A stretch of 64,000 nucleotides of DNA from Eunapius fragilis (Eukaryota > Porifera > Demospongiae > Spongillida > Spongillidae): positions 10,264,559 to 10,328,558 of the forward strand of contig OY811973.1 in assembly GCA_963681505.1 (NCBI GenBank), read 5' to 3'. Numbering within the stretch: the stretch's first letter is position 1; each line of letters starts with the position of its first letter. Below the pieces are notes generated by a model, which was not told the DNA's origin, ran no database searches, and saw only the letters and a program-made list of their open reading frames with translations. The translations under genes were made by a program, and so were the position numbers. This document shows positions 1 to 64,000 of the stretch, piece after piece.

Positions 1-691
1 AGCAACATCTTGTCGCTCTCCTTTTTCCGAATTCCATACCACTTTTATTTCTGCAAGCAAATCAGTGGAGCTGATGGAACTTCAGTCCTCATCTTCAAGT
101 TGTGATGATTTTACAACAAACAGCTTATTTGTTCTTAAACTCTTCACAGTACATCATTCTGTACAAAACAATATTATTTACAGTATGTATTGTATAAGCA
201 CAACATTTAACATCTTATTCTATGATCTGGACCAGGACAAGCTATAATTTCCCTTTGCCCGTTGACACAGACTACTGTCGCGCTAAATGGAAGCTATGAA
301 TGAGATACAATGATTTCCAAACAAACCATTCATAACCATAAAAGTGAAGGAATATCATAATTATAATGATAGATTGAAGTTGATTTTTTTTTCAGTTTCA
401 CAGAGAAATAACTGCCTGGGGAGGGAGATTGGAAGTGTCAGATGTACATGCCTTATCAGCCAAAGAGGTCAGTTTGTAGAGGATGCTGAACTGATGGTAA
501 TTCAGTTTGGATGATAGGGATTTAAAGTATTTAGTACATTACAGTTATAAATACTATATCTAAGGTCAATCAGACATACAAAACAAGAGGTGCTTCTAAT
601 CATTATGCTGCATCTGCACATAAAAAATAATGGCTAAGACACCACAAAATTGGAACACATTGCATTACCATGCATATGATTTATTTATAAT
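1..691. other. Intergenic, no gene recognised
   Basis: AT-rich sequence with only short open frames. No recognisable domain, RNA gene or repeat structure is visible. It lies beyond the 3' end of the decayed sacsin-like fragment on the minus strand. Confidence 0.5.
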
Positions 692-1600
692 TTATCCAAT
701 TAATCTTTCAATGATCTTCAGACTTTTCAAAAGCCTCAGAAGCGTCACTTGCCCTATATATATCCTTTGGAACAATTGGGTGAGGGCATCTGTTTGGAAA
801 GTGAATACGCAAGTAGTAGTGTTCCAAAGGAAACTATAATTCAACCAAAGCTCGGGCTTTGCTTTCTGTATAGCATGGGCATGTGGAGTCAAGTTGTGAC
901 TGGATAGTATTTGCTCACCTTCCACCCTTTAAAGCCTTCTCAGCAACTTGATGTGCCATGAATCAAACATGACAGCACATGTCCTGACACCCTTGAAGAT
1001 TAGAGCTATAAGTAAGAGCTTTAAAATAATCTTTGGCCTGTTCCATGCAGCCAACAATTGCCTTCTTTTTGGTCAGGTAAGTTGAGATGTCAGCACATAC
1101 ATACTGACCTTTCCATCTATCCTTTAAGAACCCTTGAGCAATTGAATTCCATTGATCTAAGAGTGCTCTACCATGCAGACGTTACTTGGGGTAAATATTT
1201 TTTAACAACACTATGTCATGCAATGTGTTCCCTTGATTTATTTTAGGACTTTGAACATCAATTGGAAGATGCATGGCGTTGGATGGTGGCATTATAGTAT
1301 TGAGACCTTGAACATCGTAGTAACTGCTGGGTACTGGTTGATGGCATGTATCCATTTCCACATCACTGGCACTGGGTTTACCATAAGGACGTGCTTAGGG
1401 TTGGAGTATTACTGGCTTCATTTTCAGGAAACAGTTGAACAAGTTTTTCTTTTACAAAATCCAACACACTGTGGTTCCATATAACCATGTAAAATATAAC
1501 CTTTGAAGTATTTTTTCTCTGTCATATTTATAGATGAGAAGCATTCAAGTAACTTCGGTGCATATAGGATCTAGAAATAGCATCCTTTTAAAATGCTCAC
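692..1600 (-). pseudogene. Decayed C-terminal (HEPN) fragment of a sacsin-like gene
   Basis: Read on the minus strand, this stretch aligns piecewise with the last ~900 bases of the large sacsin-like gene at 11.4-12.3 kb. Shared pieces include the HEPN segment containing LSSHALAIQ (here LTPHAHAIQ), the region matching [13 protein letters not shown], the C-terminal IIERLI/IAERIL helix, the 'tctaagagtgctctacca' block and the 'gagaagcattcaagtaa' block. The reading frame is broken repeatedly, so it cannot encode an HEPN domain. It is a truncated duplicate of the gene 10 kb away and shows that this gene family duplicated locally. Similarity was judged by eye; the right limit is approximate. Confidence 0.7.
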
Positions 1601-1609
1601 GATAATTCA

Positions 1610-2130
1610 GTATATTAGAACTTTGCTCATGCACAGAAATGACATCATTAAGTCTGGCATCGATCTTTAGCTGCAAACTTCCTTATATGGTGAGTAGGCA
1701 CAATTATCGCTGGATGTTCGAGACAATTGGCAGCGTTGCTACAGAGCCCTTGCAAAACTGCACCGAAAGAAGAAATTAGCGATGAAGATGACAGCTACGG
1801 GCGAATGAACTGTGGACCGGGCGCTTACAAGGCCGTGCAGAAAGGAGAAAACAATTAGCAAACTTATACCAACGCAATTTAGGATTATATATGTAATACC
1901 CTTGTCTCTAAAGTTCAACTCGAACTTGATGGCTTAACTCAGTCAAGAATATACCCACACAGTACATGCATCGATACACACAATCACTGTTTAAATAGTC
2001 TTTAGAAGTTGTGTTCTGGATGGATCCGTCCAATAGTTTTGTTTTGCTATTATTACGAAGGGGTCCGGAACACGGATCAGTCTTTCAAACCGGCTGTGCA
2101 GCTGTAGTTGTCCCGCCAAGCACATATTTA
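1610..2130. other. Intergenic, nothing recognised
   Basis: No long open frame, recognisable domain or inverted repeat was seen between the sacsin-like remnant and the nested transposon region that follows. Confidence 0.4.
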
Positions 2131-2152
2131 CAAGATATAAAAATTTAATTAA

Positions 2153-2409
2153 AATAAAATTGATGATGTAGGATTTGTAGACAGCAATTGAGTAAAAAGT
2201 AAGGAAACAAGGAATTAAGGATATTAGGCATTCATTTAATTATAAATATTACAGACCTACATTTAGCACAGAATTTCAAGGAGGTAGATTTGCTAAATAA
2301 TGTAGGTCTGTAATATTTATAATTAAATGAATGCCTAATATCCGTAATTCCTTGTTTCCTTACTTTTTACTCAATTGCTGTCTACAAATCCTACATCACC
2401 AATTTTATT
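2153..2409. mobile_element. Palindromic MITE with TTAA target duplication
   Basis: Two arms of about 115 bases (2153-2269 and about 2291-2409) are near-perfect inverted copies around a short loop. The ends read AATAAAATTG and CAATTTTATT. TTAA flanks both sides (2149-2152, 2410-2413). The inverted copy of the host sequence at 5553-5612 carries a single TTAA at the same point and no insert, so it acts as the empty site. TTAA duplication is typical of piggyBac-like and some Kolobok-type transposases. The element is non-autonomous. Confidence 0.85.
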
Positions 2410-3123
2410 TTAACACCGGGATTACGTAAGACGCGGGGAAATCTTGATTATTTTGGGGATATTCAAAAACTGAAAAATTCCCTCTGAATGGAGTTGTTGC
2501 TTCATAATGCAGCATCTGCTATCATAAGCATTTTGATAGTCAATGCGTATTTACGACAGCCTTGGGGACAATTGCCTTGGTCAAAAAAGGCCCGCAATGT
2601 CGGACAACCTAGCTAACGGGGGCCGCGGCAGGTGCACTTTTTTTCTAAGCAATCCCAGATCAGTCTTACAAGTTCATGATATACTATTGGTGGTATTTGT
2701 AAAGAAAATGCATTTGAAACTGTTTCTGTACCTCTGCCTTTTCGTTTGGCTGATTTTGTAAAGAATCGATATATGTTAAACTGCTAATTAGGCTACGCCC
2801 ACACGCGGATGTACTTCATATTGCATGCTGTTTGATGTACATGTACAGAAAATAAGCTCCTACATGTATATCAGAGTGTTTAGAGCCAATGGTTTGATAA
2901 TGTGTTGGCAGGAGTGAGAGTTCTGCAAAAATTGATAGGGCATGGGGGATGCATATGCATGTAATAGCAATGGTTGTTAGAAATGTAGGCCCACCCCCCG
3001 CCCAACTTTCATATCAAGCTGTAGCATTCCAATGAAGAGGAGGCAAGGGGTTGTTGTTTCTCTTCCCTGTCCCCCATCCCCCCCCTCCCCACTTTTCCCT
3101 GTGGACTTTTATTTCAATTGCCC

Positions 3124-4107
3124 CCAGCTGTAGGAACATTAGCAGGGACAGCTGTGGGAACAGTAGCAGGGACAGCTGTGGAACAGTACCAGGGACAGCT
3201 GTGGGAACAGTAGCAGGGACAGCTGTGGGAACAGTAGCAGGGACAGCTGTGGGAAAATTAGGGACAGCTGTGGGAACAGTACCAGGGACAGCTGTAGGAA
3301 CAGTACCAGGGACAGCTGTAGGAACAGTATCAGGGACAGCTGTAGGAACAGTATCAGGGACAGCTGTGGGAACATTAGCAGGGACAGCTCTGGGAACAGT
3401 AGCAGGGACAGCTGTGGGAACATTAGCAGGGACAGCTGTAGGAACAGTAGCAGGGACAGCTGTGGGAACATTAGCAGGGACAGCTGTAGGAACAGTAACA
3501 GGGACAGCTGTGGGAACAGTAGCAGGGACAGCTGTAGGAACAGTAGCAGGGGCAGCTGTGGGAACATTAGCAGGGACAGCTGTGGGAAAATTAGGGACAG
3601 CTGTGGGAACAGTACCAGGGACAGCTGTAGGAACAGTACCAGGGACAGCTGTAGGAACAGTACCAGGGACAGCTGTAGGAACAGTATCAGGGACAGCTGT
3701 GGGAACATTAGCAGGGACAGCTCTGGGAACAGTAGCAGGGACAGCTGTGGGAACAGTACCAGGGACAGCTGTGGGAACAGTAACAGGGACAGCTGTGGGA
3801 ACAGTAGCAGGGACAGCTGTGGGAACAGTAGCAGGGACAGCTGTGGGAACCATAGCAGGGACAGCTGTCGGAACAGTAGCAGGGACAGCTGTAGGAACCA
3901 TAGCAGGGACAGCTATGGGAACAGTACCAGGGACAGTTGAAGGAATAGTAGCAGGGACAGCTATGGGAACAGTACCAGGGACAGCTATGGGAACAGTACC
4001 AGGGACAGCTGTGGGAACATTAGCAGGGACATCTCTGGGAACAGTACCAGGGACAGCTGTGGGAACATTAGCAGGGACATCTCTGGGAATAGTAGCGGGG
4101 ACAGCAA
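3124..4107. repeat. 24-bp minisatellite
   Basis: Roughly forty imperfect copies of a 24-base unit built from GGGACAGCTGTGGGAACAGT plus AGCA, with point variants and a few shortened 18-base units. Because the unit is a multiple of three and lacks stops, long open frames run on both strands: Gly-Thr-Ala-Val-Gly-Thr-Val-Ala on the plus strand, and Val-Pro-Thr-Ala-Val-Pro-Ala-Thr on the minus strand. These are more likely by-products of the repeat than genes. Unit GGGACA carries the CAGCTG E-box-like hexamer many times. Confidence 0.9.
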
Positions 4108-4436
4108 GAGAAAGGACAACGGTATCTGCAGCGGCAGGGCAGCAGGGTGGACAGTACTAATGCTCCAAGGAACAACAGACTCAGCAACTATGCCTATGCT
4201 CATAGCTGGAGTGCTACGACGACGGGTTTAATTAGCCAATGCAGTTTCAACTGTTTGCGAGGACGTCCGCGAGTGTGTTGTCTACAATTACAGACACACC
4301 TGAATTACATGTTTTACATGCTCCGCTTCTGTTTTCCTTTTTCGGCAATGCATCCCGGTGCCATCCGCGAAACAATTTCGAGGCAGCTGTTAATAAGGTA
4401 ATTGTATTCATCATTATTATTACTTCTCTTCGTGAG

Positions 4437-5253
4437 TAAAACCAAGGACACTTAATTATTACATGGACTGGAAACCACAATAAATTCATGTCGCTATCCT
4501 CGTTGCTCATGAATTATTAATGAGTTAGTACATGTACACGACGATGTGACTGTTATAGTGCATCAGAAGACTGGGACTTGTCTGGGGTGCTGCGACGTTG
4601 ATTTTTGTTAAGTATAAACCATTCTTCGCTTCCCTATCTGCATTTTTGGTATCGCTTATTCAAAATAAGCAATGAACCAATAATTAATAAACATCAGTTC
4701 AAGGCAATGTATAGAAATAAATATAGGTTCGCTCATCATGTAAATATAATCTGGACTTAGAGAAACCATCCTGGTATACTGTGAAACGTTAAATAAGGCC
4801 ATAACTATTACCATATTTGCAGTGGCCTGACAACAAAACATGCGCATCGTTCGATTAAAATCGTTTGCCCTTCCTTTAAGAAACATCCTTTTCAATACAA
4901 ACTAACATAGGACTTGTATCATACCATTAAGCGCTGGAAACACCTTTCATAACAAATGTCTACTCATCGGTGTGTCCAGGAGCCTAACCAAAGTAGCGTA
5001 GCGAGGCAAACATGCACGTAGAAGCTAAGACCCGTATGTTAACGTAATCTTTAAGACTTATAACGGGTTTAACTCAACAAAAGAATAGCTTTCTGTAACT
5101 GTAAGCCACTCCAAAGCTAAGACAACTTCACAAAAGCCTTTTTTTGTCTGAAAAGGTTGGGAACGAGGCGCAACGAGGATTGCGACAATTTATTGTATTA
5201 CGTTACGCGGTGGTTTCCAGTCCATGTAATAATTAAGTGTCCTTGGTAAAACA
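4437..5253. mobile_element. Internal inverted-repeat element
   Basis: The block 4437-4510 (AAACCAAGGACACTTAATTA, then TTACATGGACTGGAAACCAC) recurs inverted at 5165-5253. The inner parts (AATAAATT..GTCGC..ATCCTCGTTGC) also match after a small indel. The intervening ~650 bases contain only short open frames. It is nested inside the larger 2.1-5.6 kb element and may be a separate insertion or part of its arms. Confidence 0.65.
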
Positions 5254-5612
5254 CACTGCTCCTCGAAAGGCAGTTGCGTTGTCTTCACATATAGCTATTG
5301 TGTAGCCTTTCCTTATGCCAGAGATGCTAATGGCACCTTTATAAGCCAAGAAATTATATAGAAAAAAAGTGCACCTTGAAATCGAGGGCCATAGCGAAAA
5401 CGCTAATGAGGTTGGTTTGAGACGTCAGTGTACGACAACGGTATGAAATTTTCGGCCCAAACTCTACAGTATGGTTGCATATAAGACGGTTTGTTAGGCA
5501 ACGTAATTAGCTTGGGAATCAAACGTAAGGAGGGAATTATGAAAGTTTTATATTCCCCAAAATTTCCCCGCGTCTTACGTAAACCCGGTGTTAATTAAAG
5601 TTTTATATCTTG

Positions 5613-6190
5613 TTTCACACATTTTTATGCATGAGAATAAACGAAGGAGAAAGTATATACGCATATTGAGGCATGTATTGGGCAACCTAAGAATCATACT
5701 CTATCGTAGCACATGCTCACATGCAATCAAACAGTGGGCAAGGGTGGGGTGCAATGGGTGGAGCAGGGCACGCCTACTCCCAGCTAGGCACTGTACATGT
5801 AAGCCGGGATCCGCCTCTGGTAATAAGCTAAAATTATAATATCAGAGATACATGTATTGAATAATCGTGCCACTGTGCTGTGTCATGCAAGATTACTTTG
5901 CATGGTGAGGAAGTAATTCATCCCGGCGCAATCACATGCATGCTCTTAACTAAACTGTCTTAACTTGGTCGGAAGATCGGTATAGAGATGTTAAGACCAC
6001 ATGCTGGGACACCATACATGGAATCATGCAGGAAGTTAGTTATTCCACAAGACACAACCAGTGTGTAGTGTGAATGTGGTATAAAAATCCCCTCAGAGAG
6101 TATCACAAGCATATACTCCAATGCAAATTGATCACATTTCATCATGGGGATTTTTAGACACACATACACATATTATGCTGTCATCAACAA
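5613..6190. other. Intergenic, nothing recognised
   Basis: No coding region or clear repeat was recognised in this stretch between the TIR element and the GT microsatellite. Confidence 0.4.
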
Positions 6191-6252
6191 ATGGTACAGA
6201 AAGGCAAAGAAACTGTGAAAGCAACTAAATCCAATTGCCTGATTGTGTCAAT

Positions 6253-6255
<3 letters not shown>

Positions 6256-6342
<87 letters not shown>
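6256..6342. repeat. (GT)n microsatellite
   Basis: An uninterrupted run of about 43 GT dinucleotides. The Cys-Val open frames across it are artefacts. Confidence 0.97.
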
Positions 6343-6344
<2 letters not shown>

Positions 6345-6409
6345 CAGGTCAGGGGAGGACAACCTTGTTGCAGGAAGGTGTGCTTTCATTTTTGTTTTTG
6401 CACATCACT

Positions 6410-6715
6410 CACTCAACCCTTCGCGCTCTCCTTCTTACTTTCCGGATCAAGCCACTGAAGCCAGTATTGGGCCTTCGCGCTCTCCTTCTTACTTTCAGGA
6501 TCAAGCCAGTATTAGGCCTTCATGCCAGTATTGGGCCTTCATGCTATTCTTTTTACTCTCAGGATCGGCTTTGTAGCGCTTCCTGTCGCAAGTCTTTTTT
6601 TTCATGCGCTTCTTGAAAACTGTCACGCTCCTCAATATCTTGCGACTCGCCAACACAACAGACATCCTTTAACTACTTTGCTTTTCTCTTCGCGACCGAC
6701 GTGACGGCATTTTGA
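6410..6715 (-). pseudogene. Fragment of a charged-repeat protein (K-A-D-P-E-S-K-K repeats)
   Basis: On the minus strand the sequence encodes, with frameshifts, repeated blocks such as KADPESKKNSMKAQY and LDPESKKESAKAQYW. A possible start (MPSRRSRR) lies near 6711, but the frame there closes after about 13 codons. The same repeat style (NSEKKKAY, DPEKKKAYERA) occurs at 61.66-61.97 kb. From general knowledge, such Lys/Ala/Asp-Pro-Glu repeats occur in long uncharacterised, often transposon-linked proteins of sponges; this is recalled, not checked. Stops and frame changes mark it as a relic. Confidence 0.55.
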
Positions 6716-7740
6716 AGAAAACAAACCAGACACGTCAAGCTTTTGGTACAACCGTGACAACAATTGAATAGTATTAACTGTAGCGCGTGTTTAACTAAAC
6801 GTTCCCGCCCACTTTTATGTCTTCCAAAGGCCGATAAAATCTGTTGTGGGCTAACTAACAAAACTAAGTTTGCTAGAGATTGAAATTTGTGTCAAGCATA
6901 ACTCTCGTTACTAATATAATAAAGCAAGTCCAACTCGACAATAAGTTTCTAACTTGTTGGTTCTAGTGCTTCCGCATAACGGCTAACATTGTACTTCAAT
7001 CGTGACAAAGATGCAATGCAATAAACCTCTTATCCGAGCAAATCTTATCTTATCAGATCCGGAATTAGAAGGAATCGTTTTTTCCCAAGTTTTAAGGTTC
7101 TAGTGTGGGAACGAGAGAGCGTTATCTCTGTTGTCTGAGCTTTCTAAGCGTCCGCAGTTTTATTACATTGTAGGTAATTGTTGGCTGTATCCAAATACGC
7201 TCGCTAAATTCCAACTGATTCTACGTTGCAACGGCAATAGTGGAATCTGGTGTTTTGCTAATCGTATTCATCACACCTCAAATCCTACATAGGACCTACT
7301 AACGTAGGTCCTGATAGAACATAATGCTAAAAGACCCCCCAGACTAGATTTATGTGACATTACATATATTATGTATTGAGTATTAAAAACATCTGACACA
7401 CAACATAGCATCAGACATGAAATATATAAACATGCCTGAACTGATATGCATGCATGCAAAATAGTGAGGAAGGAAGAAACCGCAAAACTGATTCGGGGCA
7501 TCGACCGTCAAGAGACTGACACCTGCATACGGCGATGGAAGTAACAGTAGTTTGGTGAGTATATATGGATTAGCCTGGCATGCATGGTCAATGTATTGGT
7601 GCGGGGGTGGGGGTGGGGTGGGGGGGGGGGTGTCTTTGGTGCTACTTCCTGAAAATATTCTATTGCTCGTTAAGTGCCTGCATGCTTTTCGAAGCAACGA
7701 TCCCATGTGCAACTTACCGGAGCTTCGGAGTCGCACTCTG
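6716..7740. other. Intergenic with small hairpin and G-rich tract
   Basis: Mostly unannotatable. A short perfect hairpin (GGACCTAC-taac-GTAGGTCC) lies near 7292-7311. A G-rich run at 7600-7631, with several G-triplets, could form a quadruplex. No protein domain was recognised. Confidence 0.4.
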
Positions 7741-7749
7741 CGCATATAG

Positions 7750-9064
7750 TTATACATTCAATGCGTCAAGTGATGAAAGGTCTGGAGTCCTTTTCGCACT
7801 CTGCAAGGCATACCTGTAGTATGCGAGTGCAATCCGAAAATGATTTTCAGTGCATCGCTCGGCAACGCCCTCACTAACACATTCAATGGCAGCTACCACT
7901 TTGAAGTAAGCGGTAATGAAGGTGTTAACGTCGTTGATGCCAGAGGCTGTTGATACCGGGTCGTAGCGCAGCTGAATCGAACCAATGCTACACACAATCA
8001 GACCCACAGCGGTAAGCAATACCTCCTCCTTCTGAAGGAGACCTTTGCTATGGAGTTTTGAGAGTGGACCGTCTGGATGACACGTATGGTCAAGCCACTC
8101 CTCAGCCTCTTTGCTAAGGGGACTAGCCGGGTGCTCCACGTCATAATGTCTGTTGGCGTACAGGAACCGCCCTGCCGAGTCGGTTTCGTCATGGCCGAAG
8201 GCCTTCAGCTGTGGATGTATGAGCATACCGGCCAGTCCTTCCGAATCCGATGTGCATTTGACCAGTAGGGACGTCAGTGCCTTGGAACAGCAACGGCTAT
8301 CTTCGAATATTTTCTGCAAAGCGATGGAACAGGAACGAGAGCTCGAAGATGTCGGTGGGCTTTCCGAATGAATGCTATAGCATCCCGCCGCTTCGGACTT
8401 CATGGCGTATGAGAGGAAGTACACAAAAACGGAGTTGCCCAATTCGTCGATACTGTAGAGGTCTCCATTGCGGTACAGGCACACAAGACAAACGAGCTGC
8501 GATGGGTGATGTATGTGAACCCGAGCGCATCCGCTAAGCCCCCGGCGTAGCAGCAGTCCAACGTGAAGAGGACGTGTTTGGCTTTGCAGTCGGCTTCCGT
8601 CTACCAGTCGTTCAGTACCACTAGCTGTGACGTATGTGCTTTCGGTGTAGTCGAAATAATCCGAAGGTGCCAGTCCCCACTGGTCGTCTCCGACCCTAAT
8701 ACCGCGTGTCCAGAGAAGTGGAAGACGAAGAGACCATCCTCTCCAACTGACTTTACCGCCTTAACAAATGATGCCTTCATTCCTTTGAAGGTACAGTTTT
8801 CGCTGGTTTCGTCACAGTGCAGTACGGCGGCGTTGCACATTGGAATGGCACCTATATTTGTACGAAGGTCTCTGAGATGAGTTTGGCATCGTCTACGACA
8901 GTCTGGCCCAGACTCTTTGCTTTGAAACTCTCGTGGCTCTGATAGTTGATAGCGAACCCAATAAGATGACTTTGCGTCGGATCAAATTCCACCTTCGCCA
9001 CACCGATGGGCTTACCACTAATTATGTAGTGCCCTTTTCCCTCAACTCGGTAACGCTTTAGCAT
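7750..9064 (-). pseudogene. Caspase-like (peptidase C14) pseudogene
   Basis: This is a broken paralogue of the intact caspase-like gene at 23.4-24.9 kb, colinear over almost its full length. Three segments are in different frames. The N-terminal part holds FAINYQSHE and ends at a stop after ETFVQI. The middle part carries the His motif HFSGHA, slips frame so that GDDQWGLAPSD is only visible in another frame, then returns. LNDWL has become LNDW-stop (TTG to TAG) at about 8603. The Cys motif LDCCYAGG follows in frame after that stop, before another shift. The C-terminal helical region (AEEWL...IGSIQLRYDP...NTFITAY) is open to a stop after DALNV. At least two frameshifts and one nonsense codon mean no full protease can be made. 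Confidence 0.88.
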
Positions 9065-11417
9065 CGATTGTAAATGTTTGAGTAGTTGTACTTTATGGAG
9101 ACAGTTTGAACAATGCGATAATATTTATACATTGGCGGGGGCCGGGCCGGGGGGAATCCTAGGATCCCAGGTGAGCCGATATCGAGGTGAATTTATTACA
9201 TTACTAAGAACCGAAAACTGAAAACGTCGCACCTTTACCATAGCATTCGGTTCGATTTGGGAATAGGAGGCTCATAGCACGCGCAAACAATGGACATCAT
9301 GCATGTTAATACATATCCTCTTCAGAATGTTGCATCAAAACTGTTATCCATATAGATAGGGAGGTGATGAAAACTGCAGCCACACGTTTACAGAATACAA
9401 CTAGGCTGAAAATATTTCAACCGCTTGTCACGGACCTAGATCTTCTCTGACGAGCTTCGCAAGGCTTGCGCACCAACGATAGCCAAAGTTATATAGCCAA
9501 TACCTTAATACATAACAACAACAGACCATCTGGCATAGCATAGCAATAGCCTTTAAACACTATTACAAACATGACATCAGTAACACGAGGTCTAACCAGA
9601 ATTCAATTACGGACAATACTTCTTATTAGTCTTATCTCACGGATGCAGTATCTACGTCCGATATCCCGAACTTTTTTGCTGAGTTCACGATTCTTCTCAC
9701 TCTGTAGCCCACGTCCTTGCTAGATATTCACTAGACATCGCTAGGATCACTAGGTTAAGCCAAGAGCAAGCAATACGAAGAAAATATGTAAGCTGCTGTA
9801 CGCAAAATAGCTGTTAATAGTGCGCTGATGGAAAAACACAACGAGTTTCAAAATTAAAGCGGCTACGGTTATCATCGACTTAATCCAACTACACTTAATA
9901 TTCATGCAGGGAGAAACATTTCAACGTTAACATGAAACAAACGGTGTTCCATCTGTTCGTACTAAATATAATGATAGGTTGTTCATTTTCATGATAACAA
10001 CGTGCCCGACTACCGATGCGGAATTTGGTTTGACCACGCCCAAAACAAGACCCGATCCGATTAGACCAAGCTAAACTAAAGCATCTTAACAAAATCCATG
10101 TACTTATGTCCTCCCTATCATTCTGAAAGATTATTTTATTCCGCCTACTTTTATACAGCTTGTCTGAATTTGGTTTGTCTTTTCAATATGCAATTAATTA
10201 ACAGGTAGCACCTCAAATTGTGCTTGTAGTTGTGAATAAGAAGAAATCCAGCATATCATCTTGCAGCCAGTTTTTCTCGAGTATTATTAAGCTCTCCATT
10301 TTATACAGGGTGTTTGCGCGAAAGAATGCAACGCTTTAAAATCCATAAAACTCAGGATTGAAATTAATTAACTGCTTGATTTCTTTAACATGCGTTTCAG
10401 TAGTTATGCAAATACAAATAATCCAATTATTATAAACGATTAAGTAACCGTATCAAATACCTCATAAATCAAAATATTCAAAGCCCTCTATTAACAAATT
10501 TATTCAAGATTGCGGTTTAAGATAATTGATTTTAATAACTAATAATAAGTAACACGATCTGGCTATGTGGCGGAACAGTACTGATTTCAAGTTCCTAGGT
10601 TCAATAGTGAGTTATTAACATTTATGACCATCATTTGCTTTAAAGTTATTAAGGTTGAAGCTGTTATGTGGTAAATAATTTTAATAACCATCATAAATTA
10701 TTCTAGCATAAAATGAATTACAAGACACTATTTGATTTGGTAATAGATTATTTAATGGTGCATTATTAAAACTGAAGTTAAGAGAAACGTAGTGATCATA
10801 AGGCTTTTTCAAGTTTGATTAGTTGTTTTGAATATTAACGCCAATCAAATTTAAATTCAAAGTCTCATCAACTCAGTTTATAAATCACGTTATTAATTAA
10901 AATTTGTCGTACATTGTTTTATCAGTTTGGTTAATTGAAAGCTATTTGATTTTATCTTTTGAACGGCTATAAAGATAAACGAATTGTAAAATTTGACTAA
11001 ACATGGTTATTGTACGTTCATAAATTCATTTAGATTGACAATCCTATTAATGAATTATATTCATTTAAAAGCGTTGCGCTCTTTTGCAAAGACCCTGTTA
11101 AACATGTGTGTACAACGTACGCTTATATTTCTAAATGAGAGCACACTGTTATCAAATCTGACATGTAAGCTATATTTAGCCATCTGCAATTTTTAGCTCC
11201 TTCCACTTACTGACACCAATCTCTATTAGAATATTTGTTCGAGAGCTCGATTCATGAAATCGAACAGGTGCATTAATAGTAAGAAATAATGTTCATTTCT
11301 AGTTGGAATTCATACAAAAGACTGCTATTTCAAAACAATACTAAAACTTGCAGATACTTCTCTACTACATGCATAAGTAAAATGTCCTATAAATTATTAA
11401 ACTGAATAGTTCTTCAT
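9065..11417. other. AT-rich intergenic stretch
   Basis: About 2.3 kb between the caspase-like pseudogene and the 3' end of the sacsin-like gene. Short open frames at 9.9-10.1 and 11.0-11.2 kb show no recognisable motif. Any 3' untranslated region of the sacsin-like gene would lie at the right edge. Confidence 0.4.
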
Positions 11418-11840
11418 TCATACCCGCAGCACTAATTGTTTGATGATTTTCAAAATTCTTTCTGCTATCTCATATGCCTTAGAAGAATCACTTCTCCTGT
11501 ATACATTCTTTGGAACTTTAGGATATGTGTGTCTGTTTGGATATCGAGTGTTTAAGTAGTATTGCTCCAATGAATCTGATAATTGTGTCAAGTCACTGCA
11601 AATCTCTGGTCGCACATTCTGGATGGCAAGTGCATGTGAAGATAGTTTATGAGTCATCATTTGGTCATTGCTCATCCCACATAATGCATATCGACCACCT
11701 TTTAAAGCTTTCTCAGCAACTTGCTGTGCCAAAAAGCAGACATGACAGCATATATCCTCATAATTAATGCTGCAATGATTAAGCAGTTGAAGAGCTTTAA
11801 GATCACTCTCTGCCTGTTCCAGCCAACGCATACCTTCTTT
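11418..11840 (-). other. HEPN domain of the sacsin-like protein
   Basis: The C-terminal ~140 residues begin near [14 protein letters not shown] and continue through [23 protein letters not shown] and [13 protein letters not shown]. This is the usual helical layout of sacsin-type HEPN domains (WLEQAE...A...AQQAAEKALKA...H.L..L...YI.TRYP). HEPN domains bind nucleotides in sacsin. RNase-type HEPNs carry an R-x4-6-H motif, which I do not see clearly in the R-Y-P-N-R-H-T-Y segment; RYPNRH formally fits R-x4-H, which is worth testing. Confidence 0.85.
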
Positions 11841-14800
11841 ATAATTAGGAAAAGAGGAAATGTCTGGTAACACACAACAATTATTCCAGCCTACTGCCGA
11901 CTGAACAGTTACGTCCCATCTGTCTAAGAGTTCTTTACCAGTAACATCGCAATGATCTCCTATTACATTCCATCTGCCTAAAGGTTCCTTACTAGTACTT
12001 GGACTAGTACTTGGACTAGTACTAGGAATAATGTTTGGAGCCAAGACAGGTTTATTTACAGATTTGTTCCTTTGAATAGCTCTAGGACATTGGACATTGC
12101 AAGAGTAAGATGGTGCACTTGGAGCAAGAGACGAAGTATTCCTAGCTACGAGACATGAAAGGTCATCCATTTCATTAATGACTTCAGTTTCTGGTAGTAA
12201 TATGACAATTTGTTGTCTTAGAAACTCCACTATGCTTTGATTTTGATGTAGCCATGTAAAGTATAATCGTTTAAGCAATGTTTCTCTATCATCTTTTCCC
12301 AGAGACCAGAAGCATTTGAGTAAATTACTTATACTTTCTTTAATTTCTTCTGTGTTACGCTCATCGTGAGGTGCTACTTGTTGAATGTTGTATAAATGCA
12401 GCCTATTGACAATTTTCTCAGTTTCATTCAATAGAATTCTGTACTTTGCAGTGCCAATATTACAACTTGCCGTATCTGGCATTTCACCAACTAACTGAAC
12501 AAAGACCATGCTTCCATCTTCTCTATTGTAGGCCACCCACTCATTTAGTGCACTGCTAATATCAAAATCAATGGAAGACTCTGGCACATTTGCTCCTGGT
12601 GTGATAAACTGTGTTTCAATGCTCCTAATTCCGAGAAAATTCAAACATTTTTCCATTTCCTTCCAATTGTTGCACTTGAGTAGGACTGGAATGGCACTAG
12701 TGAGTCCCTCAAAGTTCAATGATGTGGCTGATATATTCTTTAACAGAAATGCCATTAGCTGGTCTGCAAAAGTGCTGTATGCCATGTCAAGAAGTGGAGG
12801 ACTAACGTCACTTTCAATGTACACATTGTAGGACATATTGTCCATGTGTAGCAGAGATGACACAGAAGCAACCATCTCGTTGTTATAAGAAAATTCTACT
12901 GATAGTTTACAAACCCCAACAATTTTGACAGTATTTTGAAACCTCTTCAATGAGTCATGTATTTCTTTGCATATTTCATCATAATCTGATATTTTTTTCA
13001 CAATTAGGCACAGAGCTGTTCGCAAGTTTGAACTGCACAAGGATGCTCGAAATTCCTTTGCTACTACTGAGAATTGATCTATACCTTCAGGAAGTGGTTT
13101 CTGTTTGCAATACACTGACATCGGCTTTGGTGCTAAATGTGCAGGAAGAAGCTTGCAAAGGTCTGTCTCAGTCAAACCACAGTTTGAAGGTAACTTAAAC
13201 AATAAAGTTTTACCATAAGAACTGAACTCTAAACTTTGGAGTGGTATGTCTGACAACATAAGTTTGGTTGAATCTACTAGTAATCCTTCTGCATTTGGTA
13301 AATATAATTCACATAGGGATTGTAACTTTATCTCACCTTCATTTGTGCAGAGAAACCTATGGAGATGTTTAATTGCATTAGTAATGATTGTCTCCACATC
13401 TGAGTTATGTACTTGTGTTTCTTTTATGTTTTGAAGGATATGACTTATATGACAGAGCTCAATTTGGTTTCTTACACCAGTCACTTGAAGAACAGAAAAT
13501 ACATCTGAAAATTCTTCTGGAAGAATATGCAGATAAGGGTAAAAACTGAATTCACAGCTGGATGCATGTATTACTTGGGATGGCTTCACCAGCACTATCC
13601 TTTCTTTTTCTTTATGCATAGGATTGGCATAGACTGGAATGCATGGTATATCTGCCAACAATTGCAACTGGCATGAACTAGTGACTTCCATATTCTGCTT
13701 TAGATACTTGAAGTTTTCGAACATCACATCAATTAGTGTTGAGCATTGAGGAGGTGTAATTAGCTCATCTGGGAAATTCAGAAAAAGGTTTTGATCCGAG
13801 AATACACTGTTTGAAATATTCTTGATGTTGTTTATCACATCCATAACTGACGGTATTACAGTCATTTGTAGTGATGAACACAGCTGACAAAGCAGTTCAG
13901 GCAATTTTACGATTGGTCGTAATGTCCAAAGCAGTGGAGTGTGCTCCTCTACAGCAGCTCCACACAATGTTGTCATTGATCCAGTGGGTGGAGTTGAGTA
14001 GGGTTCTGAAATCCAAATAACTGCATCTAAAGAGCAAATACACACAAAAGGAATTCTACCAATCATTAAAATGAATTCTGCATCATCATGCCAAATAACA
14101 TTTGAAGAAAGATGTTCTAGGAGAATGTTACTTGCTTTAGTGTCTACCACACCTGCTGCAATACATGTACAGAAATCAATAAATGTTTCTTTAGAAATTG
14201 ATGACCTTAAATCGAAATACCTAAAGAACTCTAGCCATTTTAATTCTTCAACATCATGATAACATTCAGGAAGGAAATCGAAACGTTCAGGAAATAATGT
14301 AAATATAGGATTTTTGTGATCACAGAAGTCAGAAATAGGTCTGCAATTAGGACCAATGCAATATGCTTTTGATAAGGCCACTTTCAGTTGTACATACTCA
14401 GGTCTTTCCGTATGTGCAACATTGAAACAATATTTCGAATATATATTATCACGAATGTATCGCAAAATTTCCTGCCTTTCTGCTTCAGAGAATGTTTTAA
14501 GGCTTGGGATCACAAACACTGCACAAGCCTCTTCCGGTGAAAGCCTTGATGTATGAGGATGTATTCGTTGAAAAAAATCTGCCCACTTCCAATCATCACA
14601 CACAACAACATAGTCTTCTGTCAGGTTCAAGCAATCTATAATTTTTGGAATTGAAGATACATCACTGTTACATAAATATAATCTCTTTCCCATCAATACT
14701 GTATAGTTTCCAGTAATGTCCTTGAAGAGAGGAAGTTCTGCCAGTTTTACCATGTGCTGCACAAATGCTCTATGCATGCTGTACATACTGAAATACTCCA

Positions 14801-17800
14801 TTATAGTGTTTACACACTCTTCAGTCAATTTTAATGAAATATCATGTGTCATGTGAAGGTAAATCATATTCTGAAGAATCATATTGTATTCTGACATGTG
14901 CGGACACCTAGAATTTGCTGCATCTACAATTTCATCATTAAGAAAAGGCATTCCAAGTTCCAGCAATTCCAAAGCCATATTCCTATGCAACAGAGCACAT
15001 CTTTCAATTATGATTTCACATGGATTTTTTATTATTTCATAATCAAGTATTATTGGCAAGAGGCCATCATTGAAATAAAGGTATAATTTATCATTAGTTG
15101 TCAGAAGAAGTGCCCATTTTCCAATGATAATGCTAATATGATTTCTAAAATATGGATCTGAACTTAAGCATGTCCATAGTTCGCGCAGAGCCAAATAGTT
15201 GAAATATTTGCTTGCATGGTCTACATGTTGAACCTCTTTAATTTCAGGTGGTAAATTTTTATGCAATATCTCTATCACATGTAAAATACAACTCGCTCCA
15301 TTAGGTGAGAGATAATAGTCAGTGGAATACTCAGTATTTACCAACATAGGATGCATAAAGTACTGTTTACTTTTTGGAAACAACGAGGAACTTTTTGACT
15401 TAAGTACCTTGCAGGACTTGGTCAAAACATTTAAACAGTTGTCAGCAGTTAGAATAAGTGGCAAGTTGAAAGGACATATTGGAAATTCAAAATATTCAAC
15501 GCCATACCGTTGTACACTTTGCAGTACCCATTTTGTGAAAAGTGCAAACACACGACTTGACTGAAATATTGTATTTTTAATATGGCATGGATATGCAACT
15601 TTCCCAAATTTATTCTTGGACTTGCATAAAAGAATGAAACAATTAAATACAACTTTGGCATTGATGGTAGGTATTTCTAATCCCACATCGAAGAACAATT
15701 GTAGCAAAGAAATTGGAGTGCATGTAATGTTCATGCCCATCCTTTCAAACAGTTTTAAAAGATCCTCATTGCCACAAGGAATGTATATTTGACTCATTTC
15801 ATCACTTCCTTTTATTGGATGCCATTTTACTTCTATTCCTGAATCCGTTGTAACTTTTTGACATAAAATGCATGCATTTTGCATGGAAAAACTTTTATAA
15901 ACATCCATAGCTACCTGGAGCCACAATCCTTTCAAATGTGTTGAGAGTTTCCAATTTGGGAAAAGGCTATAAAACATTTGCAATTTATGCTTGAGTTCTT
16001 TCTCATCGGAATTCCATTTACTGACATATATTGAAGCCATACTGGACAATAGAGCTGAGTATGAAGATGAGATTGCCTTTCCAAGGTTCTCATTCCATTC
16101 CTGCTTTTCATCACATTTGCCTGGTACAGAAGCTGTCCAGAGTGCTCGCCTTGAAGAGTCCAGACAAAATTTTCCATTAATGTGCACTGGTAAGTTTGAT
16201 TTGACAGGAAGAGGAAGGAAGCAGAAAACCTGTCCAGATGTTGACGGAGAAGTAATTAATGGATTGAGGGGTACAGCAATGCCATGCTGCGGTTTGATTT
16301 TTTGTATTAATTGCCACAATTTAACATTTCCATCTTTGTCTCCCACCCCTCGTTGAACTAACCATGGATCCGATGATATGACAGCCTTAGTATTGCAATC
16401 GGTTTCCAACAGATTCACCTGATACTGCACTTGGAATGGATTGTCCTGCATAGTAAAGTTTTTAACTTTTAAATGCAGTTGTGAAAATTTCTCTTCAATT
16501 GATTCCATAAATTCGCACTCACAGTGATAAAACACATGGAATAAATTTGCATCATTAATTAAGCACAGCTTTAACTCTCTCACATGATTAAGAAATAACA
16601 ATGTTAGTTTTAGGTCTTGCTTAATCCAATCCTGAAGCATAGAATATACTAAATCAGTTTTGGAAACTTTAAAAACGTTATTTGAATCAGTTTGTATTTG
16701 TTTCTTAAGTGGAAAGCGAAATAACGTTCCTGAATGTATATCGTCCTGTAAATCTAATACATCAGAATATAAATATGCACTTCTCAAAGTATAATGATGG
16801 TTAAAGAACTTTTCCGTGACTTTGTAGCTGCACCCAGGTTTTTTTGTATCCTTTGATTTTACATATCTACAGTACGGGTCTAGTATGTATAAACGATCCC
16901 TTGTGATGAAGCTTGGGCAATCAGTGAGATGGTAAACTACATTAAAGCCTATGCCATACTGCCCAATAGATTCCACACTGCTGTCTTTACTACCAAGGCC
17001 AATATCCTGAATACCTTTCAAATCTTGATCTGAAAATTCTCTGTCATTCCAAACAAGTAGGGCTGGACCTTGCAAATCTTCCCACTCAGGAAACAGTAGA
17101 TTTGTATTGCCATGAGTCCGCATGTCCAAAATAAAGTAGACCTTACTTGCCTTAGCATCATCGGCATTCTGTATCAGCTCTTTCATGACCGTGATGTCAA
17201 AAGGATAGTCACGTAGGATTGTTTTGATTCTGTTTGTGATATTTTCACTCTGACCAAATGGTTCTGCCCCAAATGGTGAGTGGCATTTCAATGATTGGAC
17301 ATTTAAACATGCTGCTAATTTGGGATTCACATCATGGTGCAGCAACAAGCAAGGTTCTGAGGCATCCAATGTGCCTTCAGATTCATCAATGTTATCCTCC
17401 AAGCCAATTTCATAATACATCAAGTCATCATTTTCGACATATACAACCTTTGTGGCATCTTCCAGCTCAAAATGATAACATTTAGACTTAACTGGAACAT
17501 ATAAAATAGAACCATGTAAATTAACCTTTCTGGTACCATGATCAGTGAGAGAGTTCAAAATAAAGGCAACAATATTCATAGTTTGGGGAGTATAATCACC
17601 TTTCATTTTCATCGTGTGCAATACCATAAGGAGCTGTTTATCAGTAGTCTCCATCTCAACCCCGCATTTTTTAAAAAGATCGCTGAACCTATGTAATTTA
17701 ATAGGAACACAGTAATGATTGTACGGTGCAAGGTCAATCAGCAAACAATCCTTCCTTCTTTCCATTGCAACCATATCACGATATGCAAAGTGACCTCCCT

Positions 17801-20800
17801 GTACCATTATCCAAGGACACTGGTATGCTTTAATTTGAGCAATAGCTAATTGTGTTGTCGAAAGGAATTCATAAATCTGACAAACAATTCCATATAGCAC
17901 TTCCATGGAAAAGTTGGTCTTCTGATCACGTACATGTGTAAAATGATTAAGAACATCTGTAACAGTGGGTGAAAATGAGAATCCAAGTTCAGACAATCGT
18001 TTAGGTGCTACAATGCATGAACTAGTATCCACTATTAGTACTTCAGATCCAGCAATGTTAGGTACATTGGGAGTGTGTGTGTTCACTAAACATACTCCAG
18101 TTGATGTAAAATGGGATGGATAAGCACTTCCTTTCCAAGGTAATCCCTTTGGATAATCACTTGGTGGGATAGACTGAATTGGAAGCCAGCAATATGAGCA
18201 AAATGACTGTTTAACAGCACATTTTAGCTTCATATGTTTCTGTTGAAATGATACCATGGTTTCTATCAATTTATCATCACAAGAAAAAAGGTACTTCAGC
18301 ACAGCTCATGCTCTGACCAACTGAGTGGTATCTACTTCAGAAAAATGGTTGCTATAAAATGGTTTGGTCCCAATTTCAATGATGACATTAATAATCATTT
18401 GAGGAGTGATGCATGCAGTGAGACCACAGTGTTTTAAATACTTTAGACATGTGGAAGTATCAAAGGGAGGCAATGGAAAAACAGATTTGCCATAAAACAG
18501 TTCCCATAATTCAGGTACATCTGGACTACACAATTCATTGGGGCATTTTCTATCCAGATAGTTGTCAGCAACTTTTATAAATGGTAGAGTAGATATCTCG
18601 TACATTATCACTCGTTTGATGGTCAAAAATTTTAAAATGTATTGCATCATCACGTCAATTTGATCAGCTGATTTAATTGCACCTTCATTAATCATAGGGA
18701 ATAGCACGCTTTTTATCATGTCATTAATATCTGGGAAATGAATATAGTCTTTTGCAAACTTTTCTAATAGGGACCTGCTATTCTTGCTCTTGAGCACAAC
18801 CAAATTTGATGGCAAGCACGAGATATCAAATTCGTCTGATGTCATCATCACAACCTTTCTTTTCCATGAAGATAACTGAGCAAATTCAACAGACATTACT
18901 TTATTCGATGTTGTAAAAAAGATTGGAAGGGATAAAAGCACTTTAATTTGACCTGAAGTTGGAGAAATGATGCTGGTCAGAAATTGTTGAAATATGTATG
19001 CCTTATTTAAATCCATAGTTTTAGGATAAAGTGAAACATTTTGTAGTGCATTGAGTATTCCATTAGGGGAGAATTTATGAATGTAATTAGCAAGTTCAGA
19101 ATGCTTGAGGTATGGATAATCACAGCATTTTACATATGAAATAGAAAAATGCTGAAGGCTCATCAAAAGATCTTCATCACAATCATCTTCAAGATAAATT
19201 GTTTTTGAATCCTTGCTACTTGATAACTTATCCACACAGTTTGGTGGATATGATAGAGGAATCAGTTGCTGACCAAGAAAATAATTCAAATCATGTGTTT
19301 GCGACCATGCCCAAAACAATGGTAGCCACTGAGAAACTGATGAGGTATCATTAACTGAAATATATTTAGACAAGAGCACACTGGTTATTTTATCATCCAA
19401 TAAGTATAGGTTTGTTATCCCAGACTTAGCCAATTCCTGAAACACTATGTGCCTATCAGCCTCTGTTATATTTACTAACTGGTGTTGGCACTTTTCAGGG
19501 AAAAGTTCTAGTGGGTACCTATCTGTACACAGGAACTTTTGTTCTTCACGCTCTTGTGCTGCATGGAACTTAGCATATTTCCCATTGGCCAATGGAAGCA
19601 GCATAAGTCCTACTACATTAATGAAGGATCGACTGTTTGAAAGACAATACATCAAAAGTGCAAGCTTTTCATCATGTGAACGTTGTATGTAGGTTAATGG
19701 GTACTGCTTAAGCAATTTTGTTATAAGAGATGGTGTCAACTGACTCATTTGCACATGAGTTTTAAATTTCAAGCAATATCCCAAAACATTTTGTGGAACT
19801 TCAACCAGCATTTCATTAGACTTTGCAATGACATCACATACTATTTCCCAGCCAGGAGGACTTGAATCCACCTTAGGAGTAAGTATCGCATTCATCAGGC
19901 TAATCCACTTACCTGACTTAGCAGTCCAGAATATGCTCTGGGTACAAAGTATTTTAAACAAAGGTTCCAGAACTGGTTTCCAATGTTCGCTGTTAAGCAC
20001 TTCAGTAACATTAGGCCACATTCTATAAACCAGATCACTATGTATCAAGCGTTGACATGCCCCCTTAATGAGTAATGCATAGCAATGTGGAAGCAGTCTG
20101 CTCACAATGATCTCATTCCAACGTGCCTCATCCTCCTCACTTGGGTTCTGAGCACTCCTCCACTTCAATGATCTGCGATCATCACTGGTTGCGAATGTGC
20201 CATTTATGTGAACAGGAAGAGGGCAAGTGAGCTCCACTGGCATTGGTAGAAAACAAAATATTCTGCTATTTCTAGCCGTCATAGTACCATCTAAGTGTAT
20301 TTCCATTGCATTATCTTCAGGTACTTCCATTTCAACAGCATCATTTACAGGTACTTCCATTGCAGCACCAACATAAGGAATAACATTAAGCTTCTTTGCC
20401 CTACGAAGATCATCATCATCTAAACATCCTAAATAATAGGAAATTAGCCAGCTATGTTTGGATTGTAAATGTTTGTTCAGTAAAATTGTGATATTTAACA
20501 TCATCACTAGTGACACTGGTGCATTTAGTTTCCAGTGTGTGTGGACATCTTGTATAAAGGCATCTTTATCATGAATTTGTTTCTCTTCTGTTATCATAAT
20601 GCTAACACAAGTAGTTTTATCAAAAATAATTTCAATTGTATTGACTGACTGTAAAAAAAGTAGTAAAAGTTTAGCTTCCTCTTTAAATTTGATCAACAGG
20701 TCACATAAGTTTATAACATTGTAAACATTTGCGGAAATATTAGAAACTTCATTTCTAAGTGGAAATCGAAACAAAGTACCAGGATACATTGTCATATTTC

Positions 20801-21292
20801 TAGAGAATCCTTGCTTATTAATAAATGGAACCATTGTGTCCCAATAATCTTTTTCCCTTTTCCATATATCACTAAGCTCGTATGACCAACCTCCATCACG
20901 CCACACCTTCTCTTGAGGATCAAGAAAACCAATGGTATCACCACTGATTATAATAGGAAGATCTGTGTGGACAGTTGTTATGCAGTAGTCTAGTATTACC
21001 AATGGTACAGCAGCATACATAACATGCACTTACCTGTAATATGATAGACTGCATTGAAACCGATTCCAAACTTTCCTACTTTCACTGGATTCTGCGCTTT
21101 TTTGCTGCTTTGCAGGAGCTGAATACCCTCCCAGTCTTCTGGCTTGAACTTAGCATCATTATATGACAATAATGCTGGGCCTTGGTATTGAGCCATTGCT
21201 GGGTTCACCAAATTGGTTGTTTCATATTGACAATCGTCAATTATAAATTTGACTACTTTAGCACCTGCATCATCTGCATTTTGGATTAGTTC
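11418..21292 (-). CDS. Sacsin-like protein: two HSP90-type ATPase/sacsin repeats plus HEPN; one in-frame TGA
   Basis: Exon 21292-21034 starts at the Bergerat motif [10 protein letters not shown] and includes [16 protein letters not shown]. Its donor (ACAG/GTAAGT) joins, phase 1, to an acceptor at 20962, giving [13 protein letters not shown]. From there one exon runs about 9.5 kb to the stop. The first repeat has GTLFRFPLR and PVHINGTF. The second has [10 protein letters not shown] (near 17160), [25 protein letters not shown] and VHINGKF. A Pro/Ser/Thr linker ([11 protein letters not shown]) precedes a C-terminal HEPN domain (below about 11840). Sacsins are large chaperone-like proteins; vertebrate sacsin also has a giant exon, three repeats, DnaJ and HEPN. 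No DnaJ or ubiquitin-like domain is seen here. A single TGA at 18306-18308 interrupts VRA*AVLKYL. The N-terminal exon before ELIQ was not found, so the model is 5' partial. It may be a recent pseudogene. Confidence 0.85.
18306..18308 (-). other. In-frame TGA inside the sacsin-like open frame
   Basis: The two long open frames (907 and 2294 codons) share one frame and are separated only by this stop: TTQLVRA, stop, AVLKYLF. Sacsin repeats typically read RAxAVLKYL here, with a basic residue. A single CGA to TGA change (a CpG transition) would explain it. No splice site removing it was obvious. Confidence 0.85.
20962..21034 (-). other. Short intron in the sacsin-like gene
   Basis: The donor GTAAGT (reverse of 21028-21033) and the acceptor ending CCACACAG (just above 20962) bound a 71-base phase-1 intron (20963-21033). 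Splicing restores the conserved Y-H-I-T-D sequence of the ATPase fold. It illustrates the short introns in this genome. Confidence 0.75.
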
Positions 21293-21474
21293 CTATTACA
21301 GAAGCATCATAAAACATTCAATGAGTAGCAAGCAAACCAGGGATACTCAATAAGCGCATACAATGCTAATTGATGTCTGAATATGTGAGCACAAAATCTA
21401 CATTACACTAAACTGTCACATCACACTGCTATAATTAAATTCAAATAGCTTCTAGAGCAGGACCATCATCAAGG

Positions 21475-21664
21475 TACAGTACCGGCTCGGTCATAGAGAA
21501 ATTTTGCAGCTTGGTCATAGAGAAAATAAAGTGTATACATTGGTACTAAGCCAATTCATAGTGATTGCTATGAACACTTATGGTTTCTTTAGTTACCAAT
21601 GTATACGCTTTATTTCAAATATGATCGAGCTGCAAATTCTCTCTATGACCAAGCCGATACTGTA
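21475..21664. mobile_element. Palindromic MITE, TA target site (mariner/Tc1-like ends)
   Basis: Arms 21475-21547 and 21593-21664 are inverted copies (TACAGTACCGGCTCGGTCAT at left, GACCAAGCCGATACTGTA at right; inner arm TATACATTGGTAC). The ends TACAGTA/ACTGTA suggest a TA target duplication. It lies upstream of the sacsin-like exon and carries no ORF. Confidence 0.75.
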
Positions 21665-22325
21665 TTAAGAGGAAGCCATACATATTTGGCATGAATTTAT
21701 AGTTACACAATAGAGAGTATCTCTGACACAGTTAAAGGACTCTAAATTGTATGGATGCATACACATGTAGATCATTTATGGAAAAATATCACAGTGATGG
21801 CACAGCCTATAAGGCAGTGATGGCACATTTCCTAACCCTCCATGGAGTTGAGTAAGCACTGATAAGCCTGCACATTGTAAAGTTCCTCATTACAGTGCCT
21901 CCTCCCCCTCCCCTCCCCCAAGTACAAGCCAACTCACTTTATTTATCCAGTGCAATCATTTATACTTGGTTAGAAGCATAACATCCCTTTACACATCAAT
22001 CAAGGTACTAGTAAGTATTCATGACATGTAGTTGCTAATGAAATAATTTGATTGGTTAGGGAATATGTTAACAGCTAAGGGCTGTTAACTTGCTAACGTG
22101 TCCATTATCAAGGATCTCTATTACATTCGGGCCTTCCTGGATTAATCTCATTGGACTAGGGCTTTTCACAATTAGTGTACCTCCAGAATGCTCTGACCCC
22201 ATAGCTAGGTACTTCGTTCGTTTCTTAATTTTTTTACTCGTTTTTCGCCACACACAAACACACATGACCTAAAATAAACATCACTGGATGATGCGTACAT
22301 GTATTGAATGGGATGTGGATGGAGC
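21665..22325. other. Region upstream of the sacsin-like gene; missing N-terminal exon not found
   Basis: A minus-strand open frame near 22068-22215 starts MGSEHSGGTLIV. It lacks the sacsin signature expected before [10 protein letters not shown], so I do not join it. No other coding signal is evident. Confidence 0.4.
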
Positions 22326-23012
22326 CAGTGGCGTAGCGAGGGGAGGACATATGTCCCCTGGCGCAAGGGTTTAGGGGATCCAAAATAGACAATTTGCACA
22401 GAGGTAATTATCGCGAACGGGCCCGCGGGCACATCTTGAGTCTTGTTAACAAACATGTGCACACGCAAACTCATTTCTAGTCACCGACATTGAAGATACG
22501 GTAACCAGTCGTCACCTCCATAATCTGTTGAATACAGTTCCAACTTCAGGGTTAATGCACAGGCTCACAATGGCAAGCGAGCAGTTAGCCATTATCGTAC
22601 AGACAGGTACACATAGCGCCAGTCATAGTGCGATGGTAGTTTTGCGGGGGCAGATACTTCCCCAAACTAAATATCCTAATGTAAACGATTGAGTGTATGT
22701 GCGAAGGCATAGGTTGCTTGCAGAAGCAAATGCAGTGTATTAAATTATTGTCTGTTACTACGAAAGTATCATGTTTTTGTGACTTAAAAAGTGCGAAAGT
22801 TGCAAAGCGGCTGGGGCGGAGCCCAGACCCCTTTGGGTGAGCTTTGCATACCCCCTTGCCGGGATGATCGAGGCCCGGCATATCCCTCTCCGCCCTTGCG
22901 GCTGCCTACCGACCCTCGCTGCAAAATCCTACATCCGTCCCTTTAATTGTAGGGGGGAGGAGCCATTATTGCATTATGTCCCCGGGCGCTCAACAACCAC
23001 ACTACGCCACTG
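22326..23012. mobile_element. Non-autonomous hAT-like element, 8-bp target duplication
   Basis: The ends are CAGTGGCGTAGC and CTACGCCACTG. An exact 8-base duplication, GATGGAGC, flanks both sides (22318-22325 and 23013-23020). An 8-bp duplication with short CAGTG-type ends is characteristic of the hAT superfamily. The 687-bp interior contains no recognised transposase. Confidence 0.88.
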
Positions 23013-23020
23013 GATGGAGC

Positions 23021-23442
23021 CATCCTCCACCCCCACCGGCAGTGATCATATGGAGCTGCGTGGTCTGAAATCAACAGCCAGACAGAACTCTATACATTGT
23101 ACATGCACCTCCCGCGTTTCAACTGAATGCATTTCATATAACCAACGCGATCTATATAGTAGTGTTCCGCAGTATAGAGCTTGCCTTAAAGATTTGACCA
23201 TCCGGATAACGACGTAGAATTCCTTTAATAGTGGCAGAGACTGTACTACGCTGTCGCAATGGTTTTCCGTTCATCTCACTAATGCCTCACAATAGAAATA
23301 TCGAACAAAGGCCGCCCGATCTGTAAATGGAACATTCAACAATGAATATCACACACTATGCTGATTGGAGGGTGGGTCGGATGCCTAAGTAGCTAGGGGT
23401 GGGCGTGGAACAACAGTGATAATCACTGCGTTGGCATAAACC
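23021..23442. promoter_or_regulatory. Upstream region of the intact caspase-like gene
   Basis: There is no gene in this ~420-base stretch. It must hold at least part of the 5' control region of the caspase-like gene, but I recognise no specific element. The start context is ACCATGG, a good Kozak match. Confidence 0.3.
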
Positions 23443-24867
23443 ATGGGACTAGGTACGTCTCGTATCCAACAACAACCCGACTATGACAGCTTCCTCATCA
23501 TCAGCAATCCGGCGGAAAAGGTAGAGTTTGACACCTCTCAATCCTTCATGGTAAGCTTTGCCATCAACTATCAGAGCCACGAGCGGTTTAGAGCCAGGAC
23601 ACTGGGTCGATCCGTCGTGAACGATGCCAAACTCGTCTCGAATACCTTCGTACAAATCGGGGTTGTGCCGCCTAACAACGCAACGGTCCACGTAGCCGCA
23701 GAGGAACCGATCGACTGCACCTTCGAAGGCATGAAGCGGCGATTTGTGGACAAGGCGAAGTCCGTAAGGGCAGAAGGCGTGTTCCTTTTTCATTTCTCCG
23801 GCCATGGAATACGAATGGGAGACGACCAGTGGGGACTGGCACCTTCGGATTTCAACTACACCGAAACAACCTACGTCACAGCTAGGGTACTGAACGACTG
23901 GTTGACGGAAGCCGACTGCAAAGCCAAACATGTCCTCTTCACGTTGGACTGCTGCTATGCCGGGGGTGTGGCCGACGCTCTAACGACCGGCATATCACAC
24001 CGGAGCCTGTTTGTCGTGAGCGCTTGTACCGCGAACGAATCGTCCTATGTCGTTGGTACACTCGGAAATTCCGTCTTCAGCTATTGCCTAGCCAAAGCAA
24101 TGAGTAAGGAACCTCGGGAACCCAGAAGTCTGCCCTTGCACAATATCCTCACCGAGTGCCGTACATGCAGCAAAGCTCTTTCGTCACTTCTGGTGAAATA
24201 CAACACACCCGGAAGCTTTTCAAGTTGCCAAATTGACCCGGAGATCGCGTTTGCCGATTGCGACGAAACGGACGGTCCCTCCGACTTCGGCCGTTGTCTC
24301 TACGTTACAAAGCATTACGATTTCGATGCTGGTGTACTTCCTTTGCACGAGGAAACCAAAAAATGGCTTAGTAGCATCATCGAATCACTTACCCTGCTTC
24401 ACGACAGGGGTCTGCTTACAGGAAAGGTACTGATCACAGCTGTATGCTCCATCATGATGAGCATTGCGTCTATTCAACTGGCCTTTCAGCCGGATACGGT
24501 ATCTCACCCTAATACCTTCATCACTGCATTTCTGAATATGGCTTCGCTATTCGACCTTCATTGCCCGGGGATAGATATTACTATCGTTCACTTCGAACTT
24601 GGATGGGGGTTTTATGACTATGTGCTGGAAAAGAACGCCATTGACCGTACGCACATAAAGGTATTGCGCAACGCAATATTGAGGGAGAACAGAATGGCGG
24701 ACGACGATGAATGCGACGGCAGTAAGGTTGGTTTGCATCAGTGGCGGTGTGGCTGGTGCATGGCAAACCCGCGTACGTTCATATACTTGTCAGTGTTCTC
24801 TAGTTTACTGATGATTATGCGGAGAACTACAGCCACACCGCCATGCACTGGTTTGCATATAACTTGA
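23443..24867 (+). CDS. Caspase-like cysteine protease (peptidase C14 fold)
   Basis: A 474-codon open frame from a Kozak-like ATG. Residues ~25-200 form a C14/caspase-like domain: HFSGHG holds the putative catalytic His (about 121), LDCCYAGG the putative nucleophile Cys (about 171), and VVSACTANE follows. The remaining ~230 residues form a conserved helical region (KKWLSSIIE...SIASIQLAFQP...NTFITAFLN) shared with the two other copies in this window; I do not recognise it as a named domain. Both dyad residues are present, so it could be active. A DCC motif resembles metacaspase/paracaspase-type C14 proteins more than the QACxG pentapeptide of classical caspases. The last 40 codons before LHIT come from an in-frame MITE. 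A donor-like GTAAGG at 24722 could instead splice before the MITE. Cellular role (cell death or immunity) is inferred from the family. Confidence 0.88.
   Translation: MGLGTSRIQQQPDYDSFLIISNPAEKVEFDTSQSFMVSFAINYQSHERFRARTLGRSVVNDAKLVSNTFVQIGVVPPNNATVHVAAEEPIDCTFEGMKRRFVDKAKSVRAEGVFLFHFSGHGIRMGDDQWGLAPSDFNYTETTYVTARVLNDWLTEADCKAKHVLFTLDCCYAGGVADALTTGISHRSLFVVSACTANESSYVVGTLGNSVFSYCLAKAMSKEPREPRSLPLHNILTECRTCSKALSSLLVKYNTPGSFSSCQIDPEIAFADCDETDGPSDFGRCLYVTKHYDFDAGVLPLHEETKKWLSSIIESLTLLHDRGLLTGKVLITAVCSIMMSIASIQLAFQPDTVSHPNTFITAFLNMASLFDLHCPGIDITIVHFELGWGFYDYVLEKNAIDRTHIKVLRNAILRENRMADDDECDGSKVGLHQWRCGWCMANPRTFIYLSVFSSLLMIMRRTTATPPCTGLHIT
24739..24850. mobile_element. 112-bp hAT-like MITE inserted in the caspase-like C-terminus
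   Basis: The ends are CAGTGGCGGTGTGGCTG and CAGCCACACCGCCATGCACTG (inverted, with a 4-base indel). The exact 8-base duplication GTTTGCAT flanks it (24731-24738, 24851-24858). Insert plus duplication is 120 bases, so it adds 40 codons without shifting frame and contains no stop. The original ending GLHIT-stop is kept. Confidence 0.88.
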
Positions 24868-27800
24868 TTCACTCACGCATGTTTATTCTCATGCATATAA
24901 TTTAACTAGCCCGAATCGCTCGCCAATCGTCTTATTTTAAGACGCTTTACTGAGTGTTCCTTACATATAAGAACGATGTTGAAGTGCAAAAACTATAGCT
25001 GCAACGGCTTCACCGGTAGCTAGAATTATCATTGATCGATAGTAGAATGTGTCACATGACTAAAGTGATTGTATCAAAGACATCTGTCGAATCTTTTAAG
25101 GAAATCGAAGGCGCGACATTTGTATGGCAAAGCAATACCATAGAATCATATATTTCTTGTACTGCAAGTTGAAAACGGCAATGCCATTGGTGCAGAGTGT
25201 GCTTGCTTACTGAGGTCGAGATGAGACAATGAAATATTTTGAAATTCTTTCAAACCATGACAAAACCTTAATTGCTGATGTTATAAACCACATGCCTGAT
25301 TTCCACAAAAAATGCTCAATCATTTAACTTTCTGTTTATAGCAATTTTCGTTCACAATTCTGTCAATATGAGGCGTCAAAGCTATTGTTAAAAGAAGACC
25401 GATTCTATCGCTAAAATAAGTGGGCAAATTGTTTAAATCAATATAAACTAGATGTTATTGATATATATAATTTATATAATCAATGTTGAAAGAAAAAGGA
25501 ATGACCTCTGTACAAAAAATGAAACAAGCTGTTCTTAGTTACTCCTCTTCATGGCAAAATAGTTCGAAAATAGCACGTCCTTAATTAAGGACGCTAACAG
25601 CGCTTAAATAAGGATGACGAGCTGGAGATTAAATATTATATAATACAACACAGACGAAAAGAAAAATCTGTTTAATTGATAGAGTGAATTTCTATACTGA
25701 TTAAAACTAATACGTATACCATGTTTTATCCCTTTGTTTTATCCCTTTCCACACGCAAATAACAGGTGTTTGCGATTGAAGTATGGATACCTCTGTGAAA
25801 TGTCAAGTTCTCAGTCCAGTTACTGTATCCAGCATTTAAATTGATGAACTCCATGCAGCATACTACAATATGGGTGCATTCTAATTGTTCTATTTCACTT
25901 TTGAGTTAGAAGGGATGTTATATAACAAATACCATTGGAGAATTATAATGTTGTCCATTTCACGGGGGGGGGGGGAAATCTTGAATCTGCTAATTCAATT
26001 GATGTGCGGAATATATGCATAGTCAACCGAAGCCAGGCCATAGTTTCCATTACATGAAAAAATATTAATTATTCTTGAAAGGGAAATAAAATAGGTTACA
26101 TATGTGGAGTACAATCTATTATACACTAAGCTATTGAATTTTTGAATTGAACTCTTTAAGTATTGCAATAAAGCATAATGACATGAATATACACAAGAAA
26201 TGTAACTATGAGGTGAGGTTGTTATTGTCCCCATGTGGAAGCTAACTATTGATATGATCTGCTTGTTACCATTTATAGTGCTCGTGTTCCATGATAAACC
26301 TGGTTACTAGTGCTTAACCATTTATATGGCATAAATAATATAATGATAACCAGTACTTGCATCTGATGGTTAGATGTATACGTGTGCATGATATGTCTGT
26401 ATGGATGCATAGCAACTCATTGCAGCATATTAAATGCCACTTTGATAGGCACTCATGTGAATCTTAGTCACCTACCCTAATAACCCTCTTCCGCCTTCCA
26501 CATTTCACCGCCGTGTCCATCAACAGTGTCAGGATCAAGGATGGTGCTGGCTTGAGCTGTATTGGTGATTCCATGATGTAGCGCAGGCACATCACCTCAT
26601 GCACTGCATGCTGTTGACCACTGGGTTAAACAATGGGTGCGAACTGGGGGTAGTGCTCTGTATTGAAGCTCTAGAAGTTGACACAGTGTATTTAAGCACA
26701 GAGGAGATTTCAAATACCATTGTTTGGCAGGGATGCTTGTGTTTGAAAGTGTCTGATGATATAATGAGTATAGCACTTGTGATATTACTGAAACAATTCT
26801 AGAAGAGTTTGTTTTTGCTTGAAGACCTACTGTAGGAGTTGGATTATTTTTTAGGTGGCGATATGAGATTGCAGATCTGGATGAAGATATGTAATGTTCT
26901 GAAGGTGTTGAGGAGCTCAGAAACATTGCATTCCCAGCAGTGTGTCTTCCACTTATAAGGAATTGTACTGTGAGTGTTGGAATTGTGCTAGATTGTTTCG
27001 ACCCATGAATTGTTTTGCATCGATAACAAAATTTGAGTGGGTGAATGTTGGCAACATCATTGTGAGTATCAAGACCAAATGTAGAGTGTACATCTGTTAA
27101 AAATTAAACCCTGCATTGAGAGGATTTTGGAATAGAAAACCCAAAAATGTTGCAATATCTCCACATTAGAATAAGATGCAAAATTACATTTTTAGAATCT
27201 TGCAGCATGTATTTATGCATCACATCATATGACAACAACAATATCTTTTTTGTGTTTTTAGAAAAAAAACCAAAAAGCTAGTCTTTAAGTGGCTATAATT
27301 ATGTGACTGAAAACCAGTTAAAGCGTCAACATTTTTTTACAACTACACCACCCTGGTGTCCATCCTTGATAATACAATTTGAGGTAAGTGCCCCCAGCGG
27401 TTATGGAGATTGGTTACTGATCATCGTATTTGGAGGTCTGTTGGGACTACGGCCGCAAAAATTCGACTTACATGTAAGCTCCACTTTTTATATAATTAGG
27501 TGACATATTGCATAATGCTTGCAGTTTTTATGTGCCAATTTTTATGCTTCAATTCCTTAGTTATCGGTTATTTCATTGATGCCAATGTATAAAAACCGGC
27601 TCTATCTTAAGGGATTCTGTTCGATATTCCGTATACGCATTGCAATTCTCGTCCTCTCTGACGTCAACACAATGAGATTATTTTGGTGGTTGCTGCAGTA
27701 ACGGGTGTGTTCTTACTCTTGAATTGGGTCCATCCACGTCTGGTTACTGGTACTTTTCAATGAGAACCTAACGGCCGACCTGAAGGTACCCGTAAAGGCC

Positions 27801-29400
27801 GCGAGGTTTCGGTTACATTGCAGACCGACCATCGCTATTGCAGCACGAAGAGCGCCGGCGCGCTCCAGCTAAACTGCAGCAAAATGAGCTGGAAATCACC
27901 CTGTACGATAAAACAAAAACAATTTTGGCGAATATTCTAACTGATGCATAAAAATAATAAATCAAATTTTGGCATCTAAAAACATCAGATTTTCCCTACT
28001 TCGCTCCCTAATGACTTTGTCTTGCGAATACACCATATTTGACTTGAATTTTACGTTTTATATTAATAAAGGTTCGGTTCAGTTGATTTGTTGAGCCGTT
28101 TTTTCTAATGTACGCGAGGTCAATGGGTTGCATCATGAAAAAACATGAAACATCTGTTCTCTGCTCACAAGAGAAACCTTGAGCCAATACATCAAACAAC
28201 TATTTTATGCTTTTAAACCTTAGGGAATGCTTATTATTGATTTTTTTGTATTTTCTAAAGGCATCTAGAGTTCAATTTCAAGGGGACGCGATTTCTTCAT
28301 ATGACTTTCATTACATGGTGATGCTCCATTCACACTGCATTTGCGGTAGGGTGTACGAAACAAACAAATGATACTTCAAAAGTGAACGGTCTTGGTTTAG
28401 TAATTACATCATTCAAAGGATACAGCCGGTATTTCTTTATGTAAATAATACATGGAGTGCACATACTACAAATATTTAACCTATGAAACACAAGAGGCAA
28501 ATCATAGAGGGTGGCCTAAACTAAGTTATGGTTGATATTGCCATATACATCATCCGTGTCAAAATTATTATTGTCTCGAATCAAAGAGGATGTTATTTAT
28601 TATCCAGGGGAAAAGAATGTGGCGTGTTAATTACTTTGTTTGTTTAAATATGTGTACGTACGTTGTTTTATACATGTATAAATTTCCCCTGTATCAGTGT
28701 GCGCGCTGCGGACGCAGGGTAAACCAATACTGCATGTGAACTTTGCGCTGCTGAGATGCTGTGTGTGTAAAAGGCGGATCTACCACGTGACTTGTGTCTG
28801 TTTTTAGAAAGCAATAAACATGCTAATCTTTAGGTGCCTATTCATGTGACTGGAGAGCAAACCGATTACAGTTAAGGCCTCAATTTTTTAAAAAAGTACA
28901 ACACCCAGGCCAGGCGTGGCGAAGTCTCCATTGCTTCTGTCCACCAAGCACTATGCACACCCCCCAAAGATGTGACCCACCCCATGCAGTTCCATGCATG
29001 CATCATCATTTTGTAGATAATTTCTTTGCAGCTGCTGCTAGTCCCATTCCAAGCAAAGTATCGGAGATAAGCAGTGAACATGACGTCACAGACAGGTCAA
29101 AGGCCGGTTACATTCTGCTAGTCCCGGCCCCAGACCAGTTAGCAGTCGATGGATTACATCACCTCTTCAGCAGTGATGTAATCCATCCTTTGCTGGGTCG
29201 AGACTATCTGATCGGCTCCATAACTGTTGGGCGCACATGTTCCTCAAATTGTTATCAGAAATGGACACCTGTCTCGAGCTCTTGCACAACCAGCTCCAAC
29301 AAGTTAAGTTTAAAGCATAGAGGAAGGGGATGATTGAATTGTGGATCCAATAGTTGAAGTAATACAACAAGTTTACATGCACATGTAATTATTATTTGTT
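24868..29400. other. Long non-coding stretch
   Basis: About 4.5 kb with only short open frames and no recognisable domain. Degraded, mutually similar blocks near 27.25-27.4 and 28.8-28.95 kb (CATGTGACTG / TATGTGACTG with ACACCACCC / ACAACACCC) hint at an old repeat. A short perfect hairpin (GGATTACATCAC, 10-base loop, GTGATGTAATCC) lies at about 29149-29182. A poly-G run is at about 25965. Confidence 0.4.
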
Positions 29401-29439
29401 GTGATGCGCCATAATCATTTGTGGTATGTAATTCTTTGC

Positions 29440-29890
29440 CACTGTGCTCACCTGGAAGTCAAAGGTGGAGGTTGGTTGCCGATTAGCACCTGATTGTTGG
29501 CAAACTCGACCAGCTTATGTGTTGGTAGCGGACTGGGAGAGAGGAAGGCCAGCTGCATGGGATGTCACTGTAACCTCACCACTCACCCTAACTGTGTTGA
29601 ATGAGGCAGGAATGGCTGCGTTACTGGTATACTGCTACTGAGCAGTGTTAGCACATTACTAATGAGCCAAACTGCCAGGATTGGGTGAAATGATCCCCTG
29701 GCTGTCGAGAAGTATGGTAACTGGGGCAGAGAAGCACACACCACTTGGCTTGCTATCAGTGTTTCCATGCCAAATAGTAGGGTCACTGCTGACCTTTATG
29801 GCAGAGATAGTCTGGTGCTGTCTCAATCCCTAGCAAGAAGTCTACCCCAATCATTATGCTTTGGGAACTTTAGTTATGTTTAATAGTACT
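29440..29890 (+). pseudogene. Fragment of retroelement-like ORF (DVTVTSPL family)
   Basis: The plus strand encodes CWQTRPAYVLVADWERGRPA, then AAWDVTVTSPL, and after a frame change AVEKYGNWGREAHTTWLA. This matches, in order, the minus-strand ORF at 62.0-62.5 kb (RPADVLVPDW, AAFDITITSPL, AVESYGCWDTEA). It is therefore a second, frameshifted copy of the same family. From memory, such C-terminal segments accompany reverse-transcriptase or nuclease-type transposon proteins in many invertebrates; this was not verified. Confidence 0.6.
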
Positions 29891-30049
29891 ATGTAAGTTA
29901 GGTATATATGGATTTATAGTGAATGGTGCAATATCTCGTTGCATGTTGTAATTATTATTTTATGAACGAGGCAGAGAACAGGGACCTAACGAATATTTTT
30001 TCATGTTTCAATTAATTTCATATCATAAGAGACACTTACATCCTCTACA

Positions 30050-31190
30050 ACGTCTTCATTGCACACTGGAAATTTTTTAAGTTTGTCCATCAAGGACCAG
30101 TTTGTCCATCATGAAAATCAGTGACTGGAATTATTAATTACGTGTGCATTTTTTTTTAAATTGCCAAGTGTCAACTTCGATGCTCCTTCCTGGTAAATTT
30201 TATGCGCTACGTCCTATTTCACTGCTCTTATATTATAAATGGCTTAACAAGTTATACAGCATTGCTAGTACCTTATATTGTAGACTTGTTCCACCTCGCC
30301 TGTGACCGATGGGTGCAGTCTGCAGTGCATGGCCGGCTAACAGCCCCCTCATCGAACAAGCATTACAAGGTTGCTAATTCTGACATGTGAATATGATACG
30401 CTATCGACGTCATATATATTGCATCATAACATAATGCTGAATAGACAAGGGCATAAAGACGATAAGATGGCAACGGCGCATGTAGTCGAGCAGGTTAGTA
30501 TTGTACTGACAAATTAAAAGCAGTTCTAGTGCTTGCCCATAGACCAGTTAGGAACGAGGGCGAGAGTGGGCTATCATGATGGTCATAGGTCAAGACAGGG
30601 GAGGTGCGGATTGGACGCGGGCTTAAAATCAGTCTTACCTTGCTCTCCTGACATCAAAGACATCGTTGTTATTTTTTTCCCAGAGTGGGGTTAAATGCCC
30701 ATCCATTTGATTCAGAAAAAAGTTCGTGAAAGGGGTATTCCCAGGTGGAAACCCAGTATGAATACGAGCTTTGAAAATGAATTTGTTTTATTGCTATATT
30801 TCCGGTTGTTGGAATTCTTTGTGCATGCACGCGTGCATTATTGTGCTTTAAAATGTATAATGGGTCTTGGCAGCGAAAAGGGACCCTGCGCATATTATAA
30901 AATTTCCCAGGAAGGAACTTCAAAGTTGACGAGTGCAATTAAAATGTACTACGCGTAATTAAAAATTCAGTCCACGATCCCATTCATATGGGATCGTGGC
31001 AGCGAAAAGGGACCTAGCTCATATTATAAAAGGCATTTATGCAATCTACAACTTCTTTCTTATGCACTGGAACTTAGTCTATCCATCATGGAGTTATAGT
31101 GGCCTGAATTTTTATTTATGCGTACATTTGAATGGCAAATTGATGCTCCTTCCTGGAAATTTTTTATAATATGCGCTAGGTCCCTTTTTA
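30050..31190. repeat. Dispersed repeat with inverted copies
   Basis: A motif CTCCTTCCTGGAAATTTT followed by ATAATATGCGCTAGGTCCC occurs at 30182-30220 and 31143-31185 (plus) and, inverted, at about 30880-30920 and 31000-31045. The companion block ACTTCTTTCTTATGCACTGG appears at 31050-31070 and, diverged, at 30050-30075 and 35575-35600. It looks like a foldback repeat family occupying the first intron of the Kelch-Death gene. Confidence 0.6.
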
Positions 31191-34100
31191 CTCAACTGTC
31201 ATGACCTCATATTCATGATAATACACCAACTAACCTTTCTACCGCAACTACCGTTCTCAATACTTTAAATATTATTCATTCATTCAACGCTTCTGTCTCA
31301 AATGCATTTTATTATTTCCTTAGGTAAATCCAGTGCTTAATTTTAAGGAATGCCCTAAATTGCCAAAGGAATGCACAGGCAGGCATAATGGTGCAAGATT
31401 CAGGCAAAGCCTCCTTTGTGACAACCACAGACAAGTTGACATGTGGAGCCGAGGCATTGCAGAGATGAAGGAGGGACCAGTGTGGGCAGGGAGCGCAGGA
31501 ACATACAGGTTGGAGAAGGCCAGCTGGGTGAAGATATGTGAAGGGGTTGCATGGGGCAGCACACTTGCAGCCATGGATGGGAAAGTGATCTCCTTTGGTG
31601 GTGCACACGACCGCCAGTACAGTAACAGTGTGAAGGAGCTCGATGAGGGCAAGATGAAGTGGAGTGCCATTTCATCCATGATTGTCGCCTGCCATGACCC
31701 CTGTGTGGCAAGCATCAGTTGTGGTCAACTTGTGGTGATGGGAGGAATGGGCCTGGGAGGCATCGCATTGGATGTTGTCCAGGTGTTCAACTTTAAGGAG
31801 CGGAAATGGCAGCGTGGGCAATCGTTACCAGTTGCCTGTTGGGGAGCATCGTGTGTGGTCCATAAGGATACAGTTATTATTGCTGGAGGGACGGGAATGG
31901 CCACCTCTGTGTGGTGTGCTAAGATCATTCAACTGGTAAGTGCCCCTGAGATTGCGGAAGATTGTGTGTGTGCATGTGTGTGCATGTGTGAATCACGTTT
32001 TGTAAAAAAAAATTTTTAACCGGTAAATCATTATTATTGAAAGGATTAAATGCACATAGACTACACATAACACCACTAAACTACAGCTATAACACTAACG
32101 TTACTATCATAAGTCCTAAATAATGTCCTTAAACGCAGATGATGGCAGGTATGATCGCATCAGAATAGCTCCAGCATTGGCCCGTACCAAAATCATGCTG
32201 AGACGACCATAAAATATTAGCTATATTATGTAAATGCTCGAATATTTACGGAGAGTTGTAAACTTTAAATCTCAAACTTGGAAACTGGGTGCCTTTCCCC
32301 TGAGATTTCTGACAAAAATTCCAAACAGAACATATATAAAATTAATGTGGATATGTAACATTTGAATAAGGATAAGATGAATGCAAAGCAACTGAATCAG
32401 GGATTATTTTTTAGTTGGCCCATTCATCTAATCAATTGAGCCGTATACATATGTGAATGAATCTGTTTATTGTACTCCCATTGCCGCCAACATTCCACAT
32501 GCATACCGGGCAGCTGGAATGCTGCAATGACACAGGCAGTGCCTGTCCCTCATGGACCCAGTTGCCAGACCTTCCATATCACTATTCAACTCTCTGTGTG
32601 GTTGATGATGTCCTGGTAGCTATTGGAGGGAAGTACAGTGAAGGGTGCTCATCTATGAAGACTTCTTCACTATATGCTTTTAATGGACAACGGTGGCAGC
32701 ATGCTGGGGAAATGCGACTGAAGGCTTATTGGGTTGATGCGGTGGGTCTCTGTCATGGAGAGATGCTTGTGATTGATGGATGCACCCTTGCTGTTACAAA
32801 GTGTGAGGTGGAAGGTTAGTAAGCAGTATTAATCCCTTTGGACTGCTATTTGATGTTTTTCTACTACTGGGACAGCAATTGCCAAATTGAAGACTCAGGT
32901 GGGACATTACCTTGATTACCTATATGATTTTCTATTGTTGCACTCTTACCATAGCTAACAGCTATGGAAATCAGTATGAAAGAGAAAGATGATCAAATAG
33001 AGAAACAGCAATACATGTGAGTCAACATATAGTTACGTAGATGTGAAAGCAAAGTAGGTGGGAAGTACATGTATAACTATGTGTGTCCCATTGTCTAGTA
33101 TATCACAGAAGGACAATGAACTTATTGAAGTCAAAAAGAAATTCGAAGAACTCACCAAAGAAGTTAGTTATATTAGTTATATACTAAAGGAATAAAGAGC
33201 TGAAACTTCTACAATGCCATTTGTTTTTTTTTCTTGTAATGCACCGGTGGACGTGTTTTGAGTGCAAGCAACAAGGAGAAATACTTGTATTATGAGAAAT
33301 AGCATTTGTATGAAGGATACGACCGTAAATAGTTTCCCGTAATAACTAATAATGACTTACGCATTTTGGGCAAAGGATGAATATCCATTTTGTTGTTTAG
33401 AAGAAACAATGTGAAGCTCTGATACATAAGAAAGACAGTGAGCTAAATGAGATCAGAATGAAGAATGAAAAGCTTCAAACACAGGTTTATGGCCTCAAAA
33501 TCGCCAATAGACCTTGATTTGCTGCACTTTTTATTTTACAGGCACAGCCTAATGCACAATTATTGGACAGGTGTAAGAAGTATGAAAATGACGAAAAAGC
33601 TATCAGAGCGGAGAATCAGAAGAGGTATTTTAATACTTACTGTAGCGTATTTGCATAAAGCTTTTATTCATGTCAGAGGTGCGACATGGGTGATGATTGT
33701 CTTTATGCTGAACTCTTTTTTAATGAGAATAGAATTATTGAATCACTTATTTTAGCTGCAATTATTCACTATTACCCTCTAAAAGCCAAAGGAACATGGA
33801 TCAATACATATACTATCTTATGATTGCATAGGGAAAAAATAAAGACATTTCAATGTTGCATCAACCATTCTTCTGCGTCATTGCTACAATTAGACATACT
33901 AAGGCTTTAACAGTTATTTTATGAGTAGAGCAATGCATGTATATAAGGGAATCACGATGGTGCAAAATATCTTTGCAATTATGGGGTAGTAACCCAAGAA
34001 GAGAAAGACCATATGACCCTCTTCCCAATCATAGTGGCCTCCTTCAGCTAGCTGTTCTACTTTATCTCTTTAACTAAGACAAAAACGATGAATTATTATT

Positions 34101-37100
34101 CTGAATTTGTTTATAAATTCTTTTCTAATTAAAAGGGAAAAAATTCGCCCTCCTTTTCGTCGTGAACCTTCATACAAAAGAATAAGATCAGATTTAGTAC
34201 TTTTAAGAAGTACGAAGTTCTACATGTTTGGAGCCTGCTCTTTGGTTCATATGCATTTTTGATGTACTATTAATAATGGACGGGATTTGGAGTACTTTAA
34301 GACAGTTTTTAATCAATGTGCAAGTAGCTTATGGCCTCAGTCTAAGGCAATGCAATCAATGGTAGGTAGGCTAACAACAGTGCTTTCCCAAAGCAATATA
34401 GAATAGGCGTGCATAACAGCCATGACATATTTTGATCTGTACTCGCCATGGTCATTACTTCTTAAACATTCTTTAGAATGGAAAGTGTATCTCTGCATCT
34501 CCTGTTTTTGATTTTTTATGTAGGATCAAACAGCTTGAGTTAAAGGTAGCAGATGCAATGCAAGAAGTGGCAGACCTTATATCAGCCATGGCCAGAGACC
34601 GAGCAGTACGTAGTATAAACTTACAGATCAAGTGCATGTGGAAATTTCATACATGCCACAGTGCTCAGATCTTCTGGATAAAGAAATCAAACATATCAAG
34701 CATGAATCTACTGATTTACTGCAACATGTAAGGCTTTCAAAATTATATGATCCTCCATTCCATATATTATATTGAATGCAGGATGAAAAGTTCTGTGACA
34801 GTAACAGTAAGCCTGCCAAGTATACATGATGTTGTACCATGAACATTGAGTCATTTCAATAGTGGCTGAGAAATTAAAAAGACGTGATAACCGATTGAAG
34901 GCTCTAGAGAGTAACAAGGAGATCTTGGCCATCACGCAGGTTTGATAAGGAATATTTTAGCATTTCAATCCATATTATAGCCAGGGTGTAAGATAGTTTA
35001 GCATTGAATGAGCAGCTACCTCTGATGGATACATGCAATCGATAGAGATATGTACACATCCAGTGCATGCATTAATTTAAATGATCCCTGCTTGTGTACA
35101 ATACATCTGATTTGCTAAGGGATGTAACCTTTAAATTGGCTCTCTTCATGCAGGCATATAGGCAAAATTTACTGCATGCTCAAGTGCGTTTTTAATGACC
35201 AAATCACTTATTTGATCAATATTACTAAAATTAGGGGAAAGACTTTGGGGCCATTAATGAAACTGAAACTATGGCTATTTAAAAATGCTCATTCAAAGAA
35301 TTAAGAATGCAATATTTCCGTTCTGTTAACAAATCAATCGGTATGTGACTGTCATGATATACTACTCCTGTAAGTAATTACGTTCTCCCCTTCAGCCTGT
35401 TGATGGCACCTCACAACAAAGGCAGTCTGAGCGACATAGAGGTAATCTTATTTTTTGGTGTGACTGTAAAATATAATGAATGTGCTGCATACACATTTGC
35501 AAGCACAACCTGCAGTACCCAGATGGACACAGATGGCATTGTATACATATTCAATGCTAAACTTAATTCCTCTGCAACTTCTTTCTTACGCACTGGAAAT
35601 TGGTCTAGCTGGGTTTTGCATACTAGTCTAGATCGAGTTATAATGGGTCTAAATTGTAATGATTCGCGCTCGCATTTCAAACCTCCTCCTGCATGGGAAT
35701 TTTTAATGGTATGGCGCTTGGTCGGGTCTCATATGCATTTCGCGGCAACAATTTGAAGTTAAATGTAACCACACAAATAGTAAACACCCTGCTTCCTGCC
35801 CCCTACACCCTCCCCCCACCCCCCCACCCCCCCACCCCCCCACCCCGAAGGACAGAGAAATAAGACGAGAAAACATTGCGTATAAAAATCACACAAAAAT
35901 CAATAAATAGCTTTTCGCGTGATTTTCTGTTCAACCATACAAATCAATGATTCCATGCAATTCCCCCCCCGCCCCCCAAGTAAATCCAATTAGGAATTAC
36001 GATAGTAGTTCCTATATAGGAATTGACCGGGGTCGTGAATATCATTTTAAAAACGCGACCCGCGCATAACTCGCTCACCGAGAAACGGATAGTGTTGCTC
36101 GTTGTTGCTATCGAACCAGAAGGCAAAGACGCTCATTTAAATGTTTTATTCCAGTCTTCGAACTGTTTGCTTTAAGAGAACTAAAAAGTTCGTGTTTTAT
36201 CTCGTCCCCAGGCCAAATCTTCTCGGTCGTCAACGTCGTCGTCGTCTTCTTGGGTGAGTGTAACTCCGGATAGGAATGGTTTTAAAGAGCGCAAATTATA
36301 CCAATCGCTTTAGAATATCCTGGAAGAATATCTTCTAGTATCAGATATATGAATAAAGCTTAAAACTGACATACGTAATCATTACGTAATGCGTAGTGTA
36401 AAATAGAAGCGTTCCCATGGCGACAGCTCCGTATATTTAGAATTGTGCAAACAAAAGAGGAGAGCTTAGCAGCGAAACGACGAGTTAGAATTCTCCCGCG
36501 TTCCTTACAGTTATCCCAAACAAAAGCGGGCGTCTGCCCGTGACGGTAATTGAAGCGTGGAGGGAGGGTGGGGGGGGGGGGGGGGGGGGCACTTGCCAGT
36601 ATTAAAAATGATTATATAAGAAATAGAGGAAACAAGTAAAGAGAAACATTCTCTAACGAGAAAGTTGGTGGGATATAGGAATTGGAGGCAAAGGTGGTGT
36701 AAAAAGAAAGGGGAAAAGGTTTTTGGAAAAGAAAAATGAGACAAAAATCCTATACTTAGCACTTCTTTTGGTTGTTACATGTACATGTGCTTAATATAGG
36801 ATTTTTGTCTCATTTTTCTTTTCCAAAAACTTTGTTCCCTTCCTTTTTACACCACCTTTGCCTCCAATTCCTATATCCCACCAACTTTCTCGTTAGAGAA
36901 TGTTTTTCTTTACTTGTTATATATAAATATGGGTTCAATTTAACTTTGTGTTGTCTGTAAAAAGTAAGCTAGTGATGGAGCCTTTAGAATACCCACACAC
37001 AAGACCCAATTGATGTATGTACTTATAGTTTTGAATAGCGTAGCATCTTTGACTTATACCTCTAGCTGAACTACTTGACTACAATTTCTTAGATCTTCTG

Positions 37101-37684
37101 CAACTTTATCCAAATGGGTTGCTGTCTGCTCCTGAATTGCGTGACCTTATGGATCACGTTGCTGCCGAGATCCCCAGCAAGTGGAGAGATATTGCGGTGC
37201 AGCTGAACCTGCCTTATGACTGGATACAGAGTATTGAGGAGAATAACCCAAGGAATCCCTACTCCTGCTATATGCAGGTCTTTTCAACCTGGAGAAAGAT
37301 GCTAGATCAAGAGGCACCCTATACATGGGAAAAGCTTCTGCATACTCTAGCAAAACCAGCAGTTGGATGTAAAGACCTTGAACAAAAGCTTCGAACAAGG
37401 TTTATGCCTGATGCAGCTATAATGACCTCAGCAAACAACCATAACTGCTCTGCACAATCTCTTCCAAGTACCACTGAGCAGCAATCTTACTTAGGTTTGC
37501 TTTGTATGGTGTTCCCACCTCCCACCCGCCCCCCCCCCCCCCCCCCCCCCCCTTTGTAAACAAGTGCACAACACGTCACAGTTAGTTTAATTATTCTTCC
37601 CATACAGGAGGTCCTGAACTTGTACAACCTCGCTCTAATACAGCATTTCGGTCGCATAAGTTGAGTTTGGAGTCCACGGTATGA
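30467..37684 (+). CDS. Kelch - coiled-coil - Death domain protein (15-exon model)
   Basis: Exons chained by hand on GT-AG sites and phase: 30467-30493, 31324-31935, 32514-32814, 32962-33016, 33099-33162, 33401-33484, 33542-33624, 34524-34605, 34662-34727, 34782-34806, 34863-34939, 35396-35441, 36212-36253, 37093-37494, 37608-37684 (stop TGA); about 680 residues. Residues ~10-315 show Kelch-type blades (KVISFGGAHD, QLVVMGGMG, DTVIIAGGTG, DVLVAIGGKY). The next nine short exons encode a charged heptad-rich coiled coil (KEKDDQIEKQQ, KDNELIEVKKKFEEL, MAEKLKRRDNRLKAL). The large 37.1-kb exon encodes a Death domain (LRDLMDHVAAEIPSKWRDIA, WIQSIEENNP, WRKMLDQ). The protein looks like an intracellular adaptor: propeller for target binding, coiled coil for oligomerisation, Death domain for signalling. 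The Val-rich exon at 36212 is the least certain. Confidence 0.82.
35806..35848. repeat. C-rich tandem repeat in intron
   Basis: Successive CCCCCCA units within an intron of the Kelch-Death gene; strong C-strand runs could form i-motif/quadruplex structures. Confidence 0.85.
36561..36590. repeat. Poly-G tract
   Basis: A run of about 20-29 G (with one T near the left edge) beside the foldback MITE. It is one of many homopolymer G/C tracts in this window, and its length is probably unreliable in assembly. Confidence 0.85.
36630..36920. mobile_element. Foldback MITE, family with core AGTTGGTGGGATATAGG
   Basis: Arms 36630-36762 and 36787-36919 are inverted copies that begin AACAAGTAAAGA and include ACATTCTCT, AGAAAGTTGGTGGGATATAG and TCCTATACTTAGCAC around a 24-base loop. 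Related pieces occur at 42.69, 49.91 and 53.94 kb. It lies in the last long intron of the Kelch-Death gene. Confidence 0.85.
37530..37552. repeat. Poly-C tract
   Basis: About 22 consecutive C in the last intron of the Kelch-Death gene. Confidence 0.9.
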
Positions 37685-38814
37685 ACTGAGTCTACTATCC
37701 GGCTATTGTAATCTTCATTGTAAAGAATTACGCATGCATGTCATCAGTCATTAAATGAGCAAGCTAAAATTACATTGCTTGTAATTGCATGATATAATCT
37801 TGACGTAGTCGTTGCACCCCTCTGTATACATTCGCCGCAATGAATGTTTAGGGGCAATTATGCACTGCAAATAATTTGGCCGATTGATAGGCCGAACCAA
37901 ACTTTAAAAAACGATTTGGTTTAAGACGTGCTAGTTTAAAGACCAAACCAATATTTCAAACAGTTCGTTAGTAAACACCTATTTGACGCGGGAACAAAAA
38001 TTCTTAAGTGACCGGCAAAGCTTTGAACAGTAAAACTTTAATTTTCCATGACATATATAGCGAGCTATGACTTAAGTTTGCATGCATGTACATGATATTG
38101 AGCGCCAAGGAATGTCCCTACTTATGTCCGTACTTAATGAACTAATAAATACTGATGCGTGGATCCTAATGTAGCGTGGAGGGGGTAAAGGCACACATGT
38201 TCATTGAAGTATAACGCCCTCATGTTTTAAATTATTCTATAGGAAATAACGTAGCTCTCAATTCAAAGGCAAAAAAGGGGCTTATATCAATAAGAACTCA
38301 AGATATTGTTCCGGGAGTTGAAGCATGCTTGTGAGGAAAGTTAGAACTAGGAAACCTTTAGCTTGAGGTAGTTAATTAAGAGAGAATGAATGTAAGGACG
38401 AATCGAATTAACTTTCCTTTATTACGCTCGATGTTACGTTTCTAGATGGAAATAAGCTCTTCTGAATGCTATTCTAAATGTATTCATATAAAAGATGGTG
38501 TTGTTAGCCTTAGCCGGATCTGTTTATATAAAGATTTGAATGTGCATGATTTTAGTTTTGTGGCTTACAATATACTTCATTAACAAATCCTTGGAGAATC
38601 CAATTCAGTTTTGATACTAAAAGCACGCAATAAATGTCTACATGCATTACCCGTTGTTCCGGAGTGTTATTTTCCGTTGTTCGAGCCTAGCCCGCCCCCT
38701 GTTACTATAAAAACATTAAAATGACGACTAGTATTGTGATTTGTATTATAGCTCCTATAGCTACTCTTACCGTTATTAATTATATTATGCACTTTATGGT
38801 ATATATTAATTAAA
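37685..38814. other. Intergenic, nothing recognised
   Basis: AT-rich, with no long open frame or repeat structure recognised downstream of the Kelch-Death gene. Confidence 0.4.
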
Positions 38815-39493
38815 GTCCTGGACAGCATCGAGGAAGTATACGTTTATGTAGCATGCATTTTAAATATATTCATAGAAAATCAATCACCACAATTCGGTAA
38901 AATATGTCACCTATGTATGGTGAGAAAATGAAACTTATATAACGTAATATGAAATCAAAAAATTCAAGTTTATTGGGGGTACTAAAATTTTTTAAATTCA
39001 GGTTGACAATATTTCAGTACCGCTTCGAAATTTAAAATTCATATTTTGATTCTACATGTAATGATAACTAAAAATACCGAAAATCTCGTTTTTTGCTTAA
39101 AAATTGTCCATACGATTTTCAAGACAAGTTTTTAAACGTTTTTGCCTCATTACTGGAGCCATATTCATCACCCATTTACCTTGTGTAAGCAAAACAACTG
39201 CTGAAGTAACCATAGTTTACTCAACAGCTGTGAGCGTTGCTCAACAATCTCATCGATAAGCCCTTTCCTTTGTTCCTACTGCGGCGTTATTATTTAAACG
39301 GTCAAGTGTTTTCAATGAATATAAATTATCTGATAATGCTTATAGTTATTATTCAACACACTGACTTTTTTGTTAAAACGAGTTGGGCTAGTGAAACCAA
39401 TATACGAAACGTTCTTATCGGACCCCAAAGGCACCTTTAAAATAAAAAAAATGACACATTATTTTTACTTCCTCGATGCTGTCCCGGACTATA
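38815..39493. mobile_element. TIR element about 0.7 kb
   Basis: The left end AGTCCTGGACAGCATCGAGG and the right end (inverted) AGTCCGGGACAGCATCGAGG match over about 25 bases, with one difference. The interior is AT-rich, with one 67-codon open frame (39237-39440) of no recognised function. No clear target duplication was found. Confidence 0.7.
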
Positions 39494-39890
39494 GTATCCA
39501 CTCGCTGAATAGGCATGCACATGCCATAATTAAGGCTTTCACTGTCTAAAAAGGCTTGTTATTCATAGTGTATAACTTATGTATTGGGAATTTATACATA
39601 CATTATACGCAATTCATTGTGTATAACGCCCCAAAGCACAAGTTATACACCGTGTATGACAAGCACAGTCGCAGTTAAAACATATGGACTCATGCACGTA
39701 CATATTTTATTGTCCTTCGGTATAACAGTCGTAGTTATGGTGAGCAAGCTGCACTCGGAGATCTTTATAGCTCCTGTAGTCTTGTACCGTTATTTGCGGT
39801 CAGTGTTTTAGTGTCCATTCGCCATATATGGGGTCACGTGAGGATGCGTAAGCATTGTGAGTCACGCGGCGCAATAATTACGACCTTCTG
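39494..39890. promoter_or_regulatory. Upstream region of the third caspase-like gene, with a partial duplicate of its 5' end
   Basis: At about 39720-39770 the sequence GTAGTTATGGTGAGCAAGCT, continuing GCACTCGGAG, resembles the start of the caspase-like coding region (TTGTGGTGAGCAGACTGCAG, CACTCGGAG). A short 5' duplication has occurred next to the gene. No promoter element was identified. Confidence 0.4.
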
Positions 39891-41285
39891 ATGAATATGA
39901 CAGGCATAGTTGTGGTGAGCAGACTGCAGCACTCGGAGTGCCTCGAGTCCGACGTCCGCCACAGCTACCTGCTGAGCTACGGGATAGACGTCCAAGCTCA
40001 CGACAAGTTCCGGGACCGTTCCCTCGGTCCCGTTGCAGCGGCAGACGCTCGTGCGGTAGCGGACGGCCTGGTGGAGGCGGGAACCTTCAAGCCTAGTAAC
40101 GTCACAATATTCACTGCCGCTCATTCCCCGGAGGAATGCGGGTATGAAGGAATAAAGAGGAGCTTCACTAAGACTGCCAGAGCCGTCGACGAGAGTGGCT
40201 TGTTTGCGTTCCACTTTTCTGGCCATAACGTTCGACTGAAGGACGGGCAGTGGGGCTTGGCCCCTTACGACTGGGACGGGACGCCGTCTACCTGCGTCAC
40301 AGCGCGCGCCCTGAGCGGATGGCTGACGGAGGCCGGTTGCAGGGCCAAACACGTACTGCTCACGTTGGACCTATGCAGCAGTGGCGAAGAAGGGAACGTT
40401 GGGGACGCTCTAACCACCACGGACGTCGCCCACCCAAGCGTCTACGTCGTGAGCGCCTGCACGGCGAACGAGACGTCTAGCGTCGCCGAAGCACTGGGGA
40501 ACTCTCCCTTCTCCTACTTCCTCCGTCGAGCTGTCAAGAAGCACGCCGCCCGTCCCTCCTCGACCACGACGAGCAAGCTGCCGCTTAATAAAATCTTCGA
40601 CGAGTGCAAGCAATGTACTGTCGCACTCTCCGCACTCATGGTCAGGTGCGATGGGAGGGGCAAACGCCTCGGCTTGGTCACGTGCACGGCCGAGCCGGAG
40701 CTCAAGTGGTTTGAATACCAAGCCGTCGTATTTAAGAGCGCTGACAGCTCCACCGACGAGACCGACTCGTCGCCGGATGTTGGCCGCTTTGAACCCCTTA
40801 CCAGACACTACGACCGCGCCAGGCCAGCCCCCCTCCATCCGAGCACCCTAGCTTGGCTGGGCTCCCTCCTCACAAACTACGACAGCCCCCTCCTACTGCT
40901 CAGGGACAAGGGGGCCTTCCGAGACGACCGGGTGCTGGACGTCGCCCTCTGCCTGCTGTCATACAGTGTGGCCTCTCTGCAGCTGGTCTTCGATCCTGCC
41001 TCTGTCCGGGAGCCGAACCTGTTCATCACAGGTCTGATGGAGGTGGTGGCCACAGTGGACATGGCCCTGAGGAGGGTCACTCTGGGTGGGGGCACGGTCT
41101 CCCTCTGCGGGAGGTTTTACTGTGAGGTGCTGCGGAGCAATGACGTCAATACTGTGCTGTTGGGTGAGCTGGTTGGGAAGGTTGTGGGAGCGTATGGAGG
41201 CCGAGAGGACCGCGGGCACATGAATCCTTCAACGTCAGAGGTGAGGTTTTTTATTTGTGGTTGCGTCGTGGAGAGAATGGATTAG
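39891..41285 (+). CDS. Caspase-like cysteine protease (peptidase C14 fold), third copy
   Basis: A 464-codon open frame colinear with the 23.4-kb copy: HFSGHN (putative catalytic His about 112), GQWGLAPYDWDG, LTLDLCSSGEEG (putative nucleophile Cys about 162, so DLC replaces DCC), VVSACTANETSS, then the shared C-terminal region (LAWLGSLL...SVASLQLVFDP...NLFITGLME). Divergence from the other copy is high, so the duplication is not recent. The coding region is visibly GC-rich against AT-rich surroundings. A good donor (CAGAG/GTGAGG at 41240/41241) suggests that the reading frame may continue into a further exon instead of stopping at 41285. Activity and substrate are unknown; the dyad is intact. 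Confidence 0.85.
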   Translation: MNMTGIVVVSRLQHSECLESDVRHSYLLSYGIDVQAHDKFRDRSLGPVAAADARAVADGLVEAGTFKPSNVTIFTAAHSPEECGYEGIKRSFTKTARAVDESGLFAFHFSGHNVRLKDGQWGLAPYDWDGTPSTCVTARALSGWLTEAGCRAKHVLLTLDLCSSGEEGNVGDALTTTDVAHPSVYVVSACTANETSSVAEALGNSPFSYFLRRAVKKHAARPSSTTTSKLPLNKIFDECKQCTVALSALMVRCDGRGKRLGLVTCTAEPELKWFEYQAVVFKSADSSTDETDSSPDVGRFEPLTRHYDRARPAPLHPSTLAWLGSLLTNYDSPLLLLRDKGAFRDDRVLDVALCLLSYSVASLQLVFDPASVREPNLFITGLMEVVATVDMALRRVTLGGGTVSLCGRFYCEVLRSNDVNTVLLGELVGKVVGAYGGREDRGHMNPSTSEVRFFICGCVVERMD

Positions 41286-41404
41286 TATGTCCGAGTACTG
41301 CTTGTTTGCATGTGAGAGCTCATACCAGTCCTACTGCGTGTTCCTGTCATGCATTACAACCTAGATAGCCGTACCCATGATGTTTTCAGCACGTGTGCAT
41401 GTTT

Positions 41405-41553
41405 GTGGTCATAGTTCCCAATTATACATGTCAGTGGCCAATAGTTCCCAACTACACATGTCTGTGGTCAATACACAAGTCAGTGGCCAATACTTCCAAA
41501 CTACACATGTCTATGGCCAAAAGTTCCCAACTACACATGTCAGTGGCCATAAT
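41405..41553. repeat. Imperfect ~28-base tandem repeat
   Basis: About five diverged copies of CAACTACACATGTCAGTGGC plus CAATAGTTCC, just downstream of the third caspase-like gene. Confidence 0.8.
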
Positions 41554-41559
41554 GGGTAC

Positions 41560-43700
41560 AATGAACAATTTAAAATAACTGGTAGTTATCCATTTGGAAC
41601 ACACTTACACGTACATGTAGTAAATAATTTGATACACAATATTGCATCAGCAATGGGACATAGATGTAAGCTTATTAGCAAGGCAATTTTTGCAGTTGGG
41701 ATAGCACGTATCTACCAATATATGGGTAGGTATAGCTCCCTCAGGGGCAATGCTACACATTTGATCATGTGGTTTATTATAATGATGCTTCATAAAATCC
41801 TCCTACCTCTTCCCCTATAGGCACTATTTCATGGTCACTTGATGAAGTGGATACCTTTGTGTTAGTCGGTGTGTATGTGTGTATGTGGGTCTTGAATGTT
41901 GCAGGATATGGTCATATACATTATAGCCAGAACACATAACAACAAAATATAGATCCGTTTTTACAAGAGCTCCAATCACAATGTAATTTTACTACTGCAT
42001 AAATTCAATTGGTTAACCTGCCTTCATAAGGAATGAGTGGGAGGGAGAGGAGGAGATTAGCTAGGCTATGTGGCTTTTGAGGGTAATTAAAGTACCCTTG
42101 GAGGGGGGAGAGGAATTAGTTTTCAGTAGCAGAAAGGAAAGTGACACACATCTCCCTATTGTGTATTACTGTGCTATATGAACGTGCAGTGATTGATCAG
42201 TCCCACTGGATTGGATCCAACTTATTAATAACAAAATTAAGCACAGCAAAAACAAATGGGCTGACTATGTCACTCCAAACTTGGTTTGGAGTGACATAGT
42301 CAACCATTTTGAGTGAAATTTCATTGGGAAATTCTGTCATGTGCATGAAGCTAATTAATCATGCACTAAAGTGGTCGGCAGACGAGAATAATAAATCACA
42401 GGAATATTCAAGCCATAATTCTCATAAATTAATGAGGAACTGTCGTGGAAAAAAATTATACTCTAATAGAAGTTTGTTCTGAAACAAAATGTAAAACGTA
42501 GCTGAATTTTTGTTAATTTCAAGTTATAATGAAGTAGTTACTATTGGTCAAAAGTATTCCCCCAATTGAGCAAAAAATTAACAATTACTTTCCTGATATA
42601 TATAATTCCTTTATGATTTCATGGTTAGAAAATTAAACGTAATTTAAATATTAAGCATAAAAATGAATGGAGCAAGTAATAAAAACTGTCTCTGCGAGAA
42701 AATTGGTGGTATATAGGAATGAAAAGCTAGAGTGCAAAGCATTCTCAGCTGAGCTGAAAATGGCTTTTGACATCAACATGTCTGGGATGATGTCATTTGC
42801 TCTGATATGTTCTGCGTACACTAGCTGTAGCAAAAACATACATATCAAGAATGCAATATGCAAGGTGAACAGTACACATATAAACATGTGACAACATGGT
42901 GTTCAGGCACTTCCGTGCATGCTCCAGTGGACACATGAGGAGGCCAACAGTTCAACAGTTGGTAGATGGTCGTCAGGCATCAAACCTAACTTAATATAAT
43001 AGCTCATCTTTAGAAGATTGCCCCTCGTCCAGTTCTCTTAGCCTAGTCCACCTTTGGCAAGCTTGAACAACCTGCATGCTGATGCCAATAGAGCTGAAGT
43101 TTGCACTGTGCTGCAACATGTTCAGCAGCAGTAGTGGCCTTAGTAGTTCATGGATGGATAAGCCCTCTTGAATTGCATGCTGTACCAGGATCTTTTGAAG
43201 CAAAAAGAAACGAGGGTACTCTGAAAAAGAAGGGCCTTTTGTCAAAAGATTTGAAAATGCATTAAAATCATTTTGAGTACAACTACAGCATCATTTATTA
43301 GCAACCATGTACACAAGCCATCGAAGGTAAAGTGCACGTGCATGAATTATTCATACCGTTTAAAATATTACCTGGTACCTAACATCCAGACTCTGCATCT
43401 ACATTATACCTGGTCTATGTGTTGTGCCGCATCAATGACGTTTCGATCACATTCATCGTGACATTTTCCATACAAGGAAATGCGGTGATGAACTTAACCA
43501 CTCGACTGCTTCCTCGCAGGATCGGTGAGTTTCTCTTGTACCCCGCACTGGAGGTTTACAATGTTCAAGTGTACATGTAGGGCTCACTATATGTACACTT
43601 CCAACTACAAAAGTTCATGCCCTTTTTCCGAGACACGTACCCCGAGGCAAAATATTATGTATGCAGTAAACTCGGCCCCAGCCCTAGTACGTCACTGCGC
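41560..43700. other. Non-coding stretch with hairpin and MITE fragment
   Basis: No gene recognised. It contains a short perfect hairpin at 42254-42309 and a piece of the AGTTGGTGGGATATAGG MITE family (diverged) at about 42690-42725. Confidence 0.45.
42254..42309. repeat. Short inverted repeat (26-bp stem)
   Basis: The left arm TGACTATGTCACTCCAAAC and its inverted partner GTTTGGAGTGACATAGTCA are separated by 3 bases, with flanking AAATGG/CCATTT also pairing. It is a relic MITE or hairpin RNA candidate; the tiny loop argues against a microRNA precursor. Confidence 0.8.
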
Positions 43701-43725
43701 GAATGGATTACATTAGTTGGGCGTA

Positions 43726-43825
43726 GCCCGACCTTCGCGTATTGGCGGAAGGTCGGGTTACCCGTGCGCCAATACCCCGACCTTCCGCCAATACCCCGAC
43801 TTTACGCCAATACGCGAAGGTCGGG
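43726..43825. repeat. GC-rich palindrome
   Basis: GCCCGACCTTCGCGTATTGG at left and its inverse CCAATACGCGAAGGTCGGGC at right, with further internal copies of CCGACCTTCCGCCAATAC. Several nested hairpins are possible. Confidence 0.85.
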
Positions 43826-43830
43826 CTGGC

Positions 43831-44803
43831 CTATACCTGGATTTTTACCCATCTGATAGTGCTGCAGGTCTGACCGTTGATTGAATGATAATTACTCGTT
43901 GGTCGCGTGGCAGGCTATGAATCTGTTTTAAAGGAGTGAGAGTGAGACAGGTAGATTTGTATTATAATATCTGTCGGTGGACATTTGTCCCAAGAGAATG
44001 ACTACACTTGAAGTAGTGGTATGTGACTATAGTATATTATACGTAGTAAAAGAAAAACGTATGGTTGTCATTATAGATGGTTGCAAGAGAAAAGCCAAAA
44101 CATATGTATTGAATCCAAAACGACAGCGCATAGGCAGGGCAATTGCTCGAAAAAGCAAAAAGGTCATAGCTTCAGAGGCGTTAAAGGACCCGAAGACAAA
44201 GAACTACTTAGCTAGTGGAGATGATTGGGAGAGAATTGGCCAAAGAGGTGAAAGTCATGGCTTCTGATGGAGCCCACTCCATTCTGCAGAGCCAAAATCC
44301 ATCGCACTTAAAGGAGTTCTCATAGAACATGCTTACTGAATGAGGTCTCACAGTTTGCACCTGTACTGAGAAGTTAAATTGCTGTTCTCAGCCACACACA
44401 ACAACCGGTGCCCGCAGCAATACTCATGCCACAGTTGGGATGTGGGTAGCTGTGCTCGTCAACCATCGAAATCCGAAGTGGAATTTGGTGCAAAAAAATT
44501 AATTCACTGCTGCTCATACTTCCAAGCAGGTATAAAAATCTTTCAAATTACATGGCATCTTCGCATACATGTACGTGTGTATTTTCATTTTGGATGCTCA
44601 TGCATGATTCTTGTATACATGTACATCTACCAGCTACTAGTCTGACAGATGTTATAATTCAAATCCAGCTGTCTCACACGACACTCTGACTTCCCTGAGC
44701 CTTTAATAGCCTGCCACGTGACCAACGCGTAATTATCACTCAATCAACGGTCAGGTGTTACTAGCCCACAGCACTATCAGATGGGTACAAATCCAGGTAC
44801 TGG
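43831..44803. mobile_element. Element with ~90-bp TIRs and a small basic ORF
   Basis: The left TIR 43831-43919 (TACCTGGATTTTTACCCATC, TGATAGTGCTG, CTGACCGTTGATTGA, TGGCAGGCTAT) recurs inverted at 44706-44803. The 973-bp interior carries a 96-codon open frame (43977-44267) rich in Lys/Arg (KRKAKTYVLNPKRQRIGRAI), of unknown function. No known transposase motif was seen. Confidence 0.82.
43977..44267 (+). CDS. Small basic hypothetical protein inside the TIR element
   Basis: A 96-codon ATG-to-TGA frame within the TIR element. The middle is strongly basic (VIIDGCKRKAKTYVLNPKRQ) and the C-terminus is DWERIGQRGESHGF. No family is recognised. Its position centrally between the TIRs makes it either an element-encoded accessory or DNA-binding peptide, or chance. 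Confidence 0.3.
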   Translation: MDICPKRMTTLEVVVCDYSILYVVKEKRMVVIIDGCKRKAKTYVLNPKRQRIGRAIARKSKKVIASEALKDPKTKNYLASGDDWERIGQRGESHGF

Positions 44804-44914
44804 GGGGACTCTCAAGTGGAGACTTTTCGCACCTCGCAGATGGAGAAAAACCGCAACTTCATTGCACCTTTAACATAACTGTCAGTTGATACAGCCCCGC
44901 CGACTTCAGTACCG

Positions 44915-45810
44915 CTTATAATATTCATTGGCTGTTGAAAACGTTGTGGGCTTACATGTATTTATAGTGCTTCGTAATCCGCCCCCTTTCTCCAACCATA
45001 TAAGGTTTAGTACCTTCTCGACGCCCTGCCTACTTCTTACCTTCATTACAAAGTTACGTGTACCTAATCTAATACAGGCATGCTCACTTCCAGTCATTTC
45101 AACTTGCATCTTTGATGATATACAACATGTCAATGGATATGGTTTTGGCGATTTGGTAGTACCAAATCGCCATAACCATATCCATTGACATGTTGCAAAT
45201 GCATGATGGTGTGAGCCTATACAGAAGAGCATCAATCCAAACACTGTACCTTTTGCTTTTGTTGCACAGCCGAAAATGGTGTGTTCACTGACAGATCTAT
45301 AAGATGAGTTATCATGGTATGGTGGGGATTATAGGATAACTGCACTCCTCCCTTCCCATATTTAGATCGTTGACGCTCTGAACCTTGCAGCGAGGCTGAT
45401 GTCCTAGTCGGTACATGTACATCATATTCAATGTATGCCTACCTGTTATCCTTGTTTACATGGTCAGATGCTCAACGAAGGTGCACGTATATATCATCAA
45501 GCAAGTGAACACGAGGTAAAATAGAAGTAACAGTGTACTGATACTGCATTATTCAAAGTTTCCTACTTTGGATTGGGTACTCAGGCTGTGTCCATCCCTC
45601 CACCAAGGTAAAAAAGCAAGGTTTAAATGACTGGAAGTGCGCATGCTGCATGGTACTAGGTACACGTAGGTTTGTAATGAAGGTAAGAAGTAGGCAGGGC
45701 GTGGAGAAGCTATAGCTATAGGAACTAAATCCCCTATGGTTGGCGAAAGGGGGCGGATTACGAAATAAGCCCACAACATTATTCAACAGCCAATGAATAT
45801 TATCGAGGGG
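44915..45810. mobile_element. Foldback element with ~190-bp arms
   Basis: The left arm 44915-45105 (ATAATATTCATTGGCTGTTG, CGTAATCCGCCCCCTTTC, CTTACCTTCATTACAAA, CACTTCCAGTCATTT) recurs inverted at 45622-45808. Small indels separate the arms. The centre contains the short perfect hairpin at 45123-45195 and no recognisable gene. Confidence 0.85.
45123..45195. repeat. 36-bp near-perfect palindrome
   Basis: CAACATGTCAATGGATATGG and onward pairs with the following 36 bases around one unpaired G (45159), with one mismatch. Confidence 0.9.
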
Positions 45811-46391
45811 AATTTGCCACTCCTAGTGTATGGTGATGTGTGTAATCCATACATCTCCGCTGTGAACGTACTATGGTCTGGGGCCGAGACTAACAACCGT
45901 ATTGTCCTCCTGTGAAAACAAGGGGCCAAGTCAGGCTCAATCATGCCAGGCATTTGCCCCTATCAAAGACCGCGTGCAGAGAACCTGATGTGCATACGGT
46001 AGCTGCTTCCCCCCTCCGGCTAAGAGAGTAAAGAATACTATACAACTTTATAATTTAGTTCAAGCTCTATCTGTATACATATCAACGTTAACATGAAGTC
46101 ACATGCAAACATTTCCCCCACTTAAACACACAAAAACTGAACATGTACATACCAGTAACGACAGTACGTTCAACTAACTTTACCGTGACGTCGACATGGT
46201 AGTTTCACCTCAGTCACCGCGAGCGTCGGTAAGGGAAGCAGTGGATGAATTCACATTATGCCGGAAGCTACTTCCATGCAAGGCCGGTTTGCAACTCCGC
46301 TGTGCAATAAAATTAAATATTTATAGCCAGGCCCTAGGCAGCAGTGCCGACTAACATCATAGTTGGGTCCATTTACTTTTTACAAAATAAT
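45811..46391. promoter_or_regulatory. Upstream region of the SRCR receptor gene
   Basis: No gene in this ~580-base stretch. It presumably includes the 5' control region and leader of the SRCR gene; no specific element was recognised. Confidence 0.3.
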
Positions 46392-49300
46392 ATGTGGAAG
46401 GTACTTATCCTAACGCTTGGGCTGGCCGCTTCGTCCCGAGGTAAGCGGCCCAGAAGCCATGCATGCATTAATTCAGTGCTGCATGCTATTCTGACTCCAT
46501 CTCCGCTCAGGCCAGTCCTGTACGTCGGGCAGTACCAGAGTGGTTCCGTTCAACAACCTCTCATCTTCTTACGCCGGCATCGTGGAGGTGTGTCTGAACG
46601 GGACGTGGGGTACCGTGTGCGCCGACAGTCCCAACACCCTATGGAGCGAGAAGAACGCCCAGGTGTTCTGTAAAAGTCTGGGCTACAGCGGAGCGCTCAA
46701 CTCTGTGGACCAGAGCACGTAAGAGTCGAGGAACATAAACAATCGTTGGCAGTAAATGGCAATAGATAACGGCGCCATGCTGCCCATGCCGCGGCCAGCA
46801 ATATACGATGCGGTCACGTTCACGGCTGGCCGGATTTTGTCCCGACGGTCACGATCGCGGTCAAAGGCTGACCGCCACTTAGCAATACGGTCACGTACAC
46901 GGCCTGGCTGGCAGCCGTCTATCTTCAATGCGGTCACAGCTTTACAGCCTTTAGGCATTTATAATACGTCATTGCGTAACAAAAAGTTATTTTAAAAGTA
47001 TCATAACAAACTGAGAGTTTTAATCGCGCTTTACAGGCTTAGTCGTGCAGTGGCAACAGCCTCGAGGCAATCAAAAGTTACCATTAAAAAGTGATCTCTT
47101 ACATTCAGTCTATGTAGTGTAAGTATTATAGAGGCCAGTTAGGAGACATACATGTATCTATCGAGCCACGCGTTCAAAAACATATGGTAATGCAAGGAAC
47201 AACTTGGGTCCAATGCTCTGTTGAGTGCAGGCATGCAGCTGGCTAGATAAAATGAGAACTCAGAAAAAAAAAAGTTCAATCATAACTCATGAGTAAAATT
47301 GCGAAGAAAGCCAAAGATACTGTCACGTCGGAGACTAGGGGAGTAGGGGGGAGGGGGGGGGGGGGTTCAATGACACCAGAACCAAATACATGCACTGAGT
47401 AATTAATTTATACCATCAGTGGCATCACGTGAGTAAAACTGGCCGTCCGTGAAAGTTCCTGACGGCCACGGTCAACAGTCCAAAATTTTGACGGCCAGCG
47501 ACGGTTAGCTCACGTGCTCCTGTTTAGTGACGGTCACGGTCACGGCTGGACCGTCTGAGCCGTCAAACCAATACGGTCCCGGACGACCAGTGCTGGCCGC
47601 GGCATCACTGTGCCCATGCAATACACACTCTGCCTCAAATTTTCGTATACCCATCGATGAAAGACAGCCTCGTCTATCGCATGCATAGATCAGAGACATC
47701 AGTTGGTGCATACATCATGCATGTATAGATCATGAGGAAATATGTATAGCAGTTGAAAATTAGTTCTAACCATAAACAGTCCGAAGGACTGTGGTTGTGA
47801 GGAAGAAAAATTAGGGCTTAGGGCATTAGGGGGGGGGGGGGGGGGGGGGGGCCGAAGGCCCGCTACGCCGGCCCAACTTTTCACCCCCTCTCCGAATCCG
47901 CCCTCCAATTGCACCCGTCCCTCCCTCCCGACGCTCTTCATTGAAACTTACTAACTCTCCCCTTCCTTATAATGATCGCCATCTTGGTGGACGGGGGCGC
48001 CTACGGCGCCGTACTCAATCTGCCTTATAATATAATCGATGCGCGACAGATATCACTCACGCACAATAGCATTCATAAATCTATATCATGAGACTGCTAG
48101 CAAAAAAGGAATAATTCCGTTGTAGCGTGCTATATTTTCAATACTGTATGAGTAATACATCCTCTTCCTCAGGATAGACCCTATCTTCCTTCCCACCACA
48201 CCCATCAACTACAAGTCTGTAAGCTGTAATGGAACGGAGACATCCCTCAGTCAGTGTTCCCACTCTGAGAACATCACTGGCTGTACCCATGCCTATGATG
48301 CTGCTGTCGTCTGCAGACAGAGTTAGTCCTGTGTGTGTGCATGTGTGTGTGTGTATGTGTGTGTGTGTTTATATTAATCTACCCTCATCTCCTTCCCACC
48401 ATGCTCTTTCCATATAAGGCATCGCTGATAAAGACATTCGTCTGGTAGGCACCACTGCCAATGGACAGGGAGCAGTTGAGATATATGACAAGCCATCACT
48501 TCAATGGCTCCGTATATGCCCTACAGGATTGTCCAGTTATGCTTCTGTAGTCTGCCAACAGCTTGGGTACCTGACAGGTGTGTCATCCACATACAGGTAC
48601 ATTAAGAGCAGAGCACCATTACAATGAAATCATTCATCAGTTCATAACTTAATGTCATGCATCATTGGTACTCCTCATTTCAAGCATCTCAAGTAGTGGA
48701 GGCCTTCTGAAGGCATCCTTGACATGTGCATCATCAAAGTGTTCTGCATCTGGAGTTTCTGGTGTATGTCCTGGTGCTGCATCAGACTCATATGCGGGTG
48801 TAAAATGTTACTCCTCTGGTAAGTCAGCCTCTAGTATGTCAGCCCATATAGGTTTATGCAGGGGCTTCAATTCACCTCCCATTCGACCTCTCTCACCTAC
48901 TGCAAATGAAGCTGTTTCCATACGCCTCTTTGGTGGAAGCAGGACCAGTGTAGGGAGGGTGGAGGTGCTGTACAATGGAGTGTGGGGGACTGTATGCGGG
49001 TTGACCTTACGAGAGGCACAGGCAGTGTGTAACCTCCTTGGATACACAGTCATCTCCGATATCAGAATCACGTCCTTGGATGCTAGGTTAGATCGCTTCC
49101 TGCATGCTCAATACAGTAAACCGATATTATTATTTTTTGGATACTCAGTGGCACCATTGGAGTGAGCCTGCACCCCATATGGATAAGTAGACTCAACTGC
49201 AGTGCTGTAAATACTTCATCAATTAGAAACATCACCCAGTGTGCATACTCTAAGCCCATTGGATATGGACAGTACTGTACCCACAATAACGATGTCATGG

Positions 49301-49807
49301 TGGACTGCCAAAGTAGGTGCAACTCTGTGCACTGTATCCTGAATATATATGTGTACATGGACGTAGCTCATACAGTCTACTGAACATATACACAGCAAAA
49401 TAAACGCGTCGAATCAAATTTTGATTTGCAATTGATTTGACAGTTACATTCCTGATACAGGATGTTGTTGGATCATCCTCAAATTCCTGATACAGGATGT
49501 TACAAATCAATTGCAAATTAAAATTTGATTCGACCCCCCTTTTTTGCTGCATGGACGTAGCATGCCCTGTATCCTGAACATATGCGCATGGACGTAGCCT
49601 ATACATACAATCCACTGCACGGTGTATGATGCCTGACTGAGCATTATGCTCTCCTCTTCTCTTGCAGCCTCTGCTTCAAGCTCCTCTACTAACCTGAGTG
49701 TTGGTGAAATAATGGCAATAATTATTGGAGGGATTATTTTTGTTGGTGTGTGTATCATTATTTTCTTTATCTGTAGAATTTTCGTATGTAAGCGAGAGTG
49801 GTGGTAA
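46392..49807 (+). CDS. Three-SRCR type I membrane receptor (8-exon model)
   Basis: Exons chained on GT-AG sites and phase: 46392-46440, 46511-46718, 48173-48321, 48419-48596, 48685-48818, 48852-49086, 49149-49312, 49668-49807 (stop TAA); about 418 residues. Exon 1 is a signal peptide (MWKVLILTLGLAASSRG). Exons 2+3, 4+5 and 6+7 each encode one SRCR domain, split by a phase-2 intron in the same place; the first and third contain GTWGTVCAD and GVWGTVCG. The cysteine pattern (for example VFCKSLGY, VSCNGTETSLSQCSH, VVCRQ) is typical. Exon 8 encodes a Ser-rich stalk, a strong membrane helix (IMAIIIGGIIFVGVCIIIFF) and a very short basic tail ending KREWW. SRCR proteins bind microbes or ligands outside the cell; ligand and partner are unknown. 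No ITAM/ITIM is present in the tail, so signalling would need a partner. Confidence 0.88.
46760..47640. mobile_element. Inverted GC-rich repeat in SRCR intron 2
   Basis: The block around 46762-46930 (CATGCCGCGGCCAGCA, GGTCACGTTCACGGCTGG, GACGGTCACG) recurs inverted around 47450-47630 (TGCTGGCCGCGGCATCA, GTCACGGTCACGGCTGGA). It looks like the two ends of an ~0.9-kb insertion. The interior has a poly-G tract near 47350 and no ORF of note. Confidence 0.65.
47821..47851. repeat. Poly-G tract
   Basis: About 25-30 consecutive G within SRCR intron 2. Confidence 0.9.
49407..49534. mobile_element. Short foldback element in SRCR intron 7
   Basis: GTCGAATCAAATTTTGATTT at left and its inverse AAATTTGATTCGAC at right, arms about 32 bases with one small difference. 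The interior holds two direct copies of ATTCCTGATACAGGATGTT. Confidence 0.82.
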
Positions 49808-50072
49808 CCTTGCATTTTTAAAATTTAAGTCTTCTCTCTATATTGTGTGATTTTTACATGTGATATTAGTCCCTTTATTAATGACATGCACAGATGATAA
49901 ATTTACAAGTAGATAACATTCTCTCTGAGAAAGTTGGTGGGATATAGGTTTTGCAGGCAAATAGTATACTGGTGTAGAAACAACTTTTATCAGAAGGGAT
50001 ATAATGTAATAGTCCTATATTTAGCACACTTCGACTAAGGCATATGCTGTTTCTGTGCTAAATATAGGACTA

Positions 50073-53000
50073 CTAGCGTGTCCCCGTGAAAAATCCGCAG
50101 GCTGATTATTCGTCTCGCTGTTATTCGTCTCGCTATTCATTTGCCAGATGAACAGTTGGTCTACCTCCTAGCTCCTCTTTTTTACCGGCTGTTTTACCAA
50201 ATGCATATATAATCTATCACCTGTTCTACCACACGGTTACTACGCAACCTCTATAACATGCCCGCGTAATTTCAGATAGTAACTACATGCATGTGTTCTA
50301 GGCCTGTACGATGAGACTTGAGAGTGAACCACTATATAGCGTTGCATTTATTCTTTCGGCATTTATGCAGATCCCCCCCACTTTGAATTATTGAAAAAAA
50401 AATTAGATACTAAATGTGAAGTGGAAACCAGCTGTCATTGCGACCGCCTTTTGTGTGGGAGGTGGTCGTTTCTATTGGTAGCTAGGTACGCGTACATACC
50501 TAGCAACCAATAGGCACTAGGCCGAGTATATAAATGAGTTACGTGGACGTATACGTACGTACCGACGTATACGTACGATGGAAATTATAGTATTAGACTA
50601 GCGTGTCCCCGTGAAAAATCACGGGCTGATTATTCGTCTCGCTGTTATTCGTCTCGCTATTCATTTGCCAGATGAACAGTTGGTCTACCTCCTAGCTCCT
50701 CTTTGTTTACCGGCTGTTTTACCAAATGTTGCATATATAATCTATCACCTGTTCTAACATACGGTTACCAGAGATCATTAATAGAGGGATTGGCAACGTG
50801 TCACGTGAGCCATAGATATTCGCAATTTTTTCTGTGCCACCCGATATGTCGTTAATCGCACGTGCATAAAAGTGTGAAAAAGACTCCAAATTCGCTTGCT
50901 TGTTGTAACCAAGCTACAACGAAGTTTTCTATAGCTGCGATCGAGTGCGCTATAACGAAAGGTATTTTTAATCATTTAAAGGGGCATTTAAAGTTTTACG
51001 CGTGATTTTATACTGCTGTAAGTTGGAAGAAATTTTTCAAAATCGAATGTGGTTTTTTTTGTGGAACAGTATCTTGGGCATCCGCTGGTTTTTTTTAAGT
51101 ATACGATCGTTTTTCTACCATCCAAACACGTTATATTTTATCGAGACGTAGTTTTTTTGTCCAACGCGCCCTCGTAGCGATCCCTATAGCATACTGGGTA
51201 TGTAAAACTTGTGGGACAGTTTTGCCATAGCAGGGCAGATAACTGAGATAAGTGTGGTAAAAAAAAGGCATTAGCTTGTAGCTCTTTCGTTATATTTTAT
51301 TGTTGAGGTGTTGTTGTGTGCTCCGCGCGTTTGGTTCACGGCAAGTATTTTTTTGAAGGGGGATGGGAAAAAGAATATTTAGATTGGGGCAGCATCAGAA
51401 GAATGAAGAGCGCGTCGGACGGTGTCTAATCGTGTCTGTTCCTCGCGAGAGTGTCAGTGTTTCTGTTACTCCGTTTCTGAATATCTTTGTACCGCCCCAA
51501 TATTGATAGGCACTGGGGAATCTATAATTTTAGACCGTAAAATCCTAGACGTGAAATGAAAAAATTTCTGTTCGCAATTTTAAACTTTTCTGTTGACACC
51601 ATTTGGTAAAAACGATCTGGTAGCTTCATTCAGCTTGATTATGTCTTATCATGCATTCAGAACGACTGCTGAATGCGTCAGCAATAGGCCAGACTAGTTT
51701 TTAAGCTTTAAAACACGCATCGTATTTCGTAAGTGTTGCTCAAATCGAATACAATTTTCTACCCACGATTTTCGACTCTTAAACGCTGTGTCCCCTCCAA
51801 GGTAAGCATTCTCCCCTCTAGATACTTCATCCATCCATCCTTTTACGAAGTTTTGTATAGATGAGTCCTAGCGCCGTGGTCCTTGTACGATGCGCCAGTT
51901 ACTGAACATCATTGAACCAATACATCAAATGGTACTTTACACTAGGATCTTAAAAAACATCATGGTTTATATCTTCAATCATACCTTTTGAATTATCATC
52001 ACTAAAAATATCAGAATTCCAATTTGAGACAGAACTTTCAGGGTCAAAACATTAATGCATCATCAGGATTAGGTTTTTGGCTTACAACTCAACAAATAGC
52101 TCGACTTAAGAGCTCATTTTTTGATGCATAGATAACTCATTATAAGAGCTATATAACAAACTCTTAAGTCCAATTCGTTTTGAAGATAGGCTTGTTTTTA
52201 TAAGGATTTTGATATGACCGCTGCTTAGCATCATTATGGCCGATTTAATTCGACTTAAGAGATGAAAATCACGTCACACTACTCAGAGGTCCCTATAAAG
52301 TAGCCATATAATTTTTAATAATTTATTGGACACTTGCTAACATTGATAAAAATTGCGACAAAAGCAGAAAAGTGAAAAAATTTTAAGAATTGCATTCAAT
52401 GTTTGGATTCTTCAGTAAATGTATACGATACACGCGTGACGTCAGTGTTGGTATGCGTGCTAGAGATAGCTATGTACGGCGAGTTTTTCGTTTCTAACGC
52501 CACGGGTTCTTTTCAGAACCATTGCAGCGTGGCATCCCAAATGAACCCTTTCGCTGATGAACCAAGCTCTAGTGAAACAGGAGCCAAGAGACCGATCCGC
52601 AGGCGCGATATGACGGCTTTATTAGTGGAAGTTGCTTTGCCATCTCCAATGAACTCGAGATCTGAAATTCTCTGCTAGGTATACGTATATACTTAAATCA
52701 CAGGTAGTATGAGAATTTCACCAATGTATTATACAATGGGCATGTTGTAAAAATAAACCATAAAGCAAAGTTACCAAAACTAACAATTGCATACTGGACT
52801 GTAGATGAATCAGAAGAAGAAGGAATTGATAACACAATTACAGTTTTTGAAATGCTCGTGGTCTATTTAAATGGTGATTTAGTCTTTGTTGAGGATGGAA
52901 ATGATGCATGTACCTCAATATTGAATAATAATATTATTGTGCTTGATTTTGTGCATGTTTCATTGTTTGTCAATTTTTATGTTAACAATTTGAAAAGATA

Positions 53001-53847
53001 AAAGTGAGGAAACTAAATTATGAGCCTTTTAAAAGTCTTCCCTATATCAGAATCACTTATGTGCAATGCTTGAAATTAAAATCTCCGGGTTACGCCTCGT
53101 TATGACACAACCGTCACAGTTTTTATTGCGATTACGCATTAACCGCTGTACTAAAGAAGTTGTCACTTTGAGGATATGTATCTCTGGTATCGAATATACT
53201 AGGGTGACGCAAGAAATACTGTTAAACTCACCTTTTTTTGCTCTTTCTAATGATGGTAATATTATTATCCTCTGAGCATTTAAAAAAAAATTCCCCAGTA
53301 CCTAATATTGACTCCCGCCGCCACCGCTGGCCTTCTGTTTCTATACCGTTAGCAGTGACATCGGAATGCATTGTACCATTTCTATGGATTCAGGTGCGGA
53401 TGGCACGCGTTAATTAGTGTTAAGTGGGCCTGTCGCCAATCCCTCTATATATGATCTCTGCGGTTACTACGCAACCTCTATAACATGTCCGCGCAATTCC
53501 AGATAGTAACTACATGTTCTCGGCCTGTACGATGAGACTTGAGAGTGAACCACAATAGCGTTGCATTTATTCTTTCGGCACTTATGCAGTTCCCCCCCCC
53601 CCCCCCCCCCCACTTTGAATTCAAGAAATAGTGAAATAAAATTTAGATATTAAATGTAAAGTGGAAACCAGCTGTCATTGCGACCGCCTTTTGTGTGGGA
53701 GGTGGTCGTTCCTATTGGTTGCTAGGTACGCGTACATACCTAGCAACCAATAGGCGCTAGGCCGAGTATATAAATGAGTTACGCGGACGTACGTACGTAT
53801 ATGGACGTACGTACGTACGATGGAAATTGTAGTATTAGATTACATTT
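50073..53847. repeat. Tandem duplication of a ~0.52-kb unit, second copy interrupted
   Basis: Unit 1 is 50073-50600. Unit 2 starts with the same CTAGCGTGTCCCCGTGAAAA and ATTCGTCTCGCTGTTATTCG (from about 50600), is broken at CGGTTAC by a 2.69-kb insertion, and resumes at 53461 through GTACGATGGAAATTGTAGTA. Each unit contains a palindrome around TTGCTAGGTACGCGTACATA and ends in an ACGTACGT-rich stretch. Confidence 0.85.
50769..53460. mobile_element. 2.69-kb TIR element with 7-bp target duplication
   Basis: The ends are CAGAGATCATTAATAGAGGG (left) and CCCTCTATATATGATCTCTG (right); the match continues into GATTGGC. The exact 7-base duplication CGGTTAC flanks it (50762-50768, 53461-53467), and the uninterrupted copy of the host repeat at 50233 shows one CGGTTAC. 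The interior is AT-rich, with no long ORF; the longest plus-strand frame (52403-52678) has no recognisable domain. It is therefore non-autonomous or of unknown type. Confidence 0.88.
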
Positions 53848-54169
53848 TCCCGTCTGATAAAAATTGTTTCCTTGCTGTTTACACCAACATACTATATGCC
53901 TGCAAAACCTATATCCCACCAACTTTCTCAGAGAGAATGGTTTTATTTACTTGTTTCCTTAATTTTTTAAAAACCCAAATCACAGGTGTATCGCAGGTTT
54001 CCCCCCTTTCATTTAACTGATTTCATTCAATCCAGAAGTATTCTAGGTACTTTGGCTTAATTAGCTTGATAAGACCGTATATAGACTTTTAGGTTTTTGT
54101 GTATCAAAGCGAGTCCTCCAGCAAATTGGTGCAATTTTCATTGCTTAAAAGTGTTCCTGTACCGAGTTA

Positions 54170-54546
54170 TGAGTTCCCAAGAAACTGAAGAAGCAGAAGC
54201 AGAAGACGACCCTCCCNNNNNNNNNNNNNNNNNNNNNNNNNNNNNNNNNNNNNNNNNNNNNNNNNNNNNNNNNNNNNNNNNNNNNNNNNNNNNNNNNNNN
54301 NNNNNNNNNNNNNNNNNNNNNNNNNNNNNNNNNNNNNNNNNNNNNNNNNNNNNNNNNNNNNNNNNNNNNNNNNNNNNNNNNNNNNNNNNNNNNNNNNNNN
54401 NNNNNNNNNNNNNNNNAGAAGCAGAAGACGACCCTCCCATTATTTTTGGGAAGGGGAACGAGGACAGCAGTATTTTTCGTTCCTCGACAACCACGCGGTT
54501 CTACAACGTGAAACAAAAAACACAACTACTCAGTTTTGACTTCTAG
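54170..54546 (+). CDS. Possible small acidic-start ORF across the gap, uncertain
   Basis: Before the gap the frame reads MSSQETEEAEAEDDPP. After the gap EAEDDPPIIFGKGNEDSSIF leads to a stop after LLSFDF. If the flanks overlap, the true protein would be about 55 residues. No family is recognised, and it may be chance. Confidence 0.2.
54217..54416. other. Assembly gap (N run)
   Basis: 200 N, flanked on both sides by the same AGAAGCAGAAGACGACCCTC CC sequence. The gap length is a placeholder. The duplicated flank suggests contig ends that overlap, or a short tandem repeat. Confidence 0.95.
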
Positions 54547-54672
54547 ATCGATGCCGCAACAAGTTAGACGATCCGATCGTCGGGAGCTAGCTACGGTAGG
54601 GTCGCGGGATTTTTAATTAAATTCATAGTCGGGGACAAAACCTATATGGAAGTCTCTAGCGAGACTTCCTAT

Positions 54673-54714
54673 CAGCCCCGGATCCAGCATAGGCTTGGGG
54701 CGGGGCGGGGGGAA

Positions 54715-54752
<38 letters not shown>

Positions 54753-55865
54753 CGGCCGACCCCCCCCATTCATATGAAATGCCGCCCTCTGGGACAATTG
54801 CCGCCCCCCACCCGCTCCACTCCCCACGCACTATCACGCACGCGTGCACAAACCAAGATATAAATCATCGTACGGCAAGCAGCCTCCCCCTCCCCTACCC
54901 ACTTTTCGTATCGAACCTGAAGCAGACAGCACCCCCTCTCCCCCCCCCCCCCCCCCCCCCGTTTTCGCATATTAATGTAGTGAAGATGATCGATTGTGAA
55001 ATAATAATAATAAATCATACTGAGATGCGAATAAATATTATTATTTATAGTACATTGAACAATAGCATTGGCTTATTTCTTTCGAAGCATCCATGCATTG
55101 TGCTTTAGCATAATTGATGCCTCCAGCCGTTGGGAATTACATGCCGGTTCCATGCATCGCTGTCGCTCCTGGATCAAAATGGCTCTTGAAAACACTCCGC
55201 TCTCTGATGGAGCGGATGACGCTGGAATAGCCAGGTACATTCGAGCAAGCTTTGCAATAGTGGGAAATTGTGTGTTGTGCATTTTACACCATTCCAAGCG
55301 ATCTAAAGAGGCCATGGCATCTACTGATCTGATCTCCGAGAGTCAAACCAAGCATCATATTCCTCCTTTAAAGTTAACTGTGTTGCGAAGACTGCTACAC
55401 ACATGCACATTGTTGTTCATCCTTATAATGCCGTTCAATGTGTCTAGACAAATTAAAGTGCTGTGTTCCCTGGGAGAACGGCCTGTGGCAGTAATCACAC
55501 CACGCTTTATCTGCGTAGGCCTACTTCTTTGATGTATGCACCAGATAGAGGATGTGTTTACACTACACAGTACTACTAAACCTTCGCGAATCTCACGAGT
55601 TCCTTGGGATTGTATTCCCACAGATCCGGGTTTAAAACAGGTTTGAGCCGCTGAGTAGAAGGTATAGGAATCGTAGAAACCGACAGACACGCTTCGTTGA
55701 TTGACAACGGAATAACGTAACATAATAAAAATAATGATTGACATTTATAGACTACAATATCTACTAATTTGGCCTGCCAGGCCGGACCCCTAGCCGGCCT
55801 ACGGCAGCCCTGCCCCCCCCCCCCCCCCCCCCCTCTCTTATAGCCAAATCCTGAATCCGGGGCTG
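54673..55865. mobile_element. Non-autonomous hAT-like element, 8-bp duplication
   Basis: The ends CAGCCCCGGATCCAG and CTGAATCCGGGGCTG are inverted copies with one mismatch. The flanks CTTCCTAT and CTTCCGAT match 7 of 8 bases. Poly-G (54715-54752) and poly-C (about 54940, 55810) tracts sit near both ends. An interior open frame of 154 codons (55068-55532) has no recognised domain. Confidence 0.8.
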
Positions 55866-56069
55866 CTTCCGATAATCATGCACGTTCTACGGGTTACCCC
55901 ATACATCCCTTTTACATTTGACAGTACATGCTCGTTGTTCATCTACTTTAGAGCTTACCAGAAATTTCCATGTCAAATTCTTTTTCTTAGATCCCAAGCC
56001 AGAGCTTAATTCGAAGTAAACTATTCGATCGCAATTCGCGTGATAGCTATACGTAAAGTTTTCTATATA

Positions 56070-56146
56070 CTGACACTTTGGACTGCTAGAACATTCAATG
56101 GTGCTGCAGTGCATGCCATTGAATGTTCTAGCAGTCCAAAGGTCAG
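56070..56146. repeat. 31-bp stem hairpin with 14-base loop
   Basis: The left arm TTTGGACTGCTAGAACATTC and its inverse GAATGTTCTAGCAGTCCAAA, plus flanking CTGAC/GTCAG pairing and one bulge, around the loop TGCTGCAGTGCATG. Its size and loop resemble an animal microRNA precursor, though the near-perfect pairing also fits a small MITE. Confidence 0.85.
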
Positions 56147-56219
56147 TCATGTTCGTGGCACCACCTTCCAACAAGAGACGGTACTCACATTTATAGGCGT
56201 AGGAACAGCCTTAATTGCC

Positions 56220-56345
56220 GGGAGGAGGGGGGGGGGGGGGGGGGGGGGGGTGGCTCAAAGACATATTATTCATGGATTTCACCCGTACATGGTGATAGAT
56301 GATACCATGTAGGGTGAAATTCAATGAATAAAATGACTTTGAGCT
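56220..56345. mobile_element. Small foldback element with poly-G edge
   Basis: After a poly-G run (56226-56251), GGCTCAAAGACATATTATTC and ATTTCACCC pair with the inverted GGGTGAAATTCAATGAATAA and GACTTTGAGCTCCCC. Confidence 0.7.
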
Positions 56346-56359
56346 CCCCCTATTAAGAC

Positions 56360-58375
56360 TTTTCCTAAATTGGACACCGTGATAGTTGAGTATAAAAATT
56401 TTTTTCCTACTCGTCAATGTTTGAAATCATTTTTATCAATAATGACTTGAGCCTAATAATGCAGCTCTGTTGGCAAACTAGTTTTCCAAAAGAGATTGAA
56501 ATTGTAGCTTATCACGTGACACCTTACTTTCTATTTTGGGAATTTGTATTCCTTGTCCTGAAAAAACATTTTTAGCTGATTTCTCCCCTATTCGGAAACA
56601 GATCAGGCTAAACATTGCCATATAACTACCCCATATATAACTGCACTACTTGGTCGGGCCGAAAGTTGAATGCGCTAAACGGTTCGAGCTAGGACCGTGG
56701 CTGCAAATGTGCTGTTTTAGAGGGAAACGCATTTAGCTGATTGTCGCGTATTGCTATGAGAGTTTTGGCTACCGTACCTAAAAAATGCATAGAAGACAGG
56801 TATCTGTATCTGAAATGCTAGTACAGTAGTGGACCGTATATAAGGCGCTCGGCAACATGGCGCGGATCGTATATAAGGCGTGTGGTTTGATCGCCTATAA
56901 GGCGTAATCTACGACTATAAGACATATCATTTTTTAGGGTCACAAACCACACCAATATGAATACACATCACATTCATGCATCAGCCCTAGCACGTGTACA
57001 GTGCAGGTTCTGATTATGATTAGTGGCATCAAACCCACAAGTACGACCTTGCAGCTTGAGTATATAGAACATTCGCCAAAAAGGCGATCGTTATAAGGCG
57101 CCGATTATGTAACCAGCCTTATAGACGATCCACTACTGTAATAATAAAATTATAATTATTGACAGTATTGTGGTTATCGTGGTTATGATTGAGATCGAGC
57201 AAGTTGAAATCGGTTCTTTTCAGAACCAAACGGAGAGTCCATTAGCACGCAGGCTGCCACGAAAAGCTGGCAGACAGGGACCACCACTTTGGGAAGGTTT
57301 GAAGCCAAGGAGCACTCCAAGAGGAAACCCTAAAGCGGCTGGTTTGCAGCGGCAATCGTTGTTTCGTGCCAGAAAGCTTGAGCTGGCGAGCAGAGCTCGA
57401 AGGACTGCTATCAGTAAGTGCAACCAAAGAACTTGTGTTAGCCGAGTACATGCAGACGTTCATGCTAGGACACTCGCATTGAGAATGTACTAGCTACATC
57501 GAGCTGAGCGAGGGGATTTCTCCAAGCGATGCAAAGAGAAAGGTCAAAAAGATGCTTCTGATTTTAATGCAATCACCGTGAAAAGATGGGTTACTGCCTG
57601 ATGAGTAGTTGGAGTTACAATATGAATACATGCATACTGTATGTACATTTATCGATGTGTATACACTTCAAACCTTCCCAAAGTGGTCGTCCCTGTCTGC
57701 CAGCTCTTCGTGGCAGCCTGCGTGCTAATGGACTCTCCGTTTGGTTATGAAAAGAACCGTTTTCAACTTGCTCGATCTCAATCATAACCACGATAACCAC
57801 AATACTGTCAATAATTATAATTTTATTCATCCGAAAATGGCTAACTTTTGAGAGCCAACATTCGAGGCAAACATTTTAGCGGCAGAGTAAACGAAACTTC
57901 TCGGTAAACTAGCGTTTCAGATACAGATACCTGTCTTCTATGCATTGTTTAGGTACGGTAGCCAAAACTCTCAAAGCAATACGCGACAATCAGCTAGATG
58001 CGTTTCCCACTAAAACAACACATTTGCAGCCGCGGTCCTCGAACCATTTAGCGCATTCAACTTTCGGCCCGACGAAGTAGTGCAGTTATGTATGAGGTAG
58101 TTATATGGAAATGTTTAGCCTAATCTGTTTCCGAATAGAGGAGAATTCAGCTAAAAATGTTTTTTCAGGACGAGGAACACAAATTCCCCAAAATAGAAAG
58201 TAAGGTGTCACGTGATAAGCTACAATTTCAATCTCTTTTGGAAAACTAGTTTTCCAACGAAACTACATTATTAGAATTTTTATAGCTCAGGTCATTATTG
58301 ATAAAAATGATTTCAAACATTGACGAGTAGGAAAAAAATTTTATACTCAACTACCACGGTGTCCACTTTACGCCT
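56360..58375. mobile_element. Two-kilobase foldback element with very long arms
   Basis: Outer arms 56370-56822 and 57910-58370 are inverted copies (TGGACACCGTG, AGTTGAGTATAAAA, GTTTGAAATCATTTTTATCA, TAGAAAGTAAGGTGTCACG, CATAGAAGACAGGTATCTG). Inner arms 57145-57305 and 57660-57835 are also inverted copies (TAATTATTGACAGTATTGTG, GATCGAGCAAGTTGAAA, GGAGAGTCCATTAGCACGC, TGGCAGACAGGGACCAC). The left arm was interrupted by the MITE at 56822-57140 and has lost about 90 bases there. The unique centre (57305-57660) has no recognised gene. The arm frame around 57215-57440 is open on both strands but resembles no known family. Confidence 0.85.
56822..57140. mobile_element. MITE with TA ends (mariner/Tc1-like)
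   Basis: The ends TACAGTAGTGGACCGTATAT and GACGATCCACTACTGTA are inverted, with subterminal ATAAGGCG/CGCCTTATA-type copies repeated inside. The TA at both edges fits a TA target. It shares TACAGTA termini with the MITE at 21475. Confidence 0.82.
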
Positions 58376-60680
58376 ATGCAGCAGTCATTCCAGTAAGGTC
58401 CTCATCTGGCACTCCCATCCAGTAGTATTTTAAGGGGTCACCATAATAGGCAGGATCTTTGAAGTGGTTGTACTGGGTCAGGTGGCACATGCAGGGACCC
58501 TTTTCTCAATGACTGGAGGATCAGGTTCAGAAGGTACCTCATCCCCAACAGTATGTTCTGGTGTTGCTGATGCTTGATCAAACATCCCTGCTATGGGTGC
58601 CAACTTCCCAGCTATGTGTGTCAACCTCTGAGTTGACATATACTCTTCTTCAAACTTCTCATCTGTGCCCAGCAATGGTGCCGCGGCTTCAGGCAATTGA
58701 AGTTGGCTGTTTGTTTCCAGTGACCATTAGAACAATGGTTTTCATTCGCGCGAATGGGGTTGACATTCACTGCGATCTGAAGCAATGAGGAAGAACCCTG
58801 TTGGCTAAGATTAACTGGATTAGAACAGAAATGAAGGACATCATAAGACGTTGGTCAAGAATGCGAGCTGTGAGGGATTTGCAACCTATTATGGGAATAG
58901 CCAGTCACTACACTGCCCTCAAACATGTAGCTCCTGTTCTCATTGGAATGTGCATAACACTGCATAGCAAATCTTCTTAAATCACATGGGAGGAATACCA
59001 TTATTCATTTCATTATATCTCTCATTTACTACTCTGCATGGGCATGCAGGGAAAATGGTAAATGCAACTATCCAGTGGCGAATCCGGGGGAAGGGGGGGG
59101 GGGGGGGGGGGGGGCACAAATCATATTTATGGTACATGCATGGGAAAATTAATTGTAAATATGATTTGCCCCCCCCCCCCCCTGAATCCGCTACTGCTTT
59201 CTGTTGGTGGATTAAATTTTCATTATGTAGTATACACGAATACTCACGGCAGAAACTTGGTTTGTGTTTATCAAGTGACAGTACAAGAAATGTGGTACGA
59301 ATTCTCAGATCAAACCATGATGCGGTAGTCAATGACATGGTAGATATTGTAGATGAATTGCATAAGGGTTCTGTGAGAAGCTCATTAAGAACACACCTAG
59401 CTGGTATGGTATATTCTTGTTAAGAAAAGGTCGGCAATAGTGGCATATGTATACACATTTTCTGCATCACCATTTACCGGAATGTGAGCTTTCAATCTCA
59501 ACCATGCCTCTGTATTGTCTAGACACCCGTTTAAGTAGACACAAATGCTCACAGCAACAGCATGGAAACTCTGGGTCATCTTTGAAGTTTGATTGTGGTG
59601 TGGCAATGAGGTCAGCATGAGTAACTTTCAAGTGTCTCCAAAAGCAGCCTAGACCAAATGATGAGTGGTCTTCACTAACTACAACATCTCAGCTCCATCC
59701 TCACTGAACAAATTGAACAAGCTCCCCTTCAAGCCCAGTAAAGCTATCAAGTCGTCAATATCCCCTGCCTGAATGGCTGAATCAATAGCCTTAATGGTCA
59801 TATGGCACATGCCGGCAGAGTACAGAAGCCTAGTGAACATCCGCAGTATACAGGATAGTGAGGTGCAGATGCCCGAATAACCGTCAACGGATTGGAGCTC
59901 ACAATAATTAGGATGTCCAAGATGTACTGAGTCTAATTTCAAAGCTGTATTGTTCTGAACATGACCACACTCTGAGTCACGATCATCAAGGCAGACATTT
60001 GGAACAGTGACTTGTGCTCAAGACTATCATGTAGAAGGCAACACTCACATGTACATCTCCATTTTATGGTCGCATGGTATATTCTTATCCCTGTCCCCTA
60101 TCTCCTCTGCTACTACACACCTACCATTGAGGTCTATACTGGTATGGCACCTGGTTTCTTGTGTTAGTGTAGGAAATGGCAAAGACATAGGGGTAAGAGC
60201 CACCAGTATGATACCTATTCCCATGCAACTAAAATATCATTTACTGTTAATTTGATTGCATTAACTTCGCAAATAGCTTTTAGCAATGACCCTGCATTTG
60301 CTCTTGGTGCACTAAATGCTTCATGCAGCAAGTAATGCATCTGTGCATGCACTAATATTACTTACTGCCGCACAGGCATATCTAGCAACAACTTTTTGAA
60401 CTAGCCATGGATGGGTTTTACAAAAGGCATTGTTTGATTCGGTTATATCGCTAAGAATAACTTTTTCTAAACCACCATTATACTCTGTCAGTGTATGAGA
60501 GTTGGGTTCATACAGGGAGTAGCTATATGGAAAAGGAGGTGGTTACAGTCATTCAAATTTCACCTTTAGTACTAAAACATGCAGCAAGACTGTAACAAGA
60601 CAGTTTCTTATGCTACCATATTGCCGCACAAGTGATTTGCCATCGTCGGGACATTATTTGACCTCTATCTTGCAAGCTTG
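58376..60680. other. Low-information stretch with weak open frames and one small element
   Basis: A stop-free plus-strand segment at 58789-58980 reads INWIRTEMKDIIRRWSRMRA and onward. A minus-strand frame at 59679-59942 (MKLDSVHLGHPNYCELQSVD...) is also open. Neither is recognised; both may be exon or transposon-protein remnants. A G/C-edged foldback element (59073-59196) interrupts the first region. Confidence 0.35.
59073..59196. mobile_element. Small element with CAGTGGCGAATCC / GGATTCGCCACTG-like ends
   Basis: The left end CAGTGGCGAATCCGGGGG is followed by poly-G; the right end CCTGAATCCGCTACTG is preceded by poly-C. Inside, CAAATCATATTTA and TAAATATGATTTG pair. The ends resemble those of the 60.68-kb and 54.67-kb elements. 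No clear duplication was found. Confidence 0.7.
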
Positions 60681-61550
60681 CAGTGGCGGATCCAGGGGGG
60701 GGGGGTCCAGGGTGTCTGGACCCCCCCCTCGAACCTGAATATGAATATAATTAGCATATGACGTGTCGCACGTGAGATATACATTTCTACGGAGTGCACT
60801 TCGTGAAGTTGCTAAATAGCTTATTCTTATTGCTTATTCATTGGTTAGTACTATATTTTAGTTCTGTAAATTGCGAGATACGTAGTAGGCTGGTATTTAT
60901 ACGACAGGTAAATGTATTCCAAAATGATAACCCACGGTCGTAATATAGAGCGATTCTTTCCGCAGTTATTTTGGTTCGTGCTCTATTATTAGTACCCATC
61001 AAGGTTGAATGCACCTTGCTGCAAGACCATTGCAAATTTAAATTTTAAATTATAAATTTTAACAAAGAAACTAAGCCGGTGCATGTAACGTACAATGCAA
61101 ATCTGCGACGAAACACACTAGCCGTATAAATCCGCAAAACCACAATAGCCTGGAAACCAGAACGCAACGGAGTGGCACGCATTTATTGGTTGTGATTGTT
61201 TCCGTTTCTAATCCCCTTAAATGTACAATCTGTGGAATGTGTGCAAAACAATTTTTCGGTAAATTTTAAGTGGTTCAAATAGCAAAGGAAACCGCATGCA
61301 TGTAGCAACACAGCCATTTAAATCCATAAGACTACAATAGCCTGGAAACCCGGCAGAATGTAACGGAGTGTCACTCATTTATTGGTGTTGATTGCCTTAG
61401 TTTCCAATCCCCGGCCCCCTTACATGTACAATCTGGGGAAAAATTGGAATGCGCACCAAAAAATTTTTCGCGCGCTTCGCGCGCGCCCCTCCCCCTCATC
61501 AATTATTCATATCGGACCCCCCCCTCGCCAAAATCCTGCATCCGCCCCTG
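60681..61550. mobile_element. Element with CAGTGGCGGATCC ends, ~0.87 kb
   Basis: The left end CAGTGGCGGATCCAGGGGGG and the right end GCATCCGCCCCTG are inverted with mismatches. GCTTG lies outside both edges. The interior contains two diverged direct copies (61.14-61.20 and 61.33-61.40 kb) sharing ACTACAATAGCCTGGAAACC-type sequence. No transposase is recognised. Confidence 0.68.
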
Positions 61551-61659
61551 GCTTGTATTTGACTGGTTATAAATAGGGGCTATTTTATTTTATTGGTTTG
61601 TTTGCATGTGCAATTTAGAGTTCTACATATAATCAGATACATTTTTAGCAGCACGGTTC

Positions 61660-61975
61660 TCTACAAGATCCTCTAGCTCGTGATTTCGTTTCCTTTTGGG
61701 CGGCAGATCGCTTGGCATCATAGCTGGCGCGCTCATAGGCCTTCTTCTTTTCTGGATCAGCCTTGTACCTGCTGCGCTCATAGGCCTTCTTCTTTTCCGA
61801 ATTAGCTTCGTAGCGTAAGCTGTCGCGCTTATAGGCCTTCTTCTTTTCTGAATTAGCCTCGTAGCTGGCGCGCTCTTAGGCCTTCTTCTTTTCCGGATCA
61901 GCTTGTAGTGGTCGCCTTCTTCTTTTCAGAATTCGCTTTATAGCCTGCTCAGGCTTTAAGGTCCGTGGATAAATG
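61660..61975 (-). pseudogene. Fragment of a charged-repeat protein (E-K-K-K-A-Y-E-R repeats)
   Basis: On the minus strand about six copies of a 14-16-residue repeat are visible (DPEKKKAYERASYDAKRSAA, NSEKKKAYKRDS, SEKKKAYERSRYKADPEKK), with at least one stop (KKKA-stop-ERAS) and frame changes. The repeat is Lys/Glu/Ala-rich and probably helical. It belongs to the same style as the 6.4-6.7 kb fragment. Confidence 0.65.
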
Positions 61976-62005
61976 TGCCGTTCAATTCTATTACACGAAT
62001 GGCAC

Positions 62006-62482
62006 CTATACAGGATTATTTTGTAACACACTATCTAACAGGTGTCTTGAAAGGACATTGGGCGGGACAGCAGAGCTCGAACATTTGCCCTCACCAGGGA
62101 CTCCCGTACAAACTGGAGGTAGCCTATTGTAGCGTGTAGCAAGACGAGAAGCCAATCGTGCCAGGTGCTGCCTAGCTTCTGTATCCCAACACCCATAACT
62201 CTCCACAGCTAGTGGGAAACACTTCCACCCAAGCTCAGAACATTTCTCATCATTGGCGTTATGCTTCCGCTGTTCAGCTGCCAAAGCTGCTGACCCTGCC
62301 GTCACACTCCCTTCAGTAAAGGTACTTGGATTAAGCGGCGATGTGATGGTAATGTCAAATGCAGCTGGCTTGCCTAACATCCAGTCAGGGACCAGAACAT
62401 CAGCAGGTCGTGTACGACATTGGTCATGTCCAAGACCACTCCCTGCTTCAACACTGGCACCAATGCAGGCTCGCGTCTGCAA
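62006..62482 (-). pseudogene. Retroelement-like ORF fragment (DITITSPL family)
   Basis: A 158-codon minus-strand frame: CRTRPADVLVPDW, AAFDITITSPLNPSTF, ALAAEQRKHNANDEKCSELG, FPLAVESYGCWDTEA, ARLASRLATRYNRLPP. The order of motifs is repeated in the broken fragment at 29.44-29.89 kb. The spacing of Asp, Asp and Glu/Lys around a strand (LVPDW...AFDITITSP...Q/K) could fit a PD-(D/E)XK-type nuclease; this is inference only. No upstream reverse transcriptase is in the window, so it is a fragment. Confidence 0.6.
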
Positions 62483-63000
62483 GTCTCCGTATTAATATTT
62501 ACATTTTCGATCAATTTTTCCAAATTTTCTTCAATTCCCTTATTTATAATTTTTGACCAAATTTATTCAATTTTGGCATCATGCATCATTGATTTTTCCG
62601 TCGCGCGTTCGATTTCCTATTGTGTAGAATAATTGGATAATTGCATACTCGTGGATAAAAGTGGTCGTATAGAAGATCTGTCACATTAATTAATTAAATT
62701 AGACACTTCAATATTTTTTTCAAATTGGTATTTGCTAAACAAATTTGATATCATTAGAAAGAGGAAAATTTGTCTTACAAAACAATATATTTGGATCAAA
62801 TTTACATTGTTAATGTCAATAGTTGTAGCGCCTCAAACATCAATCTTTGCGCGGTAGATAATGTACGCAGAATGATTGGAGCGGTAAAAAAAAATTGTGA
62901 CGGTTGTGCTTATCTTGCTTGTAGCCCACGTAACAGTGCGAATTATTGAACCACAATCGTTTGGCACATAAAAAGGACACACAAAAATGAATAAAATACG
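62483..63000. other. AT-rich stretch, nothing recognised
   Basis: No gene or repeat structure was recognised between the retroelement-like fragment and the next minus-strand open frames. Confidence 0.4.
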
Positions 63001-63001
63001 T

Positions 63002-63800
63002 CTACAAACCGATTTCATCTATGTACAAATCACCGGTTATGAAATCTTCCAAAAACGCAAAAATTGTCATTGTAACGTCATCTCCTTCCTCAGATTCGCC
63101 AGGCTTCCAATATGTAGCAGTACGTAATTTTAGCAACGTTGAACTTTGATAAAAGTTTTACAGAGATTGTATGACCTTCATATAGCACGTTTTGCTCATC
63201 CACAAACCACATGTGTTCAAAGTAATGCCCACTTACACATAATGGGTCATGAAGTATATTTTTAATTATGTTTGCTTGATCATCATTTAACTCTTGGAAT
63301 TCAAGCATCAATTCTGTCTTGCCTTCTGATACATTGCGAAGTTTTTTCTCTAGTCTGTGTCGAAAACTGGCATCTTTTTTCTGATTTTTTTCTATAAGTC
63401 TTTTATCTAGCTGCTTTGTTATATTTTCTTCATGTTTCTACCAAGCAGTCCTCATTTTGTTTGCCTGTGGGATACTGAACTGTACCATTTTATCTTGTTC
63501 TTGCTTGGTCTTATTAGACAGCTAATTCTGGTCTTACCCTTTCCATCAAAAAATCCAATTTTGGCATATTGCCTGCATATTCAAATAACTTTTGGCAGCC
63601 AAAGATGCCACCATTTCGACACATTCCATTATATTTTTATTTGTTATCTTCATATACATGTAAATCACCAGTCCTTTCCTTATAATCTGTGCTCTTAAAC
63701 AATTATTCTCATCTAAATCATATCTGAAATTATCTACAAACTTTTTTAAATCTGAAAGAGTCTTCATTATTCTAGCGGAAATAAGGTAACCAAATATCAT
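63002..63800 (-). pseudogene. Unrecognised protein fragment(s), probably transposon-derived or partial gene
   Basis: Minus-strand frames at 63546-63800 (KTLSDLKKFVDNFRYDLDEN) and 63090-63311 (ELNDDQANIIKNILHDPLCV, HYFEHMWFVDEQNVLYEGHT) are followed, in another frame from about 63125 down to the stop near 62995, by WKPGESEEGDDVTMTIFAFL and EDFITGDLYIDEIGL-stop. The pieces read like one acidic C-terminus with a frameshift or tiny intron near 63110. I do not recognise the family. Confidence 0.4.
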
Positions 63801-64000
63801 AGCTCACACAATAAATAAGTAAATTGTATAGTGGGTACTGTTTGGCGTGGGCACGAGGCCTTTAGAAAATAAGGCTGGGAACTACACTAGCTTAGTTATA
63901 TTTTATGCCAAGACAGATTATCATAGGATGTGTTGATATCCACTCTGCTTCTCCGTGCCTCTCTTATAATAAGGTGTGCTATATATAGGAATACTTTTAG

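Follow-up and report, generated by a model that had tools for sequence, protein, structure and literature searches.

Gene structure and surroundings

The DNA analysed here, referred to as the window, is a stretch of 64,000 nucleotides from the sponge Eunapius fragilis (C3:10264559-10328558; the assembled genome comprises 219 Mb in 24 contigs). Its minus strand carries a giant gene that, judged by its domain content, is sacsin-like, with two SACS/Hsp90-like ATPase repeats followed by a C-terminal HEPN domain (Table 1). Within this gene lies a single premature in-frame TGA, which can be read directly from the sequence as the minus-strand codon at 18308-18306, preceded by GCA and followed by GCT. 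The stop is flanked by open frames of 907 and 2,294 codons that lie in one and the same frame. An initial annotation, which had described these two frames as one sacsin-like reading frame joined at the TGA, was correct on that point, with SACS sequence on both sides and HEPN at the end. The extent it gave to the gene needs adjustment, as the first 22 codons of the 907-codon frame belong to an intron, and two upstream exons had been missed. The joined model spans 3,298 codons, 3,296 of them sense, and apart from its natural terminator, codon 3298, it has a single stop at codon 1002, about one third of the way along the frame. Over its roughly 3,300 codons the frame showed no second lesion.

Table 1. 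Features of the sacsin-like gene (copy A) and of the segment it shares with copy B; positions are those of the window
Feature	Position	Strand	Remarks
Exon 1	23185..23274	-	ATG start, 30 codons, ends YPDGQIFK; exon end and GC donor same in B and C
Intron 1	between exons 1 and 2	-	GC-AG, 1,892 nt; donor AAG/GCAAGC (slash marks the exon end)
Exon 2	21034..21292	-	ATP-binding half of first SACS domain; PF25794, 4.7e-35; splice sites
Intron 2	20963..21033	-	GT-AG, 71 nt; CAG/GTAAGT ... CACACAG; position same in B and C
Exon 3	11418..20962	-	single giant exon; natural stop TGA at 11420-11418
First SACS domain, second half	20625..20966	-	PF25794, 2.2e-18; lizard sacsin 5v47, E 6.3e-18
Premature in-frame TGA	18306..18308	-	sense codon in all 9 other copies covering the site
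Second SACS domain, 3′ of TGA	16551..17246	-	PF25794, 3.1e-70; 5v47, 2.7e-31
C-terminal HEPN domain, 3′ of TGA	11436..11828	-	PF05168, 3.7e-12; RYPNRH, an R-x4-H motif
Stretch common to A and B	10598..22123	-	96% DNA identity; C3:10219000-10230482; left end is the limit of the sequence compared

The continuity of the frame across the TGA is not a chance effect, because SACS sequence is found on both sides, HEPN lies at the far end and copy C, open over 3,287 codons, aligns across the site. The initial annotation had instead based continuity on the internal sacsin repeat pattern, an argument that does not hold since 121 of 300 shuffled sequences score as well; comparison with paralogues was used in its place. 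Relatives of solved structure are sacsin structures; those of the HEPN end are two small proteins, 127 and 122 residues long. At E values up to 0.1, Pfam matches in exon 2 and the two exon-3 frames are confined to SACS, HEPN and one sub-threshold HATPase, with no match to DnaJ, ubiquitin-like or Death domains in these parts of the gene.

PMC3710099 describes the Rx4-6H motif of HEPN domains as an RNase motif and reports that another sponge, Amphimedon queenslandica, has multiple sacsin-like genes in which SACS/Hsp90-like repeats are combined with a C-terminal HEPN domain. Vertebrate-type sacsin is there characterized by a ubiquitin-like start, three repeats and a DnaJ domain. Compared with the sacsin-like HEPN proteins described there, those of Amphimedon included, the gene is alike in its SACS repeats followed by HEPN with Rx4-6H and in the presence of several copies per genome; it differs in having two repeats rather than three and in its premature TGA, and DnaJ, ubiquitin-like and Death domains are unmatched outside the 30 codons of exon 1. 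On the same description it does not have the make-up of a vertebrate-type sacsin, as two repeats were found and exon 2 and the exon-3 frames match SACS and HEPN only. No relatives were found among viral contigs and prokaryote genomes.

Several other features are encountered in the window. Two open single-exon caspase-like frames that are 40% identical to each other are located on the plus strand at 23443-24867 and 39891-41285, the former head-to-head with the sacsin gene with about 170 bp between the starts. A caspase-like pseudogene with frameshifts and a stop (7801-9028, minus strand) matches the Peptidase_C14 frame at 23443 in two pieces with 54-59% identity. Other plus-strand frames close to the caspase-like and sacsin-HEPN genes are a Kelch-repeat frame at 31324-32819 (4.1e-13, then a weaker one below the cut-off) and a Death-domain-like frame at 37053-37559 that narrowly misses the Pfam cut-off. 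An interspersed repeat of about 800 bp (10302-11099) is located in the flank 3′ of the sacsin gene; dozens of copies of it with 81-87% identity occur on many contigs, and the matching flank of copy B also spans this repeat.

The giant copies and the nearest relatives

The genome holds at least 12 giant sacsin-like copies, as counted from a protein search in which 21 of 55 candidates were scored and from a search for SACS domains (44 of 44 scored). Three are on C3, namely the window gene (copy A) and the copies termed B and C; C8 and C15 have one each, and C10 has seven, named by their positions in Mb (2.41, 2.45, 2.52, 6.12, 6.16, 6.19 and 6.88). A small C18 fragment stands outside this count, as does a degenerate tail from a further sacsin-HEPN copy on the minus strand (window 702-1529), which has several in-frame stops and is about 80% identical in DNA sequence to C at its 3′ end.

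Half of the 12 (A, B, C8, 6.88, 2.41 and 2.52) are disrupted by nonsense, frameshift or retroelement insertion. Copy B carries four lesions, of which two are in-frame stops and two are deletions of a single base, and 2.41 and 6.88 each have one frameshift caused by a one-base deletion. The last 200 residues of the nearest relatives of 6.88, which form the HEPN end, have no match in that copy, so it has either decayed by more than one step or has a different end. In C8 an in-frame TAG lies between frames of 2,060 and 1,461 codons, with a separate 733-codon frame further 5′, and additional lesions may be present. In 2.52 a retroelement with reverse transcriptase, RNase H and integrase domains (2-3010 of the stretch examined) breaks the frame, and downstream of this element the sequence is 99.3% identical to the unbroken copy 2.45. 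The other six copies are unbroken: C over its whole coding sequence, and 2.45, C15, 6.12, 6.16 and 6.19 over 3,701 to 3,947 codons, which run from the boundary of the examined sequence up to the terminal stop. No disruption common to two broken copies was seen (A, B and C8 were compared at the site).

Copies B and C are the closest relatives of A. A genome search with the kilobase around the TGA returned DNA matches solely in A, B and C, and a tree of 1,787 columns, built from the region beyond the codon in A, B and C and from the longest open stretch of each other copy, joins A with B and then C with full support. Over exon 3, B is 97.4% identical to A (9,281 of 9,531 sites); it shares A's strand and lies about 56 kb to the left of it. 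Copy C, on the opposite strand about 100 kb away, is intact, with 3,287 codons and no internal stop, and shares 64% amino-acid identity with A (2,055 of 3,226). Along the coding sequence, A and C diverge by 7.5% at the 5′ end and by as much as 36-39% in the direction of the 3′ end. The rise is interrupted by a dip at codons 1201-1400, and this gradient suggests gene conversion at the 5′ end.

The A/B pair could be viewed as an uncollapsed haplotype, which is unlikely. The two copies lie on the same contig, and their identity drops abruptly from 96% to 85-89% in intron 1, with the shared stretch stopping near window 23390 (in a comparison with 19.8 kb around B), apart from three short matches elsewhere in the window. 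The neighbouring caspase-like frame at 23443-24867 has its own 97% copy, inverted, at C3:10256825-10258216. Towards the left the likeness extends further in pieces: the 3′ flank is common at 87%, and the caspase-like pseudogene is shared with the segment beside B at 92-98%, in pieces that lie about 5.5 kb apart in B.

Origin and age of the stop

The site of the TGA could be compared in nine of the eleven other giant copies (all but 2.52 and C8), and none of them has a stop there. The residue is Arg in B, His in C and Lys (four copies) or Cys (three) in seven more distant copies. The initial annotation had stated, from the internal repeats, that a basic residue is usual at this position; the internal repeats alone do not bear this out, and among the paralogues it applies to six of nine. 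Its proposal of a CpG transition agrees with the comparison, in that the first base of the codon is T in A and C in both B and C, and is followed by G in A and B. Polarisation with C thus places a C-to-T transition within CpG on A's own branch. The third base differs among the three copies, which leaves more than one candidate for the ancestral sense codon; it was probably one for Arg.

The ratio of observed to expected CpG is 0.31 in the coding sequence versus 0.68 in the window. There are two polarised CpG transitions on A's branch, the TGA among them, and seven on B's, which corresponds to rates per base of 0.9% and 3.4% versus about 0.6% for other transitions. These few events amount to a modest indication of CpG hypermutability within the sacsin-like gene, and methylation may have driven the C-to-T change.

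Since the split of A and B the gene has evolved under purifying selection that is visible on both sides of the TGA. The dN/dS ratio between A and B is 0.36 overall, 0.27 before the TGA and 0.42 after it. With 57 A-B changes of ambiguous polarity set aside, along with gapped or stop-containing codons, polarised changes number 37 synonymous and 37 nonsynonymous on A's branch and 48 and 69, respectively, on B's. The part of A's branch after the TGA has 22 synonymous and 27 nonsynonymous changes, and neutrality is rejected there with P values from 0.0003 (equal rates) to 0.008 (transition- and CpG-weighted); for B after the same codon the values range from 0.003 to 0.065.

The purifying selection before and after the TGA and the lack of a second lesion argue that the stop is young. 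Neutral evolution over the full length of A's branch would be expected to leave 5.8 to 9.2 nonsense changes, against one observed (P 0.001-0.02). The lack of a further stop limits the neutral period to at most about 0.6-0.8% divergence (95%). Measured against the 5.8-9.2 nonsense changes expected for the full branch, this period would cover no more than roughly the final third to half of the time since A became separate. The dating could be blurred by gene conversion with B, in view of the abrupt fall in identity within intron 1 and the rising distance between A and C. Among the copies that cover the site, the disabling lesion is present in A only; it is absent from C, which is presumably functional. 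Relaxed constraint and further lesions, additional marks of a pseudogene, were not found in A, where omega on the branch is below 1 and no other lesion occurs; this is as expected if the pseudogene is very young.

Interpretation of the TGA

The preferred explanation, to which we assign a probability of about 0.8, is a recent nonsense mutation in a redundant sacsin-like duplicate, either fixed or polymorphic, that arose by C-to-T change at a CpG. A sense codon, probably for Arg, would have been converted to TGA in copy A only, and the nonsense allele would be too recent for further decay or would still be segregating. Recent loss or a polymorphic allele had been among the options of the initial annotation, and these are the ones favoured by relatives in the same genome. 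The TGA at codon 1002 would stop translation, and the A allele is likely to be null. Loss of A would be buffered, because A forms a tandem pair with B and the intact relative C is located about 100 kb away. Since the premature stop falls in the final coding exon, decay of the junction-dependent type would not be expected, barring an intron in the 3′ UTR, and the signal for such surveillance is probably absent. If transcribed, the gene would then yield a product of 1,001 residues that includes most of repeat 1 but neither repeat 2 nor HEPN. Tandemly duplicated families are known to contain young nonsense alleles and polymorphic pseudogenes. Copy A resembles them in its one private lesion, its intact relative on the same contig and its otherwise preserved frame, and differs from them in gene size only; polymorphism is here a candidate state.

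An error in the base call, or a mis-called heterozygous site in an intact gene, is improbable. The outcome does hang on one base, and the assembly contains at least one join (200 N at 54217-54416). However, the direction and context of the change match a natural CpG transition, an error would seldom produce a stop (about 4-5% of random substitutions in the coding sequence do so), and copy B with its four private lesions demonstrates that decay does occur here. The base call at the TGA is likely to be right.

It is more doubtful that the stop is functional, giving a 1,001-residue protein without HEPN, or two proteins by fission, with a possible role as decoy or regulator. The position of the TGA in the last exon fits such a product, as does the stronger constraint on A's branch before the TGA (omega 0.19-0.25) than after it (0.35-0.47). 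However, B has the same gradient without this stop (0.29-0.39 before the codon, 0.49-0.67 after), so that the gradient is uninformative on the TGA. Furthermore, the TGA lies inside the tail of repeat 1, about 350 codons ahead of the second SACS domain, and none of the nine covering copies has a stop at the site. The specific version in which a selected truncation would free the N-terminal sacsin ATPase repeat from the HEPN RNase to act as decoy or regulator, in a fast-turnover and possibly immune family, is very doubtful.

Programmed readthrough or recoding by a near-cognate tRNA, selenocysteine insertion or UGA editing would restore the full-length protein, and is likewise improbable. In readthrough genes and selenoproteins the open frame goes on past the stop, and in A the frame 3′ of the TGA is likewise intact and was formerly constrained; past purifying selection in this part would be expected under readthrough as well. 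Cys is found at the site in three distant copies, as at selenocysteine sites. Against this, the stop is not conserved among paralogues in the same genome, as it is in readthrough genes: the TGA is private to A, all nine covering copies have a sense codon, which gives conserved readthrough no support, and the nearest copies have Arg and His. Selenocysteine was rejected on those residues and on the lack of a SECIS element among six Rfam matches (E up to 5, 9000-24000). The sequence CTAG after a stop is a leaky readthrough context; here the stop is followed by GCT. A structural readthrough signal was rejected as well, the local RNA fold being unremarkable (z -1.73, with 10 of 200 shuffles folding as stably), and a changed genetic code is contradicted by the TGA that terminates A, B and the C15, 6.12, 6.16 and 6.19 copies. 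A literature search combining sacsin, stop codon and readthrough found no paper in the collection searched.

Removal of the TGA within an unrecognised intron is the least credible reading: of the 85 GT..AG pairs that keep the frame within roughly 300 nt of the codon, 79 would take it out and leave an open frame, as expected anywhere, but the best donor fits 6 of 9 consensus positions versus 9 of 9 for intron 2, and the residues around the codon, which would be lost with the intron, can be aligned in nine copies.

Taken alone, the TGA is an ordinary young nonsense mutation. Its context is of some value, with 12 giant copies of which six are disrupted, in some cases through a single visible lesion among thousands of codons. 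Gene predictors may divide such genes into two models. The turnover of the family, which fits ongoing birth-and-death, is of more interest than the single TGA, and the sacsin-like family is a candidate for null-allele polymorphism in a wild animal.
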